Assembly: GCA_903904835.1 (NCBI GenBank)
Contig: CAIVEI010000050.1
Location: 62,001-126,000, forward strand
DNA: 64,000 nucleotides
Reading direction: 5' to 3'
Source of the DNA: an uncultured Schlesneria sp.
Lineage (GTDB): Bacteria > Planctomycetota > Planctomycetia > Planctomycetales > Planctomycetaceae
In this document: piece after piece, positions 1 through 64,000 of the stretch
Layout: the number at the start of each line of letters is the position of its first letter
How positions within the stretch are numbered: the first letter of the stretch is position 1
Made by a program: the position numbers and the translations under genes
Notes under the pieces: generated by a model
What the model saw: the letters and a program-made list of their open reading frames with translations, nothing else
What the model was told of the DNA's origin: nothing
Databases searched by the model: none

Positions 1-1194
1 TTGCACCACGTTCATCTGGCCGGATTCGTTCACCGGGATATGAAGCCGCAGAATCTGCTCATCGATCGCAAGGGATTGGTCAAGATTCTGGACTTTGGTC
101 TGTCGATGTTGAAAGATGGAGAAGAGGGGGACGAGTTTTCGATGGCCATGATTTTCGGCCATGAATGTGTTGGAACCGCAGCGTACACCGCGCCAGAACA
201 AGCGCTCGACAGCCTGACGGCTGACGCTCGATCCGATATTTACAGTCTCGGATGTACGCTGTTCGCATCGCTGACGGGCGACACACCATTCCCATTTGCA
301 AAAACATCAGAGGTTCTTAAGGCCCACCAAACACAGGTGGCTCGAAACGTCAGCGACATTGTTCCGTCGATTCCGCGCGCGGTGGGAAACATCGTCGCCA
401 AGATGCTGGCCAAAAAGCCGGAGGATCGATTTGCTACTGCCGCCGAAGTCGTTGATGCACTTTCGGTGTGGTCACAAACCGCTCCAGTCGAATTTGATTT
501 CCGTCGAATTCTGGCCGACAGGAACAAGGGGGCACAAGAAAAACTGCAAGAATATCAGAAGCAGCAACGCGCTAAAACGGGGGCGACAAATTCCACCGCA
601 CGACTTACGTCGACTAGTTCTGTGGCCAGTACCGCATCGGGTTCATTACCTTCCCTTAGCATACCATCATCAGCGTCATCGGTTGCAAGGCGCGGGCCGT
701 TTGGATTCGAGAATCAACCTGCGATTCTTGTGCGGCAACAAATCAATCCTGATGCACCAAAGGATGCCCAATCGACAAACGTGCGGAAGTCGACGATGGC
801 ACTGGTGCCGCTGGCGGGTGGCGAGCCCATTCCGCTGCTGAAAGATCCCTTCGTTATTGGACGTCGCGTCGATTGTGATCTGCAGGTTCAGGATGCGTCA
901 GTTTCGAGCCGACACTGCGAACTGCGGTTTGATGGCCAATATTGGACGATTGTCGATCTCAACAGCCGAAACGGTATCCGGGTCAATGGCGAACCTGTCC
1001 AGAAGCAGCGACTTCAAACCGGCGACACCGTGATCATTGGCCCCTCGCTTCGCCTTCGCTTTGGAAATCCCCAAGGAGAAGCGGTTGCGAGAATGTCCCG
1101 TCGTTTTCGCCGCGTCATGCTGGCTATAATGATTTTAATAGGAATTGCGATCCTTGTCGGTGTAGGATACTGGTTCTGGTACTTTGGACGTTAA
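1..1194 (+). CDS. Ser/Thr protein kinase with FHA domain and C-terminal membrane anchor (5' partial)
   Basis: Only the C-lobe of the kinase is inside the window, and the gene begins upstream of base 1. The catalytic loop HRDMKPQNLL (about residue 12), the DFG motif in KILDFGLS and the substrate-binding segment APEQ are all intact, so the enzyme should be active. A Ser/Thr/Ala-rich linker (about 195-230) leads to an FHA domain (about 280-355) with the signatures IGRR, SSRHCELR and NSRNGIRVNG, which bind phosphothreonine peptides. One transmembrane helix near the C-terminus (about 372-394) is followed by only a few residues, so kinase and FHA face the cytoplasm. The next kinase starts 19 bases downstream on the same strand, suggesting cotranscription. 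The FHA domain could bind the kinase's own phosphorylated linker or a partner. Its substrates are unknown. Confidence 0.93.
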   Translation: MHHVHLAGFVHRDMKPQNLLIDRKGLVKILDFGLSMLKDGEEGDEFSMAMIFGHECVGTAAYTAPEQALDSLTADARSDIYSLGCTLFASLTGDTPFPFAKTSEVLKAHQTQVARNVSDIVPSIPRAVGNIVAKMLAKKPEDRFATAAEVVDALSVWSQTAPVEFDFRRILADRNKGAQEKLQEYQKQQRAKTGATNSTARLTSTSSVASTASGSLPSLSIPSSASSVARRGPFGFENQPAILVRQQINPDAPKDAQSTNVRKSTMALVPLAGGEPIPLLKDPFVIGRRVDCDLQVQDASVSSRHCELRFDGQYWTIVDLNSRNGIRVNGEPVQKQRLQTGDTVIIGPSLRLRFGNPQGEAVARMSRRFRRVMLAIMILIGIAILVGVGYWFWYFGR

Positions 1195-1213
1195 GAGTTG
1201 AAAGTAGATTTCG

Positions 1214-2332
1214 ATGTCGGTCTCGGTTGATGGGTTCCTCAAACACCTCAGTGACAGTGGAGTGTTGTCGTCTGAGGAAATACGGGAGTTAGAGGCTCAG
1301 ATCCCATCGACAAAGCGATCGCACGATGCGATATCCCTCGCTCGTGAACTGGTTCGATTGAAGAAGCTGACCGTCTTTCAGGCGAATACGCTGTACGCTG
1401 AAAAACCAGCTCCTCTGATCCTGGGTAATTATGTACTGCAGGATAAAATCGGAACGGGTGGCATGGGGATGGTTTACAAAGCCCAGCATCGCCGTATGAA
1501 GCGACTGGTTGCCGTCAAGGTCCTGTCACCGACAGCGCTTAAGACGGCGAATGTGGTCAAACGGTTTCTACGTGAAGCAGAAGCTGCCGCGAAACTAAGT
1601 CATCCAAACATCGTGGCAGCGTTTGACGCCGACGAAATCGATGGCGTTCCGTTTCTGGCGATGGAGTTCGTCGATGGTAAAGACCTTGCCGTCCACGTCA
1701 AAGAACACGGCCCCATGTCCCCGGAAAAGGGATTGGACTGTTGCCTTCAAGCAGCCAGAGGACTTGAACACGCTCATCTCCAAGGGATCATTCACCGCGA
1801 CATCAAGCCCGCAAACTTACTTCTGGATGTGAATGGAACAGTCAAGATTCTGGACATGGGTCTTGCTCGGTTTCAGGAGGCAGGGACTGCGGCGGCTCCT
1901 GTTGCGGAAGCGGGGGGGATTACGCAGGCCGGCAGCATCGTGGGGACAGTCGACTTTATGTCACCGGAACAGGCGGTCGATTCGCGACAGGCTGACCACA
2001 CATCCGACATATATAGTCTCGGTGCGACGCTCTATTTTCTGCTGACCGGTCGACCGATGTACGAATCAGAGACGTTGATGAGCCGGTTGCTTGAACACCG
2101 GGATGCACCCCTGCCATCAATCTGCTCGTCCCGAAGCGACGTCCCGCCACAGGTTGATATCCTCTTTCATCGGATGGTGGCCAAGAAAAAAGAAGACCGC
2201 TATCAATCCATGACCGATTTGATTCGCGATCTGGGCGACTGGCAGAATGTTTCCTCAAACGCTTCGCCGAAGTCGAGTGGCAGTTCGTCTGTCCCCAGTA
2301 ACGTCATCAACGCGATCTTTGACGACGATTAA
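1214..2332 (+). CDS. Soluble Ser/Thr protein kinase (DMG variant)
   Basis: This 372-residue protein has a complete bacterial Hanks-type kinase domain (about 72-342). It shows the glycine loop GTGGMGMVYKA, the ATP-anchoring lysine in VAVKVL, the catalytic loop HRDIKPANLL and the SPEQ segment. The metal-binding DFG motif reads DMG (KILDMGLAR), a substitution found in some active kinases. The first 70 residues form a predicted helical domain of a type I associate with planctomycete kinases. There is no membrane segment, and the C-terminal tail is a short Ser-rich stretch, so the protein is probably cytosolic. It follows the FHA-kinase by 19 bases. Its end lies 8 bases from the convergent gene on the other strand. 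Cross-phosphorylation between the two adjacent kinases is plausible but inferred. Confidence 0.93.
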   Translation: MSVSVDGFLKHLSDSGVLSSEEIRELEAQIPSTKRSHDAISLARELVRLKKLTVFQANTLYAEKPAPLILGNYVLQDKIGTGGMGMVYKAQHRRMKRLVAVKVLSPTALKTANVVKRFLREAEAAAKLSHPNIVAAFDADEIDGVPFLAMEFVDGKDLAVHVKEHGPMSPEKGLDCCLQAARGLEHAHLQGIIHRDIKPANLLLDVNGTVKILDMGLARFQEAGTAAAPVAEAGGITQAGSIVGTVDFMSPEQAVDSRQADHTSDIYSLGATLYFLLTGRPMYESETLMSRLLEHRDAPLPSICSSRSDVPPQVDILFHRMVAKKKEDRYQSMTDLIRDLGDWQNVSSNASPKSSGSSSVPSNVINAIFDDD

Positions 2333-2340
2333 TTCAAGAA

Positions 2341-3462
2341 CTATTGTTCTGACGCACGCACGATGAGTTGCTGATCTTCGGTTTTCAGTTCGGCGATCCG
2401 TCTCTTCAGGTTGTCTTTCAAGTCTTCCACGTCCTGAACATCGCGCGCATAGTCCTGCATGCGGCGGTAGATCTTCTGATAGTACTCTTCATCGACTGGC
2501 TTGGCTTCTTGAAAAATCATCCCGTGCGTGTAACAGAAATCGAGAAATTCTTCGATGTTTCCCCCTTCAAAATTGCGGACTTTGTAGTCGCTGGGAGCTC
2601 GGCGGAATCGGTCGGCGGTTGCGCGAACTGATTCGACATATCGATTCGCCTCGTTTAATTCGCCGTGCAATCGCATTCTCTTACCCGCGTCGACGATGGC
2701 AGCGTTGCCTGGCATCGACCGTTTCTTTTGCAGGATTTTGGCCTGTAATAATTCAAGGTGATTGTCGAGCAACTCGGCACAGTCGAGGAATTTGTCTTCC
2801 GTCCTGCCGGAACTCAGCAATTCAACAAACGTATCCCTTGTTTTTTCAATGTTTCTGCGATCTTCCCCCCAATTCTGTTTCACGACTTCAGGCCATTCCA
2901 GCGTTAATGGCAATTGATTGAGCCGCACCACAACTTTCCCGCCACCCGATGTTGCCGGGTTCAATCGATAGTGCTCGACTTCTGCTTTTTCGATCCTTTC
3001 GGCTGGTGAAAGACTTTCAAAGCCGCCGTTTGCGTTAACACCGTTCGTTCGAATCCTTCGATAATGGGCGATAGGACCGAGTACCTTGAGTAAAATATTC
3101 AGACCGGTTCCTCGGAATACGGAACTGCGTAACGCTGGATTATTATTTTGGGCCATGTTGTTGAAGCCGATTTTGTCGAGTCGTCGTTCTTCGACAACCG
3201 CCCGACCCTGTATTCGATTGACCTCATCAGGCACATCTTCCCTGAGTTTTGCGAGTTCCGAGCCATACTGTTGCATCTCCGCGCGGATACGATTTCGCTC
3301 TTCTGAAATCCATTCCAAACGAACCCTTTTTGCCTCGGCCGATTCCTTTTCGACGATGATGATATCGCCGAACAAACCTCGATAGCGGGGTTGAGCCAAT
3401 CCAACCGTCGGTAGGACAATGCTCAAACTCAATGTGATGGCCAAAATCCAGCGAATGCCCAT
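2341..3462 (-). CDS. Exported coiled-coil protein of unknown function
   Basis: I do not recognise a named family. The 373-residue product starts with a clear signal peptide (hydrophobic core about 5-20, cleavage after GLAQ). The mature part is highly charged and alpha-helical, with likely coiled coils around 40-85 and 325-370 and a Gly/Asn-rich middle. No catalytic motif is visible. A good ribosome site (AGGAAC) lies before the ATG. It is the last gene of a tight minus-strand series: 23 bases separate it from the FHA-membrane protein, itself 76 bases from a receptor-like kinase. It may therefore be an extracytoplasmic partner or ligand of those proteins; this is inferred from gene order only. 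Confidence 0.8.
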   Translation of the reverse strand: MGIRWILAITLSLSIVLPTVGLAQPRYRGLFGDIIIVEKESAEAKRVRLEWISEERNRIRAEMQQYGSELAKLREDVPDEVNRIQGRAVVEERRLDKIGFNNMAQNNNPALRSSVFRGTGLNILLKVLGPIAHYRRIRTNGVNANGGFESLSPAERIEKAEVEHYRLNPATSGGGKVVVRLNQLPLTLEWPEVVKQNWGEDRRNIEKTRDTFVELLSSGRTEDKFLDCAELLDNHLELLQAKILQKKRSMPGNAAIVDAGKRMRLHGELNEANRYVESVRATADRFRRAPSDYKVRNFEGGNIEEFLDFCYTHGMIFQEAKPVDEEYYQKIYRRMQDYARDVQDVEDLKDNLKRRIAELKTEDQQLIVRASEQ

Positions 3463-3485
3463 CGGTATCGTTCCTGTAGCTTGAA

Positions 3486-4787
3486 TTATCGAGCGTCAAG
3501 TGCCCGTTCCAATGTTTCTGCCCATACGATCGAAGAATCGGACAACGTCATTCCGGATACTTTTTGACCGTCATCGAATATCAATCCACCGGCTTCGAGC
3601 CGTGGTTCAGCATCGCCTGGTTTGAGAAAGTGCTTTCCCGTTTCGAACAGGAATTGAGCCTTGCGATCCTTGATCTGGCATTCGTCGGTATCGTATTCGC
3701 AAAGCGGGAATGGGTGGTTTCCCTTAACACCTGGCGGGCGGGTCAGCTTTCCGTACGAAATATAAGTGAAGGTTTTCTTCAAATGCAGTTGGCGTTGAAT
3801 TTCTTTTGAGCCCACCAGCGAAATCTGTTTTCGAGCGGGCAGGGGCAGTCCCGTCGAATCTTTCAGCTTCAAAATCGATATCTCCGGGCAGACGTTTGAG
3901 AAACGGACCTCGACAACTTCGAAAGCCACTCCCTGTATGACGCAGCCCTGACGCGGACTTCCCGCGTTTCGTGATTCGTCGACAACCTCGTTAATCGCTT
4001 CGCCGATTTCGCGTGATGTAACCGCCGTTCGATCATCCCAAAGCCAGCCAACACCCAAGACATGAGGGCGGTCGTCGCTTTTCATATTCCCGATACCGAC
4101 CACAACGAGAAACTCCGCAGGCTCAAGTGCCTGAACGGTTGGTACAGGCAAATTCACATTGGCCTCGGGCTGAAGCATAACGGGCAAGGGCGGGTCGTTA
4201 TCAGCATGAGTATTTGGATTTGAAACGACAGCCTGTGATCGTGAAGTCCAAAACGCCCATCCCGCGCCAACAAGAATCAGAAACGAAATGGCACCGATAA
4301 CCGGCATCGCAAACGTTGCTTTTGGGGGTGGATTGTCAACGGCTTTTGTCGCCTTAAGACCAGGTTGTTTATCAGAGGCAGTCGGATTCGTTTTCGGTTT
4401 ATTTCCAGAAATATCGGGAATGAACGGGATATGCGGCGGCGATACGAATGCAGGTAGGGTCGCTTGCGCAGGTTTCGAAGGAACATTAGCAGACAATTCA
4501 TTCGAAGTAGGTTCAAACACGAGCTGTGGACCAGACTCGGTCAGATGAATCACGTCGCCCGGATTGAGCCAGGCAAACTGAGTCGGTCGGCCATTACCAA
4601 CCCGAATTGGCCCACCTTCTCGCGACTCAACAATCCACCGGCCGTTCACGTGGCGAATCACTGCGTGCAGCGGGGCCAGTCGAGCATCATTTGGAAGCGC
4701 AACTTGATTATCCGGATCTCGACCGATTCCGATTGCATCGGTCTCAAAACTGAGCGTTTGACGTTCCACAATGAGTTTAACGGGCAT
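3486..4787 (-). CDS. FHA domain, membrane segment and degenerate trypsin-like domain
   Basis: The start is placed at the ATG at 4787 because the FHA fold begins immediately (MPVKLIVERQ) and a longer reading would overlap the upstream kinase. The 433-residue protein has an N-terminal FHA-like domain (about 8-92; GIGRD, LHAVIRH, GNG). The usual Ser of the SRxH motif appears as Ala (LAPLHA), so phosphothreonine binding may be weakened. A Pro-rich linker leads to one transmembrane helix (about 160-180). The exported part resembles a trypsin/HtrA fold: GVGWLWDDRTAVTS aligns with the His-containing segment, EISILKL with the Asp strand, and EAGGLIFDDG with the GxSGGP loop. All three catalytic positions seem to be replaced, so I read it as a pseudoprotease. 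It lies between a receptor-like kinase and a secreted coiled-coil protein and may pass signals across the membrane. Confidence 0.85.
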   Translation of the reverse strand: MPVKLIVERQTLSFETDAIGIGRDPDNQVALPNDARLAPLHAVIRHVNGRWIVESREGGPIRVGNGRPTQFAWLNPGDVIHLTESGPQLVFEPTSNELSANVPSKPAQATLPAFVSPPHIPFIPDISGNKPKTNPTASDKQPGLKATKAVDNPPPKATFAMPVIGAISFLILVGAGWAFWTSRSQAVVSNPNTHADNDPPLPVMLQPEANVNLPVPTVQALEPAEFLVVVGIGNMKSDDRPHVLGVGWLWDDRTAVTSREIGEAINEVVDESRNAGSPRQGCVIQGVAFEVVEVRFSNVCPEISILKLKDSTGLPLPARKQISLVGSKEIQRQLHLKKTFTYISYGKLTRPPGVKGNHPFPLCEYDTDECQIKDRKAQFLFETGKHFLKPGDAEPRLEAGGLIFDDGQKVSGMTLSDSSIVWAETLERALDAR

Positions 4788-4863
4788 CGGCAGTTTCCGA
4801 AAAGTTGGTGCGACCCCTGTAGATGCGAAATCGAGCCGCGTTCCCGACAGGCAAAATCGAAAA

Positions 4864-7287
4864 TTAACGTCGAAGGTTCGGATCACGCCCATCAACGCAG
4901 CCGCCGCAATCGATTCTGCCGAAACCGCCGCACTTTCCGCAAGCAACCATATTCGATGTTGGTACGGTCGACCCAACGACGACCCCAAAACCGACATCTC
5001 GTTTTTCGCTTGCGACACCTGTCTGCAAATGCTTGCCTCGGCCACCGCAAGTTTTGCAAATCAGCTTTGCACACCCGTTACAAAAGCTGCATGAAATATC
5101 TTCCAGACCACCTGTAGGACAAAACACGCGACATTCATCAATTGTCTTTTGAGATGGGTCGAGAGGCATAAACATCCAGCCTGTCTGAGGCCGGAAAACG
5201 GCTGGTTCCGTGTTCAAATTTGTGATCTTTTTAAGCTCATCCCCTTTGATTTCGAAGTTTTTGGTCAGGCTGAGCAATCGGCCAATGTTTTGATTGACTT
5301 CAAAGGGTCTCGGACTTGCCTTGGCGGCGATGCTGAAATAATTTCGGACGGGTGTGAATTTTCGTAATTTGATTTCAACCAGAGCCAGATTATTTGAGGC
5401 GGCCACATGTCCAGGTGATCGTTCAACAACTCGTCGGAAATGGTTCTCGGCATTCTCGATAATCTCTTTGGCGTCTTTTGGTTCTTTGGCACCAACCCCC
5501 AGATATAACAGCCCAAGATAAAAATCGGCGCGAACCTCTTTCGGCGCGAGATTGCTGGCTCGCTTCAGCGGCGTAATCGCTTGTTTCCGCTGCTTGGCCT
5601 GCACCAGAGAAATCCCTTTTGCAATCAGGTCATCAATACTCGCCGCCGGATCATCTTTGGAATTTGATTCGGAGGCGGCGACATCTTCATTGGACATTGC
5701 AGGGTCGTCCCCGACAGAGTTGGTCGGAGGTGCCGCTTCGTCGGCTTCGGCGAGTTCAGTGGCAGATGATGGATTCACCTCAACGCTTTCTGAATTCGAA
5801 TTTGATCCAGCGGCAACGGCATCTTTCGATTCTTGTGGCGATTCCGTTTTCCCCAAAGTCGACGTGATTTCTAAACTTGGCTTTTGAGGTAATTCTTCGC
5901 TACGCCCGTTCTCTGCTAAATTCTTTTCCGTGGGCAACGCGGCTAAAGCCGCAATCGATTCTTGACTCGGCTTAACCTCGGTTGTCTCCGCAGTGGCGCT
6001 GTTCTTTGATGGCGCTTTTTTTGTCGTGCCGGGAATAAATGCGATCGTAGCGAATGCCATTAACGCGACGGCTGAACTCCCGATCAGCGACCACCGACCG
6101 GCTGATGGTATGGCGCTCCAATGGTCTTGGATCGACGGTGAAACGGGAGCAACGGACTTTGGAACCGGCTTTTTGCTCTTCGCTGATTTTGCTGGTTTTT
6201 TAGAAACGGACAATCGAGCGGCGGGCAATTGAGCAGGAATCGGAGGGGGTTCGATACTCAAATTGAGATCGATTTCCGACGCATCGTCCGCGAATGAAAG
6301 ATCTTCGAACGGATGAGCATTCAGATTGATCGACTCTAAGGCCGTAACCGCTTCGGCACAGCTTGCAAAACGATCTTCTTTTCTTTTCGCAATCATTTTT
6401 TGGCAGACTGCGGCCAGGTTCGAAGAGAGATCTGGATTAATGTTTAATGGAGAAGGAGCGTCGAGGACGCATTTCTTTCCCATCACTTCAACGGCACCGC
6501 CTGTGAAGGGCCATTCACCGGTTAACATTTCGAACAACATCACGCCAACAGCATAAAGATCACTGCGTTGATCAATATCCTCGGCTTTTCCCGTCGCTTG
6601 CTCGGGAGACATATAGGCAGCAGTACCGACAACCATTCCCTGCGTCAGCCCCGCGTCAGATGACCCGATTGCACGGCGAGCCAAGCCAAAATCCATGATG
6701 ACAGGCTCGTTCTTTTTGTTCAGCATCACGTTCTCGGGCTTTAAATCCCGATGAATCACGTCCTTATCATGAGCGGCTTCTAAAGCTCGAAGTATCTGCA
6801 CGACAAGCCGAACCGCTTCCGTTGGTTCACGCCGACGCCCCAGCCGGGTCAAATACTTCTTAAGGTCTTCACCTTCGACGTATTGTAAAGCGATGAAGCG
6901 GATCCCATCGATTTCACCTGCGTCATAAACCTTGCAAATCTGAGGATGGTCCACCTTCGCTGCCGATTTGGCTTCGATTTCCATCCGCTTCAGCAGTTTT
7001 GCCGAACCGGATGCCGAAACGCGAGCCACCTTCAGCGCCACAGGCCGATCAAGTTCGGTATCGTGAGCCAGATAGACCGCTCCCATTTGCCCACGGCCCA
7101 GTTCCCGCTCAACCCGATACCGCCCGAATATCTTTGGTATCAGAGAGCCAGACACAGCCATCATCGGGACCGAGTCCGCTGCACGATTTGTGTCACTGGA
7201 TTTCGAAACGGGCTGAGTCGTCGGTTTGGCGACTTTTGAAGCGTCTGCTGCGGAAATTTCTGATTGGCGTTTTGGTGATTCGGCCAT
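4864..7287 (-). CDS. Transmembrane Ser/Thr kinase with TPR region and C-terminal Cys-rich domain
   Basis: This 807-residue protein has a full kinase domain (about 56-318): GRGQMGAVYLA, VALKVA, HRDLKPEN, DFGLA and SPEQ. An Ala/Pro/Lys linker leads to one transmembrane helix (about 399-419). A long acidic Ser/Glu-rich stretch and TPR-like helices (about 560-700) follow. The last 89 residues hold 11 cysteines, several in CxxC pairs (CSFC, CKTC, CGKC, CGGC) with Gly-rich spacing like a DnaJ zinc centre. If topology is standard this Cys-rich module is outside the cytoplasm, which is unusual. The start MAESPKR matches the conserved start of three neighbouring paralogues and is preceded by GAGAGGCGG. 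The FHA-pseudoprotease gene follows after 76 bases. The ligand is unknown; redox or metal sensing is speculation. Confidence 0.93.
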   Translation of the reverse strand: MAESPKRQSEISAADASKVAKPTTQPVSKSSDTNRAADSVPMMAVSGSLIPKIFGRYRVERELGRGQMGAVYLAHDTELDRPVALKVARVSASGSAKLLKRMEIEAKSAAKVDHPQICKVYDAGEIDGIRFIALQYVEGEDLKKYLTRLGRRREPTEAVRLVVQILRALEAAHDKDVIHRDLKPENVMLNKKNEPVIMDFGLARRAIGSSDAGLTQGMVVGTAAYMSPEQATGKAEDIDQRSDLYAVGVMLFEMLTGEWPFTGGAVEVMGKKCVLDAPSPLNINPDLSSNLAAVCQKMIAKRKEDRFASCAEAVTALESINLNAHPFEDLSFADDASEIDLNLSIEPPPIPAQLPAARLSVSKKPAKSAKSKKPVPKSVAPVSPSIQDHWSAIPSAGRWSLIGSSAVALMAFATIAFIPGTTKKAPSKNSATAETTEVKPSQESIAALAALPTEKNLAENGRSEELPQKPSLEITSTLGKTESPQESKDAVAAGSNSNSESVEVNPSSATELAEADEAAPPTNSVGDDPAMSNEDVAASESNSKDDPAASIDDLIAKGISLVQAKQRKQAITPLKRASNLAPKEVRADFYLGLLYLGVGAKEPKDAKEIIENAENHFRRVVERSPGHVAASNNLALVEIKLRKFTPVRNYFSIAAKASPRPFEVNQNIGRLLSLTKNFEIKGDELKKITNLNTEPAVFRPQTGWMFMPLDPSQKTIDECRVFCPTGGLEDISCSFCNGCAKLICKTCGGRGKHLQTGVASEKRDVGFGVVVGSTVPTSNMVACGKCGGFGRIDCGGCVDGRDPNLRR

Positions 7288-7485
7288 GCTACCGCCTCTC
7301 TAGATTCCGATTCTTACGAGTTTCTTAGAAACCCTGATCGCATTAAATTTCTGCAATCGGACAAAAGAAATTGCAGTGAAAAAGCATTTTAAATCGATTA
7401 CTGGCGTTTCAGTGCACAAATTCTGGTCGAATTATACACAGTTCGATTTCTGTTTGTCACGTATGGAATCCGTCGGAAATCCCTC

Positions 7486-9867
7486 TTATTTCTTACTCAC
7501 GGAACGTGCGATCCTGAAGCCTGTAATATCCGTCTTGGAACGGCGATTGAATCCGGAACGATGAGCCGACCTGGCTTGTTGCGGATCGCTGAACCAGGAA
7601 CCGCCTCGAACGACTCGACTGTCCCAATTGCTCGTATAGATCGGGTTTTCGGTTGTTCCCGAACGCGAGGCATACGTGGACCACTCGTAACTATCTTCGC
7701 ACCACTCCGAAACGTTTCCGTGCATGTCGAACAAGCCAAAGGCGTTCTTTGGATAGGAACCGACCTTCGTTGTTCGTTGAAGTTGTGGACCTGGCTTGGC
7801 ACCGCCGTACGGAAATCGTCCGTCCACGTTGGCCTGCTCGCCATTTAAAGTATTTCCAAATTCGAACGTCGTTATCGAACCGGCACGACAGGCATATTCC
7901 CATTCCGCCTCCGTCGGCAGTCGATATCCGGTGCCACCGGAAATCGTCACGGTTGCAGAATCAATGACGCCATTTTTTCGTATGATGTCTGACCATTGGT
8001 AATAGGCAGGGCGACCTTCACTTTCACTGAGCCTGTTACAAAACTCAATCGCCTGATACCAAGATACGCGTTCTACCGGGAGACGACTGGTATCCAGGTC
8101 AACGACCTTGCTTTTGCCACCTCCATCCGTCGAAAAGAAGCTTGGAATCCAACCCGTGATCTTCTGGTACTCCCCCTGCGTGACTTCATAGACCCCGAGA
8201 TAAAACGGTTGTGTGATACGAACGCGATGTCGCGGGCATTCATCGCCACTGTGTCCGACTTCTGAACCAGGTGCTCCCATCTCGAATTCACCTGCAAGAA
8301 TCAAGGCCATCTCCATCCCAGTCGACTTGGAAACGATACGCGGCAAATATCCGATTCGAGGTGACTCGTCCGACGATTTCCTTTTCGAAGAATGATCCGT
8401 GACAACGACCTCCTGGTCATCAACCAGCGAGACCTTTATTCGCCGCCTCTCACCAGCGGTGAGCTTCAGTTCTGTCGTTGCCAATTCCACAGGAATGCCA
8501 TTCTGAAAGACTTCCAGCAGGTTATTGGTCGACGTCGAGACTTTGATCGGGTGACTGTCGTTTTCCTCGGTGATCGAAGCCCCTCTGAATCGGACTGAAA
8601 GAGTCGGATTGTCGATCATGATTTGGACAATACCGCTCGGTGACAACAACCACCACAAGAATGCAGGAAGGGCAACGAGAAATATTGTCGTACCTGCGAT
8701 CAGCCACCGAAACGAAACCGGAGTATCTCGAAACCATTTTGCGAAGCGTGCGGTTGGACCATCACGACGGATTTCCAGATGCTTTTTCTTTTTGGCGTTT
8801 GCACGATTTTCGGCAACAGACGCCAATGAAAGCGACGCAAGCTCGATTGCTGCAAATGGGCTCGGTTGGGGTTTCTCTTTCACCTCAGAAGTCGCGGATG
8901 ACTGAAGCGAACGGGTCGGGTCCATTGCTTCCAGTGCCTCGACGACCTCGGCACATGTGATGAACCGGTCACCTTTTTGTTTGGCAATCATCTTGTGACA
9001 GACTGCGGCCAATTGAGGATTCAATGCAGGATTGAGAGTCAGCGGCGATGGAGGTTCTTGAACAACCTTCTTTCCCATCACTTCAATTGTACCCCCTGTG
9101 AACGGCCATTCGCCTGTCAGCATCTCAAATAGAATCACTCCCACCGCATAAATGTCGCTGCGGTGATCGATCCCCTCCGCTTTACCGGTCGCTTGTTCGG
9201 GTGACATATACGCCGCAGTCCCGACGATCATTCCCTGAGTCAGTCCTGCATCTGACGAAGCAATCGTCTTGCGAGCCAGTCCGAAATCCATGATCACCGG
9301 CTGGTTCTTCTTATTCAGCATGATGTTTTCAGGCTTTAGATCCCGATGGATTACGCCCTGATCATGGGCTGCTTCCAATGCACGAAGGATCTGCACGACC
9401 AGTCGAACAGCCTCTTCGGGTTCACGCTTCCGTCCCTTACGCTTCAGGTACTGTTTCAGGTTTTCTCCTTCAATGTATTGAAGGGCGATAAAGCGGATGC
9501 CATCAATCTCACCCGCATCGTAGACCTTACAGATCTGTGGATGGTCAACTTTCGCCGCTGACTTGGCTTCAATCTCCATCCGCTTCAGCAGTTTCGCCGA
9601 ACCCGATGCAGAAACCCGCGCCACCTTCAGCGCAACAAGTCGGTCCAATTCGACATCGTAAGCCAGGTAGACAGCCCCCATTTGCCCCCGGCCAAGCTCT
9701 TTCCGAATCTCGTACCGACCGAACTGAGTCGGCAATGTCGCAAAGGGTCCGACAGGAACCGGTTCTGAATCCGATGCACGGGCAGTCTCGCCCAGCGGAG
9801 AATCTGCTGGGCGAACAGGCTTACCCGTTTGTGAACGATCCGCATTTCGTTTTGGTCGATCGGTCAT
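7486..9867 (-). CDS. Transmembrane Ser/Thr kinase with SUMF1-like (FGE-sulfatase fold) domain
   Basis: The 793-residue protein has a complete kinase domain (about 50-312; GRGQMGAVYLA, HRDLKPEN, DFGLA, SPEQ) and a transmembrane helix (about 386-408). A small beta-rich segment (about 410-490) resembles a PEGA-type repeat. A SUMF1/formylglycine-generating-enzyme fold (about 515-790) has the usual landmarks YEVTQGEY, YRLPTEAEWEYACRAG, GLFDMHGNVSEWCED, VVRGGSW and GFRIA. The two copper-binding cysteines that follow RGGS in true FGE enzymes are absent (RGGSWFSDPQQ), so sulfatase activation is unlikely; the fold probably binds a ligand outside the cytoplasm. The kinase half is nearly identical to that of the 14913-17618 paralogue, pointing to duplication. 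Kinase-SUMF1 fusions are known from planctomycetes and myxobacteria. Confidence 0.95.
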   Translation of the reverse strand: MTDRPKRNADRSQTGKPVRPADSPLGETARASDSEPVPVGPFATLPTQFGRYEIRKELGRGQMGAVYLAYDVELDRLVALKVARVSASGSAKLLKRMEIEAKSAAKVDHPQICKVYDAGEIDGIRFIALQYIEGENLKQYLKRKGRKREPEEAVRLVVQILRALEAAHDQGVIHRDLKPENIMLNKKNQPVIMDFGLARKTIASSDAGLTQGMIVGTAAYMSPEQATGKAEGIDHRSDIYAVGVILFEMLTGEWPFTGGTIEVMGKKVVQEPPSPLTLNPALNPQLAAVCHKMIAKQKGDRFITCAEVVEALEAMDPTRSLQSSATSEVKEKPQPSPFAAIELASLSLASVAENRANAKKKKHLEIRRDGPTARFAKWFRDTPVSFRWLIAGTTIFLVALPAFLWWLLSPSGIVQIMIDNPTLSVRFRGASITEENDSHPIKVSTSTNNLLEVFQNGIPVELATTELKLTAGERRRIKVSLVDDQEVVVTDHSSKRKSSDESPRIGYLPRIVSKSTGMEMALILAGEFEMGAPGSEVGHSGDECPRHRVRITQPFYLGVYEVTQGEYQKITGWIPSFFSTDGGGKSKVVDLDTSRLPVERVSWYQAIEFCNRLSESEGRPAYYQWSDIIRKNGVIDSATVTISGGTGYRLPTEAEWEYACRAGSITTFEFGNTLNGEQANVDGRFPYGGAKPGPQLQRTTKVGSYPKNAFGLFDMHGNVSEWCEDSYEWSTYASRSGTTENPIYTSNWDSRVVRGGSWFSDPQQARSAHRSGFNRRSKTDITGFRIARSVSKK

Positions 9868-9927
9868 TATGAAAATATCTGATGTGAACTTTGATAAGCA
9901 GTCTACTCAACACTGTGACAAATCAAG

Positions 9928-12900
9928 CTAGGGCAAAGACGGTAACCCATCCCAAAGAGCTTTTCCGTCCGGCGACGTCACTTTGATATTTTTGAATCGC
10001 CATGATGAAAGGATACACCGGAGTCCGACGCGACCGACCGGATGTCGATCGTCCGTGAAGCTTGAGACTCGCGTCTCGAACTCCCCCTGTTTAACAAAAC
10101 AATCAAAGTGATTTCCACGTACGCTGACTCGAAGCGTGTACCATTTTTTTTGTTCGATTTGGAACTTCCAATCTGGTCCAGCAGGCCAATATTTCCCCCG
10201 AACCTGGACTTCTGGAGATATTTCCGTCGGGGTGGCCATCATAAGGTAAAATCCTCGACCGCTCACTCCGCGAAACGCGAGCGCCACTTGCTCATTCCCC
10301 TCGACCCGCATGGCATCAACGCTGAAGTCGTAATCTCGCCAGTTCGTGTCACCCAACCACAAATGGCTGAACTGGGTTTGTGTGTCGGTTTGGAAAAGCT
10401 CGTTACCAGCCACTCGCCAGTTGCCATTCCCGACAGCGAATTGTTTCCGGTTAACTTCGTCTACCGATTTCCCTGTCGGCGATGACGGCTTTTCCCCGGT
10501 CGAATCGACCGGCGATTTATGCTCAACATCGCCATCTGCAATCTCCTTCAGTTGCTCCCCCGTTATCGGCGTAAGCTTTAAGGTCCGAATAAGAAACTCA
10601 GAAACCCCTCCTCCAATCCAAAGCTGCTCGCGATCGGTCTTAGAGTAATTCAGCGGCTGATAAACGGGATTCAAAGACAGCCGCCTTGGATCACCGTGCC
10701 AGCGGATGACTTCGTCTTCACCACACTTGACGACGATCGTATCGGACAGCACGAAGCATCGAACTTGAACCCGTTGTCCCGGAGGTAACAATTGGCCTGA
10801 ACGACTTCTCCGAGTGAAGTTCAGGCGGTCATGAAGCGGCTTTTCATCGACATACTCGATTCCCGAATCCCAGCCATCGTCATCAAGTGTCGCAACGGTC
10901 GCGTGGCCACCAACGATCAAACCAAGGCGGAGATGGCTTGTTCCTCTTCGACGCTCGATATCAGCAGTCAGTACGTACTGTGCAGGTGGGATGACGGGAA
11001 TCCGTAGACGGTTTGCCGCAAAGACCGGACTAACAAGTCCCTCAGCGTTTTTCGTCCATTGTCCTTTCCGCGAGTCACGTTGAGGGTCAATGATCGAGAT
11101 CAAGTTTCCGTCACTCCCGACCGCTGTCGGCGTCGGAAACGACGACGGTTCAAGAGGCTCAATCTCCATTTTTTCAAACCGAAATCGGCTGGAAAAGCTG
11201 CCGATCGTGATTTGCCCATCCGGGGAACTCCATTGTGGAGTATGCCAGTGTCGACTTGGGTTTCCAGACCAGTCGACAATGGTCTTGTCTCCAACTGTCA
11301 CTTTTAAACCTGTTTTGCGGACAAACGCGACAATTTCTGTGGATGGCCCTTGTGGGATCGCCTGAATACGACGCATCGTTGGATTCTGGTTGGAATTGGG
11401 TTGTTGACCATCCAGATGAATGCCACTGACGGTCGATGCCCATCCATCAATCAGTACCTCAGCCATGGAGTTTTCAACGGGGAGATTAAGAACCAGGCCA
11501 TCGCTTGTTTTCCCGCCTGGCTCACGCGCGACCGTCATTTTGAATTTGTATTCTGCGGGAACTTCGCACGGGACCACGAGCTCGGAATCGTAACGATCCC
11601 CTGCCACGCGAAGAATCGAGCTTTCTTTCGTCCATGTCCCTTGCAATGCGTCACGTGTGGGATCAATCAACGACAACAGGTCGACCGAACGACCGATCGC
11701 GTACGAGGGATGTTCGGGAAGAGTGAGACGATCAACGGGCGGACCAAGTTTAATATCGCTCAGGATGAGATGGGTTCGTGTATGAAACGACAATTTACGA
11801 GCATCTGCGGGAACCAATGCTGGATGAGGGGAAAGCCGACAAAAGTCCCCCTTCCAATGGACCAACGTACGATTACCAACTTCCATTCGTATGGCTTGCT
11901 TTGTAACGGTCAAGACAAGTTGAACCGGCTCCCCCTTTTTGAAAAATGATCCCGCGAGACGGGTTTCATTTGCGTTAAATCGGACGCCGTCAATCTGCTC
12001 AAGACCCAGATAATCATTATTCTTCAATTCGATCTCGCAACTCGACGTTCCCGCGATCAGTCCGACAACGAGTGAATGCTCTCCCTCTGCCCCCTCAGCG
12101 ATCTCGACCGTCGCCGACAGTGAGTATTCTTGCGGGACTTCGACCGGCAGAGCGAACATCGATTGGCCGGAAGCGGGACTGTGCAGTCTCCCTTTGCTGA
12201 GCCCCCAGAACCCGCTGATGCTGTCCCGATCGGTGTCCAGGAAAGGTGTCACGTCGATCTCTGAGTTAAGCTTCGACGGACGCGACCTGACGGAATCAGG
12301 TTTGAGGGGAATCAGCACTGCCGAATCGATCTGAAATTTTGACTGGCCAACCCGGAAAAAGGGTGTCTCGCGATTCGGCGCTTCGTAGTTTGAGTTCGTC
12401 CAAAGTCGATTTGCTTCACCGTGCCAGTCGACGACCGTCTGGCCGTCAACGGCCGCATGAAAATGGCCAGGATGAACCGTAATCGCGATCTCGGACAATT
12501 GGTCGTTCTTAAAGAGCACTTTATCACGAGTCGTGCAATTTTCGCGTGGATCTTTGCCATCGACAAACAGTCCGCTGAACTTTTGATAGTTATCGAATCC
12601 GACAACTCCCTGGCGCCCGTCCATGACAAATCCGATCGCGATTCCGCCGCTTTCTGCGATTCGCTTCAGGCGGAATTTCAATTGATAGTCAGCCGGAACG
12701 GGAGTTGGAAAATAGACAATCCCGTTACTACCACCGGTCAGGGAAGTCCCCTGTTTTTTCCATTCACCAGCGAACGAGTCACGAGATAAATCAACTTTTT
12801 GAATCAGGTCGACGGGGGGTCCAACTGGATTGACAACAAGTTTCTCGTCGACAAGCAGTCGCAGTTTCGTATTTGAACCAGTTCCTGCGTAGAACGTGCT

Positions 12901-14187
12901 GCCTGGACCGAACCACCCGGATGGCAAAAAGGCGAACATGCAAATCAGGGACAACAAAAACGCGACGCCAACGCCGCATCCGATCCACACCGGTCGCGAG
13001 AGATTTGTGATCCAAGACTTTGTGAGACTCGTCAAATATCCCTTCGCCGCCGATTTCGACAGTTCTTCTTTCGATGCGGCAGATTTCAACCGCTTGTTTG
13101 TTTCAGGGGAATCCGTTGATTCGATCGGAATATTAATCAACGGATTCGGATCAGACGGCGGAACCTGAGGGGGAACTTGTAATTCGACGGAGTTCGTATC
13201 AGAAGCGAGGCGTTCGAGTTCCGTGATGATCTCGACACACGTGACATACCGGTCCCCTTTTTGTTTGGCAATCATCTTGTGACAGACAGCGGCTAGCTGC
13301 GAATTCAACTTTGGGTTGATCGAGAGGGGCGACGGAGGTTCCTGAACGCACTTTTTTCCGATCACTTCGATCGCACCGCCGGTGAATGGCCATTCGCCGG
13401 TGAGCATCTCAAACAGCATCACACCAACGGCATACAAGTCGCTGCGGTGATCGATCCCTTCCGCTTTGCCGGCCGCCTGTTCCGGCGACATATACGCTGC
13501 GGTGCCGACAATCATTCCCTGGGTCAAGCCAGCATTCGACGACGCGATTGTCGTTCGAGCCAACCCAAAGTCCATGATGACAGGCTCGTTATTCTTATTC
13601 AGCATGACGTTTTCGGGCTTCAAATCCCGATGGATGACTCCCTGATCGTGAGCCGCTTCTAGTGCATGAAGCATCTGCAGAACCAGTCGAACGGCCTCTT
13701 CCGGCTCACGCTTTCGCCCCTCGCGCTTCAAGTACTGCTTAAGGTTTTCCCCTTCGACATATTGCAAAGCGATAAAGCGAATCCCGTCGATTTCTCCCGT
13801 ATCATAAACCTTGCAGATTTGCGGATGGTCGACCTTTGCCGCCGACCTGGCCTCGATCTCCATTCGTTTCAGAAGTTTCGCCGAACCTGATGCGGATGTC
13901 CGCGCCACCTTGAGCGCAACGCGTCGATCCAATTCCGTGTCGAGTGCCAGGTAAACGGCACCCATTTGCCCGCGGCCAAGTTCTTTTTGAACTTCATACC
14001 TGCCAAACCGCATCGGCAGCGTCGCGAACGGACCAACGGGTATGGGAACCGAATCGGCAGCGCGAGCCGTTTCACCTGACGGGGAACCTGCAGGACGAAT
14101 TGGCTTTCCGATTCGTGAAGTGTCTGTTTGTGACCGAGCCGCATCGGGTTGGGAATGATCCGTTCGGCGTTTTGGTGATTCGGTCAT
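9928..14187 (-). CDS. Giant transmembrane Ser/Thr kinase with five LamG/DUF1080-like modules
   Basis: I place the start at ATG 14187 (MTESPKRR) because this motif opens its three paralogues; an in-frame ATG lies 24 bases upstream. Numbered from that upstream ATG, the kinase spans about 70-332 (HRD at 194-196, DFG at 214-216) and a transmembrane helix lies at about 408-430. The remaining 950 or so residues hold four similar beta-rich modules. Three of them open with a recurring pattern such as DPTRDALQGTW or DPQRDSRKGQW and three contain a WHG- or WSG-type motif. A fifth domain at the C-terminus resembles the DUF1080/3-keto-disaccharide hydrolase concanavalin-like fold (NWRDYDFSV, FKNIKV, GKALWDG). 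Such folds usually bind carbohydrate, so an exported polysaccharide is a plausible signal; that is inference. No glycosidase active site is evident in the four tandem modules. Confidence 0.92.
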   Translation of the reverse strand: MTESPKRRTDHSQPDAARSQTDTSRIGKPIRPAGSPSGETARAADSVPIPVGPFATLPMRFGRYEVQKELGRGQMGAVYLALDTELDRRVALKVARTSASGSAKLLKRMEIEARSAAKVDHPQICKVYDTGEIDGIRFIALQYVEGENLKQYLKREGRKREPEEAVRLVLQMLHALEAAHDQGVIHRDLKPENVMLNKNNEPVIMDFGLARTTIASSNAGLTQGMIVGTAAYMSPEQAAGKAEGIDHRSDLYAVGVMLFEMLTGEWPFTGGAIEVIGKKCVQEPPSPLSINPKLNSQLAAVCHKMIAKQKGDRYVTCVEIITELERLASDTNSVELQVPPQVPPSDPNPLINIPIESTDSPETNKRLKSAASKEELSKSAAKGYLTSLTKSWITNLSRPVWIGCGVGVAFLLSLICMFAFLPSGWFGPGSTFYAGTGSNTKLRLLVDEKLVVNPVGPPVDLIQKVDLSRDSFAGEWKKQGTSLTGGSNGIVYFPTPVPADYQLKFRLKRIAESGGIAIGFVMDGRQGVVGFDNYQKFSGLFVDGKDPRENCTTRDKVLFKNDQLSEIAITVHPGHFHAAVDGQTVVDWHGEANRLWTNSNYEAPNRETPFFRVGQSKFQIDSAVLIPLKPDSVRSRPSKLNSEIDVTPFLDTDRDSISGFWGLSKGRLHSPASGQSMFALPVEVPQEYSLSATVEIAEGAEGEHSLVVGLIAGTSSCEIELKNNDYLGLEQIDGVRFNANETRLAGSFFKKGEPVQLVLTVTKQAIRMEVGNRTLVHWKGDFCRLSPHPALVPADARKLSFHTRTHLILSDIKLGPPVDRLTLPEHPSYAIGRSVDLLSLIDPTRDALQGTWTKESSILRVAGDRYDSELVVPCEVPAEYKFKMTVAREPGGKTSDGLVLNLPVENSMAEVLIDGWASTVSGIHLDGQQPNSNQNPTMRRIQAIPQGPSTEIVAFVRKTGLKVTVGDKTIVDWSGNPSRHWHTPQWSSPDGQITIGSFSSRFRFEKMEIEPLEPSSFPTPTAVGSDGNLISIIDPQRDSRKGQWTKNAEGLVSPVFAANRLRIPVIPPAQYVLTADIERRRGTSHLRLGLIVGGHATVATLDDDGWDSGIEYVDEKPLHDRLNFTRRSRSGQLLPPGQRVQVRCFVLSDTIVVKCGEDEVIRWHGDPRRLSLNPVYQPLNYSKTDREQLWIGGGVSEFLIRTLKLTPITGEQLKEIADGDVEHKSPVDSTGEKPSSPTGKSVDEVNRKQFAVGNGNWRVAGNELFQTDTQTQFSHLWLGDTNWRDYDFSVDAMRVEGNEQVALAFRGVSGRGFYLMMATPTEISPEVQVRGKYWPAGPDWKFQIEQKKWYTLRVSVRGNHFDCFVKQGEFETRVSSFTDDRHPVGRVGLRCILSSWRFKNIKVTSPDGKALWDGLPSLP

Positions 14188-14237
14188 AAGTTGCTGTTCC
14201 ACAATCACCATGAAAGAAATGCTGAACGATTGTGTCG

Positions 14238-14798
14238 CTATTCGAACAACCGGGCAACGATGACGTCAAACCCAGGAAGCAAATCTGGAAATGTCAGATG
14301 ATCGTCGGCATTCAAGACGGTCAGTTCATGGTCCGCCGAGAAGAGATGTACTCTTTGAGAAACCGGATCGACGACCCCAATAGTCAGGACATTCTCGCTT
14401 AAGTATTCTGCGACCGTCTGCAAGATGTCTTTCCATCGGTCGTTCTTGGAACGGATTTCGATGACCAGTTCGGGACTCGCAGGCCAATACCCGTCGGGAA
14501 CCGGCCCGCGAGGCATTCTCTGATAGCTGTAATACGCCAGACCAGGGACACGTACAGTGTCTGGATCACGGTGAGTCACCAAACCAGCATCACCGCCGAC
14601 GACTCTGCCGAGCCCATGCTGCTCTACAAATTGCCCGAGCATCATCGACAAGCGGACAAGGAAATAGCCGTGCGACGTGAACGGCCAGTTCGTTTCGACA
14701 ATCCTTCCACTGACGAGCTCGGTCAACCGACCATCATCCGGTAAGTGCGCATATTCTTCTGCCGTCAGCAACTGCGGTTCCAAAACGGTCGTCGTCAT
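14238..14798 (-). CDS. Uma2-family (DUF820, PD-(D/E)XK fold) protein, active site altered
   Basis: The 186-residue sequence has the Uma2 layout: LTAEEYAHLPDDGRLTELVSGRI near the N-terminus, then a strand with VRVPGLAYY, then ELVIEIRSKND and a C-terminal VVDPVSQRVHLF strand. In active members the first motif reads R-x-P-D; here the aspartate is glycine (VRVPG). The Glu of the second motif (VIEI) is kept. Catalysis is therefore doubtful. Uma2 proteins are abundant in cyanobacteria and planctomycetes and their role is largely unknown. A strong ribosome site (GAGGAG) precedes the ATG. The gene sits alone between two paralogous kinases on the same strand and is probably a later insertion into the array. 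Confidence 0.88.
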   Translation of the reverse strand: MTTTVLEPQLLTAEEYAHLPDDGRLTELVSGRIVETNWPFTSHGYFLVRLSMMLGQFVEQHGLGRVVGGDAGLVTHRDPDTVRVPGLAYYSYQRMPRGPVPDGYWPASPELVIEIRSKNDRWKDILQTVAEYLSENVLTIGVVDPVSQRVHLFSADHELTVLNADDHLTFPDLLPGFDVIVARLFE

Positions 14799-14912
14799 CC
14801 GCGTCTCCTCGGAATCCTGATCTTGCGTCGAGCCGGTCCCGACGCGCCGGGACTTGTACCAAAAGAACAGAAATTCGCAGTAACTAAAGATTATTCTAAG
14901 GGTACAAACAAA

Positions 14913-17618
14913 TCATTGTCGCGTACCAGTCACGATGTGTGTTCTTCCACCCGGATCATTCCATTCAGCCCGAAACGTTGTCAGATCTTCGTTGAAAATA
15001 AACGGAATACCCGTTGCACTGTCGTTCTGAGACCGGTCGAAATGAACCCGCATCTCCCGCGTGCCAACCACCCAGTACTTCCAGTTCCAGTTACTGAAGG
15101 TTCCGTTGTCGCGGAACTCCTCGGGGCCACCGGGTGGATAAAGATTGTCACTGTAGTACCATTTATTTGTTAGTAATAGATTTCTCAAACGCGCGATTTG
15201 AGTCTCAAGATTTGGTTCGGAAGCTAATTTGACTTGTTGTATTTCCGGTTCCCTTTTGAGTATCTGCACAGCGGCAACGCGGAATCCGACGTCGTCGTTC
15301 CGAAAGTCGGACGCTGCCCAGTGGCGGCTCGCGGAACGACTGTCCCACGCGCTGTAATTCCAGCCGCCACCCCGAAATACTCGACCCGGACCTTGAACAG
15401 GCCCTGAGGGGTCAATCCCACCTGGAAGCTGTTTTCCATACCAATCCTCACACCACTCCCATACGTTTCCGTGCATGTCCTTTAATCCCCATGCGTTCGG
15501 CTTCTTTGTCCCAACTTTTTGAGCATATTTTTCCGCCTTTGCGTAACCATCGGCCCAGATGTAATCATTCATGAGCGCCTCATCATCGCCAAAACAATAC
15601 TTTGTCGTCGTTCCGGCCCGGCATGCATATTCCCACTGGGCCTCCGTCGGTAGAGTGTATTTCCAATCAGTCGGCAATCGGCCAGCCTTTCGTTCTTGCT
15701 CGGTTAATCTGCGACAAAACTCAGAGGCACTCTCAGTATCCGGTTCCCCATCACGTTGACTGATATAGCTTGCCGCGAAGTCGTCTCCTTCTTTGACTCG
15801 GTCCTTTCCCTTCCATGGCGATGTCTGCATGACCGATTTCCATTCTCCTTGAGTCACTTCGGTCTCACCCAACCAGAAACCCGAGCTCAGGACCACGGTC
15901 ACTTGATCTTCGTCGGGATCACGACCTGTCTCATTGAATTGACTCCCCATACTGAAACGCCCGGCTGGGCACCAGTGGAACTTGATTCCAGGGACTAACT
16001 CACGTACCTCCCCCGCCGAATCGCCACCGAATTGAAGAGTTGCCGGTGACGAACCTCGCTTCTGGTCTTCTGACTGATTCGCAATGACAGGCTGACCATC
16101 AATCACTACTTCGCCATCGAGAAGAGTGACTTTGACGACCCGGGTGTCCCCCTTTTTTAAGTCCAGCTCTTTCGTGAAGGATTCAATACTTGTCCCGTTC
16201 TTATAGAGAACCTCCAGCGTGCGGTTTTTCGTCGCGCTGATTTTGATTGGTTGATTGTCGTTATCCACAGTGATTGTCGATCCGTCGAACTTGACCGACA
16301 GATTGGGATCGTCAATTTCAATCTTCAGAACACCGTACTTTGTCGGTAAAAACAGTATCGCGGCGAAGGCGAGCAGGCTGGCTGTCGCGCCGCCAAGGAT
16401 GGTCCAGCGCACCAACGGCAATTGCTCATTCCAACGCTTCGATAACGGCCCCAGAGCAGCGAATGACGATGGTTGATGAAGACTCTTCTTGTTTCCCTCA
16501 CTTACATTCTTCTTCCCGAATTTTGCAGGGGATTTACGAATTACAGATGCTGTTGCGATGGACGGTTCCTTCGTGAAATTCGGCGCTGCTTCAGAAACAC
16601 GGTCAACAGGTTCAGCCACAACAACTGACGAGACGGGCTTAACCACTGCTTTCAAGTCGATCGCTTCCAAGGCAGTAACGACCTCGGCGCACGTGACGTA
16701 CCGATCTCCTTTTTGTTTCGCGATCATTTTATGGCAGACGGCTACCAACTGTGGGTTCAAATTCAGATTGAGAGTCAGCGGTGTTGGGGGTTCTTGAACA
16801 ACCTTCTTTCCCATGACTTCGATCGCACCGCCTGTAAACGGCCATTCGCCAGTGAGCATCTCGAACAACATGACACCAACCGCGTAAAGATCGCTCCTGT
16901 GATCGATCACTTCGGCTTTACCGGTGGCTTGTTCGGGAGACATATAGGCTGCTGTCCCGACGATCATTCCCTGCGTCAGGCCTGCATCGGATGACGCGAT
17001 CGTCTTTCGAGCCAAACCGAAATCCATGATCACCGGCTGGCCCTTCTTGTTGAGCATGATGTTTTCGGGCTTCAGATCCCGATGGATCACACCCTGCTCA
17101 TGTGCGGCCTCCAGTGCGCGAAGAATCTGAACGGCCAAACGAACCGCCTCTTCGGGTTCACGTTTGCGTCCCTTACGCTTTAAGTACTGTTTGAGGTCTT
17201 CCCCTTCGATGTATTGCAAAGCGATGAAGCGAATGCCATCGATCTCACCTGCGTCGTAAACTTTGCAGATCTGTGGATGGTCTACCTTTGCTGCCGATTT
17301 GGCTTCGATCTCCATCCGCTTGAGTAGCTTTGCTGAACCCGATGCTGATGTCCGAGCCACCTTCAGCGCCACAAGTCGATCCAGTTCGACATCGTAGGCC
17401 AAATAAACAGCACCCATTTGGCCCCGGCCAAGTTCTTTTCGAATCTCATACCGGCCGAACTTCATCGGCAATGTCGCAAACGGACCACCGGGCGAGGGGA
17501 CCGAATCGGCCGCTCGCCCGGTTTCACCTGACGGTGAACTTGCGGGACGAATTGGCTTGCCAATTCGTGAAGTCTCTGCGGGAGCGACATTTTTTGGTGG
17601 TTTCGATGAATCGGCCAT
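14913..17618 (-). CDS. Transmembrane Ser/Thr kinase with SUMF1-like domain and C-terminal beta module
   Basis: The start is set at ATG 17618 (MADSSKPP) to match the paralogues; an in-frame ATG lies 15 bases upstream. The kinase domain (about 55-320) carries GRGQMGAVYLA, VALKVA, HRDLKPEN, DFGLA and SPEQ. It differs from the kinase encoded at 7486-9867 at only a handful of positions. After one transmembrane helix comes a small PEGA-like segment, then a SUMF1-like fold (GRFSMGS, GETEVTQGEW, LPTEAQWEYACRAG, GLKDMHGNVWEWCED, FRGGGW, GFRVA). The FGE cysteines are missing (RGGGWNYSAWD). About 105 extra residues at the end form a Trp-rich beta module (NKWYYSD, NWNWKYWVV) absent from the sister kinase. 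It is a probable sensor kinase with an extracytoplasmic binding head; its signal is unknown. Confidence 0.94.
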   Translation of the reverse strand: MADSSKPPKNVAPAETSRIGKPIRPASSPSGETGRAADSVPSPGGPFATLPMKFGRYEIRKELGRGQMGAVYLAYDVELDRLVALKVARTSASGSAKLLKRMEIEAKSAAKVDHPQICKVYDAGEIDGIRFIALQYIEGEDLKQYLKRKGRKREPEEAVRLAVQILRALEAAHEQGVIHRDLKPENIMLNKKGQPVIMDFGLARKTIASSDAGLTQGMIVGTAAYMSPEQATGKAEVIDHRSDLYAVGVMLFEMLTGEWPFTGGAIEVMGKKVVQEPPTPLTLNLNLNPQLVAVCHKMIAKQKGDRYVTCAEVVTALEAIDLKAVVKPVSSVVVAEPVDRVSEAAPNFTKEPSIATASVIRKSPAKFGKKNVSEGNKKSLHQPSSFAALGPLSKRWNEQLPLVRWTILGGATASLLAFAAILFLPTKYGVLKIEIDDPNLSVKFDGSTITVDNDNQPIKISATKNRTLEVLYKNGTSIESFTKELDLKKGDTRVVKVTLLDGEVVIDGQPVIANQSEDQKRGSSPATLQFGGDSAGEVRELVPGIKFHWCPAGRFSMGSQFNETGRDPDEDQVTVVLSSGFWLGETEVTQGEWKSVMQTSPWKGKDRVKEGDDFAASYISQRDGEPDTESASEFCRRLTEQERKAGRLPTDWKYTLPTEAQWEYACRAGTTTKYCFGDDEALMNDYIWADGYAKAEKYAQKVGTKKPNAWGLKDMHGNVWEWCEDWYGKQLPGGIDPSGPVQGPGRVFRGGGWNYSAWDSRSASRHWAASDFRNDDVGFRVAAVQILKREPEIQQVKLASEPNLETQIARLRNLLLTNKWYYSDNLYPPGGPEEFRDNGTFSNWNWKYWVVGTREMRVHFDRSQNDSATGIPFIFNEDLTTFRAEWNDPGGRTHIVTGTRQ

Positions 17619-18276
17619 TTGTCGCGTACCCATTTCATGCCCAACAGAGGCGGTTTAACGATTGGAATCAGAAATACCGTCCTTCGATTTCCATCCGAAA
17701 GCTCTCTGAACTTATATCGAGCAAATTTCGCGTTGGCCAACATTTACCAGCAAAACAGGCTGTTTCTTACAAACAACGGAAAAGCTGTTTGCGGATTTCC
17801 GTTGATGATCTCGATTAACTCACGTCATCGAGCGAATCGGATTGGACGACAAAGGTAAATGCGGAAGGGTGCCGACTTCCCGACAAAGAAAATTCCCGCT
17901 GACCGAAGAATGACTGCCTTCAAATACCGAAACGAACGAGGCAAATTGCGCGTGCCTGCAACAACAGAAGAAAACCCGACGAAACGTTAGCCCGACGCGC
18001 AAGCAAGGGATCTTCTCTTCGTTTCCATGGAGATAAGATCCCTCCCTTGCGCGTGATCAAAGTTCCTGAAAAATACCATCCTCATGCGCACGTTCCAGAC
18101 GTTAAGAAAGCCGCGAAGTGAAGATTTTGGAAACTTGGCTCGTTGGGAAAACCCCTGATTTCCACCCAACGCTTTCATCAGTTATTCCGTCAAATGGACC
18201 ACGCTCGTATGAGATTGTATATTCGTTGTCGCGACGGTGACTCTTTTTATGTGCTATTTTTCGCCAGGACGGTGAG
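17619..18276. other. Divergent intergenic region between sensor kinase and ECF sigma factor
   Basis: About 660 bases without a convincing gene separate the divergently transcribed kinase and sigma factor. It contains one copy of inverted-repeat family B (17985-18054). The last 100 bases before the sigma gene are AT-richer (TTTTTATGTGCTATTTTTCG) and probably hold its promoter, but no clear -35/-10 pair can be named. Small open frames here show no codon bias or motif. Confidence 0.6.
17985..18054. repeat. Inverted-repeat element, family B, copy 1
   Basis: The element begins GTTAGCCCGACGCGCAAG. Its arms at 17995-18014 and 18035-18054 pair over 18 of 20 positions around a 20-base loop. A second copy lies at 54458-54530 and shares the leader TTAGCCCGACGCGCAAGC. 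In this copy the outermost GTTAGCCCG part has lost its partner on the right side, so it looks partly eroded. Confidence 0.85.
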
Positions 18277-18870
18277 ATGAACCAACCTCAATTGCCGCTT
18301 GACGATGCATCTGGCTCCATCACCATTCTTTACCAGCAATGGCGTCAGGGTGATTCCGATTCATTGAATCAATTGATATCGCGATTCTGGCCGCGACTTC
18401 TCGCGCTCGCACATTCGACTCTGCGTGGCCGCGTTCAGCGTGTGGCCGACGCCGAGGATGCACTCCAAAGTGCCATGATCAGTTTCTGGGGTCGAGTCGA
18501 TAATGGCGGGTTCGAGCATGAGATGGACCGCGAGGATTTGTGGAACGTCCTCGGACTATTCACGGTCCGAAAGGCGATCAAGCTGCAGGAACGTGAACGA
18601 GCGAAAAAGCGGGGGGGCGGCAAAGTTGTCACCGGAGTTCCCTTGGAAAATACGGCTCAGATCGGATCGGAAGCGGGGCTGGATCTGGTCTGTGCAGAAT
18701 TGCTGGAAATGCTCGATCCCGATTTACGAGCCTTTGCTCTTCTTCGGCTGATGGGTCATAAAAACCGTGAGATTGCCGATCAGTTTCAATGTACCGAACG
18801 AAAGGTCGAGCGAAAGTTGCAGTTAGTTCGCGCCGTTTGGGAACAGGAAGTCAAACTTTGGGAATCGTAA
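18277..18870 (+). CDS. ECF-type RNA polymerase sigma factor
   Basis: The 197-residue protein has the two-domain layout of an ECF sigma factor. Region 2 (about 25-95) shows the typical ADAEDALQSAMISFW helix that contacts core polymerase and the -10 element. A short basic linker (KKRGGG) and a helix-turn-helix region 4 (about 140-195; GHKNREIADQFQCTERKVERKLQLVR) for -35 recognition follow. No anti-sigma factor gene adjoins it. Instead a kinase with an FHA domain follows on the same strand, and receptor-like kinases lie upstream, an arrangement described for planctomycete sigma factors linked to Ser/Thr kinases. Control by phosphorylation is therefore plausible. Confidence 0.92.
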   Translation: MNQPQLPLDDASGSITILYQQWRQGDSDSLNQLISRFWPRLLALAHSTLRGRVQRVADAEDALQSAMISFWGRVDNGGFEHEMDREDLWNVLGLFTVRKAIKLQERERAKKRGGGKVVTGVPLENTAQIGSEAGLDLVCAELLEMLDPDLRAFALLRLMGHKNREIADQFQCTERKVERKLQLVRAVWEQEVKLWES

Positions 18871-19388
18871 AAAAACTTTGTCGGGAACGGATCACGGTTT
18901 CGCATTTACTAGAGATCGCGAAAAATTTCAGACAGATGAACGGACCATGAATCAACTAGCGCGAACATTGTCCACAACCCAATGGGAAGGCGAGGCTGCG
19001 TTCATGCAGTGCCCTAACAGTGGTCGGGTAACACGATTGTGCCTTATTGGCGGAATGGCGATCGAAAGTCGGGGTGCCACGGTTTTGGAGTCTTCGACAA
19101 GGCCGTGTCTTCAAGGTTCGATCACGCGTCCGAAGAGCACGGCCTTACCGAAGACGGTAAAACCGTGGCACCCATTTTCGCAGCTTTCTGTTTCAAAAAC
19201 AGTTCGTCGACTCAACATAAACAACCGATCTTCTGGTCGTTTCTTCAGCGCAGCCGCTAACCCTCCCGATGTAAAATCTTCGCAACGCGAGAAGAAACAA
19301 AACGCCAGTGCTACGAATGTCCGCTAGCAACACCGATTTTTAATAGTTTTTCAAATCTTCGCCGTCCCCTTGTTGATCATGAGTTCGA
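18871..19388. other. Intergenic region with inverted-repeat element
   Basis: About 520 bases separate the sigma factor and the FHA-kinase. The centre is occupied by the family A hairpin element and its tail (19072-19205). An open frame at 18878-19327 reads through the repeat and shows no protein family, so I do not call it. No clear promoter was identified for the kinase. Confidence 0.6.
19072..19205. repeat. Inverted-repeat element, family A, copy 1
   Basis: The terminal arms GGGTGCCACGGTTTT (19072-19086) and its exact complement (19159-19173) pair 15 of 15. The inner arms continue to pair over 16 of the next 21 positions and again as TCTTC/GAAGA, so the whole 102 bases can fold into one long hairpin. 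About 30 further bases, including a small hairpin (CTGTTT, loop CAA, AAACAG), are also shared with the copy at 57990. It may be a MITE- or REP-like non-autonomous element. Confidence 0.88.
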
Positions 19389-21002
19389 ATGACGATGAAT
19401 GATCTTAATTCTGGCCCTTCTGTTGATCTGCTAAGGCGAATCGATGCCGCCTGTGATCGTTTTGAAGAATCATGGCGCGGCGGTTTGGTTCCGAAAATCG
19501 AAGATTACCTGGCACTGTTCCGGTCCGACGAGAAATCTTCTCTTTTGGATGCGCTGCAAAGCCTTCAACAAGAACTGACCCTTCGTAACCCCGTCAATTC
19601 GGAAACAGGTCCGAAGACGCTCGAGTTTATCGCCGTAGATAGCTCAGACGACCCACCTGCTCCTCAGACGCGAGAATTTTTGGAGGAATCTCATCACGAA
19701 AAGATCAATGACGACAAAACGGCTCGCGTGACATTTCGTGTGATCGCCGGCCCTCATGAGGGACTCGGTTTTACATTTCACGAACATAACACCTTATTCG
19801 CAGGTCGGCTTCCAAGAGCTCAGCTTCGATTGGAAAAAGACCTTCACTTCTCTCGTCATCATTTTCGGTTGGAGGTTAATCCACCCACCTGCTTCCTGAT
19901 GGATCTCAATAGTCGTAATGGTACGTTTGTAAATGGCGAACGGGTCAAAGATCGATTTCTGCTCGACGGTGATATTGTTTCCGGCGGACGTACAAAAATG
20001 GTCGTCTCGATCTTCGATCCTCAGGAAGTGAAATCAAAACCCGCAATCAAACCGTCCACGCCTGCTGAACCTCTACAAGGTCCCCCTCCGATTCCGGCAA
20101 AACGTCCACCCTCAATTCCGCCAAAGTCTGCAGCCACTCGAAAGATTCCTGAACAACAGCAGGGCGATTCGCCGGTTTCCATTCCTGGATACGAAATCCA
20201 TGAACAGATCGGGGCCGGCGATCTTGGGGTCGTTTATCGCGCTCGAAAACTCTCTTCGAACGAATGGTGTGCCCTGAAGGTTCTTTCACCTGCCGCTCAT
20301 ACCGACGAAGCTTCGATCCAGGCATTTCTCCGGCAAGCGTCCGTCCTTAATCAGTTGCAGCATCCTCATATCATCAGCCTGCTTGAGCTGGGAGCAGCCG
20401 GACAGAATATCTTTCTCGCCACCGAGTATGTTGGTTCGTACCCCTGGGACGAATTCGTATCACGATATACACCTGAAAAGCGAGTTCGAATTGCGTGTGG
20501 CGTCATGTCGCAGATCTTGAGCGCACTTGGCTATGCGCATGATCGATCACTCGTACATCGCGACGTGAAACCGGGGAACATTCTGATCACCAAGAAAGAC
20601 GATAAGCTGGTGGCGAAACTGGCCGATTTCGGAATCGCAAAACAATATACGACGGCAGGAATGAGTCAGGTGACTCGCGACGGAGATGTTTTAGGATCGC
20701 TCCCATTTATGTCCCCCGACCAATTTATGAATTCTCGCGACGCTCGCCCGACTTGTGATCTCTACTCGGCAGGGGCAACGCTCTACTGGATGCTGACAGG
20801 CCACGAACCGATTCCGTTAGAAGGACATCCATGCAAATTCCTTGCGATCCTGGAAGCGCCGCCCACCCCGATTCAGCAACATAATCCTTCGGTCCCAGAC
20901 GCATTGGCCCAGATCGTTCATCGCTCGCTCGAAAAAACACCTGAAAAGCGATTTTCATCGGCGGCCGAGATGAGGCATCAAATCAAGGCATTTTTGAAAT
21001 GA
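19389..21002 (+). CDS. FHA-domain Ser/Thr protein kinase, soluble
   Basis: The 537-residue protein has the order helical N-terminus (1-70), FHA domain (about 115-215) and kinase (about 261-535). The FHA part shows FAGRLPRAQ, FSRHHFRLEV and NSRNGTFVNGERV, all residues expected for phosphothreonine binding. A Pro-rich linker follows. The kinase has GAGDLGVVYRA, CALKVL, HRDVKPGNIL, DFGIAK and SPDQ in place of the usual APE. There is no membrane segment. It follows the ECF sigma gene on the same strand and may phosphorylate it or be its target. Its N-terminus (SVDLLRRIDAACDRFEESWR) is of a kind I associate with planctomycete kinases linked to sigma factors. Confidence 0.94.
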   Translation: MTMNDLNSGPSVDLLRRIDAACDRFEESWRGGLVPKIEDYLALFRSDEKSSLLDALQSLQQELTLRNPVNSETGPKTLEFIAVDSSDDPPAPQTREFLEESHHEKINDDKTARVTFRVIAGPHEGLGFTFHEHNTLFAGRLPRAQLRLEKDLHFSRHHFRLEVNPPTCFLMDLNSRNGTFVNGERVKDRFLLDGDIVSGGRTKMVVSIFDPQEVKSKPAIKPSTPAEPLQGPPPIPAKRPPSIPPKSAATRKIPEQQQGDSPVSIPGYEIHEQIGAGDLGVVYRARKLSSNEWCALKVLSPAAHTDEASIQAFLRQASVLNQLQHPHIISLLELGAAGQNIFLATEYVGSYPWDEFVSRYTPEKRVRIACGVMSQILSALGYAHDRSLVHRDVKPGNILITKKDDKLVAKLADFGIAKQYTTAGMSQVTRDGDVLGSLPFMSPDQFMNSRDARPTCDLYSAGATLYWMLTGHEPIPLEGHPCKFLAILEAPPTPIQQHNPSVPDALAQIVHRSLEKTPEKRFSSAAEMRHQIKAFLK

Positions 21003-21104
21003 TCAGTCATCCCAGGTTTGTGAAGTAGGGATTGAATGCAACGCGGTCATGATCGTTTCGGTGATCTCAATCCCATGGCGGCGAGTTCCGGTCGAGAAGA
21101 TGCG

Positions 21105-23816
21105 TCACCGAAATTGTTCGATATTTGTGTCGTCTTGAGCCGTCGACGGCGTCTGCTTCAATCGTTCGATCACGGCACGCGAGGTCAGCTTTCGCAGATT
21201 GACATCACCCGGCTGTCGACTGCTGCACCATTGCAGATGCTTTGATGCTTCAGCAATTCGATCCGCGGTCATTAAGTCCAAACCAAGCATGTAATGAATC
21301 GAATAATTATGCGGAAGTCGCTCGACAGCATATGACAGGACATTCACTGCGGAATCGATGTCGCCGAGTTCGACGCAAGTGTTACGAACAGAAATCAGTG
21401 TTGCTTCCAGTTCCTCGTCCGAGGTCAGCGATTTGGCGTGTTTTAACCCTTCGTTGATAAACAGACGTTGCGTCTGCTCAGCCTCGTCGAGTCGGCCAGC
21501 GTTTTTGAACGCCTGAGCGATCACCTCAAGTCCCTTTGCACCCGGCTGGAATTCTTCCTGGAACTGTTCCAGTGACATTTGATTCGCAAGAATCCCGGCA
21601 ATTCGTTCTTGCATTCGTGGGCTGCGTTGAAATGCGGGACGCCAATAGACGAGAGCTTGTTCGACCCTGCCATTCTGCAATTCCGTGCTGCCGACCAGGT
21701 ACATCGTATCAGGATCGCTTGGACGTAATCTGAGTGATTGACTAAGGCATCGCTGATTGAAGTCCTCGCTGTCAGGGTTATTGAGAAAATTCAAATCCGA
21801 CAATAACACGTACGATTTCGATCGGAGCGGGCTGTTTGCCAACGACCGACTTAGCGATCGTCTGGCCAGTCGTAGAAGTTTCAGATTTGTTCCGATCGCT
21901 CGATCCAGCCATTCAGTCTTCGCTTTTGCCGTTTCGAACTGGGATTCAGATGCTTTTACCGCATCGCGCACCATTGCCAGTGACAAAGTGTTGTCGGCGT
22001 GTCGCTGTCGAATTTCGAAGAGCTGCATGTAGGCATTACAGGCTGATTCCTGCAACTTGGCGTCATGTGGATTCAGTTTCGCCGCAAGTACGACTTCTTT
22101 CCAACGTTGTTGAAGCCCGGCTTCTTTTTCTTCTGCGTTTAAGTCACTGTCGTCGGTACTGGCCAGTCGGACTTCCTGCATTCGATGTACTTCCGCCAAT
22201 AAGGCTGGATGCTTGAGATCAAACATCCAGCACGCAAGAGCGATCAGACCACACATTGCCATGGCGGTCACGACACGAGGTATCCGGAACGAAAGAGGAC
22301 TTCCGCCAACTGCTTGTCGGGTGAGGCGATAAAGGCGAGCGGCACAGGCCAGTTGCATGGCCAAAAGCAACATGCACGATGGCGTGTACCAGAAGAAATC
22401 ACCGACGGCGTGTGAAACATTTGCAATCAAACTGGCAAGGATCACTGCTGCCGCCGAACTTGCTTTCGTATCAACGTTCCGCAAGGAAAACAGGCACCAC
22501 CAGAAACTCGTCACAATAAAAAGTGCCACTACCGTCAATCCGAACAGGCCGGATTCCGACGCCACCTGCAAATAGCCACATTCGGCATGTGTGTACTCAT
22601 AACCATCTTCCGTCTGGCTATCGATATGTAATTGATATGCGTCGCTATGTGTTCCAACCCCGGTACCCAGGATGGGAAAATCCTTGGCAACCTGAATATT
22701 CGCCTGCCAAATCTCGCTTCGTCCTGAATCCTGTTTGAGTCGGCCGGCCAAAACGGATTCGTACTTACTCAAAGAGAACAACCCACTCGTCGCGATACCG
22801 ACGATGAGGAGAGCCATCCCGAATTTAACGGAGGCCAGACCGATTCGGCATAAAAGCCCAATCGCAATGAAAGTCGTCAAAGCCACGGCCAATAGACCGC
22901 CGCGTGACAGCGTCATTAAGACCGTTAACGCCATCCCTGCTAACGATGACAGCAACAGGACAACGGAAATTGTGTGTAAGCCTGATGGCATTCCACGTCG
23001 AGACTCCCGATCCAGTTGTTGTTGTTGAAGTCGACGTAGCAACCACCAGAGCAGCGGGGCTGTCCCCAGGGCCAGGAATTGGGCGAGATGATTGCGGTTC
23101 GTAAAGCAACCGAGCGGATAAGTATCCGTCTTCATAAACGGATGATCGTAATACCAGAAGAACTTTCCGTTGCTTGCGAGGAATTGCATTTGAGCAAACG
23201 CCATCATGGCCACCGCCGCAAGACCGACGTGACATAACGTCTGTTCAATATCTTTAATTGTTCGAATTCGCTGACAGGCAACTCCAAATAACAACGCATA
23301 AGACGTAAATGTCGCAAGGCCCGAAGTAGTTTCCCACGGGGCGAGAGAGAGCTGATGCCAGCCAGCCGGAAACAAACTCGCAGTCTCTTTATCAAACCAA
23401 AAAGGAAGAATCTCTTTGAGCTGAGGAGAAATTGTGAGTAACAGATCGGTCGGTAAAAAGATGATCTGGGATAATCCGACGAGAATACCTGCGGCCCACA
23501 AGAATTCGCTACCAGTCCACGAGTACCGCAAGTCGGCGGAGGTAAACTGATACAACATCCAGCAAAATGCCGTGATCGAAGCTCCGACGACCAGTGCGAG
23601 CTGTCCACCCGCCATTCGACCTCCGAAACCGATCGCAACGGCGAACATGGTCAACCACAAACAAACATCCGTTGCCGTTACCAGAATTGGTTGCGACGAA
23701 ATGGCAGACTTGGCGCCAAACTCGACGACGGAGCCGTTAGGACGTGCCGTCTTCGTTCGTTTCGACCCGTGCGACATTGTGATGGACGCTCGACGTAGTG
23801 GCTGGAAACAGGACAT
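21105..23816 (-). CDS. O-antigen ligase/polymerase-like membrane protein with TPR tail
   Basis: About 900 residues. The N-terminal half has some 10-12 hydrophobic helices and the Wzy_C-type periplasmic loop with LGTGVGTHSDAY and YTHAECGYLQVASESG, the hallmark of O-antigen ligase/polymerase (WaaL/Wzy) families. The C-terminal third is soluble and built of TPR-like helices (LAKALNPHDAK-type repeats, YLVGSTELQNGRVEQAL, HYMLGLDLMTADRIAEA). Such proteins join or polymerise lipid-linked oligosaccharides at the outer face of the inner membrane. The start is uncertain: ATG 23816 is used here, ATG 23777 is also possible, and neither has a clear ribosome site. No other glycan genes adjoin; it is convergent with the FHA-kinase and upstream of nothing on its own strand. 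Confidence 0.85.
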   Translation of the reverse strand: MSCFQPLRRASITMSHGSKRTKTARPNGSVVEFGAKSAISSQPILVTATDVCLWLTMFAVAIGFGGRMAGGQLALVVGASITAFCWMLYQFTSADLRYSWTGSEFLWAAGILVGLSQIIFLPTDLLLTISPQLKEILPFWFDKETASLFPAGWHQLSLAPWETTSGLATFTSYALLFGVACQRIRTIKDIEQTLCHVGLAAVAMMAFAQMQFLASNGKFFWYYDHPFMKTDTYPLGCFTNRNHLAQFLALGTAPLLWWLLRRLQQQQLDRESRRGMPSGLHTISVVLLLSSLAGMALTVLMTLSRGGLLAVALTTFIAIGLLCRIGLASVKFGMALLIVGIATSGLFSLSKYESVLAGRLKQDSGRSEIWQANIQVAKDFPILGTGVGTHSDAYQLHIDSQTEDGYEYTHAECGYLQVASESGLFGLTVVALFIVTSFWWCLFSLRNVDTKASSAAAVILASLIANVSHAVGDFFWYTPSCMLLLAMQLACAARLYRLTRQAVGGSPLSFRIPRVVTAMAMCGLIALACWMFDLKHPALLAEVHRMQEVRLASTDDSDLNAEEKEAGLQQRWKEVVLAAKLNPHDAKLQESACNAYMQLFEIRQRHADNTLSLAMVRDAVKASESQFETAKAKTEWLDRAIGTNLKLLRLARRSLSRSLANSPLRSKSYVLLSDLNFLNNPDSEDFNQRCLSQSLRLRPSDPDTMYLVGSTELQNGRVEQALVYWRPAFQRSPRMQERIAGILANQMSLEQFQEEFQPGAKGLEVIAQAFKNAGRLDEAEQTQRLFINEGLKHAKSLTSDEELEATLISVRNTCVELGDIDSAVNVLSYAVERLPHNYSIHYMLGLDLMTADRIAEASKHLQWCSSRQPGDVNLRKLTSRAVIERLKQTPSTAQDDTNIEQFR

Positions 23817-23938
23817 TACGATACGAGCGCATAGAATCGCAACATCTGGCAAGTCTGCAAAGACCAATATTGAAACTCTGGAACGGCAGAGTCACTTCAA
23901 CACAAACCCATGAATCATAAACAGTTATACCTGTAGAT

Positions 23939-24877
23939 TCAGGGCGTCTTCTTTCCGAGGGCGACCAGCGAAAGGAACTCAAACACAAGATTCGCCGCAA
24001 GAATCGCTGTGATATTAGCCGAGTCAAACGGGGGTGAAACTTCGACCAGATCAAACCCGATCAGGTTCGTTCCACGAAGTCCCCTGACGAGCTGCAACAT
24101 TTCGTAACTTGAGAACCCTCCCACTTCCGGAGTCCCGGTCCCCGGCGCAAAGGCGGGGTCCACTGCATCGATATCGAGAGTGACGTACGTCGGTTTGTGT
24201 CCAATACACGATGTCACCTCGTTTAAGATCGATCCGATACCGACCCGGCGAAACTCATCGAAAGTCACCATTCTGGCACCCAGGCGTTTGGCATCGAGGT
24301 AATCCTCGGGTCCATTTGTCGGGCCACGGATCCCAATCTGGAAATAGGCCGAAGTATCGATCAACAATTCTTCAATCGCCCTGCGAAACGGTGTACCGTG
24401 ACTGAATCGTTGTCCGGGATATTCAGAATCCCACGTGTCGGGATGAGCATCGAAGTGTACGACCGCAAGCGGCCCGTATTTCTTGGCGTGAGCTCGCAAT
24501 AACGGAAGCGAAATTGAATGGTCGCCGCCGAGTGATATCAGCTTTGATCCAGACGTAATGATGCGACTGGCCGCCCGTTCGATCTCGTGATGGGTGGCGA
24601 CGATATCTGGCGGAACGACATCAATATCACCGAGATCAGCGACCTTCAGCGACTTGAACGGGGCGATCTGTTGAGCGTTGTTATATCCCCAGAGCAACAG
24701 CGACTGTTCGCGAATTGCTCTCGGGCCGAACCGAGTGCCGCTTCGGTAAGAAACCGAGCCGTCATACGGTATTCCGACGATGGAAACATCGTAGCCTTGT
24801 GCGTCACTCGCAATCGGGCATCGTCCAAATGATGCGATGCCTGAATAAGGCTGAGCTGCAAACACCGGGGAATTCAT
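23939..24877 (-). CDS. speB: Agmatinase/ureohydrolase family protein
   Basis: The start at ATG 24877 (MNSPVFAAQP) is preceded by a perfect AGGAGG and clears the upstream gene, so a longer frame is rejected. The 312-residue enzyme has the binuclear manganese motifs of ureohydrolases: GGDHSISL, HFDAHPDTWD, SHGTPF and DIDAVDPAFAPGTGTPE. Agmatinases hydrolyse agmatine to putrescine and urea; arginase, formiminoglutamase and guanidinobutyrase are related, so the substrate is not certain. The ATG lies 14 bases after the stop of mtnA, and a NIPSNAP gene precedes mtnA. Linking putrescine synthesis to salvage of methylthioadenosine, the by-product of spermidine synthesis, makes biochemical sense. Confidence 0.9.
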   Translation of the reverse strand: MNSPVFAAQPYSGIASFGRCPIASDAQGYDVSIVGIPYDGSVSYRSGTRFGPRAIREQSLLLWGYNNAQQIAPFKSLKVADLGDIDVVPPDIVATHHEIERAASRIITSGSKLISLGGDHSISLPLLRAHAKKYGPLAVVHFDAHPDTWDSEYPGQRFSHGTPFRRAIEELLIDTSAYFQIGIRGPTNGPEDYLDAKRLGARMVTFDEFRRVGIGSILNEVTSCIGHKPTYVTLDIDAVDPAFAPGTGTPEVGGFSSYEMLQLVRGLRGTNLIGFDLVEVSPPFDSANITAILAANLVFEFLSLVALGKKTP

Positions 24878-24881
24878 GAGA

Positions 24882-24887
24882 CCTCCT
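24882..24887 (-). promoter_or_regulatory. Shine-Dalgarno site fixing the start of the ureohydrolase
   Basis: Read on the minus strand the sequence is AGGAGG TCTC ATG. This perfect anti-16S match, only 4 bases from the ATG at 24877, decides the start against an upstream in-frame candidate that would overlap mtnA. Confidence 0.85.
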
Positions 24888-24891
24888 GAAT

Positions 24892-25950
24892 TCACGACTT
24901 CAACATGGCCTGGATGTTCTCTTTCGTGACCGGTTGGATCACTCCCTTTTCCGTAATCAAGGCGGTGATATGTGTTGCCGGTGCAACGTCGAATGCCGGA
25001 TTGTAAGTCCGACATCCGTCAGGTGCCGTTTGCCGACCAAAGGCATTGGTAATCTCGGTCGAAGCACGTTCTTCAATCGGGATTTCCTTCCCGCTTTGGA
25101 TAGTCAGATCAAAAGTGCTTGATGGCGCCGTGACGTAGAAGGGAATGTTGTGGGCTTTGGCAAGAATCGAAAGCGAATACGTTCCAATCTTGTTCGCCGA
25201 ATCGCCGTTCGCAGCGATTCGGTCGGCACCAACGATCACCGCCTGGACACGTCCTTCTTGCATCACCCAGCCCGCCATCGAATCGCAGATCAACGTGGCA
25301 GGAATGCCTCGCTGCATCAATTCCCAGGCCGTCAGTCTGGCTCCTTGCAGTAGCGGACGGGTTTCATCGGCATAGACTTGTAGCGAGGGATTCTGCGCTG
25401 CCGCCGCGAAGATCACGGCGAGTGCCGTTCCGTCTCCTGCCGTGGCAAGTCCCCCGGTATTACAGTGGGTTAAAACTCCCTTGCAACCACTCAATAACGG
25501 AAGTCCGTGACGCGCCATCGCCAGGCACATCTCTCGATCTTCATGCTCAATCGCTTTCGCCTCGACCAGCAGGCGATCGAGCAATTCTGGCGAAGTCAGA
25601 TTTGGAGCCGAATTGGCCGTTCGGTGCATTCGATCGAGTGCCCAGAAAAGATTCACTGCCGTCGGCCGGCTTCCAGCCAGGTACGTCACGACATGCTGTA
25701 GCCGCGTATTCAACTGGTCGCGAGTCGAAGTCACGTCAGGCTGACATCCGACGACGACGCCATAAGCCGCGGCAACGCCGATGGCCGGCGCCCCCCGAAC
25801 TCGAAGCATTTTGATGGCGTCCCACACGACTTCGACAGTCGTGCAGGCCAGTTCACGATATTCGACAGGCAGTAATGTCTGATCGATCAATTGGAGATGC
25901 CCCGACTGGGCATCTCCAATCCAGGCAACGGCAGGACGTGGGTGAGGCAT
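24892..25950 (-). CDS. mtnA: Methylthioribose-1-phosphate isomerase
   Basis: The 352-residue protein matches MtnA throughout: RGAPAIGVAAAYG, THCNTGGLATAGDGTAL with the catalytic cysteine, and VGADRIAANGDSANKIGTY with the catalytic aspartate. The enzyme converts 5-methylthioribose-1-phosphate to methylthioribulose-1-phosphate in the methionine salvage pathway, in the cytoplasm. The related eIF2B-like aldose isomerases share the fold, but the length and both active-site segments fit MtnA. It starts 22 bases after the NIPSNAP gene and ends 14 bases before the ureohydrolase, so the three are probably one operon. No other mtn genes are in the window. Confidence 0.95.
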   Translation of the reverse strand: MPHPRPAVAWIGDAQSGHLQLIDQTLLPVEYRELACTTVEVVWDAIKMLRVRGAPAIGVAAAYGVVVGCQPDVTSTRDQLNTRLQHVVTYLAGSRPTAVNLFWALDRMHRTANSAPNLTSPELLDRLLVEAKAIEHEDREMCLAMARHGLPLLSGCKGVLTHCNTGGLATAGDGTALAVIFAAAAQNPSLQVYADETRPLLQGARLTAWELMQRGIPATLICDSMAGWVMQEGRVQAVIVGADRIAANGDSANKIGTYSLSILAKAHNIPFYVTAPSSTFDLTIQSGKEIPIEERASTEITNAFGRQTAPDGCRTYNPAFDVAPATHITALITEKGVIQPVTKENIQAMLKS

Positions 25951-25972
25951 GGTAATCTCAATAACCCGAATC

Positions 25973-26416
25973 TCACTTCATTGGTGAGTAATCGGTTGGA
26001 ACATAGAACTGAGATTCAGGACGAATGGCGAGAATCTTGCCATCTTTTTCGGATGCGTCTCGGGCGGCTTTCCATTCGGGGTCCTGACCGAACGATTCGA
26101 ACGATGCTTTTGCTGCCGCCTGGCTCTTGTGGGCCAGTAAATAAACGAGTTTGTTATCGACCGGTTTGCCTTCGGCGTCGACCGGCGTGAGATACACGAC
26201 GTTCTTCATTCCATGCTTTTCAAATAGCTTGACCGTATGGTCTCGGAAGCGAGCATGCAGCGCGGGCAAGCGACCTGGTTCCGTCGTATAAGTCCGCAGT
26301 TCGTAAACGAAGTTCGGCTTTTCCGGTTGAGCAAGAATCGGCTTCACCGACCAGCCCAGTCCCATTCCCAAACCGACCAAAGCCAATGATCCAAGCATTA
26401 ATTTGACGGAATTCAT
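25973..26416 (-). CDS. Exported NIPSNAP-family protein
   Basis: The 147-residue protein opens with a signal peptide or anchor (hydrophobic stretch about 8-27) followed by QPEKPNFVYELRTYTTEPGRL, the typical opening of a NIPSNAP ferredoxin-like domain. A second landmark is KHGMKNVVYLTPVDAEGK, and the protein ends near ESQFYVPTDYSPMK. Secreted NIPSNAP proteins are frequent in planctomycetes. Their function is unknown; the fold often occurs as a dimeric alpha-beta barrel. It is the first gene of the putative NIPSNAP-mtnA-speB operon, with no evident biochemical link to the two enzymes. Confidence 0.92.
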   Translation of the reverse strand: MNSVKLMLGSLALVGLGMGLGWSVKPILAQPEKPNFVYELRTYTTEPGRLPALHARFRDHTVKLFEKHGMKNVVYLTPVDAEGKPVDNKLVYLLAHKSQAAAKASFESFGQDPEWKAARDASEKDGKILAIRPESQFYVPTDYSPMK

Positions 26417-26600
26417 CGAAATCCTTTCAGAGCGTCACACAGGAAATCAAACAATGGGCTGGTATTTCGAACCGATCCGAAAACGACCATCGGCACACAT
26501 CTCTACAGCACTTCGTTGACTTCCGCCAGCCAGTTGCTGGATGAAATTTTTTTACCGAGACCGGTCATGATAAAAAAAGGTCAAATTCCAGTTGTCGTGA

Positions 26601-28241
26601 CTACTTCGGTTCGACGTCGGCGCTTTTTAAAGCGTCCATTTCCTCGCTTAACAACCGGACCTTTTCTTCGCCGAGATGCGCTTTAATTAACGCAACCGCT
26701 TCATCACACATTCGGTTGATACGGATTTCAGCCGCTCGGTCGCGACTTGCCTTTGCGGCAGCAACCCCGGCGACTCGAACGGCAATCAGCCGGTCAATAA
26801 GTGAACTAGAATTTGCCTGCTGCTTCAGTAGCGTCAGCTTCTGATCCACCGTCTGCCAATCATCTTTTTTTGCCGCTGCTCGAATTGTCGAAATTGCCGT
26901 ATTACGAAGAGCGACCGCATCGATGACTTCACCCTGGAGCATCTGCAAATCGGCTTCTGCTGCAAGTCTTGTTGCATCGTCAGGAACCTCGAATCGAACC
27001 TCAGGGGCAGCTCCTGGAACAAAAGGGACTCGCGCAAGCAAATGTTGGCCACTGTAAGCGAATAGCCAGACTAGTGGATGACTCGACTCAACAGAGATCC
27101 TGGTAAGGCCACGCCGATCTGTCAGCTTTTCATCGATTAATGTTGAAGCGGGATCGATCTCGGGATGGTCTTCAGTCACTCGGGGAATCATTGCTTCTGT
27201 GCGAACTTCTAACCGATGCGCGACGAGAGGCAATTGTGGTTTCGACTGGGTGACCAGTTGAATCCTTGTTGATTCGAACTGTGGCCTCAGGGAGACAACC
27301 AGCGTGTCGATTCGGCCTCGCTTCTTACCACCCAGCGCAAGTTTCAGTCCGCTCTGCACTGTTGCAACAACTCGCGAGCCATCAACTTCGTCAACGGTAA
27401 GATACGTCCAAGGGATCACCTGAAGTTTCTCGATCACATGATCTTTGTTCCGATATGCCAGCATTGGAATCAAAACTTCGTCCGATGAAAGTTGCGAAAA
27501 CGTCGGATCAGGTGTGATAAGCTCACCCCCATTCAGTCGAATCTGTACCGACCGGTCGTTGACTTGCACGACGATTCCCATCGGTCGAAAGAGATCGCGA
27601 CAAAGCCGGATCAGGGCAATCGCGAGATCGCGTTCGTCATGGACCACGGTCGAAGCGACAACGGATTCTGTCTGAACTTCTGGCTGCCATGATCGAACAC
27701 TGACTCGCTTACCAACCGGCAGGGGTTCGACGGCCGCCACGAACCAGACATCGGCCGATTCGCCCGGTCGATGTTTCTCAATGACCGAACGATCAAGTCG
27801 GACGAGTCCCCGTTCGCTGACAGGATCTAGCCAGGAAATTTCGGATGCTTCAAATGTCCAAAGGTCGCCGACACAACGTCGAGCGGTCTGTTGAATGTCG
27901 TGCAGACTCATCCGCCTGGCTGTTGAGTCAATCGAAGTTGGGTCGAAGGCAACAAGCAGTCGAACATTGTATGGTCGACGCTCGGCAGGAACATCCGACA
28001 CGGCAGTGTGATCGGCTGCGGCGACTGGGCCAATAAAGTTCGCTGAGACACTCAGGAACAATATCGAGTAACAAAAAAGTTTCCGGCAAATTTTTTGGTG
28101 GTTATGACTGGCCACACGGGGACTGAGCCTATCCGTGAATCGTGTCACAAATTCAACGACGTAAATCGGCAATGATCTGTGCGAACGGACAATGCGCCCG
28201 TCCGATTCCGCTGATTTTGATTGTAAATGGGGTTTTCGCAT
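26601..28241 (-). CDS. Exported protein of unknown function, coupled to a solute-binding protein
   Basis: The start at ATG 28241 overlaps the stop of the upstream gene as TGATG, a sign of translational coupling. The 546-residue product has a long basic N-terminus, then a hydrophobic segment ending in GPVAAAD, probably a signal peptide. The mature protein alternates beta-rich segments with a C-terminal helical part. I see no known catalytic motif. Phrases such as VRLLVAFDPTSIDS and DERDLAIALIRLCRDLFRPMG recall planctomycete secreted proteins without assigned function. The coupling implies a stoichiometric partnership with the family-5 solute-binding protein. Confidence 0.8.
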   Translation of the reverse strand: MRKPHLQSKSAESDGRIVRSHRSLPIYVVEFVTRFTDRLSPRVASHNHQKICRKLFCYSILFLSVSANFIGPVAAADHTAVSDVPAERRPYNVRLLVAFDPTSIDSTARRMSLHDIQQTARRCVGDLWTFEASEISWLDPVSERGLVRLDRSVIEKHRPGESADVWFVAAVEPLPVGKRVSVRSWQPEVQTESVVASTVVHDERDLAIALIRLCRDLFRPMGIVVQVNDRSVQIRLNGGELITPDPTFSQLSSDEVLIPMLAYRNKDHVIEKLQVIPWTYLTVDEVDGSRVVATVQSGLKLALGGKKRGRIDTLVVSLRPQFESTRIQLVTQSKPQLPLVAHRLEVRTEAMIPRVTEDHPEIDPASTLIDEKLTDRRGLTRISVESSHPLVWLFAYSGQHLLARVPFVPGAAPEVRFEVPDDATRLAAEADLQMLQGEVIDAVALRNTAISTIRAAAKKDDWQTVDQKLTLLKQQANSSSLIDRLIAVRVAGVAAAKASRDRAAEIRINRMCDEAVALIKAHLGEEKVRLLSEEMDALKSADVEPK

Positions 28242-30913
28242 CACGGATTTTCCTGCGGATACCACGACTGCAAAGTCCAACGCTCAACGTCCTGAAAGGG
28301 ATGCATGAGCCGAGGGGGCAGGCCGATCAAATGTCTGCGTGTGACGAAAAATTCGTCGACTTCCCAAAGCGGGATATATCGTGTTTCGATCAACAGTTCT
28401 GACTCGATGCGATGAAGCAGTTTCGTTGCCGACGTCCAGTCATTTGTTCGTTCCAGATCTAACAACTGTCGGCGAACTCGGTCGGGAAGTGGCGTCAGCG
28501 TCTCAACCCGAGTGTCTGAATTCAACGTCATTAACGGCCACAATTCCGTGACAGGCTCAATAATTCGAGTCATCCGATACGCCATGTCCCAGTCAGCATC
28601 TGACGAATCGCCGGCGTCGTCAATGAGCTGAACAGTAACTCCCACACGCTTCCAGTGCTCAATCATTGATGCGGCTGTTTTTCGAATATCCGCGTCGGGC
28701 GGACACGCCAGGCGAAGCACATGCAACTTTCCGCCCAATTGCTTTTTGGCAGTCATCGCAAGCGTCGCAGATCGCTGTGCGTCGTACGGCGTTGGCTCAA
28801 GCATTCGATTATGACCATAACTGACGGTCGGAAACGGAGTGGCTGTTACGCGTACGAATCGACCGTTGAAATCGGATGTGATCGATTTCTCAATAAGTTC
28901 ATTACGCGGTAATGCGAGCGACAAAGCTCGTCGCAATTGACTATCTTTAAGCTGCGCTGAGTTTGGATTGAACACAATCAGATGTGACGACGGCAGTGCA
29001 TAGGGTAACACAAAAAACCGAGGATCATCCTGAAGATTTTTCAAGTCCTGAAAATTGACGTGAGGTATCCCGACGATTTCACCGCGTAACAGACCCTGTA
29101 GTGCTCGTTCCCAAGACTCATAGCGGACCTCAACAATTTCATCGACATTGCGGGCTTTGGTTGTTGCAGGCTGTGATCGAACGCGACGGTACACGACTTG
29201 GTTCTCGTTCCGATTGTGCTCATAGAATCGCTGTCTCCCAGCGGTCGCAATTGCACCCGCTGGAATGTCTGGGTTGAGCGTTCGCCAATCGACAAGCGAA
29301 ACTGGAAACTGAAACAACGCCTCGAGCCGCAACGGTAGTCGCCGGAAATGAATCATAAATTGCGAAGGTGATTGAATCTCGACGTTTTCGATGATACTTG
29401 CCAGTCGTTCATCGGATGACGAGGAATTCGGATCGATCTTCGCTGCCAGCTCTCCCAGAATATCCGCTGAAGTAATCACGGGCCGTGCTTCCCAGTCCTG
29501 CCGATTCAATCGCAGGGAAAACTGAACCTGACGACCAAGGTCCATCGGCTCCCATGATTCCAGAATTGTCGAGCGGTATCGCACGCCACGCTCGTCGACA
29601 CGAATCGGGTCAAACAATGGTTGAAGTTTCAGATTCTTCGCGGCGGAATCGGCTGACGTTTCGAACGGATATTTCGTCGCTTCACCAGGTAATCGAAGCA
29701 CTCCCAACCGAACACTTTGATGACGATCGTTCAATTCACGGTGTGCGTCTTTCAGTCCAGGGGTGTCCGGCCAGACTCTCGCTGCAAAATCGATAAGACG
29801 TGCCCCTTTCGCTGCGTCTCCCTGCGCTGTCGCACTCTTTGCTTCCGTGATCAAACCGGTTGTTCGAGCAATGAGTTCGCCCCGCCATTTCAATCCAATT
29901 GGATGCTGCGCATCGCGAGCCGCCAATCGACCAAGAAAAAAGCGAACTTGCCGATAATCCGTTCGTTCAACCAGTTCAGTGACTAAGTTGTCGATCACTT
30001 TACCGTAGAAATCTGATAAGGCGGGATAGACAGAATTACGGTCCCATAAATCCTCTAACAAACGCAGTGCCCCCTCGTGATCTCCACGCGCCGAATGCTG
30101 CCCCGCGTCAGTGAAAAGCAGCCGTTGATAAATTTCGTCGAACTTCGGCCAGGTCTTGGCAAGTTTCAGTGGCAACGGATCAGAGACGACATATCGAGCT
30201 TGTTCATCTTCGGCCGTCGCTGCCGCGGCTTCTTCTCGACGCAATGCCTGATAAGCATCCGTGATACGGACGTTGTTCTCACGATGCCGACGATCGACGA
30301 ACATCAGCAAATCGTAGGCAAGGGAAGTCATACCTTCGTCGATTAACAAGTTTGTCCGACGTAGAACCAGATCTTCGAAATACTCGATCCTCTGAACCAT
30401 TTTTGTTTCGAGAAGATAGTCAGGATCCTGGTCCTGACCCGGATCGATCAGCGTTATTGGAAGTCGAAGAAACTGTTGGCGGCGTTCTTTCAGCCGTTCG
30501 TCTCCACCGAGAAAACCTGCTTTACCCTTCAGAAGATAACGCTCGTATTCGCTGGTCAATCTGGCAAGTGTATCGGGCCGAGGCCCGACCGGTTCGACGA
30601 TCAGGACTTCCTGGGTCTTGAGAACAACCCAATCGAATGGCTTTGCTCGCAACAACTCTTCCGCCGACGGCAATTCCATTTCGGAATACTTCGGCAAACC
30701 AGCTTCGCCATCCTTCTCGGGATCTTTGACTTCTTTGTTTGGTCTGACGAGACCTAATTTTTTGGGGTCCTCAGCGGCACGCGACCACGCCGGCAAAGCG
30801 AAAAGAAAGATTGTGAATAATAACAAGAGCCTGACGCAGATATGCCGTCGAAACCAAATTTGATTTGCCGCACGGCGGTGATCCAAGTCGAGTTCGTCAA
30901 CGTTGTCTAACAT
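28241..30913 (-). CDS. Exported ABC-transporter-type solute-binding protein (family 5), with N-terminal extension
   Basis: The most likely start is ATG 30913, followed by a hydrophobic signal segment (RLLLLFTIFLFALPAWSRAA); an ATG at 30955 is also possible. The first 400 or so residues of the mature protein are helical, with TPR-like pieces. The C-terminal 500 form an SBP_bac_5 fold, seen in VQFSLRLNRQDWEARP, SSHLIVFNPNSAQLKDSQLRRALSLALPRNEL and YIPLWEVDEF. Family-5 proteins bind oligopeptides, nickel or sugars for ABC importers. No permease or ATPase gene is near, and the helical N-terminus is unusual, so a non-transport role is possible. The stop overlaps the start of the next gene. Confidence 0.83.
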   Translation of the reverse strand: MLDNVDELDLDHRRAANQIWFRRHICVRLLLLFTIFLFALPAWSRAAEDPKKLGLVRPNKEVKDPEKDGEAGLPKYSEMELPSAEELLRAKPFDWVVLKTQEVLIVEPVGPRPDTLARLTSEYERYLLKGKAGFLGGDERLKERRQQFLRLPITLIDPGQDQDPDYLLETKMVQRIEYFEDLVLRRTNLLIDEGMTSLAYDLLMFVDRRHRENNVRITDAYQALRREEAAAATAEDEQARYVVSDPLPLKLAKTWPKFDEIYQRLLFTDAGQHSARGDHEGALRLLEDLWDRNSVYPALSDFYGKVIDNLVTELVERTDYRQVRFFLGRLAARDAQHPIGLKWRGELIARTTGLITEAKSATAQGDAAKGARLIDFAARVWPDTPGLKDAHRELNDRHQSVRLGVLRLPGEATKYPFETSADSAAKNLKLQPLFDPIRVDERGVRYRSTILESWEPMDLGRQVQFSLRLNRQDWEARPVITSADILGELAAKIDPNSSSSDERLASIIENVEIQSPSQFMIHFRRLPLRLEALFQFPVSLVDWRTLNPDIPAGAIATAGRQRFYEHNRNENQVVYRRVRSQPATTKARNVDEIVEVRYESWERALQGLLRGEIVGIPHVNFQDLKNLQDDPRFFVLPYALPSSHLIVFNPNSAQLKDSQLRRALSLALPRNELIEKSITSDFNGRFVRVTATPFPTVSYGHNRMLEPTPYDAQRSATLAMTAKKQLGGKLHVLRLACPPDADIRKTAASMIEHWKRVGVTVQLIDDAGDSSDADWDMAYRMTRIIEPVTELWPLMTLNSDTRVETLTPLPDRVRRQLLDLERTNDWTSATKLLHRIESELLIETRYIPLWEVDEFFVTRRHLIGLPPRLMHPFQDVERWTLQSWYPQENP

Positions 30914-31259
30914 GGTTTTGGCACAGTACGTCGTTCGTTCAAGGAATCCGTACATGGGATTTGTTTCAATGAGAACGTGACTCGGTTGGCACACGAGAAG
31001 GGCTGAATTTGCAGAATGAATTATATCGGCGACAAGACCACTGTACCACGTGCAAGGTTCGGTTTCGTTGAACGCGAAGCAAATCAACCTCAACTTCAAC
31101 TTCTGTGATTCTATTAAAGATTGTCGAGTTTCAGGCTTGCTCTTGGTAGGCTGCTCCCTGAGATTTCCTTCACTGTGAGCCGAACTCTTGAGGCCAGAGA
31201 TCGACTCCGCGACGATCGCAATGATTAAAAAGTCAGCGAATTTTGGAAAGAGGTTGTTG
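30914..31259. other. Divergent promoter region
   Basis: About 350 bases separate the divergently transcribed solute-binding protein and S9 peptidase once starts with signal peptides are chosen. Open frames from both sides extend into it through non-ATG codons, but they lack protein features. No clear promoter or operator was recognised. Confidence 0.5.
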
Positions 31260-33254
31260 ATGAATTTTCCGTCTCTTCGTTGCCTGGCGACCATCGTCGC
31301 GGGATGTTGTTGCCTCAGTTCGGAATTGAAGTTTGTTCGAGCTGATACAGACCCGCGTAAACCTGCTGCCATCGACGCACAAGAAGTCCCGCAAGTTCCG
31401 CCCGAACTATTTGCAAAGTTGGCTCAGTATCAAAGCGTGCGAGGAGCCACGTTCCGGGGTTGGGCGCCTGATGGAACAGGAATCCTGATCAATACTCGTT
31501 TCGGCAATTCGTCTCAATTGCATCGCGTTTATGAACCTGCGGGGCGACGCGAACAAATTACGTTTTTCGACGAACCCGTCTCGGGAAGGTTTGTGCCAAA
31601 AGCGACCGATGGATCGATCCTTTTGATGATGGACGCCGGTGGAAACGAAAATGACCAGATCCACCTTCTCGACCGGCGGAACTTCAATACCACGCTGCTG
31701 ACGGACGGGAAGTCCCGCAACAAGCTGGGAACCATTCGAACTGATGGCTCCCAGGCAATCGTCTCCAGCAATAAGCGAAATGGCCGCGACTCTGATCTTT
31801 TTCTTTTAGACCTTCGTCGACCTGATTCAATGACATTGCTGATGCAGGTCGAAAAACAAACCTGGAACACTCATGACTGGTCGCCTGACGGAAAGACAAT
31901 TTTGATGTCTCGCTTCGTTTCGGCGAATGAATCCTATCCTGCGTTACTTGATTTAGAGACGGGACAACGAACTGATCTGCCATTGCCCTCGTCCGGATTA
32001 TCCGCGATTGGGCCGATGGCGTTCGCTGCTGACGGAAAATCGATTCTGATCGCAACAGACGGCGAAAGTGAATTCCGTCGTCTCGCTCGATTTGACCTGG
32101 CAACACGAAAATATACTTGGCTGACAGACGATATCCCCTGGGACGTTACCGACATCGCCGTCGATAACGAATCGGGATTGATCGCGTTCACAGTGAATGA
32201 AGACGGAGCTACCCGTTTGTTCCTGGTCGGATCGAACGATGCGCGAAGCGAATTAAAGATACCACTTGGTATTGTTTCAGGAATCGAGTTCTCACCCGAT
32301 GGAACGCAACTTGGCTTTACACTGGCAAGACCGGACGCACCACCGGATGCTTATTCAGTTTTACGGAAAACCGGCGAATTGACCCGATGGACATTCAGTG
32401 AAGTGGGGGGACTGAATCCAGACTCATTCGTCACACCAACGCGAATCCAGTTCAAATCATTCGATGGCCGAATGATTCCTGCATATTACTTCAAACCAAA
32501 AATGGGTCCTGACTTACTGGCCTCTTCAACAAATCCAAGCGGACATGTCACCCAATTGAAGATCCCTGTCTACATCAGCATTCATGGTGGGCCCGAATCA
32601 CAGTATCAACCATTCTTTTCACCCATCATTCAATTCTATTTGAACGAATTGAAAATCGCGGTCATTTGTCCGAACGTGCGGGGTTCAAGCGGATATGGAA
32701 AGACCTACCTGAAACTCGATAACGCGGAAAAACGTGAAGACAGCGTCAAAGATATTGGTGCACTACTTGACTGGATCGGTCAACAACCAGAACTCGATTC
32801 GTCGCGGATTGCAGTCGCGGGAGGTTCGTACGGCGGTTACATGACCTTGGCATCGCTCACACATTTTGGCGATCGGATTAAAGCGGGAATCGATGTCGTT
32901 GGTATCGCTAATTTCATCACGTTTTTGGAAAAGACCGCTGGATATCGAGTCGACCTGCGTCGAGCCGAATACGGTGACGAGCGCGATCCAAAAATGAAAG
33001 AAATCTTTGAAAAAATCAGTCCTCTTAATAACGCCGAGAAAATCAAAGCCGCTTTGCTGGTGATTCATGGTCGCAATGATCCGCGTGTTCCATTTTATGA
33101 GGCGGAACAAATCGCCACGAAAGTGAGATCACGCGGGCGCAATGTCTGGACGGTTTTTGCAAACAATGAAGGGCATGGCTTCAGCAAAAAGGACAACAGT
33201 GACTATCAACGTGCTGTGGAGGTGCTGTTTTTACAGAAGCACCTGCAGCCATGA
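31260..33254 (+). CDS. Exported S9-family peptidase (prolyl oligopeptidase / acylaminoacyl peptidase type)
   Basis: The start at ATG 31260 is preceded by AGAGG and gives a signal peptide (CLATIVAGCCCLSSELKFVRA). An ATG 39 bases upstream is possible. The first 400 residues form a TolB/WD40-like beta propeller (HDWSPDGKTILMS, GIEFSPDGTQLGF). The C-terminal alpha/beta hydrolase domain has the catalytic Ser523 in GGSYGGYM, Asp607 in RNDPRVPF and His639 in NEGHGFS. S9 peptidases cleave short peptides, often after proline, or release acylated N-terminal residues. It probably acts in the periplasm on oligopeptides. The gene is monocistronic and divergent from the solute-binding protein gene, which might deliver or bind peptides; that link is inferred. 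Confidence 0.94.
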   Translation: MNFPSLRCLATIVAGCCCLSSELKFVRADTDPRKPAAIDAQEVPQVPPELFAKLAQYQSVRGATFRGWAPDGTGILINTRFGNSSQLHRVYEPAGRREQITFFDEPVSGRFVPKATDGSILLMMDAGGNENDQIHLLDRRNFNTTLLTDGKSRNKLGTIRTDGSQAIVSSNKRNGRDSDLFLLDLRRPDSMTLLMQVEKQTWNTHDWSPDGKTILMSRFVSANESYPALLDLETGQRTDLPLPSSGLSAIGPMAFAADGKSILIATDGESEFRRLARFDLATRKYTWLTDDIPWDVTDIAVDNESGLIAFTVNEDGATRLFLVGSNDARSELKIPLGIVSGIEFSPDGTQLGFTLARPDAPPDAYSVLRKTGELTRWTFSEVGGLNPDSFVTPTRIQFKSFDGRMIPAYYFKPKMGPDLLASSTNPSGHVTQLKIPVYISIHGGPESQYQPFFSPIIQFYLNELKIAVICPNVRGSSGYGKTYLKLDNAEKREDSVKDIGALLDWIGQQPELDSSRIAVAGGSYGGYMTLASLTHFGDRIKAGIDVVGIANFITFLEKTAGYRVDLRRAEYGDERDPKMKEIFEKISPLNNAEKIKAALLVIHGRNDPRVPFYEAEQIATKVRSRGRNVWTVFANNEGHGFSKKDNSDYQRAVEVLFLQKHLQP

Positions 33255-33638
33255 GGTTTAGATGGGGTTCTGGGCATTTTAGCGCAGATGCTTTGAATAA
33301 ATGGAACGAATGTAACTTATGAGACGAATAGGACGAATTTGAGGTATGGGGTGGAATTCTAAGGAAAGATAGCACCACAAATCAGTCTGTTTCGATGCGA
33401 TCGCGACGGTCGATGAATGATACTGGTCGCTCAGACCCCTGCTGAAACAGACTGTTTCTTTCGTCAGTTCGGTGACTCGCAGAAAAACAGAGGCTTGACC
33501 GGTCTGAACTCGGTTTGTTAGTGTGTAACGCATCAGTGGCTACTGAAATATGAAGATTTCCTACCCCCGCACGGCAGGGTTGCTGGCTGCGCGGTTATCC
33601 CACCTTAAAAAAGCAACACAGCGAAAGGAACGGCCACA
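33255..33638. other. Intergenic region upstream of the DUF1501 gene
   Basis: About 385 bases without a gene. A sequence TTGACC followed 18 bases later by TAGTGT (near 33495-33524) could be a weak promoter. A clear ribosome site (AAAGGAAC) lies just before the ATG at 33639. Nothing else is evident. Confidence 0.45.
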
Positions 33639-34988
33639 ATGCTGACACTTTTCGGACAACCTTCCAAATATTGCGATGGGATCAGTCGTCGTGGTTTTCT
33701 GAAGATCGGTGGCTTTGCCTTCGGTTCTGCAGCGTCGTTGTCGCTGGCTGATGTTCTTCGGGCGGAACAATCAACCGGAACCCATTCACCTCACAAAGCC
33801 GTCATTAATATTTTCCTGGGTGGTGGTCCGCCGCATCAGGACATGTGGGATATCAAAGTCGACGCTCCAAGAGAGATTCGCGGCGAGTTCGACCCCATTC
33901 GGACCAACGTCCCCGGAATTGAAATTGGCGAATGTTTTCCCCAGATCGCGTCCATGATGGATAAGTTTGTGGCGATTCGATCTGTCGTCGGTAACGATGG
34001 TGCGCACGACGCGTTTCAGTGCTACACGGGATGGCCGCGAAACAGCATTGCTTCGGTCGGCGGACGGCCAAGTATCGGTGCGGTGGCTGGAAAGCTATTT
34101 GGTCCTAAGGACCCTGGTGTTCCTTCTGCCGTGGCTCTGGCCGAAAAGACGCAACATGTCCCCTGGTCCGATCCAGGAACCGCCGGGTATCTCGGTGCGG
34201 CGTTCCAGGCGTTCAAACCGCAGGGTGAAGGTACTTCCGACATGCGATTGAATGGCATGTCGATGGATCGGCTGCAAGATCGTAAATCCTTACTGAAGGG
34301 TCTCGATCTCTTGAAACGAGAAGTCGACGGGACAGGCATGCTTCGCGGCATGGATGCTTTCTCGGAAGCGGCGTTTGGCGTCCTGACATCCAGTAAACTC
34401 GTCGATGCGCTTGATCTCAGTAAAGAAGATCCCAAGCTTCGTGCGCGGTATGGGGACGGCAAACCCTACAAGTATCAGTACGATGGTGCCCCGACCTGTA
34501 ACGAACATTTGCTGATCGCCCGCCGTTTGGTTGAAGTCGGCGTTCGATGCGTCACCTTGTCATACGGTCGTTGGGACAGCCACGGCGCGAATTTTGACCT
34601 GGTCCGTGATCACGGTTCAAAGTTGGATCAGTGCGTCAGTGCCCTGGTACAGGATCTCGATGACCGAGGCATGCTGAATGACGTCACTGTCGCCGTTTGG
34701 GGCGAATTCGGTCGTACGCCCCGAATTAATCCCGGTGCCGGTCGTGATCACTGGCCTCAAGTCAGTTGCGCTCTGCTGGCTGGTGGTGGTATGAGAACAG
34801 GCCAAGTCATCGGATCTACAAACCGGCTTGGCGAATACGCCAAGGATCGCCCAGTCCACGTACAAGAAGTCGTAGGGACGATCTATCGGAACCTGGGGAT
34901 CGATCCGATGAATACAACGCTGAAGGATCCAACCGGACGTCCGCAGTTCCTTGTCGATCATCGTGAACCGATCGCAGAACTGGCCTGA
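33639..34988 (+). CDS. DUF1501 protein with Tat signal
   Basis: The 449-residue protein carries an N-terminal twin-arginine motif (SRRGFLKIGG) followed by a hydrophobic Ala/Ser stretch, so it is probably exported folded by the Tat system. The body matches DUF1501, a family related to alkaline-phosphatase/sulfatase folds: INIFLGGGPPHQDMWD, NDGAHDAFQCYTGWP, RWDSHGANFDL, VAVWGEFGRTPRIN and GRDHWPQV. In planctomycetes these genes usually sit directly after a DUF1549/DUF1553 gene as a pair. Here that partner is absent and the only DUF1553 gene in the window is 17 kb away. The activity of the family is not established. A bidirectional terminator follows. Confidence 0.93.
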   Translation: MLTLFGQPSKYCDGISRRGFLKIGGFAFGSAASLSLADVLRAEQSTGTHSPHKAVINIFLGGGPPHQDMWDIKVDAPREIRGEFDPIRTNVPGIEIGECFPQIASMMDKFVAIRSVVGNDGAHDAFQCYTGWPRNSIASVGGRPSIGAVAGKLFGPKDPGVPSAVALAEKTQHVPWSDPGTAGYLGAAFQAFKPQGEGTSDMRLNGMSMDRLQDRKSLLKGLDLLKREVDGTGMLRGMDAFSEAAFGVLTSSKLVDALDLSKEDPKLRARYGDGKPYKYQYDGAPTCNEHLLIARRLVEVGVRCVTLSYGRWDSHGANFDLVRDHGSKLDQCVSALVQDLDDRGMLNDVTVAVWGEFGRTPRINPGAGRDHWPQVSCALLAGGGMRTGQVIGSTNRLGEYAKDRPVHVQEVVGTIYRNLGIDPMNTTLKDPTGRPQFLVDHREPIAELA

Positions 34989-35024
34989 ATTCCTGTTCGA
35001 AACGAATCTTAAACGTAAAAATCA

Positions 35025-35055
35025 GGGAGTTCCAATTTGTTGGAACTCCCTTTTT
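35025..35055. terminator. Bidirectional rho-independent terminator
   Basis: A perfect 11-bp stem (GGGAGTTCCAA, loop TTTG, TTGGAACTCCC) is followed by TTTTT on the plus strand and preceded by AAAAATCA, giving a U-tract on the minus strand too. It lies between the ends of the convergent DUF1501 and HtrA-type genes and should stop both. Confidence 0.93.
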
Positions 35056-35075
35056 GTTCATAACACAACCGATGT

Positions 35076-36572
35076 TCATTCAACCTTCAGCACGACGAAA
35101 AATCGTCGACCATTCGCTGAGCGAACATTAAGTACCAGACCGTCGCCACCAGCGAATTCCGTCTTCGCCTTTTCAAAGTCTTCGACGGCATTCAAGGCTT
35201 TGCCGCCAGCCTTCTCGATCATGTCACCGGCTTTGATGCCGCTTTGCTCGGCGACGCTCCCTTCCCGCACGCCAGTCACAACCAGACCACTCGTTGTTTT
35301 CAGTCCAAATTGTTTTGCCAGGTCGTTTGTCAGTGCGTGCAGTTCCAGTCCAAACTTGTCGAACTTCGAATCTTTCGGCACGTCATCAGACGCTTCAACG
35401 CTCGCGGCGGTGAGGTCTTTCGGTAGTTGTTCAATCGTGACATTCAGTTTCTGTCGTTTGCCGTCACGAACAATTTCCATGGGATAACCTTTCCCGATAG
35501 TTAATTGCTCGACAACACCTTGCAGGGCGGTTGGGGAGTCAATCTTCTGACCGTTAAGGCTCAGAATCACGTCCCCCGGTTCAAGACCAGCTTTTTCGGC
35601 GGGTGACCCGGGAAGAACCGAATGGACGATGGTTCCTTCATTGATTTTGACGTTAAACTGCTTCGCCGTTTTCGCGTCTACAGCCTGGATCTGCGTTCCG
35701 ATGTATCCACGACGAACTTCACCAGCGCTCACCAGTTGCTCGCTCACCCAGCCGGCAATGTGCGTAGGAATGGCAAATCCGATTCCATCATATCCACCAC
35801 TTTCGGTCGCAATTGCGGTATTGATCCCGATCACCTCTCCGCGCATGCTGATCAGTGGACCACCACTATTACCGGGGTTGATGGCAGCATCCGTTTGCAA
35901 GAAATCGGCTCGCTCAGTAATTCGATTGCGTCCCTTGGCACTGATAATTCCTGCCGTGACCGACATGTCCAGCCCGAACGGGCTGCCGATCGCCAGGACC
36001 CAGTCACCCACTTCGACCGCGCGGCTGTCACCCAATCGAATCGGCTTCAGATCGGAAGCTTCAATACGGACGATGGCAACATCGGTTCGTGGGTCTGATT
36101 TAACTTCCTTTGCAACAAATTCCCGGCCGTCATGTAATCGGACTTTGACTTCATCAGCACCTTTGACAACGTGGCTGTTCGTCAGAATGACACCTTTCGC
36201 GTCAATGATAAACCCTGAACCCATCGATTGACTTGGCGGTACCGCCATTTGTCGCGGCATCCGATTCTTAAACAACTCTTCCAACTGAGGGTCATTCCGG
36301 AAGAACTGACGAAAGGGCGAGCCTTCGTCGAAGGGTGAGCCTTGAGGGACACCTTGAACTCGTTTTCCTTTAGTCAAACTTTCGATGGAGACAATGCTCG
36401 GGATTGCATCCGATGCGATTTGCCGAAACGCCGCAGACAAATCATCAGCTTTCGGAAGTGGAGGGACCGCGACCGCCGTTGTCCGATGTGAAATCGCCAC
36501 TCCAAACAATACCAGAGCGCCGCCGGTCAACATGAACAATAGTTTCTGGCCAATCTTCGAATCTCTGAGCAT
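35076..36572 (-). CDS. HtrA/Deg-family serine protease with two PDZ domains
   Basis: The ATG at 36572 is chosen because GAGGAGG lies 6 bases before it; a longer frame lacks this. The 498-residue product has a signal or anchor helix (LLFMLTGGALVLFGVAI). The trypsin-like domain has an intact triad: His in TNSHVVKG, Asp in RTDVAIVRIE, Ser in NPGNSGGPL. Two PDZ domains follow (GYIGTQIQ through TIEQLP; KFGLELHAL to the end). This is the layout of DegP/DegQ, which degrade or refold misfolded envelope proteins as oligomers. Both PDZ domains have the usual EKAGLEPGDVI and EQSGIKAGDMI carboxylate-binding features. It is transcribed alone, convergent with the DUF1501 gene. Confidence 0.95.
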   Translation of the reverse strand: MLRDSKIGQKLLFMLTGGALVLFGVAISHRTTAVAVPPLPKADDLSAAFRQIASDAIPSIVSIESLTKGKRVQGVPQGSPFDEGSPFRQFFRNDPQLEELFKNRMPRQMAVPPSQSMGSGFIIDAKGVILTNSHVVKGADEVKVRLHDGREFVAKEVKSDPRTDVAIVRIEASDLKPIRLGDSRAVEVGDWVLAIGSPFGLDMSVTAGIISAKGRNRITERADFLQTDAAINPGNSGGPLISMRGEVIGINTAIATESGGYDGIGFAIPTHIAGWVSEQLVSAGEVRRGYIGTQIQAVDAKTAKQFNVKINEGTIVHSVLPGSPAEKAGLEPGDVILSLNGQKIDSPTALQGVVEQLTIGKGYPMEIVRDGKRQKLNVTIEQLPKDLTAASVEASDDVPKDSKFDKFGLELHALTNDLAKQFGLKTTSGLVVTGVREGSVAEQSGIKAGDMIEKAGGKALNAVEDFEKAKTEFAGGDGLVLNVRSANGRRFFVVLKVE

Positions 36573-37024
36573 CAATAACCTCCTCGTAAAAAACGTGTCG
36601 AAACGGCAAGAAGCTCCGAGCACTAATCTCGTTACGACCGCTGCGACACTAATTCTATGATCTGTCCGGTATCCGCCAAATCTCTTTCATTGCCGGATGA
36701 CTCAGGTTTCTTGTTAACCAAAGTCCAATCACGAAGCGCTACTCCCTTCAATTAGTGAACCGATTCGTACTTTGGCTTTCAATAAAAAAGTCCCTTTTTT
36801 TCACTACGCAGAGAGGCCGTTTCATGTTGGAAATTTCCTGTCTGACAAACCCGAGGTCAGTCTGACACAACTTAGAACGACATTCTTCGGATTGACATCA
36901 GTAGCTGCGCAAAATATAGAAGTGAGATCAGCTTGAGATCAGGGGTACGCATCAGAAGTAATTCTTTTCCATCTCAGATCCCGCGCTGGACGTTGCCGTC
37001 CCAATATTCGCGTCGGGGAATTCC
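36573..37024. other. Divergent regulatory region between htrA-type gene and rnc
   Basis: About 450 bases hold the ribosome site of the protease (AGGAGG at 36579-36584) on one side and a strong rnc promoter (36892-36920) on the other. A direct repeat (TGAGATCAGCT/TGAGATCAGGG) lies just downstream of the predicted transcription start. No gene is supported. Confidence 0.6.
36892..36920 (+). promoter_or_regulatory. Near-consensus sigma-70 promoter for rnc
   Basis: TTGACA at 36892-36897 is followed after exactly 17 bases by TATAGA at 36915-36920. The predicted transcript begins around 36927 and gives a leader of roughly 100 bases before the rnc ATG. It is the best sigma-70-type promoter I saw in the window. 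Confidence 0.85.
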
Positions 37025-37774
37025 ATGTCTGTCGTTACCAATATCTCCTCGCTCGAGGAAAATCTGTCGGCGTGTGAAAAGGCACTGGACTACCAGTTTC
37101 AAGACCGGTCGTTGTTACTGAGATGCCTAACACACTCGTCAATCGCTCGTACTCGACTCGATTCGAACGAGCGACTTGAGTTCCTGGGTGACGCGATTTT
37201 GGGAACAGTCGTTTGCGAACTGTTATTTCATCGTTTCCCTGAAAAGACCGAAGGCGAGCTGACCCGAATCAAGTCCGTGGTTGTCAGCCGGACCACGTGT
37301 GCAAAGCTGAGTGCCGATCTGCGGCTTGGTGAATTCCTGCGACTGGGCAAAGGCCTGTCTGACTTCGACAAAATTCCGCTGTCGGTGCAGGCGGCGGTCT
37401 TTGAATCCATCGTGGCAGGTCTTTATCTTGACGGGGGCATGCACGTCGTCAAACCGTTCTTGATACGACTCATCGAACCTGAGATCGATCGAACCGTTGA
37501 GTCTTCACACGGCAGAAATTACAAAAGCTTGCTTCAGCAACTCGTGCAGAAGAACCAGCGTGGAACCCCGCTTTATCAATTACTCGACGAATCGGGGCCA
37601 GACCATCTGAAGTGCTTCAAGATCGCTGCTGTTGTGGGAACCGATTCCTTTCCCCCCGCCTGGGGTCCGAATAAGAAAGAAGCCGAGCAACGTGCGGCGG
37701 AAAATGCGTGGTGCCTGCTTCAAGGTGACCCACCCCCGTTCGCAGCAGACGATGGCCCATTTCAGAATATCTGA
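37025..37774 (+). CDS. rnc: Ribonuclease III
   Basis: The 249-residue protein has the RNase III signature [20 protein letters not shown] with its acidic metal ligands, a second acidic segment [17 protein letters not shown], and a C-terminal double-stranded RNA-binding domain (about 170-242; [29 protein letters not shown]). The enzyme cuts double-stranded RNA in rRNA processing and mRNA turnover. The length is normal for the family. It is preceded by a near-consensus promoter and a leader of about 100 bases. In E. coli the rnc leader is itself cut by RNase III for autoregulation; whether this leader folds similarly is not shown. era and recO, frequent neighbours elsewhere, are not adjacent. 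Confidence 0.96.
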
Positions 37775-37900
37775 CAACGATTGAAACGACGGTTCCATTC
37801 TTGGACGGATCGTTCTCAAGGCAGAAATCGGATATCCTGTCACGGGATCGTTTCAAACTCAGGATTGATTTTTACTGGCACCTGTTCGGGAGATTTCGCG

Positions 37901-38287
37901 ATGCGACTTGCTGGCCTTTTGATCGCCCTTTGTTCGTTTCCCCTTTTTGTCCTCGCTGCAGCAGAAACCCCGCCGCTGACCCCTGCGGAGGCGGCCAAGC
38001 GAGCCAACGAAAAAGTTGTTATGCAGATGGAGGTCAAGTCGACTGGGGGTGACAACAATCGATATCTCAATTCGGAAGAAGACTACAAAGACGCAAAAAA
38101 CTTCACGATCTTTATCTCGAAGAATGATTTGGCAAAATTCAAAAAGGCCGGTATCGAAAAGCCTGAAGTTCATTTCAAAGGTAAGCTGATCGAAGTGACC
38201 GGAACTGTGGTCCTGCAGAAAGAAAAACCACAGATCAAAGTCGAAGAACCTGATCAAATCAAAATCGTCACAAAAGAAAAGAACTGA
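37901..38287 (+). CDS. Small exported protein, possibly OB-fold-like
   Basis: The start at ATG 37901 is preferred because a signal peptide begins there (LAGLLIALCSFPLFVLAAAE) and GGGAG precedes it; a longer frame reads upstream without features. The mature part of about 108 residues reads NEKVVMQMEVKSTG, then FTIFISKNDLAKF and VHFKGKLIEVTGTVVLQKEKPQIKVEEPDQIKIV. The strand order and the K-x-I-E-V-T-G-T-V motif resemble the OB-fold proteins that planctomycetes use as small secreted nucleic-acid-binding-like domains, but the match is by eye. It ends with a Lys-rich tail. It follows rnc by 126 bases. Confidence 0.8.
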   Translation: MRLAGLLIALCSFPLFVLAAAETPPLTPAEAAKRANEKVVMQMEVKSTGGDNNRYLNSEEDYKDAKNFTIFISKNDLAKFKKAGIEKPEVHFKGKLIEVTGTVVLQKEKPQIKVEEPDQIKIVTKEKN

Positions 38288-38365
38288 CGGATTTTTATAT
38301 CCGAACTTGCTATCGAACGAATGAATGCTTCGTTCGATGGCAGGGTTCAAAGTTGAGCCTCGTTC

Positions 38366-39652
38366 ATGGATGCGTCTGGTAAACACTCAAGAGTTGACGC
38401 GATCGGAATGATGGCATGTCTGGCGATTGCGCTGGGTCTGAGACTCGCTGTCATTGCGATTCGACCAAACGAATTGACGGTTGATCGAGATGCCTATCTT
38501 GGAATCGCGACCGGCGTCGCTGAAGGACGGGGTTTCAGTAGCCCAGGCAGTTCGCAGGCGACCGCGTTCAGGCCGCCTCTCTATCCAATGTGTCTTGGCG
38601 CAGGGCTTACTTGCCTTCAACCTTCTGTCGTGGTTGGTGGAATCAACATCATTGCCGGCCTGTTGACCGTCTGGCTTACTGCACGATTGGGATGCAGCCT
38701 GAACTTCGGCCCAAGACGATTTCTCGCTGCATTGATCGTGGCAGTCGATCCGCTTTTAGCCTGGTATACGTGCCAGCCGATGACAGAATCGATTTGCACC
38801 TTTTTAGCGACATTCTGGCTCTGGTCCATGATGGCTCTCCCTTCGGGTAATCGTCACGAATATCTGATCAAGCGAATTCTGAACGGCATCATTTTTGGAT
38901 TGCTGGTCCTCTGTCGGCCAACGTTTTGGCTAATCGCCGCTCTTTATCTTTTGGCATGGTTCACCACGCTGCGGCGACATGACGTTGAGGATCAGCCATC
39001 CAGATCCCCGACCTTCTTGCCTGGATGGGTCTGGTCGCTAACCGGAACACTTTGCGTGGTTGCTCCGTGGTTGATACGAAACTGGATTGTGTTCGGCGTT
39101 CCCATTCTCACCACCACACACGGAGGTTACACATTACTTCTCGGTAACAATCCGGTTTTTTATCAAGAGGTCGTCGAACAACAATGGGGGACCGTCTGGC
39201 AGCATGACAGCCTGTTGAACTGGCAGACAGAGCTTGAGTCAAAGATTGAAAAGGACCTTGGACCCCACGCGACAGAAGTTCAACGAGATCGCTGGTATTC
39301 AAACCAGGCCAAGCGATACATGCTTGCCACACCTCGCCAGTTCGCCGCAGCGATCGTCCATCGCGTTCGCAGCCTTTGGAACATCATTCCCCAAGGTGAC
39401 GCGACAGATCACGCTGGCGGATGGGCCATGTCAGCCGTCGGATGGTTTTATTCGCTGATTCTGACCGCCGGACTGATTGGAATTGTCACGATTTCTTGCA
39501 GTTCTGATCGCCACAAGTGGCTGCCGCTATTCGTCCTGATCGTTTCCGTACAATTGGCTCATCTTTTCTATTGGACCAACACCCGCATGCGAGCACCACT
39601 TACGCCTGCGATTGCGCTTTTTGCCATCGTGGCAATTCCACGCAAATCGTGA
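38366..39652 (+). CDS. GT-C type membrane glycosyltransferase (ArnT/PMT-like)
   Basis: The 428-residue protein has about 9-10 transmembrane helices and the signature of the GT39/GT83-like group: an acidic loop after the first helix (DRDAYLGIATGVAEGRGF) and FRPPLYPMCLG. Such enzymes transfer sugars from polyprenyl-phosphate donors to lipids or proteins on the outer face of the inner membrane. The usual large C-terminal periplasmic domain is short here, so the acceptor cannot be guessed. It is followed, convergently and after 26 bases, by the CvpA gene. Confidence 0.85.
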   Translation: MDASGKHSRVDAIGMMACLAIALGLRLAVIAIRPNELTVDRDAYLGIATGVAEGRGFSSPGSSQATAFRPPLYPMCLGAGLTCLQPSVVVGGINIIAGLLTVWLTARLGCSLNFGPRRFLAALIVAVDPLLAWYTCQPMTESICTFLATFWLWSMMALPSGNRHEYLIKRILNGIIFGLLVLCRPTFWLIAALYLLAWFTTLRRHDVEDQPSRSPTFLPGWVWSLTGTLCVVAPWLIRNWIVFGVPILTTTHGGYTLLLGNNPVFYQEVVEQQWGTVWQHDSLLNWQTELESKIEKDLGPHATEVQRDRWYSNQAKRYMLATPRQFAAAIVHRVRSLWNIIPQGDATDHAGGWAMSAVGWFYSLILTAGLIGIVTISCSSDRHKWLPLFVLIVSVQLAHLFYWTNTRMRAPLTPAIALFAIVAIPRKS

Positions 39653-39678
39653 TCACACGATGAGAGATGAAGGCGTCC

Positions 39679-40416
39679 CTAAAAACCAACGTTCGGTCCA
39701 CCTTGACCGGGGATCGTCGGTGCTGCCGGCGGGGGAACCACTTGTTGAACGGGTACTGCCGCAGGGCCAGCCGCCTGATTCGAGTCCAGTCGTTCTCGCC
39801 GCATCGCATAACGAATTGGAAACGAGGGCCAGATTCCGTTCGGATAGGGTTTGGATGGGTCGCCAATCTTTTCGTACTTACCGTCAAAAGCATGGACAAG
39901 GACAATATCCTGATTGCCAAACTTGTCCTTGAAAATTGCTTTGGAAAGCGGTTTTTCAGAGACATACTGCGTGAATCCCAGCCATTGTCGGTCAGGAGCC
40001 ACATTGAAAAAGTTGTTTTTTTCCGGCTTGAACCCAAGAAACTCGCGAGGCAGCGGAGCGGTATGCAGAGCCGTGAGCAAAATCGCCATCGTCAGGTATC
40101 CGGTCACCGCCCCAAATCCCCAGCGACCGACGGTGTCCAGCATCGGGATGACTTGAATATAGCTCGGCGCAAGCTGTTCGGTCCCCATCCGCAGCGCAAA
40201 ACAGAACGCCGTGAACAAGCCCAGCAATGCGACGATGTCCGCGTAATTGTCTCCAACAATTCCACGTATCGAATTGGCCAGTGGTTCAAAGAAATTCATC
40301 GCCATTAATCCGGCCAGCAACGTACAAAGGAAGGTCTGAGCCGCGCCCCAGATCCCTTCGCTGGCGACTAACCACGTCACAACCGCGACAACGGCCAGGC
40401 AGATGAATTCCATCAT
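39679..40416 (-). CDS. CvpA-family membrane protein
   Basis: The 245-residue protein has four hydrophobic helices in the first 130 residues with the CvpA-type loop FEPLANSIRGIVGDNYADIVALLGLFTAF and a Gly-rich fourth helix (VGRWGFGAVTGYLTMAI). A soluble C-terminal tail of about 110 residues, rich in Pro/Ala at the end, is specific to this version. CvpA proteins are implicated in colicin V export and envelope stress or peptidoglycan control in other bacteria; the mechanism is unclear. Two ATG codons lie in tandem at the start. It follows the GspE-type ATPase gene by 100 bases on the same strand. Confidence 0.88.
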   Translation of the reverse strand: MMEFICLAVVAVVTWLVASEGIWGAAQTFLCTLLAGLMAMNFFEPLANSIRGIVGDNYADIVALLGLFTAFCFALRMGTEQLAPSYIQVIPMLDTVGRWGFGAVTGYLTMAILLTALHTAPLPREFLGFKPEKNNFFNVAPDRQWLGFTQYVSEKPLSKAIFKDKFGNQDIVLVHAFDGKYEKIGDPSKPYPNGIWPSFPIRYAMRRERLDSNQAAGPAAVPVQQVVPPPAAPTIPGQGGPNVGF

Positions 40417-40516
40417 GATGCTTCAAACTCGACGAAAAGGAGTGACTTATAACTTGCCGCTGGATCTCTTTTGCTGGTCGATATTAATCAAACGGAATCT
40501 CACGATACCGACCGGT

Positions 40517-42349
40517 TTACTTAACAACTCGCAACAGTTCATCGATTGATGTTGTTCCTTTAACGACCAATCGCAGGCCTTCTTCTTTCATGTACAACAT
40601 GCCGTTCTTTCGGGCTTCGGCCTTAATGGCGGTCATGTTCGGCGTTTCGCGAATCAAATCACGCAGTCGATCATTAATGACCAGCAATTCAAACACGCCG
40701 ATACGTCCCGTGTATCCGAGTCCGTTGCAGGCTGGACATGTTCCTTCAGGCTTTGATGGCGGACGATAGAACTTATCGACCTTGTCGGCCGGAAGACCAA
40801 TCTTCTGCAGCAAGTCGGCTGAAGGTTTATAGGCTTCCTTACAATCCGCACAGAGCTTGCGAACCAGTCGTTGTCCGAGGATTGCCGAAATAGAACTCGC
40901 CAGCAGGAACGGTTCCACTTCCAGATCGATCAAACGGAACAAGGCCGCGATCGTGTCGTTTGCATGGATCGTCGAGAAGACCATATGCCCGGTATTTGCT
41001 GCCTGACAGGAAATCTTCGCCGTTTCGCCGTCGCGGATTTCCCCGATCATCACGACGTCAGGGTCTTGTCGCAAAATGCTTCTCAGTGCTGTCGCGAAGG
41101 TCTGCCCCGCCTTGGAATTGATTTCAATCTGAGTGACATTCGGCATCTTGTATTCGACGGGATCTTCGACCGTGATGATGTTGTTTTCGTAGGCGTTGAT
41201 CTCTTGCAATGCCGCATAGAGTGTTGTCGATTTACCGGCACCGGTGGGACCGCATGTCAGAAACATACCGTGCGGTTGACTGACAATCGCCTGCATTTGT
41301 TCCACAAGTTGTTTCCGCATCCCGAGATCAGAGAGCGTTTTGGCGGTGGCCCCCTTATCGAGAATACGAATCACCATTTTTTCGCCCCCTTGAAGTCCCT
41401 GGGTGGCAACGCGGAAGTCGATCGTTCTTCCTTCCATTTCGGCGCGGAAACTACCGTCTTGTGCTTTTCGCCGTTCGGTGATGTCCATCGCGGACAACAC
41501 TTTGAAAATGTTGACGAGAGCATCACCGGTACTGCGATCAAATGCCTCGGCAGGATACATCACGCCGTCGATACGTAGCCGGACCGACATCTCCCCTTCT
41601 TTGGGTTCGAGATGGATATCCGTCGTTCGGCGAAGAATCGCGTCATAGACCAATTCTCGAGCCGCAATGTAACCTGACGAACTCTCGACTTGTCGAGATC
41701 GGTCAATCTCACCAGCCCCCTTACCCGACTTCCCGATCAAGCGAATCGGCGGGCCACCAGCGTGACTTCGCTGCTCTTTCGTGCCGACGTTCATCCCCAG
41801 TCTCGACATCAGCCGCAAAGCGACCGATCTGAGGTGTCGGGGGGTCAGAACCTTACCTGATTCCGGAACGCGCTTATTTCGTTCGGCAACGTAAATTCCC
41901 ATCGGTATTGCGTAACCGGCCGTCATCGACAGAAAACTGAGAAACCATTGTGGAGCACACAGCGATCCGACGAATCCCGCGACACCGGTCAGTAACACAA
42001 TCGAATTCCACATCTGCGGTTGAACTTTTAGTTCGTTCGCATCGGTATCGATCCAGTTTGCCGTCCAGACCCATAGGACAAAGAGCCCCAACAGATAGAT
42101 CAGCATGAACGAGTGAAAGTAGAAACCGACAAGATCTCGACGTGTCGGGTGACTGCCCCGATAGAACGGCATCGGCAGCGGAGGATAGCTATTCGAATCT
42201 TTGCCAACCACACCAGAAGACGCAACAGTGGTCGGTGCGGGTTGGTTCGCAAGTGAACCTTGTTGCGCCCATACGTCGTCGCTGAAACCAATTCCAGCCA
42301 ACAACACAAGAAGCCACAAGCGGCGGAATACTGAAGGGGTATTCATCAT
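40517..42349 (-). CDS. GspE/PilB-type secretion ATPase with membrane-spanning N-terminus
   Basis: The C-terminal 400 residues form a complete type II secretion/type IV pilus ATPase: Walker A GPTGAGKSTTLYAAL, the Asp box ITVEDPVEY, Walker B DPDVVMIGEIRDGETA, the His box HMVFSTIHAND, and a zinc site CADC...CPAC followed by GLGYTGRIGVFELL. The first 170 residues are unusual. Instead of the cytoplasmic GspE N1 domain there is a signal-like helix (LWLLVLLAGIGFSDDVWA), a Pro/Ser-rich segment, then about three hydrophobic helices (HSFMLIYLLGLFVLWVW, IVLLTGVAGFVGSLC, FLSMTAGYAIPMGIYVA). The ATPase would thus be anchored in the membrane. No other secretion or pilus genes adjoin, but a gene with a prepilin-type leader starts at 63635. 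Confidence 0.93.
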   Translation of the reverse strand: MMNTPSVFRRLWLLVLLAGIGFSDDVWAQQGSLANQPAPTTVASSGVVGKDSNSYPPLPMPFYRGSHPTRRDLVGFYFHSFMLIYLLGLFVLWVWTANWIDTDANELKVQPQMWNSIVLLTGVAGFVGSLCAPQWFLSFLSMTAGYAIPMGIYVAERNKRVPESGKVLTPRHLRSVALRLMSRLGMNVGTKEQRSHAGGPPIRLIGKSGKGAGEIDRSRQVESSSGYIAARELVYDAILRRTTDIHLEPKEGEMSVRLRIDGVMYPAEAFDRSTGDALVNIFKVLSAMDITERRKAQDGSFRAEMEGRTIDFRVATQGLQGGEKMVIRILDKGATAKTLSDLGMRKQLVEQMQAIVSQPHGMFLTCGPTGAGKSTTLYAALQEINAYENNIITVEDPVEYKMPNVTQIEINSKAGQTFATALRSILRQDPDVVMIGEIRDGETAKISCQAANTGHMVFSTIHANDTIAALFRLIDLEVEPFLLASSISAILGQRLVRKLCADCKEAYKPSADLLQKIGLPADKVDKFYRPPSKPEGTCPACNGLGYTGRIGVFELLVINDRLRDLIRETPNMTAIKAEARKNGMLYMKEEGLRLVVKGTTSIDELLRVVK

Positions 42350-42547
42350 AAATCGCTGCTCATACAGTTTTCAGTGAAAAGCGAAATTCCATCACACCAA
42401 ACGTCGACAGGCACTCCTCGAAGCCGTTGACCCCGGTCACCGCACGCCGAAGATTTAAAATCAAACACGTTTTGATATGAATCGAATACGGAAGTTGCAG
42501 CAAAGATGCAACCCGGTCGCGAAAAGTTCGAAAGTTTTCTGCTTGTG

Positions 42548-42934
42548 TCACTCTTCATTCTGATGAAATTCGGCCCAGCGATCCCACGCATAAGACCATT
42601 CCATCCACATCCGCATCAGTGACCAAAGCAGTCGCATTTTTGCCAGATGTTCTGTTGGAATTCGCCCGTTGAGCTCGACGGCGCTCTTGGCCGCATCTTT
42701 CAATCCCCAGCGCGAACCGAGCGAACGGCACAAGCCGTTCGCCGAAAGGTCAGGCTCGGCGTCCTCATTCGTGTAACCGGCTCCGTTCGCCGTCACGAAC
42801 AATTCAAACAGCTCGCTGCGAAAGGGATCCAGTTCCAAAGGCTTTGTTTCGCGTTCGGCTGTCAGGACCAGTTCTTCAACTCGACTGAGAATCCGCGTCG
42901 CCAAAGTAGATGTTTCATCGACGGAAGTTGACAT
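42548..42934 (-). CDS. Small protein of unknown function downstream of ilvB
   Basis: I do not recognise the family. The 128-residue product is predicted to be helical and soluble, with a Trp-rich C-terminus (LLWSLMRMWMEWSYAWDRWAEF). It has no signal peptide or membrane segment. It begins 9 bases after the ilvB stop, so it is almost certainly cotranscribed and perhaps translationally coupled. It is not IlvN: the ACT-domain pattern of that regulatory subunit is absent. Confidence 0.8.
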   Translation of the reverse strand: MSTSVDETSTLATRILSRVEELVLTAERETKPLELDPFRSELFELFVTANGAGYTNEDAEPDLSANGLCRSLGSRWGLKDAAKSAVELNGRIPTEHLAKMRLLWSLMRMWMEWSYAWDRWAEFHQNEE

Positions 42935-42943
42935 GAATTGGTC

Positions 42944-44734
42944 CTATTCGATGATGATATCTTTGACCGTTTTTCCACCAGGAATCATTGGCAACACGTG
43001 TTCTTGATAAGGACAGATCACATCCAGCAGATAGGGACCGTCATATTCCAACATCGCCTTGAGCGCGGCTGGAAATTCCTTCTTGCTGCGGACCTGGGCT
43101 GCGCCTAATCCGAAACCCTTGGCAATCTGCACGAAATTAGGATATGTCTCTTCGTAGTGTCCCCCCGCTCCGGCACCGACCGCTTCGGGATGCTCGATCG
43201 GGCCGAGATACGTGTGAGCACGACTTCCTTCGAGGAAACGATCTTCCCACTGCATCACCATTCCCAGGTGCTGATTATTGAGGAGCAGCGTCTTGACCGG
43301 AAGGTTCTCGCACTTGAGCGTGGCGAGTTCCTGCAGGTTCATCAGCATGCAGCCGTCGCCATCAATATCAACCACCAGCGATTCCGGATGAACTGCCTGA
43401 ACGCCCATGGCGGCAGGCAGACCAAAGCCCATCGTTCCCAAACCAGAACTGCTCAACCAACGTCGCGGACGATCAAACTTGTAAAACTGAGCCGCCCACA
43501 TCTGATGCTGGCCCACGCCAACAGTGATGTAAGTATCCAGTTTCTTCGTTTGACGCCACAATTCCTCAATGGCGTACTGCGGAATGATGAAATCGCCGCT
43601 GTCTTTGACCCGCAGTGGATACTGCTTCTTCCAGGCGTTGATCGTGTCCCACCAGGCGTCGATTTGCGGAACGTCTTCCTCCGCAATCATCGCATTCAAC
43701 CCCTGAAGCACTTCCTTGATGTTCGCCACAACGGGAATGTCGGCGATCTTGTTCTTATGAAGTTCCGAAGGGTCGATATCCACGTGCACAATCTTGCCGT
43801 GTTTCGCGAATTCGCTCAGTTTTCCGGTCACGCGATCGTCAAAACGAACACCGAACGCCAACAGAAGATCCGCTTCGTTGATCGCATAATTCGAATAGAC
43901 CGTGCCGTGCATCCCAAGCATGTGCAATGACTGTTCATCGTCGCCGGGAAAACAACCGATGCCCATCACTGTTGTGGCGACGGGGATACCGGTCTTGCGA
44001 GCGAACTTGGTGAATTCTTCACTGGCGTTGGCCTGAATGATCCCGCCACCGGCATAGAAAATCGGCTTCTTCGATTCGCGGATCATCTTTAAGATCGCGC
44101 GAATCTGATTCGGGTGAACTCGGCGAACTTCCGGATGATAGCCAGGCAGATTCATCTCGGGGTCATAATCAACGTCCCAGGTCACCAGATTCAACTGGAC
44201 ATCCTTCGGAACGTCAATCAACACTGGGCCCGGCCGTCCGGTGCGAGCAATGTGAAACGCTTCCTTGATGATCCGAGGAATGTCTTCTGTCTTCGTGACC
44301 AGATAATGATGCTTGGTGATCGCGCGACAGATTTCGACCATCGGCGTCTCTTGAAACGCGTCGCTGCCGATCAGAGTTGTCGGAACCTGAGCGGAAATCG
44401 CGATCATGGGGATGCTGTCCATCTTCGCATCGGCAATCGCCGTGACGAGATTCGTCGCTCCAGGACCACTGGTCCCCATACAAACGCCAACGCGATCTGT
44501 CGTCCGAGACACCCCTTGTGCCGCAAATGCTCCCCCCTGCTCGTGTCGTGGAAGGATCGTCCGAATATCCGCGCTCCTGTGCGTCAATGACTGATGCAGC
44601 GGCATGCTGCATCCGCCCGGATATGCGAAAATGACGTCGGTTCCCTGTCGGATGAGGCATTCGACAAACACATCGGCCCCGTTCAGCGTTCGCGTTTCGG
44701 TTGACAAAGGCTGGCTGGCGGAGATAGTCGACAC
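42944..44734 (-). CDS. ilvB: Acetolactate synthase, large (catalytic) subunit
   Basis: The 596-residue protein matches IlvB in length and motifs: [15 protein letters not shown] with the catalytic glutamate, [29 protein letters not shown], and the thiamine diphosphate motif running from [15 protein letters not shown] to [15 protein letters not shown]. It makes acetolactate or acetohydroxybutyrate, the first committed step to valine, leucine and isoleucine, using ThDP, Mg and FAD. The regulatory subunit gene ilvN, usually next to it, is absent; a small unrelated gene follows instead. The 275 bases before it hold no recognisable leader peptide or T-box. Confidence 0.96.
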
Positions 44735-45008
44735 GATCAGATTCCCTCAAACAAACGGTTGAACCGAAAGGATTTCCTATCGGTTACAGAATTGGCGAGC
44801 GCGGTCGCCTTAAACGTACGCATTAGTCTATACACGCCATTGCCGAGATTCGAGTCTTCTTTGCGTTTTCGATCATTTTTGCAAAGATCTCTCTCCGGAA
44901 TGTCATATCTGGCCTGACTTTACCGAACGAATGCAATATCCCGGCTTCGGGAACTTTCCGTGATAATGTGTTTTGCCAAAAGGCCCCTGGCGACAAATCA
45001 CAGACGGC

Positions 45009-46112
45009 TCACTTGAGCAGTATCAGTTCACCCTCTTTCGAAACGATGCCCGCAACTCCGGTTCCCGTGCTACTGGTGGAGCCAGGGACCCCCGTCGGTC
45101 GACCCCGTTCATCATACAATTGCCAGCCAAGTTGGTTCTCTTTCTTCCACGCGACCAGCGTCTGTCCGTCAGGAGCGGCAATCGGAATAATCCCCGATCG
45201 CATCCCGCTCGAACCGGGCGTTTTAATCTCTTTCGGAGCTGTCGGTGACCCGTTCGAATCCAGTTTTGCGAAATAGATCTCCCCCTTCGTCGGCCAGGCG
45301 GCGAGATAGCCGTTCCCGCTCCGCACAACCGAATAGTACGTCATGGGGCAGGAGTCGATCTTCCATGGAGTTGTACTGACACGAGTCTTCGTCACCTGGT
45401 TCGGTTTCTGGTCCCAGAGCGCCAGATACATATCGCGATTGTTGTCTGTTTCTTCTCGATAAAGAATCGCCAGCTTTCCGTCGGCGCCATAGACCGAACT
45501 CGTCGTACAACAATTACAAGGATTCAATGCAGGATCGATCTCAACCGTCGAGGAAAAGGTGTTCCCCCCGTCGTGCGAAACATTCGCATAAAGCTTATCC
45601 GCCATCCAGACGGCTGTGACCGTCCCCGTATCACTGACAGCCAGCGAAAACCCTTCACTCGGTTTATGGTTGATGTTTTTCAAAGGTGTGAATGTCGTCT
45701 CGTCCGGCAATCGACGAGTATAAAAAAATCCCCATTCATCCTTGGGTAGTTTTAATTTCCAGGCATTGTTCCCCAGAACGACATGTATCGCCCCTTCGGG
45801 CGTCACAGCCATATCCCAGGTAATGAACTCAAGGCCCGGCTTACGCGACGACTGATCTAAAAGCAGCATCGATGCACTGAAAGTCGCGCCGTTATCCGAA
45901 GATCGAAAGTATTGAGGACCATCAGATGAGTCACACACCAGATGGATTACCCCCTTCGCATCAATTTTTGCCGACATCGCCTGACCGCCCGACGGAACAG
46001 AGACTGTCGTGACTTTGATACCTGCCGCGTTGACGACCTGACTGCTGGTCGCCATCAAAATAATTCCTACCCAATACGTAAGTGTCGTCACGTTTCTAAC
46101 TTGTGGGTTCAT
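45009..46112 (-). CDS. Exported BNR/Asp-box beta-propeller protein (sialidase-like fold)
   Basis: The 367-residue protein has a signal peptide (about 1-29, ending SSQVVNAAG) and a propeller fold with Asp-box motifs SSDNGATF and SHDGGNTF. A NPCNCCTTSSVY segment carries three closely spaced cysteines. Sialidase arginine-triad positions cannot be confirmed, so sialidase activity is not claimed. The family is common in planctomycete secretomes. It ends about 275 bases before ilvB on the same strand and is probably independent of it. Confidence 0.85.
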   Translation of the reverse strand: MNPQVRNVTTLTYWVGIILMATSSQVVNAAGIKVTTVSVPSGGQAMSAKIDAKGVIHLVCDSSDGPQYFRSSDNGATFSASMLLLDQSSRKPGLEFITWDMAVTPEGAIHVVLGNNAWKLKLPKDEWGFFYTRRLPDETTFTPLKNINHKPSEGFSLAVSDTGTVTAVWMADKLYANVSHDGGNTFSSTVEIDPALNPCNCCTTSSVYGADGKLAILYREETDNNRDMYLALWDQKPNQVTKTRVSTTPWKIDSCPMTYYSVVRSGNGYLAAWPTKGEIYFAKLDSNGSPTAPKEIKTPGSSGMRSGIIPIAAPDGQTLVAWKKENQLGWQLYDERGRPTGVPGSTSSTGTGVAGIVSKEGELILLK

Positions 46113-46550
46113 TTTTTATCCGTGAAAGTCAACGAAGAATTGTTGCAATCTCAAGGGACTCGGGATTCTGGTCAGGTGTTATGACTGATCGATCAGACCA
46201 ACCCCGATGAGATCCCGCAAGTCCGTTCGACTCTGTCGCGAATCGAATTGAAAGACATTTCCGAGGTCTCTCCACTTCCTTAACTTCGCGCCAGGTCCTT
46301 CGTGTTCAAAAAATTTTTCTTGAGTTTTTCCAGAATCTGTCCCCGTGAAATTTGGTGTCAAATTTCGATCGAGTTCGCCTGTGTGGCTGAATATGGCAAA
46401 CAAGCTTGATCACAAACGACGATCTCGCGACCTTGTCGCAGACATATTTGAGACAGAAATCCAACGGCAAAAACAGACCGGCGACCTCTAAAGAGCTTTT
46501 AGAGGATCTATCGAACTCTCGTCGAACTGAAACTCCACGCTTCAGCGTCG
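46113..46550. other. Intergenic region with a small hairpin
   Basis: About 440 bases between two minus-strand genes. A perfect 8-bp stem (CCTCTAAA, loop GAGCT, TTTAGAGG) at 46485-46505 lies shortly after the stop of the RDD gene and may help end its transcript, although no T-run follows directly. No gene is supported. Confidence 0.5.
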
Positions 46551-48404
46551 TCAGCCCATCATTTCTGCCGCTCGTTTCTCGACCACGATCGTGTCTGCCA
46601 CTAGATCGCCCAAGCGCTGTCGGTGATCCGTCAACGCGATGCTCAGGATGCCCGGGGTCCAGCAAATAAAATTGCCGCAATCGACGAAGAAGACGATTTC
46701 ACGGGCGAGACTTCTTGCGAATCCGCAGGGTCTTAAGCTGGTTCGTAGTGTTCTCAGTCGACACAACCATTTCCCGGGGGTGACTCCCCACTTTGCCTGA
46801 GTGACCAGCAGTACCGAAATCATTGCGGCCAGGCAGAATGCCAGGGTCGAGACAATTTGAACGGCACTCGTCAGGGTCGGATGATCGACACCCAGATTCA
46901 ACGCTTCGGCCAGCGACAGCCAATCAAAACTCCTTGTCAAAAAAGCACCGATACCGATGATCGAAACTCCGATGAGAGTCAGATCGATGGTTCGAGCAAT
47001 CGCTCGCCAACCGACGGAGGCCAGTTTGACGGTCTGGACTCCGAACTCGTATTCGGGCTTCTGACACCATCGCATCAGAATCCAGACGCCTGCACCGAAG
47101 ATTGCACCCAGAACGGATGTCGCGGCCAGAATCATTGCGTAAAAGAAAAGGCCGATTAACGCGGCGTTTTCCCAGCGGTCTAAGCCTTGGAGTTTTCGAA
47201 TTCCCGCTGTTTCCACTACGTAGAGATACATTGATTGGGTGGTCGTCGTCGCGAAGAGATAGGATTTGCGACCGTTCTCGCTACTCAGCGTTCGAAACGA
47301 ACTTGAGCCGAATGGAAACGACACAGTTTTCCATTCGCTCCAAGCTTTGCCGTCAAATCGATAGAAGTGGCCAATCGGATTGCCTGACGAAACATCCTCG
47401 ACAATGAAAGCCGCCGGCTGTCCATCAACGACCAGTCCGTGAGTGAAATGCTTCCCCGGCCGGTCATCTACGGGTTGGTCGCGAACAAGTGACCAACCCG
47501 CCCATGCAGGGTCGTGGACGATGTCCGCTATGTCTGCATCGGAGCTGTTTGTCATACCGACCGTCTGCACGGCAGCGTCTTTTGGAGAATCACTGACGAC
47601 GGTCGGGATCGAAATCGCGTTGTCACTCGGTTCGAATTCCAGTCCCTTTCGATACAGTACGTATCCTTGATAGTGAAGAAAGAGATGAACGTCGTCGCCC
47701 GAATTGAAAATTTGAACTGTTTTGTTGGTGCGCCTCGGTGCTAGTCCTGGCTTGCTAGTGTTTGTGCCGACGGATTGAGTCAGCACACGATTTGGCAAAC
47801 GCAAGGTGCCAATCTCATCCCAGGAACCATTTCGGAATGCGGTCACAACAAACCTATCTAGATAAGCGGGGACCGCGATTTCATTGGCGTTGGAGAACGA
47901 GGTCGCATTTGGCTGTTCGTTGGCCTGTTGAGGATCGGCTGGGAACTGACAGAAAAACCATTGGTTTGAACGAGGTGTGTCCGGGTACGGCATAGGAACC
48001 GGGCATTTTACTAACGCGGAATCGACGACTTCGTACGTCTCGTTTTTTCCAGTCAGCCACAAGTGGTCACCGATGTGGATTACGTGACAAGGGTCTCCCT
48101 CGGGCAGGTTCAATTCAAGCTCTTTACGTTCGCCGGTTTCAGGATTTTTCATGGTGATCTGGCAACTCGCTTGGCCCTCTTCATTCAAATTGAAGTGGAC
48201 TAATTGATCCTGCCAACACGAGACACCGGCGTACTGGTTCACCAAGAACCCATTGTTTCCGAAGCCGGGTAAGAGCGGCAACGGGTAAAGGCCCTGCCAG
48301 TACCACAGAACACCGAGTCCACCGCCAATGATCACCTGAGGTGCCGACAGCAACACGGCCAGTAGAATCACGCCTATCACATAGCCCGGCTTTCGACGCG
48401 ACAT
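46551..48404 (-). CDS. RDD-family membrane protein with large extracytoplasmic domain
   Basis: The start at ATG 48404 (MSRRKPGY) has GGGAG upstream and precedes the first helix directly. The 617-residue protein has one N-terminal transmembrane helix, then about 370 exported residues of beta-rich, propeller-like sequence, then a membrane domain with the RDD pattern (WRAIARTIDLTLIG, then GVTPGKWLCRLRTLRTS and LGDLVADTIVVEK). RDD membrane proteins are linked to ion transport in some halophiles, but most have no known role. The N-terminal exported domain is not part of the usual short RDD protein, so this is a fused architecture. Confidence 0.87.
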   Translation of the reverse strand: MSRRKPGYVIGVILLAVLLSAPQVIIGGGLGVLWYWQGLYPLPLLPGFGNNGFLVNQYAGVSCWQDQLVHFNLNEEGQASCQITMKNPETGERKELELNLPEGDPCHVIHIGDHLWLTGKNETYEVVDSALVKCPVPMPYPDTPRSNQWFFCQFPADPQQANEQPNATSFSNANEIAVPAYLDRFVVTAFRNGSWDEIGTLRLPNRVLTQSVGTNTSKPGLAPRRTNKTVQIFNSGDDVHLFLHYQGYVLYRKGLEFEPSDNAISIPTVVSDSPKDAAVQTVGMTNSSDADIADIVHDPAWAGWSLVRDQPVDDRPGKHFTHGLVVDGQPAAFIVEDVSSGNPIGHFYRFDGKAWSEWKTVSFPFGSSSFRTLSSENGRKSYLFATTTTQSMYLYVVETAGIRKLQGLDRWENAALIGLFFYAMILAATSVLGAIFGAGVWILMRWCQKPEYEFGVQTVKLASVGWRAIARTIDLTLIGVSIIGIGAFLTRSFDWLSLAEALNLGVDHPTLTSAVQIVSTLAFCLAAMISVLLVTQAKWGVTPGKWLCRLRTLRTSLRPCGFARSLAREIVFFVDCGNFICWTPGILSIALTDHRQRLGDLVADTIVVEKRAAEMMG

Positions 48405-48738
48405 CACTGACTCCCTGTGCAAGTTCAACCAGCGATTTTCCTTATCGCCTGCGCCGTCATGCGGATGAGAACCTCGCAAAAATAAGTCGTGATGTCTATT
48501 GGGTCAATTGCATTCCTGGTTAGTTATGAAGAAACGGATAAACAGAACGTTTCTTCAGCGTACCTCGCCGAAAACAAAGCTCCGGACTTAAAACAATACG
48601 CCTTCATTGTTTTGTCACACGCAGAAGATTCAAATGACTGGTATCTCCATCAATCAATACCGGCGATGAATCTGCATTCCAACAATTCGTCCTACTTAAT
48701 CCCAGACGTGCCGGTTCCAAAACTCGAAAGTAATTTCC
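48405..48738. other. Divergent intergenic region
   Basis: About 330 bases between the divergent RDD and lipoprotein-hydrolase genes. It must hold both promoters. An open frame overlapping the start of the hydrolase in another register has no protein features. No motif stands out. Confidence 0.5.
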
Positions 48739-49893
48739 ATGGGCAAATTCCTGATTTCGTCGATGTGCATCCTGACTCTGTCGACGATGGGATGTTCACG
48801 ATCAACACCGGCGGGGTCTCAATCGAACGCTCCGTCAGTCATTGGTGATACAAAAAGCTCATCGGGGATTGATTTATCGATTCCCCGTTTCCCTCCAAAA
48901 CACGTCGTCTGGATTGAGGACTGGGAAGGCGAAGACGAACCGACGGAGGCGAGGGAGAAGGCAGAGGAATACGCTTCAATTGGGGACCAATTGAAGTCAC
49001 GACAACGCTACATCGAAGCGGATCGACAATACGAACTCGCGACTCTGGCAGATCCCTCCTGGGGATACCCTTCTTATCAACGTGCCTGCAATTTCGAACT
49101 CTCGAATCAACCGGCACGATCAGTGACCGAGTTTCAAAAGGCGATCGATCTTGGTTTCGATGATTTCCCCACCGCACTCAGCGACGACGAACTTGGAACA
49201 ATCAGGAACCGTCCAGACTTCAATCAATCCTTGATGCGGATTCGAGAACGATATGTTGCCTCTGGCCAATCGCACGTAGGGACTCCTATCGCCGTTCGTC
49301 CACTCAGCGAAAAGCCGGAAGGTGGATGGCCGATGATGCTTCTGCTGCATGGGTATGGCGATACCAATATTAATTATCTCGCTCAGGCTGAAGATTGGTC
49401 AGAAAGTGGTTTTGTCACGGTCGCGGTTCCGGGTTCCGTCCCCGCAGGTAGTGATCATTTTCAATGGCCGATGGAATCCACCGCACAGACCAATACAGAC
49501 TTGCAGGCGATCGTACAGTCACCCCTCTTTGATGGACTTGTGAATCGTGAGAAGGTTTTCCTGCTCGGTTTTTCGCAAGGGGCTTTACACGCCATGTTAT
49601 TGACGGCAGAAAAACCAGACCTTTATGCCGGCGTCGTTGGTCTGTCGCCGGGTGGTTCGCTGGCTGATCAACTGGGTGCTCCAGACCTGAAGCCATCGAA
49701 ACGAACTGTGCGTTGCGTGTTCATTCACGGAACGGCTGAACCTCATGCCCCCTTTGTCCAAATCTGGAAAAAGGCAAGCCAGTCTGCCGGATGGAAATTC
49801 CAGAGTCACACTCATCCCGGCGGTCATCAGTTCCCCGGCAATTGGGCCGAAATGCAGCCACAGATTGCGACTTTTCTGATCAGCGGCAGTTAA
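48739..49893 (+). CDS. Lipoprotein with helical repeat region and alpha/beta hydrolase domain (esterase type)
   Basis: The 384-residue protein has a lipobox (LSTMGC, Cys19), so it is probably lipid-anchored. A short TPR-like helical stretch (about 70-150; RYIEADRQYELATLADPSWG, RSVTEFQKAIDLGF) precedes an alpha/beta hydrolase domain (about 180-384). The latter shows LLLHGYGDTN for the oxyanion loop, the nucleophile elbow GFSQGALH, IHGTAEPHAPF near the acid, and HPGGHQFP for the catalytic histidine. This pattern fits the phospholipase/carboxylesterase or feruloyl-esterase-like group. The substrate is unknown. Confidence 0.88.
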   Translation: MGKFLISSMCILTLSTMGCSRSTPAGSQSNAPSVIGDTKSSSGIDLSIPRFPPKHVVWIEDWEGEDEPTEAREKAEEYASIGDQLKSRQRYIEADRQYELATLADPSWGYPSYQRACNFELSNQPARSVTEFQKAIDLGFDDFPTALSDDELGTIRNRPDFNQSLMRIRERYVASGQSHVGTPIAVRPLSEKPEGGWPMMLLLHGYGDTNINYLAQAEDWSESGFVTVAVPGSVPAGSDHFQWPMESTAQTNTDLQAIVQSPLFDGLVNREKVFLLGFSQGALHAMLLTAEKPDLYAGVVGLSPGGSLADQLGAPDLKPSKRTVRCVFIHGTAEPHAPFVQIWKKASQSAGWKFQSHTHPGGHQFPGNWAEMQPQIATFLISGS

Positions 49894-49931
49894 GGAGTCC
49901 GAGTTTGGCGGCTAGAGCAAAGGCCCGTTAA

Positions 49932-49953
49932 CCACCCCCGTGGAGGGGGGTGG
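49932..49953. terminator. GC-rich hairpin between convergent genes
   Basis: CCACCCCC and GGGGGGTGG form a strong stem around a 5-base loop, 38 bases after the hydrolase stop and 46 bases from the cstA stop. It lacks a T-run, so it may slow polymerase or belong to a REP-like element. Confidence 0.45.
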
Positions 49954-49998
49954 GGTTGCGTTTGGACTGCGTGCTTTGTCTGTTTCACTTAAAGAAAT

Positions 49999-51807
49999 TC
50001 AGCCAGCGTACGCTGCCGTGACCGGCGAATTTGGACGAGTACGATTGTCGTCGCTGCGAGTGAGCGCGATCACCGCTTCGATCAACATTGCCAGCGCGAG
50101 AAACAGCAGCAATGACGAAATCCCCAGCAGGATATACGTGATCTGTTGTGGAGCTTTCGCAGCACCGAGTTGCTGCACGTAACCGTAAATCATCCGGCCC
50201 AAGGCCCAGGTACTCATCGTATACATGAAGACGGTTGGCAAGCCGACCACGTACAGGACCCAGGTCTCGCGACGCGTCCGCCAGAGCCAGACGGTAACCC
50301 CCAATAACGTCAACGCTGCCAGCAATTGGTTGCTCGCTCCGAACAGTGCCCAGAAGATCCGCCACAGCGGTGCCGGGTTGCCATCGGCGTCATTGATCGT
50401 CTGCATCACAAAGAAGGCAGGAACACCGGCGGTGAGCAGCGTTCCCAGCCAGCGGCCTTTTGAATCGTGCCAGCCTGTCAATTCCTGAATGATGTATCGG
50501 CCCAACCGAGTGCAGACGTCGAGTGTGTCATAGACAAATGTCGTAAAGGCCATCAGAGCGAATGAAACGGTTAATTGGCTGGAAAGATGAAATCCCGTCC
50601 AACCGCAGCTTCGAACAAATACCGAAAATTGTTCGAGCAGCGTTCCGATTCCCTGAGCATAAATCAGATTCGGCTGCGGCTTCTTCAGCAAAGAGGCATC
50701 CTTGGTGAGGATCATCACGCAGCTTAGCGAAACAATGGCCACCATCGCTTCCAGCAGCATGGCACCGTATCCGATCAACTTGGCGTCCGTCTCATATCGC
50801 AACTGCTTGGATGTCGTTCCCGAAGCGATCAAGGAATGAAAACCGGAACAGGCTCCGCACGCGATCGTGATGAACAGAACCGGGAACAGCGTTTCCCCTT
50901 TGGGTGTCGTCCAACCATTGAACGCAGGATATTCGATGTTCGCTCCGCCGAACAAAAGTCCGACTGCGCCTGCTGCTAAAGCGACGTACAGAAAATAGCC
51001 CCCGAGATGGCCTCGCGGTTGTAACAACAGCCACATCGGGACAACAGACGCGATGCAGCAATAGATCAGCAGAAGTATGTCCCAGGTCTTATGAGCCAAT
51101 CGGTCATCTGCGGTAGGGATGAATGTCTTCAGAATCGCGGTCATGTCGACGGGAAGGAACTGACCGGCCCAGATTGACACTCCGACCAGTGGCAGAAAAA
51201 TGAGTGTCGCCCAGCCGACTGAGAGTTTGGTGTATTTCAGCAGAACTCCCATTACAAGCGGCAGCACCAGGTACATCAACGATGATGATGCGATCCCCGC
51301 CCCCGTCACTTCTTCACCGTTCTCCAGCGTCTGCTTGCCAATGAAAGAAGCCGCAGTGATGTCGGTAAAGGCGACAATGATGTAAACGAGTGCCAGCCAG
51401 ACGAAACTGAGGAACAGCACGAACGCTCGTCGACTCATGTGATCGCGGACCACTTCGGCGATCGATCGCGCCTTATGTCGGATCGATGCCACGAGCGACG
51501 TAAAATCATGGACGCCACCAATCAGGATCGAACCGACCAGAATCCAGATCAGTGCCGGGAGCCAGCCGAACATGACTCCGGCCAAAATCGGTCCGACGAT
51601 CGGCCCTGCTGCCGCGATCGCTGAGAAATGTTGGCTGAGCAATTCGTTGGGAGCTAGCGGTGCGTAGTCAAGATCATCCCGCAGTTCAAACGCAGGGGTT
51701 TTCGCGTTGGCATCCAGTCGCAAAAGCCGAACGAGGATCGGACCATAAGTCCAATAGGCGATCGACAGGATTGCAGCAGACGCCAGGACAATCACAAGCA
51801 TGCTCAT
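49999..51807 (-). CDS. cstA: Carbon starvation protein CstA family transporter
   Basis: The 602-residue protein has some 15 hydrophobic helices and the CstA landmarks: GPIVGPILAGVMFGWLP near the N-terminus, GGVHDFTSLVASIRHKARSIAEV, ACGACSGFHSLIASGTTSKQL, and LWRIFWALFGASNQLLAAL. CstA proteins import pyruvate or peptides under carbon limitation in E. coli. The length is shorter than E. coli CstA (about 700) and fits the compact CstA branch found in many other bacteria. The last 30 residues are polar. It is transcribed alone and convergent with the hydrolase gene. Confidence 0.94.
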   Translation of the reverse strand: MSMLVIVLASAAILSIAYWTYGPILVRLLRLDANAKTPAFELRDDLDYAPLAPNELLSQHFSAIAAAGPIVGPILAGVMFGWLPALIWILVGSILIGGVHDFTSLVASIRHKARSIAEVVRDHMSRRAFVLFLSFVWLALVYIIVAFTDITAASFIGKQTLENGEEVTGAGIASSSLMYLVLPLVMGVLLKYTKLSVGWATLIFLPLVGVSIWAGQFLPVDMTAILKTFIPTADDRLAHKTWDILLLIYCCIASVVPMWLLLQPRGHLGGYFLYVALAAGAVGLLFGGANIEYPAFNGWTTPKGETLFPVLFITIACGACSGFHSLIASGTTSKQLRYETDAKLIGYGAMLLEAMVAIVSLSCVMILTKDASLLKKPQPNLIYAQGIGTLLEQFSVFVRSCGWTGFHLSSQLTVSFALMAFTTFVYDTLDVCTRLGRYIIQELTGWHDSKGRWLGTLLTAGVPAFFVMQTINDADGNPAPLWRIFWALFGASNQLLAALTLLGVTVWLWRTRRETWVLYVVGLPTVFMYTMSTWALGRMIYGYVQQLGAAKAPQQITYILLGISSLLLFLALAMLIEAVIALTRSDDNRTRPNSPVTAAYAG

Positions 51808-52051
51808 GTAGAAAACTCCAATCAGTAATCAGTCACAACGATGTCGTCGGGACTTGAAATCAATTCGCAACAAAAACCCGCTAAAACGAAGGGGGCAATC
51901 CTTGGCTGATGACGGGCTTCGTTAAACTTACCAAGAGTTGGATCGAGTGGCATCCACGATACGCGAGAACGGGTTTTCCGTCCACACTTTCCGCAGTCTT
52001 CGCGTATGGTAGAGTGGATGTGGTCGTCCTGGAGTTTCCGGAGTGTCATTG

Positions 52052-54445
52052 ATGAGGTGGCTTGGACTGATTGTCTGTTTTGCGTCGATGTTACTCGCAT
52101 CGCCCGGCATCCTTGCTGCCGATGAGGTCAACGCCGACAAGGATGCCATAGAATTCTTCGAGAAGAAGATTCGTCCTCTGTTGGTAAAACGGTGTTACGA
52201 GTGTCACGCCGCCGATAAATCGGAAGAGAACGGGCACCTGGTGCTGGATGGCCGAGCCGGGCTTCTCGCGGGTGGAACTCGCGGACCCATTCTGATTGCG
52301 GGTAAGCCGGACGAAAGTTTACTCGTCAGTGCGATCCGGTACGGTGATCCAAAACTGCAGATGCCGCCAGAAGGAAAGCTTCCCAACGACGAGATTGAGC
52401 TATTTGTCCGCTGGGTTCAAAACGGAGCGGTCGTCCCGGATTACGGTGACGCCGTGGAAAAAAAAGCCAAAACGATCGACTGGAACGAAGCTCGAAAGTT
52501 CTGGTCGTTTCAGCCACTTACGGTGCACCAGCCACCCGCGATAGCACCGAAAGAGAGAGTGCTTCAGCCGATCGATGCATTCATCCAGACCACTCTTGCA
52601 CAACAAGGGCTGACCCCCTGCCCTCCTGCGGATAAACGGACTGTTGCTCGTCGGTTGTGGTTCGACTTGCTGGGGTTGCCTCCCAAACCCGAAGACGTGA
52701 TGGAATTCGTCGCGGACACCCGGCCTGATGCCTACGAAAGACAAGTTGATCGATTGCTGGCATCGCCCCATTTCGGCGAGCGATGGGCGAGGTACTGGCT
52801 GGATCTGGCTCGGTACACCGATGTGACTCCTTCCTGGCTGAAGAATGCCGACCAGGCCTGGCTATATCGAGACTGGGTCGTTCGAGCGATCAATGCAGAC
52901 GTTCCCTACGATGATTTCTGCAAAAATCAGTTGGCTGCTGACGTGATCGAGAACACCGCTCCCGAAGATTATGCCGCGCTTGGATTGCTCGGACTCAGTC
53001 CGACCTATTGGAAAGAACCGAGGCTCGCGCCAGCCGTCATCGAAGTCATCGTGGCTGATGAATGGGATGAACGAATCGATGCCGTCGCACGCACCTTTCT
53101 GGGTCTGACAGTCGCCTGTGCTCGTTGTCACGACCATAAGTTTGATCCGATTACGACGCGCGACTACTACGCCCTGGCGGGGATGTTTGCGAGTACTCAA
53201 CTGACCGACCGGCCGCTTTTACCGTCGCCATTGGCGGAGGAGATTGTTGAAGCACGGCAGCGTGTCGACAAATTGGAAGAAGCACTCAAAGCAATCAAAG
53301 ATAAGGAATCCGAAGACGCTAAGAAGCTGACGGCCGAGATCGACAGCCTTCGCAAATCGACCCCTCAGTTTGACGCTCGCATGGCACATACCGTTGAAGA
53401 AGCGAGCTTGTACGTGCTTCCGGATGGTCCTGAGATGACAAAGCTCGATATCCGGAAACGTCAGCCGCGAGACCTGCCGATCTTTCGACGGGGGAACCCA
53501 GGGAACCCGGGTGAGATCGTCCCTCGACGGTTCATTGAGGTATTGTCGTCTGGCTCGCCTTCGCCGTTTATTTCCGGAAGCGGGCGTCGTGAGTTTGCCG
53601 ATTCGCTGTTTCATGACGCGAGGGGGCTGACAGCACGTGTCCTCGTGAATCGAATCTGGTCGTTACATTTTGGTCGAGGCCTGGTCAGAACCCCCAGCGA
53701 TTTTGGCATTCAAGGGGACCGGCCAACACACCCGGAATTGCTGGAATGGCTGGCTGCCGAAACCGCTGATGATGGCGGACGTCAAAGCCCGCGGAACTGG
53801 AGACTGAAGCGTCTACACCGCCTGCTTGTCACCTCGGCTACCTATCAGCAATCAAGCGATACACGCCCGACGGCATCGGGACCAACCGCAAGTTCGCGAT
53901 CGAACCAGCTCGATCCCGATAACCACTGGCTGGCTCGCATGAGTCGACGACGGTTGGAGATCGAGCCGTGGCGAGACGTGATGCTTGCGGTCGCGGGTAA
54001 CCTGGATGTCACAATGGGAGGCCCGGCTGCGGAGCTGGATCTGCCGACAAACACTCGCCGGACGCTCTACGGAAAAGTGGGCCGTGACGAACAAAACGAT
54101 ATGCTGCGTTTGTTCGACTTTCCACCGCCGACATCGCACAGTCCGGCACGTGATGTGACCACAACGCCGCTTCAGCAACTGTTTTTATTAAACAGCGAAT
54201 TCGTCGACTCGCAGTCTGGAAAACTCACGGCCCGGCTTCACGCTGATCGACCCGATTCAACCTCGTTAGAGAAAATCGTAGCGTGCTATCAATACTTGTT
54301 TCAGCGAAATCCCAGTGAGGTTGAAATTCAACTCGGAGAACGGTTCCTTACGTTGCCTGATACAACCCAGACACCGGGTGAACGTCGCTGGCCGCTATAT
54401 ATCCAGTCGCTGTTCGGGCTGAACGAACTTTTGTTTGTCGATTAG
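52052..54445 (+). CDS. PSCyt1, DUF1549 and DUF1553 exported protein
   Basis: ATG 52052 (MRWLGLIVCF) is preferred; a GTG nine bases upstream is equally well placed relative to a GGAG. A signal peptide ends near ILAADE. A planctomycete cytochrome C-like domain (PSCyt1, about 30-110) has the haem motif CYECH and a later methionine region (LQMPPEGKLP). DUF1549 (about 155-360) shows RRLWFDLLGLPP, RWARYWLDLARY and CARCHDHKFDPI. A short coiled coil (about 390-430) and DUF1553 (about 500-790; ARVLVNRIWSLHFGRGLV, TPSDFG, QQLFLLNSEFV) complete it. The family is confined mainly to Planctomycetota and relatives, and its role is unknown. The usual DUF1501 partner does not follow; a family B repeat does. 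Confidence 0.95.
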   Translation: MRWLGLIVCFASMLLASPGILAADEVNADKDAIEFFEKKIRPLLVKRCYECHAADKSEENGHLVLDGRAGLLAGGTRGPILIAGKPDESLLVSAIRYGDPKLQMPPEGKLPNDEIELFVRWVQNGAVVPDYGDAVEKKAKTIDWNEARKFWSFQPLTVHQPPAIAPKERVLQPIDAFIQTTLAQQGLTPCPPADKRTVARRLWFDLLGLPPKPEDVMEFVADTRPDAYERQVDRLLASPHFGERWARYWLDLARYTDVTPSWLKNADQAWLYRDWVVRAINADVPYDDFCKNQLAADVIENTAPEDYAALGLLGLSPTYWKEPRLAPAVIEVIVADEWDERIDAVARTFLGLTVACARCHDHKFDPITTRDYYALAGMFASTQLTDRPLLPSPLAEEIVEARQRVDKLEEALKAIKDKESEDAKKLTAEIDSLRKSTPQFDARMAHTVEEASLYVLPDGPEMTKLDIRKRQPRDLPIFRRGNPGNPGEIVPRRFIEVLSSGSPSPFISGSGRREFADSLFHDARGLTARVLVNRIWSLHFGRGLVRTPSDFGIQGDRPTHPELLEWLAAETADDGGRQSPRNWRLKRLHRLLVTSATYQQSSDTRPTASGPTASSRSNQLDPDNHWLARMSRRRLEIEPWRDVMLAVAGNLDVTMGGPAAELDLPTNTRRTLYGKVGRDEQNDMLRLFDFPPPTSHSPARDVTTTPLQQLFLLNSEFVDSQSGKLTARLHADRPDSTSLEKIVACYQYLFQRNPSEVEIQLGERFLTLPDTTQTPGERRWPLYIQSLFGLNELLFVD

Positions 54446-54457
54446 CACAAATTAAAT

Positions 54458-54530
54458 GTTAGCCCGACGCGCAAGCGAGGGATCTTGTCTTTAATTCAAA
54501 GAAGATCTCTCGCTTGTGCTTCGGGCTAAC
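54458..54530. repeat. Inverted-repeat element, family B, copy 2
   Basis: Arms at 54458-54486 and 54502-54530 pair over 26 of 29 positions around a 15-base loop. The outer ends are GTTAGCCCG and CGGGCTAAC. It lies between the convergent DUF1553 and phosphohexomutase genes, 13 bases from each end, and probably acts as a transcription barrier whatever its origin. Confidence 0.9.
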
Positions 54531-54543
54531 GTATGACGCTGTT

Positions 54544-56433
54544 CTAAATCGCCGAAACCAGCCATTTCTTTAATTCGGATTCGAGTTCCACAAGCGACTG
54601 CTGACCCAGCGTCTTTGCTTCACTCAGTGGAAGATCGGGCGAGACGTTGGCGAACAGGTAGAACTTGATCTTGGGTTCGGTTCCTGACGGTCGACCTGCC
54701 AGAGTCACCCGGCATGGGCCGGATTGACCTTCCAGAATCAGCAAATCGCCTGACGGTTGTGGCAGGTCCGCCTGTACGGTGTTGGACGGAAGCGACTTCA
54801 CGACGTGCCGTTGATAGTCCTTGACGGTTTCAAATGAAATCGACCCTAAAGATGCTGGCGTTCGTTCTCTCAGGGCCTGCATCATTTGGGCGATCTGGCT
54901 GCTTCCTGATGCTCCCGGACAAGTCTGGACGAACTGTACCTCGTGGTAGAAACCGTGCCGGACATACAGTTCATCAAGCCGGTCGACTAACGTCTTACCA
55001 GCGGCCTGAAGTTCGCTCGCCAGTTCCAACGCGAAGATCGCCGCGACACAAGCGTCTTTGTCACGACAGTAAGAACCCGCCATATAGCCGACCGACTCTT
55101 CTGCCGCGAAGACGAACTGATCTGGTCCGTTCGCGTCGATCGCCCCGGCGATCCATTTAAAGCCCACCAGAAGATCACGAATGACGCGAACTCCGTAAGC
55201 ATGACCAATTGGAACAAGCATCGGGGTCGTGACGAGCGTTTCCACGAGAAAGTGATCGGCCGTCAGCGTATTGGCGGCAGCTCGTTTGGAAAGAATGTAA
55301 TCCGCCACGAGCGCCCCTAGCTGGTTACCCGTCAGGCAGATGAATTCATCACCTTGAGTCCTGACCGCTACCGCCAGTCGGTCGGCATCGGGGTCTGACG
55401 CCAGCACAAGAGCATGGCCGTTCGCTTTGGCAAAGTCGATCGCTGGACGCAGTGCCTGTGGACGTTCCGGGTTCGGCAAATGGTCAGGGACATTCGGAAA
55501 CGAACCATCCTCAGAACATTGAGGCTCATACAGATCAACAGCGTGATAGCCTGCTTGTAAAATCGAGCGATAGATTGATGAAGCGCCGACACCGTGCATC
55601 GGTGTATAAAGGGCACGAGTCGTCCGTGCCGACGAAAGGCTCAAGGCACAGACTTCGTTGATATAAGCCTGATCGACGTCGAGATCCTTTGACCCCGTAA
55701 GAATCACGATCTTGCCTTCTTTCACGGCAGCGTCGAAATCGACTTTGGGGATTTCTTCGCTGGCGTCGACGCAGGCAATAATCCCTTGATCATGCGGGGG
55801 TAGAACTTGCCCGCCGGTATTCCAATAGGCTTTGAAACCATTGTCGCTTGGCGGGTTGTGCGACGCCGAAATCATCACGCCGGTATCACATTTCAGATAA
55901 CGAACGGCAAACGAGAGTTCTGGGGTGGCACGAGGTTCAGGAAAAAAAAAGACTTGAAAGCCATGAGCGGCCAGGATCGATGCCGTTAATCGAGCAAATT
56001 CCGTTGAGCGGTGTCGCGTGTCACGAGCGACAACAGCTCGCAAGCCCGTAGCATGGGCTTCAGCCCGTGCACCCTGCGTGACATTCGCACCATGCAGGGC
56101 ATCAGGACTGGCCATTCGCTGAACGTAGACCGCCAGTCCATGAGCCGATTCGGCAATCGTACGAGCATTGATAGTGGCCGAGCCGATTTCACTCATTGGT
56201 CCCCGGCGACCACCGGTACCAAACGGGATTCGTTCCCAGAATAAACGATCCAATTCAGCAAAGTTGGCTTCGTCCACGAGTCGCAGAAGTTGATCGAGAT
56301 ATTCGGCATAATAGGGTTCGGACAACCACCGCTTCACGTTGTGCCCGGAAGCCTGCGTCAACTGTCCGCCATGCACCGCGTGATCGACCGAGCTTCGTGC
56401 CGCTTCAATTCTATGAACATTGTCATTTGACAT
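54544..56433 (-). CDS. Phosphohexomutase (phosphoglucomutase/phosphomannomutase)
   Basis: The 629-residue protein has all alpha-D-phosphohexomutase motifs: the phosphoserine loop MISASHNPPSDNGFKAYW, the metal loop LASDPDADRLAVAV, the sugar loop FAAEESVGYM and the phosphate loop RPSGTEPKIKF. It belongs to the longer PgcA/PGM2-like branch. It interconverts glucose- or mannose-1- and 6-phosphates; the divergent manC gene favours a role in mannose-1-phosphate supply. An insertion of about 22 residues (around 109-131) lies just before RAVVARDTRHRS and contains a family C repeat read in frame (residues 121-129). It lies in a surface segment away from the active-site loops. A good ribosome site (GAGGAAG) precedes ATG 56433. 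Confidence 0.94.
   Translation of the reverse strand: MSNDNVHRIEAARSSVDHAVHGGQLTQASGHNVKRWLSEPYYAEYLDQLLRLVDEANFAELDRLFWERIPFGTGGRRGPMSEIGSATINARTIAESAHGLAVYVQRMASPDALHGANVTQGARAEAHATGLRAVVARDTRHRSTEFARLTASILAAHGFQVFFFPEPRATPELSFAVRYLKCDTGVMISASHNPPSDNGFKAYWNTGGQVLPPHDQGIIACVDASEEIPKVDFDAAVKEGKIVILTGSKDLDVDQAYINEVCALSLSSARTTRALYTPMHGVGASSIYRSILQAGYHAVDLYEPQCSEDGSFPNVPDHLPNPERPQALRPAIDFAKANGHALVLASDPDADRLAVAVRTQGDEFICLTGNQLGALVADYILSKRAAANTLTADHFLVETLVTTPMLVPIGHAYGVRVIRDLLVGFKWIAGAIDANGPDQFVFAAEESVGYMAGSYCRDKDACVAAIFALELASELQAAGKTLVDRLDELYVRHGFYHEVQFVQTCPGASGSSQIAQMMQALRERTPASLGSISFETVKDYQRHVVKSLPSNTVQADLPQPSGDLLILEGQSGPCRVTLAGRPSGTEPKIKFYLFANVSPDLPLSEAKTLGQQSLVELESELKKWLVSAI
56047..56073. repeat. 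Short palindromic repeat, family C, copy inside a coding sequence
   Basis: This 27-base unit matches 61306-61332 at 26 of 27 positions. Its core GCATGGGC, loop TTCA, GCCCGTGC forms an 8-bp stem with one G-T pair. It is read in frame by the phosphohexomutase gene as GARAEAHAT. Confidence 0.88.
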
Positions 56434-56829
56434 CTGTTGCTTCCTCTATTCATGATGCCCGCAGAACGAGTGTCGATTATTGTTTGGTCAATCTTCTGGA
56501 TCAATGTGCCACTGCTTGACCGTCGTCGGTCAAGCGGTGCTCTTCATCCGACAAAATGGATAACACACTGCTTCTCCGAAAGAATCCGATGCCGTGGCGC
56601 AGAATCCTGATTGAGAAGTCTGACAAAGCATTGTCGCGACTTCAATGACTTCGAGACCTGTATGCAAAATACAACAATTCGCACTGAAGAGGAAACATTC
56701 GAGCGGGAAACGATCCCCGTGTTAAATGCGGATCAGCTCGAATAATCCAGACGGTTATGATCGCCAGCTTCTTTGAGAGATTCTGGCGAGGTCCACGAAA
56801 TCGAACGAATTTAACGAAAGAATCTTGAA
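56434..56829. other. Divergent region between phosphohexomutase and manC
   Basis: About 400 bases without a gene. A 7-bp inverted repeat (TCGCCAG at 56761-56767, CTGGCGA at 56783-56789) lies 40 bases before the manC ATG and could be a leader hairpin. The two genes probably have separate promoters here; none was clearly recognised. Confidence 0.5.
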
Positions 56830-57909
56830 ATGTTACACGCAGTCATTATGGCAGGCGGATCGGGAACCAGGTTCTGGCCGCAGAGTCGGAGAGAACTACC
56901 AAAACAGTTCTTGCGAATGACGGGGAACCAGACTCTCATTCAGCAAACTGCCGATCGATGTCAGCCTGCCATTTCCCCGGCGCACATCTGGGTCGTCACG
57001 GGGGCTGCTCACGCCGTGGAAACGGCACGACAACTTTCCAACATCCCGGGCAATCAGATTCTGGTCGAACCCTGTGGCCGCAACACAGCCCCCTGTATCG
57101 GTCTGGCGGCCATCGAATTGCTGGCGGCGGACCCTGATGCAATCATGCTCGTCACGCCAGCAGATCATGTCATCAGTCCCACGGAAAAATTTCAACAGGC
57201 TGTCGCACAAGCGGTCAGCCTGATCGAAGCGGAACCTTCAACATTCGTTCTCTTTGGTGTCGAACCGACCTATCCCTCCACAGGTTTTGGATACATCCAG
57301 CGTGGCGAGAGACTGGTGACGACGTCGTGCCCAACCTACCGGGTCAAAAGCTTTAACGAGAAGCCGAATCAACTGACGGCAGCGAGGTTCATGGCAACCA
57401 GCGAATATTACTGGAATTGCGGTATTTTCGTCTGGCGCGCTCAAACGATTCTGGATGCACTGAAAATGTTCTCGCCAGAAATCTTTGAACGGCTGGAAAA
57501 AATCCGTCCGGGTATCCAGACCGGTCATGCCCAGGTTCTGCTGGAGCGAGAATTCCCGCTCATGCCATCAATTTCGATTGACTATGCAGTCCTCGAAAAA
57601 GCGGCTGATCAGGTTTGTGTCCTGGAAGCTCCGTTCGAATGGGATGATGTCGGCAGTTGGCAGGCACTTCCAAGACTCTTTCCGACCGACGGCGATGGAA
57701 ATACGATCGATGGACTCTGTTGCAGTGTCGACTCGTCGGGATGCATCGTCCGATCCGATGCCGAACACTTGATTGCCACGATCGGCGTTAAAGATCTGAT
57801 CATCGTTCATACGGCGACGGCAACGCTGGTCGCCGACAAACGGGATGAAGGGGCGATCAAGAAACTGATTGCAGAACTCGAAAAGCGAGGATTGACTGCT
57901 TACCTCTAA
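56830..57909 (+). CDS. manC: Mannose-1-phosphate guanylyltransferase
   Basis: The 359-residue protein shows the nucleotidyltransferase start MAGGSGTRFWPQSRRELPKQ, the LVTPADHVI metal/sugar segment, SFNEKPN and WNCGIFVWRA. It makes GDP-mannose from mannose-1-phosphate and GTP. The length fits a monofunctional enzyme without the C-terminal isomerase domain of ManC/AlgA proteins from enterics. Its divergent neighbour is a phosphohexomutase that can supply the substrate, so the two probably feed glycan or glycolipid synthesis. The ribosome site is weak (AAAG). Confidence 0.95.
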   Translation: MLHAVIMAGGSGTRFWPQSRRELPKQFLRMTGNQTLIQQTADRCQPAISPAHIWVVTGAAHAVETARQLSNIPGNQILVEPCGRNTAPCIGLAAIELLAADPDAIMLVTPADHVISPTEKFQQAVAQAVSLIEAEPSTFVLFGVEPTYPSTGFGYIQRGERLVTTSCPTYRVKSFNEKPNQLTAARFMATSEYYWNCGIFVWRAQTILDALKMFSPEIFERLEKIRPGIQTGHAQVLLEREFPLMPSISIDYAVLEKAADQVCVLEAPFEWDDVGSWQALPRLFPTDGDGNTIDGLCCSVDSSGCIVRSDAEHLIATIGVKDLIIVHTATATLVADKRDEGAIKKLIAELEKRGLTAYL

Positions 57910-57989
57910 GGTGATCAATGCTGGTGTGGCCTGACGAAACGGCCAAGCGGGTGTCGGGTAATTGTGTTACGCCCTGCGGGTGCAACCCT

Positions 57990-58125
57990 GGGTGGCACGG
58001 TTTTGGAGTCTTCGACAAGGCCGTGTCTTCTTGGATTGATCACGCGTCTCAAGAGCGCGGCTTTTTTTGAAAACGGTAAAACCGTAGCACCCTCTTCGCG
58101 ACTTGCTGTTCCAAAAGCTACTTCG
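57990..58125. repeat. Inverted-repeat element, family A, copy 2
   Basis: It is homologous to 19072-19205: a 32-base block starting at GGTTTTGGAGTC is identical, and ATCACGCGTC is shared in the centre. The terminal arms (57990-58004 and 58078-58092) pair at 13 of 15 positions, and the inner arms are more eroded than in copy 1. It lies between the convergent manC and murD genes. Confidence 0.87.
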
Positions 58126-58151
58126 CCCCCAACAACGCACACATCACGTCG

Positions 58152-59591
58152 TCAGGTCATTTCGTCCGGCCGCGGCTGTCGCGCCGCGTAGTTCCGGACC
58201 AATTCTGCGAACTGTGCACCACGATCGGAAAAATTTCGGAACCAGTCGTAGCTGGCGCAACCTGGCGAAAGCAGGATCACGTCCCCCGGTGCGGAATGTT
58301 CCACCGCCCAATTGAAGGCCGCAACGAACGAGGTCTGTGGCAATGAAACCTCACATCCTTTTGATACATTCCCTTCGATCATTTCGTGTAATGAAACGGC
58401 CGTCTGACCCATCAGAGACACGGATTTGGCTTGTCTTGCAATGGCATCGGCCATGTGGCTGAGATCAACGTGTTTATCGTATCCCCCCGCCAAAAGGACG
58501 ATCGGGGCATCAAAGGCCAATAAAGCCACTTCGGCAGATTCGGGAGTCGTTGCTAACGAGTCATTGTAAAATCGTCGGCCTGCCACTTCGGCGACGAATT
58601 GCAGTCGATGCGGCAACGGCTGGTAATTCTCGATCCCCTGTTGCACGCTTTCGGCATCGGCACCGACGGATACAGACGCCGCAATCGCCGCGAGCGCATT
58701 CGCCACGTTATGCTTCCCCGGCAGTTTGAGCCAATCCATTAGTGGCCAGCGCTCTTCGTCGCCATTAATACGAACGACCCCCTGTCGATTCTCGAAGAAG
58801 ACCCCGTGCTCACCTGGATGATCAAGACCGAATTCCAGCCGAACACCATTCAATGACCAGTTTTTGACATCGGCATCGTCTGCGTTTATTACTGCGGTAT
58901 CCTGCGATGTTTGCCAGCGGAGGATCGCCTGTTTTGCCTGACGATAGTCATCCAGATCAACATGCCAGTCGAGATGATTCGGAGCAAAATTGGTAACGAC
59001 CGCGACATGCGGACTGACTTGTAATCGATTGATGTCGGCCAATTGAAAACTGCTCAATTCGAGCACCACAAGATCGTCTGGCTGAATTTGATCGACCAGA
59101 GGCAACAGGCTTGTTCCGATATTTCCGCCTAACCAGGCTCGACGGCCCGGTTGACGTTGCAGAAATTTCTCAATAATCGAATGAATCATCGCCGTCGTGG
59201 TCGATTTGCCGTTGCTGCCGGTCACGGCAATGACCTTTGCCCGATTCCATTTCCAGAAGAGATTCATTTCACTTGTGGTAGGCACCCCGGCGTTAATGGC
59301 TTCGTTGAGAAACGGACAGTCACGCTTCACCGCCGGGCTCACGACGACCAGATCCGCTGACCGGAAATCACTTTTATCATGATGGCCAAGGACAAGTCGG
59401 TCAGGAGGGGTCTCTTTCAATTCCGCCAGCGAATCAGTCAGTTTTTCAATCGGTCGAAGATCTGTCACCGTGACCAGAGCGCCGCGAGAGACCAGGAACT
59501 TGACCGCGCCAATTCCACCACCAAACGAACCCAGTCCCATCACTAAGACGCGTCGTTGACGATAGTCATCAAAATCGTGATCGAAGATCAT
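58152..59591 (-). CDS. murD: UDP-N-acetylmuramoyl-L-alanine:D-glutamate ligase
   Basis: The 479-residue protein has the Mur ligase order: N-terminal Rossmann-like domain (RVLVMGLGSFGGGIGAVKFL), ATP loop VTGSNGKSTTTAMIH, NFAPNHLDWH, LPGKHNVANALAAIAA, and YNDSLATTPES in the C-terminal domain, then LAGGYDKHVDLSHM and LLSPGCASYDWF. It adds D-glutamate to UDP-MurNAc-L-Ala in the cytoplasm, supporting peptidoglycan synthesis in this planctomycete. Its ATG overlaps the stop of the upstream HAD gene by four bases (ATGA). It lies outside any dcw-type mur/fts cluster, as is usual for planctomycetes. Confidence 0.96.
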   Translation of the reverse strand: MIFDHDFDDYRQRRVLVMGLGSFGGGIGAVKFLVSRGALVTVTDLRPIEKLTDSLAELKETPPDRLVLGHHDKSDFRSADLVVVSPAVKRDCPFLNEAINAGVPTTSEMNLFWKWNRAKVIAVTGSNGKSTTTAMIHSIIEKFLQRQPGRRAWLGGNIGTSLLPLVDQIQPDDLVVLELSSFQLADINRLQVSPHVAVVTNFAPNHLDWHVDLDDYRQAKQAILRWQTSQDTAVINADDADVKNWSLNGVRLEFGLDHPGEHGVFFENRQGVVRINGDEERWPLMDWLKLPGKHNVANALAAIAASVSVGADAESVQQGIENYQPLPHRLQFVAEVAGRRFYNDSLATTPESAEVALLAFDAPIVLLAGGYDKHVDLSHMADAIARQAKSVSLMGQTAVSLHEMIEGNVSKGCEVSLPQTSFVAAFNWAVEHSAPGDVILLSPGCASYDWFRNFSDRGAQFAELVRNYAARQPRPDEMT

Positions 59592-60196
59592 TCGTCACCT
59601 GTTGCCAGTTTGACTAACAGTTTTACGGCCTCGCGAAAATCTCGCAAAATGAAGTCGGCTTCACGCGCATACGTTGGGATTTCGTTTGGTGCAAATAAGA
59701 CACAACGCATCCCGGCTCGCTTTCCCGCCTGAAGATCGAACAGATAGTCTCCGATCACGATGATCTGGTGAACTGGCAGACCCCAACGCTCGGCAATCAA
59801 TCTGACTCCCGCCGGATCGGGTTTGGGAGGAGCATCTTCTCGAGTCACAATTTGAGAAAACGAAAGCCCCCATCGCTTGAGTGTCCTTTCCGTCGATTCT
59901 CGCGAATTACGAGTTAATACGGCTGTTGAAATCCCCGCGTCATTGACGTGGCTGAGAAAATCTAACACTCCTTCAAAAGGGACGGATTCGTCTGCCCCGC
60001 GCAATTCATGCCTGTGCATCACGTCCAGCATCCGATCACGCTCTGCACCGTCCGGGATGCTTGCCAATCCTTCCAGAATTGGAATACCCGTTGGCAAACC
60101 CATCTCGTGCCGCATCGCGTCAAAATCGAGCCGCGAATCGACGAGAGTTCCATCCATATCAAAGATGATTCCACGCACTTGAGGCATGCTGTCCAT
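59588..60196 (-). CDS. HAD-superfamily hydrolase (phosphoglycolate phosphatase-like)
   Basis: The 202-residue protein has the four HAD motifs: FDMDGTLVDSR with nucleophile and acid aspartates, VLTRNSRES, the lysine in PPKPDPAG, and VIGDYLFDLQAGKRAGM. The cap domain is the small helical C1 type, as in phosphoglycolate phosphatases and beta-phosphoglucomutases. The substrate is unknown. It starts 5 bases after the bshB1-type gene and overlaps murD by four bases, so the three genes form an operon. Confidence 0.92.
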   Translation of the reverse strand: MDSMPQVRGIIFDMDGTLVDSRLDFDAMRHEMGLPTGIPILEGLASIPDGAERDRMLDVMHRHELRGADESVPFEGVLDFLSHVNDAGISTAVLTRNSRESTERTLKRWGLSFSQIVTREDAPPKPDPAGVRLIAERWGLPVHQIIVIGDYLFDLQAGKRAGMRCVLFAPNEIPTYAREADFILRDFREAVKLLVKLATGDE

Positions 60197-60200
60197 CGAT

Positions 60201-60920
60201 CTAATGTTTGAAATCCATCATGGTCTTGAACGAGCCGATGCGAACGGATTCGCGATTGGCGAATGGCTCGCCAAACTTGCTCCCAATCGACCAGCCCCAG
60301 TAACGAGCTCGATCACGGATATCGTCGAGAGGTGTGGGAAATTCCTGGCTGCGTCCGGTGATGAACTGACTTTCGTAGCAACGTGCAGAGGCCAGTTTTT
60401 CCTCAATGGAATCACTGATATCGAAAACGAATGCGGGCTGCGGATGAACTCGAAGATGAATACTGAAATAGTAAAAAATCTGTGGTGGGTGAAAGGGCTC
60501 CCCCGGCATATCGGTTCGAGACAACTTGGACCAGAAACGAGCCGCTTCAATCAGGCTTGTCGCCGCGACGTGGTCGGGATGACTGTCCTCCCAATACGGT
60601 GCGAGCAGTATCCGGGGCCTCGTCAAACGAAAAATCGTCGCCAACTGGCGCCGCGCCGCAAGCGTATGTTCCAGAGTCCGATTGGGGAGACCGAGGTTCT
60701 GCCTCCAGTCCAGTTGCAGTACCTTCGTTGCCGCCGCTGTTTCCCTGGCACGAATTTCTGGCGAGCCATGCGGAGTTGGTTCGCCATTCGTCAAATCCAG
60801 GACGCCGACGCGAAGTCCCTGGCGACGGCATGTGACCAGCGTACCACCGACACTGATCTCGGCGTCATCGGGGTGCGGCGCGATGGCCAGGATGTCCAAC
60901 GAGTGTTCCAGCGACTGCAT
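60201..60920 (-). CDS. bshB1: PIG-L/LmbE deacetylase, BshB1 type
   Basis: The 239-residue protein has the zinc-binding motifs of the LmbE fold, APHPDDAEISVGG and HPDHVAATSLI, with BshB1-type context: VLDLTNGEPTPHGSPEIRARET, NRTLEHTLAARRQLA and FYYFSIHLRVHPQPAFVFDIS. BshB1 deacetylates GlcNAc-malate in bacillithiol synthesis. The sequence fits that subfamily better than mycothiol MshB, but bshA and bshC are not in the window, so thiol chemistry is inferred. It is the first gene of an operon with a HAD hydrolase and murD. Confidence 0.87.
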   Translation of the reverse strand: MQSLEHSLDILAIAPHPDDAEISVGGTLVTCRRQGLRVGVLDLTNGEPTPHGSPEIRARETAAATKVLQLDWRQNLGLPNRTLEHTLAARRQLATIFRLTRPRILLAPYWEDSHPDHVAATSLIEAARFWSKLSRTDMPGEPFHPPQIFYYFSIHLRVHPQPAFVFDISDSIEEKLASARCYESQFITGRSQEFPTPLDDIRDRARYWGWSIGSKFGEPFANRESVRIGSFKTMMDFKH

Positions 60921-61036
60921 AAGTATTCATCTCGACACGATTGACGTTTTTTGGGATAACGGCGCTGCCTATCTCCCAAATCCCTGTTTTCACAATTTAC
61001 GCCGAGCTTACCTCCGCAACTGCGTGGAGCCTAGTC

Positions 61037-61303
61037 ATGCTGCGCCGCCATGGTTTGATTCTATTGTCCTTCGCTCTGATTAACGGCCTGTCAATAGGCT
61101 GTTCTACGATGGGCATTAAAAACGGTGTCCCCTATTTTTCCAAGAAGGAACAATGGGAACCGGATGTTGAAGAGGACAAGTGGGCCACCGTCGGCCAACA
61201 AGCGCGAGGCAATCGCGCTCTGGACGACGAGAATGACCCCGTCAAGGGGATCATCATGTCCAAACAAGCACAAGATATCGAGCGGAATCTCGGCTATAAA
61301 TAA
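61037..61303 (+). CDS. Small lipoprotein of unknown function
   Basis: The start at ATG 61037 gives a compact lipoprotein signal (RRHGLILLSFALINGLSIGC, lipobox LSIGC). A longer frame from 60941 lacks features. The mature part of about 65 residues is charged and hydrophilic (KKEQWEPDVEEDKWATVGQQARGNRA, in two stretches) and ends NLGYK. Short secreted lipoproteins of this type occur in planctomycetes, and I know no function. It is divergent from the bshB1 gene and followed at once by repeat families C and D. Confidence 0.8.
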   Translation: MLRRHGLILLSFALINGLSIGCSTMGIKNGVPYFSKKEQWEPDVEEDKWATVGQQARGNRALDDENDPVKGIIMSKQAQDIERNLGYK

Positions 61304-61305
61304 GC

Positions 61306-61332
61306 CGTAGCATGGGCTTTAGCCCGTGCACC
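61306..61332. repeat. Short palindromic repeat, family C, intergenic copy
   Basis: The unit runs CGTAGCATGGGCTTTAGCCC then GTGCACC and matches the copy inside the phosphohexomutase gene except at one base. It begins three bases after the lipoprotein stop and directly precedes the family D hairpin. Confidence 0.88.
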
Positions 61333-61340
61333 ACAAAGAC

Positions 61341-61434
61341 GGGGTCGGGCGTCCAAATTTCAAAATTGGCCAATGGGCTGTCGTCTTCAAAAAACGCATC
61401 ACTGGCCAATTTTGAAATTTGAACACCCGACCCC
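61341..61434. repeat. Long inverted repeat, family D (94 bases)
   Basis: Arms at 61341-61372 and 61403-61434 pair at 30 of 32 positions, starting GGGGTCGGG and ending CCCGACCCC, with AAATTTCAAAATTGGCCA next to the loop. The 30-base loop is not self-complementary. Such GGGGTCGGG-ended palindromes resemble REP sequences handled by Y1 (RAYT) transposases; none is encoded here. It sits between convergent genes. Confidence 0.9.
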
Positions 61435-61463
61435 AGAACAGCCAGCCCACAGCCAAACTTGGC

Positions 61464-62906
61464 TCATGACTCCATGAGGTAGGGTTGCAGTTCACCGCTG
61501 GAAATCAGTTTTCGAAGAATCGGCGCTGTGGCGATTGTTGTGACCAGCGCCATGATGACCATCATCGCGAACAGCTTGGGTGAGATCACGCCAAGCGACA
61601 GACCGATGTTCAGAACGATCAACTCCATCAATCCCCGGGTATTCATCAGAATTCCCAGTGCGGCTGATGTCCGCCAGTCAATCCCCGTCAGATGCGCAGC
61701 CAGGATCGTTCCGCCAAACTTTCCGATCGTCGCGACCAGGATGATTGCACCGCAAATCAGCCAACTGTCGAAACCGCTGATCAGACCGATTCGCGTATTC
61801 ATCCCGGTGACGGCAAAAAAAGCGGGAAGCAGCATGATGGTGACGACATCATGCAACTTATGACTCAATTCTTTACTGACACGGCTGTCGTGAGGAATCA
61901 TTGCACCCAATAGGAACGCGCCGAAAACCGCGTGAATACCGATCGCTTCCGTCGACAACGCGGCACAGAGCAAGGCAATCAATAACAGTGGCGTGGTTCG
62001 CTGATCTAAACCACGAAGTTCGGCCCAGGCGATCCACCTCAACATCAGTGGTCGCACAACCAGAAACATCACGGCGATAAACGCGATCGTGGCGACGGCG
62101 ACCATCACTGCATCGCCAATCTGAGCTTTCGCAACACCGACCACAAACGCCAGAAGACACCACGCCGTGACATCGTCCGTTGCCGCGCAGCTCAGGGCAA
62201 TCACGCCAAGATCGGTCTGGTCTAAGCGCTGATCAGTCAGAATTCGGGCAAGGATTGGAAAGGCGGTAATCGACATCGCCACCCCGAGGAACAACGCGAA
62301 ACTCGTAAACGGGACATCGCTTGTCGATAACATCGGATACAACCACAGAGCCATTACGGCCCCGAGGACGAATGGAACGACGATACTGGCGTGCGAGATT
62401 GCAATCGCCGACTTTGCCTGGTGCCCGACTTTTTGCAGATTCAGCTCGAGCCCGACAATGAACATGTACAGGACGACCCCCAATTGGGCGATGGTCTTCA
62501 AAGACGAGACAACCAATCCATGCGGATCGCTCGAAGTATCGGGAATCAAACAATGCATCGCATCGGGAAAATAGGTTCCCAGTATTGAAGGACCGAGCAC
62601 AATCCCCGCGATGACTTCTCCGATGACGGCAGGTTGGTGAAACCGCTTCAGAGCCCAGGCAAACAGGTTTCCCATGGCAATGACTGCAGCGAGGGTTGCC
62701 AAAACGTGGACGACGACATCGACACCATCAGATTTTGTCACTCCGGTTGTTGTCGAGGTGGGGGTCGCGGCCGGAGCCTTCAGCTCTTGTCCAACCTGTT
62801 TAATCCACCAAAACGAAGCGATGCCGCCGACAAGCAGCAAAAAATAAAAGACCAGCAGTCTCCCCGATTCGTGTCGGGGCTGGGTATTCGAGGATGCCGT
62901 GCTCAT
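61464..62906 (-). CDS. CPA2-family cation/proton antiporter (Kef/NapA type)
   Basis: The 480-residue membrane protein has one N-terminal helix (LLVFYFLLLVGGIASFWWI) followed by a 12-13-helix Na+/H+ exchanger domain. Landmarks are HQPAVIGEVIAGIVLGPSIL, LGVVLYMFIVGLELN, the unwound ion-binding region AFPILARIL with ALSCAATDDVTAWCLL (two adjacent aspartates as in electrogenic NapA/NhaA-like carriers), and NTRGLMELIVLNIGL. It lacks the TrkA-N regulatory domain of KefB/C, so it is probably a constitutive exchanger for Na+ or K+. Two palindromes lie about 75-115 bases before its start and may bind a regulator. Confidence 0.92.
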   Translation of the reverse strand: MSTASSNTQPRHESGRLLVFYFLLLVGGIASFWWIKQVGQELKAPAATPTSTTTGVTKSDGVDVVVHVLATLAAVIAMGNLFAWALKRFHQPAVIGEVIAGIVLGPSILGTYFPDAMHCLIPDTSSDPHGLVVSSLKTIAQLGVVLYMFIVGLELNLQKVGHQAKSAIAISHASIVVPFVLGAVMALWLYPMLSTSDVPFTSFALFLGVAMSITAFPILARILTDQRLDQTDLGVIALSCAATDDVTAWCLLAFVVGVAKAQIGDAVMVAVATIAFIAVMFLVVRPLMLRWIAWAELRGLDQRTTPLLLIALLCAALSTEAIGIHAVFGAFLLGAMIPHDSRVSKELSHKLHDVVTIMLLPAFFAVTGMNTRIGLISGFDSWLICGAIILVATIGKFGGTILAAHLTGIDWRTSAALGILMNTRGLMELIVLNIGLSLGVISPKLFAMMVIMALVTTIATAPILRKLISSGELQPYLMES

Positions 62907-62981
62907 CAGCAGAACGATTCAAGTAATTCGGTGGGTCGTCGAAGCATTCAAGGTGAAAAAATTCCGCTTCAAGTCCCCAAA

Positions 62982-63021
62982 CGATAGTCGTTCAAACAAC
63001 TATCGTCAAGACAATTGTCTT
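62982..63021. promoter_or_regulatory. Two adjacent palindromes upstream of the antiporter
   Basis: An inverted repeat (CGATAGTCGTT and AACAACTATCG, 10 of 11 paired, 62982-63005) is followed within 2 bases by a perfect 14-base palindrome AAGACAATTGTCTT (63008-63021). Their position 75-115 bases before the antiporter start suggests operator sites. Confidence 0.5.
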
Positions 63022-63320
63022 CAGATAGGCGAAGATGGTTTCATGAAACGATGGATTCACTTAAGGAAGTTTTGTTGCGAAAAGAAGGGACGTTTTCCAG
63101 GACGATTGCTGTCATAAAGGGGTTTTCGCCCTGAGAGGACGATATTTACCAGCACAGCTTGCCGCTGTTCTGGGATGTTTTTCCCTTCAGGGCAATGATT
63201 CTGCTCTTAAGGCGCAACATTATCGCCTCACGTCTTACAGCCTGTTTCATGAGGCCGCGCTTCCTCCCAAATGGCTTAAGGCATCCTCCTGCTATGCTCT
63301 TAAATGCCAAAAAACGGTAA

Positions 63321-63336
63321 ATGAACGTGCGTTCAT
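63321..63336. promoter_or_regulatory. Palindrome resembling a GAAC-N4-GTTC operator
   Basis: ATGAACGTGCGTTCAT has perfect 7-base arms around TG. The core GAAC-N4-GTTC is the LexA-type box known from Gram-positive bacteria. It lies 299 bases before the DUF1559 start codon. The match is short and could be chance. Confidence 0.3.
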
Positions 63337-63634
63337 AATCGGAGCCAATCTCACGCAAAAGTAATGAAAAGTAAAAAATTTTCAATTTTTTGCGTCATGA
63401 ATTCGGGTTCCCGGATAATTCATCATTAATTCATTCAAGTAATCCCTGTTTCTACGGTTTTCCACAATCAATTCTTGCGTTTTCTGCCTGAATCCGAAAG
63501 TGGTTACTTGATGGGTTTTGGTGCTTAGGTTTTTCCTGAGTTCCCCGTTTGTTTCATTTTCATAGGTGTTTTGCTTGGTTCCGCCGTACGGTTCTCCAAG
63601 TTTTCTCGGTGGTTTTTTTGAAGGAGTGTGTGTC

Positions 63635-64000
<366 letters not shown>

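Follow-up and report, generated by a model that had tools for sequence, protein, structure and literature searches.

In the window, i.e., the whole stretch of 64,000 nt that was analyzed, four receptor-type Ser/Thr kinases, K1 to K4, are encoded on the minus strand between positions 4864 and 17633. K4 (14913..17633, 906 aa; Pfam Pkinase and FGE-sulfatase) consists of a kinase domain (~16698-17450), a membrane-proximal beta domain (~16074-16343), a SUMF1 module (~15264-15998), and a C-terminal Trp-rich module (~14913-15224), the latter predicted as a small beta barrel. A gene of the Uma2 family (14238..14798, minus strand; PF05685, E 1.4e-22) lies inside the array between K4 and K3. K3 (9928..14211, 1427 aa) combines a kinase domain (~13246-13998) with four repeats of ~190 aa (~10507-12801) and an unlike LamG/3-keto-disaccharide-hydrolase-like module (~9931-10506). 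K2 (7486..9867, 793 aa) carries a kinase domain (~8947-9714), a putative membrane helix, a beta domain, and a SUMF1 module (~7504-8313), whereas K1 (4864..7287, 807 aa) joins its kinase domain (~6364-7119) to a TPR plus Cys-rich, zinc-ribbon-like sensor half (~4867-5577). On the same strand, 76 bp after K1, follows the gene of a protein with an FHA domain (E 2.2e-05), a membrane helix, and a degenerate trypsin-like part (3486..4787), hereafter FHA-pseudotrypsin protein, and then a gene (2341..3462, minus strand) for an uncharacterised 373-aa protein, for which the family search gave zero matches and which is a conserved partner of the FHA gene by synteny in G001, G005, G006, G010, and G015. 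The intergenic gaps from K4 to the 373-aa gene amount to 23-198 bp, which suggests that these genes may form a single transcription unit. Divergent from the array are the gene of an ECF sigma factor (18277..18870, plus strand; Sigma70_ECF, E 1.3e-20) and, adjoining it with conserved synteny, that of an FHA-Ser/Thr kinase without a recognised sensor (19389..21002, plus strand; Pfam FHA and Pkinase). The array is flanked on both sides by more kinase or FHA-kinase genes (window 1-2332 and 19389-21002).

The first-pass annotation had described four minus-strand kinases with a near-constant half up to about residue 320, and this holds for all of them: the Pkinase domain is whole in K1 to K4 (Pfam, E 1e-47 to 1e-49), the segment GRGQMGAVYLA is unchanged in four of four, near identity extends as far as residue ~320, and the catalytic motifs VALK, HRDLKPEN, DFG, and SPEQ are intact throughout, which completes the Hanks-type set. 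The kinase domains are 82-94% identical to one another, and the kinase halves 74-89% at the amino acid and 70-80% at the nucleotide level. The genome of the window yields about 70 Pkinase matches, and since the nearest other kinases among the 73 genome matches are only ~40% identical to K1 to K4, the four represent a distinct family. K3 and K4 scored 306 and 300 bits against the PknB-type PASTA kinase model (NF033483), which has a cut-off of 450, and PASTA repeats gave no match in K1 to K4. By inspection of the sequence, a hydrophobic stretch is found at residues ~390-440 in all four kinases, so that a single membrane helix would separate the kinase from the accessory domains. The latter belong to known periplasmic types, namely SUMF1 (K2 and K4), LamG/3-keto-disaccharide-hydrolase (K3), and TPR-like (K1, below the Pfam cut-off). 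In the K4 orthologue of G005 (L071:4309-6051), HRDLKPET and AFG replace HRDLKPEN and DFG, because of which this protein looks like a pseudokinase.

When DNA identity is plotted along the genes, it drops in most pairs from 0.69-0.86 within the kinase to ~0.3-0.45 past it, as expected from the earlier description of near identity on one side and no similarity on the other. The second part of this description fails for K2 and K4, because this pair can be aligned through to the end of SUMF1 (53% identity overall, 41% in the SUMF1 modules, and 94% in the kinase domains). The membrane-proximal beta domain of both proteins matched no Pfam family above cut-off. In an active formylglycine-generating enzyme, the active-site Cys pair sits C-terminally. 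In the alignments, no Cys follows the motif NVSEWCED or NVWEWCED within the SUMF1 modules of K2 and K4; without a Cys at the usual catalytic place, these modules probably serve binding and not catalysis. Instead of five LamG-like modules, K3 possesses four homologous repeats (22-28% identical), which match the repeats of the family member G010_h, and one different C-terminal module, which is 48% identical to the sole sensor module of G010_e. For the Trp-rich tail of K4, the predicted structure comprises a helix and a small beta barrel (pLDDT 79.5), and of the five models one clearly surpassed the others. Foldseek found no match for this fold at E<=0.001, and the best Z in VIA-align was 9.0, mostly against designed small beta barrels, so that no fold family could be assigned.

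In order to place the array among its relatives, 15 genomes of the genus, including that of the window itself, and then 170 genomes of the family were searched, whereby most comparison genomes are MAGs. Within the genus, 7 of these 15 genomes, among them that of the window, contain high-similarity members of the kinase family, as does G015 from one other genus, and the 170 family genomes add only relatives of 57-59% (G066, G157, and G163). The single-contig genome G003 has no member of the family. The modules found among the 25 family members are SUMF1, C-lectin, WD40, LRR, TPR, LamG-like, and PA14-like, and their order varies widely. The K4 orthologues in G001, G005, and G002 consist of the kinase and the Trp-rich tail but have no SUMF1, the tail standing directly behind the membrane-proximal part; in the K4-like gene of G002, a TAG codon breaks the tail. 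The same tail is located behind two 3-keto-disaccharide-hydrolase modules in G015_b, and it was not found in other proteins among 119 genomes. Thus, a SUMF1 module is present or absent in frame between conserved flanking modules, the direction of this change in K4, gain or loss, being judged from three SUMF1-less relatives. In the SUMF1 tree, the modules of K2 and K4 fall into different supported clades, and the nearest relatives of the K4 module (55-61%) are mostly non-kinase proteins. In G006, the sensor half of K1 stands behind a J-like, non-kinase N-terminus in a protein whose gene adjoins paralogues of the FHA and 373-aa genes and Hsp70-like ORFs; elsewhere, homologues of this sensor half are secreted TPR-trypsin-zinc proteins (L103: Pfam trypsin and TPR). 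It is conceivable that old duplicates simply diverged in their outer halves by point mutations and indels with no exchange of modules. Such a course would fit the age of the duplication (see below) and the K1 and K2 sensors, which are kept between the window and G001 at 85-88% (K2 orthologue 88%). However, the separate SUMF1 clades, the in-frame presence or absence of SUMF1, the K1 sensor on a non-kinase protein, and the unrelated folds borne by sister kinases all speak against it, and we regard it as improbable. The recombination of sensors that had been proposed from the window is supported by these observations and by the absence of K3 from the array of G001.

The age of the copies does not agree with the recent duplication that the first-pass annotation had suggested. 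Calculated after Nei-Gojobori (NG86), dS among the kinase halves of K1 to K4 is 1.3-2.9, values which are near saturation (pS 0.61-0.74), in comparison to 0.34-0.73 for single-copy neighbours that are syntenic in the window and in the sister genome G001; synonymous differences between copies are 2-4 times those between sister-species orthologues. At four-fold sites, 0.54-0.60 of the positions differ among K1 to K4, where 0.72 is expected at saturation (simulation with two independent synonymous draws under local codon usage) and 51-80% differ between unrelated kinases within the window. Any two of the four copies share identical runs of at most 17-32 bp, while K1 and K2 reach 65-83 bp between species. 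In the kinase tree, K1 clusters with the K1 genes of G001 and G005 (support 100/99), and monophyly of K1 to K4 was rejected by a tree test; the order within the K2/K4 group is unsettled in the kinase protein tree (AU for K2+K4 p 0.42). Because of these dS values, the run lengths, the K1 clade, and the rejected monophyly, the duplications predate the species split. Over the kinase halves, dN/dS is ~0.03-0.09; the identity of these halves at the protein level thus reflects purifying selection. A recent duplication or a recent gene conversion could have homogenised the kinase halves while the sensors recombined, and near-identical kinase proteins as well as a conversion-like tract in a relative would be compatible with this. 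Still, neither the high dS and the short common runs nor the sliding pS comparison of the kinase halves, in which no low-pS window appeared, leave more than a very small probability for it.

Traces of gene conversion were sought by a scan in which the synonymous differences of each gene pair were tested for a deviant segment; control genes gave z 2.9-4.3. Between K4 of G001 and its counterpart in G002, residues 83-140 show a synonymous difference of 0.76 compared to 0.30 elsewhere (z 6.25, P<=5e-5). This tract of the G001 kinase half, ~58 codons or ~170 bp in length, is nearest to G005_c (84.5% nt), whereas the remainder is nearest to K4 of G005 and G002 (87-88%), which makes the kinase half a mosaic. 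For K2, the SUMF1 module (7504-8313) differs at synonymous sites by only 0.08 from that of G001 (L070:14712-17129), while the rest of the gene reaches 0.36 (z 7.94, P<=5e-5). The low divergence suggests a late transfer of the module, but it may also be that the SUMF1 DNA itself is under constraint. In K4 of the window, the first 60 codons are orthologue-like (pS 0.27-0.30), with pS of ~0.5-0.7 downstream. Taken together, the mosaic tract and the K2 and K4 patterns indicate that conversion-like events have occurred, which were old and local; within the kinase half, such recombination appears to have proceeded piecemeal. Of the gene conversion suggested previously, a recent form among the four copies has to be given up in view of the short runs, while an older form is seen in the relative.

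In G001, the gene order is SpeB, ligase-like, FHA-kinase, ECF sigma factor, K4', K2, K1, FHA-pseudotrypsin, 373-aa, and kinase 372. The locus is syntenic throughout to that of the window but without K3 and the Uma2 gene, and K4' is only 576 aa in length. In G005, one contig bears K4' and, behind it, Uma2 (89% identity); K1, whose orthologues are found in G001 and G005, lies on another contig with the FHA gene behind it. G002 possesses the ECF/FHA-kinase/SpeB side without the array and has its K4-like gene elsewhere, and G010 harbors eight family members across five contigs. The arrays differ in every genome, and no identical array turned up in distant planctomycetes. An assembly chimera of the metagenome bin, which comes to mind as the comparison genomes, and perhaps that of the window, are mostly binned assemblies, is extremely improbable, since G001 independently shows this gene order between orthologous flanks and parts of it recur in G005, in G002, and in G015, whose genome is a single contig. 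To call the array a locus for generating new receptor specificities, as had been done, goes too far, because family members also lie dispersed, as in G010, and a dedicated mechanism was not found.

A programmed diversity generator acting on the sensors, be it a diversity-generating retroelement or a site-specific system, has a next to negligible probability. In its favor, retroelements commonly target SUMF1/C-lectin folds, a Treponema variable protein is the best relative of the K4 SUMF1 module with a solved structure, and a real retroelement aimed at a SUMF1 protein exists elsewhere in the same genome. Against it, the template of this retroelement matches neither K2, K3, and K4 nor the window (43% at best at non-A positions), the array contains no A-biased repeat and no template copy that differs from the sensor 3' ends at adenines only, and K2 is best conserved between species in its 3' part (dS 0.20). 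The retroelement in question (L158, own genome G000:C121, 303-3430) comprises a SUMF1-fold variable protein with a variable repeat at 1335-1493, a template at 2002-2160 with 20/20 mismatches at template adenines, and a reverse transcriptase ORF at 2360-3430. As a cause of the array variation it was rejected, since the template does not target the kinases of the window.

An ECF factor, an FHA-kinase, and/or an FHA-trypsin gene accompany the kinase family in G001, G005 (two loci), G010, and G015. ECF and FHA-kinase genes diverge from the array in the window, in G001, and at both G005 loci; in G010, they adjoin an FHA gene, a 373-aa gene, and one family kinase, and in G015 the ECF factor lies beside the three family kinases of this genome. 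In G006, the ECF/FHA core occurs without an adjoining family kinase, and several family kinases (G002, G010, and G006) are distant from any ECF gene. Across eight loci, the SGSIT sequence near the N-terminus of the ECF factor is invariant, and the acidic DxxD motif (DAED) of region 2.2 is kept in 8/8 orthologues. An alignment of the ECF upstream regions from the eight loci had little in common beyond the closest four genomes and revealed no conserved promoter. The FHA-pseudotrypsin protein (gene 3486-4787) belongs with the FHA-TM-trypsin family (hhalign probability 100, E 7e-41), other members of which match Trypsin_2, while the trypsin-like part of the window member has no Pfam match; its AlphaFold model reached pLDDT 30. 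It is only a suggestion that K1 and the FHA-pseudotrypsin protein might be split halves of one TPR-trypsin-zinc protein, as a profile comparison of the outer domain with the secreted TPR-trypsin-zinc proteins gave no significant similarity (P 0.15). In several planctomycetes, genes of FHA-membrane-trypsin proteins adjoin Hsp70 (DnaK)-like and J-domain-like genes (L084:502-5644, L140, L142, and L151). The combination of a receptor kinase, a phosphothreonine-binding FHA protein, and an ECF factor suggests a putative signaling chain, whereby signaling from the kinases to the ECF factor is judged from gene neighbourhood.

Overall, we consider it likely that K1 to K4 belong to an old family of single-pass receptor kinases with one conserved intracellular output and with sensors that have been reshuffled over the time in which species diverge. 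The kinase half, which would be cytoplasmic and is strongly constrained by purifying selection, would feed one common intracellular output, and the outer half would be a string of exchangeable binding modules for putative ligands, which are replaced, lengthened, or shortened via recombination and whole-module insertion or loss at the pace of species divergence. Most likely, the kinases undergo autophosphorylation and also phosphorylate the FHA proteins encoded nearby (FHA-membrane-pseudotrypsin and FHA-kinase), and the ECF sigma factor may be controlled through the FHA proteins or directly by the kinases. The array consists of old copies and would reflect a slow natural re-wiring of receptors rather than an active diversity machine. 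A further-reaching and rather doubtful idea is that the ECF sigma/FHA core keeps the variable kinase array as a sensor slot, in which homologous recombination in the constant kinase half, in the N-terminal 60 codons, and in the conserved tail re-attaches one regulon to new signals; if this were true, the choice of sensor would evolve far faster than the pathway. Planctomycetes possess scores of receptor-type kinases, whose inputs and outputs are almost all unknown. Sister receptors that have a conserved catalytic half in common but different sensors, orthologues set apart by a single whole module, and a sigma factor as a constant neighbour constitute natural chimeras, which make it testable if a swap of the outer half re-routes the input to the same regulon.

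Compared to known systems, the array shares with the variable proteins of diversity-generating retroelements the SUMF1 fold as a variable binding module, but those proteins are point-mutated, whereas the array sensors are swapped as whole modules without a template repeat. Bacterial histidine kinases are characterized by domain shuffling and lineage-specific expansion. As in the array, their transmitter half is conserved and the sensor half is replaced after duplication; the array differs in that it comprises Hanks-type Ser/Thr kinases with several modules per receptor and FHA adaptors. In the ECF43 systems PknS-EcfK and PknT-EcfP, a Hanks-type membrane kinase activates the ECF factor encoded alongside, and the ECF43 signature is the loss of the acidic DxxD of region 2.2 together with a conserved Thr (PMC13147305). 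A kinase gene adjoins the ECF gene in the window, too. However, the window ECF factor retains DxxD, because of which it lacks the ECF43 signature and a switch of this kind is not expected, and the single kinase of the ECF43 systems stands against several kinases and FHA proteins in the window, with a putative regulation of the ECF factor. The transmembrane Ser/Thr kinases of planctomycetes have an N-terminal cytoplasmic kinase, one helix, and periplasmic WD40, TPR, SUMF1, or DUF1080 domains, and the survey also noted lineage-specific expansion, with like architectures apparently arising repeatedly (PMC11032199). K1 to K4 have the N-terminal kinase and modules of the periplasmic types as well, and would likewise be joined by one helix. 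Thus, the class of planctomycete membrane kinases with varied sensors is already known, and the array is not categorically new. A syntenic array, dated copies, or an exchange of sensors at orthologous positions are not described in the sections of the survey considered here (PMC11032199), and relative to these sections our analysis adds one case with dated copies and synteny: at a locus marked by a conserved sigma factor, receptors that are orthologous differ from each other by individual modules.
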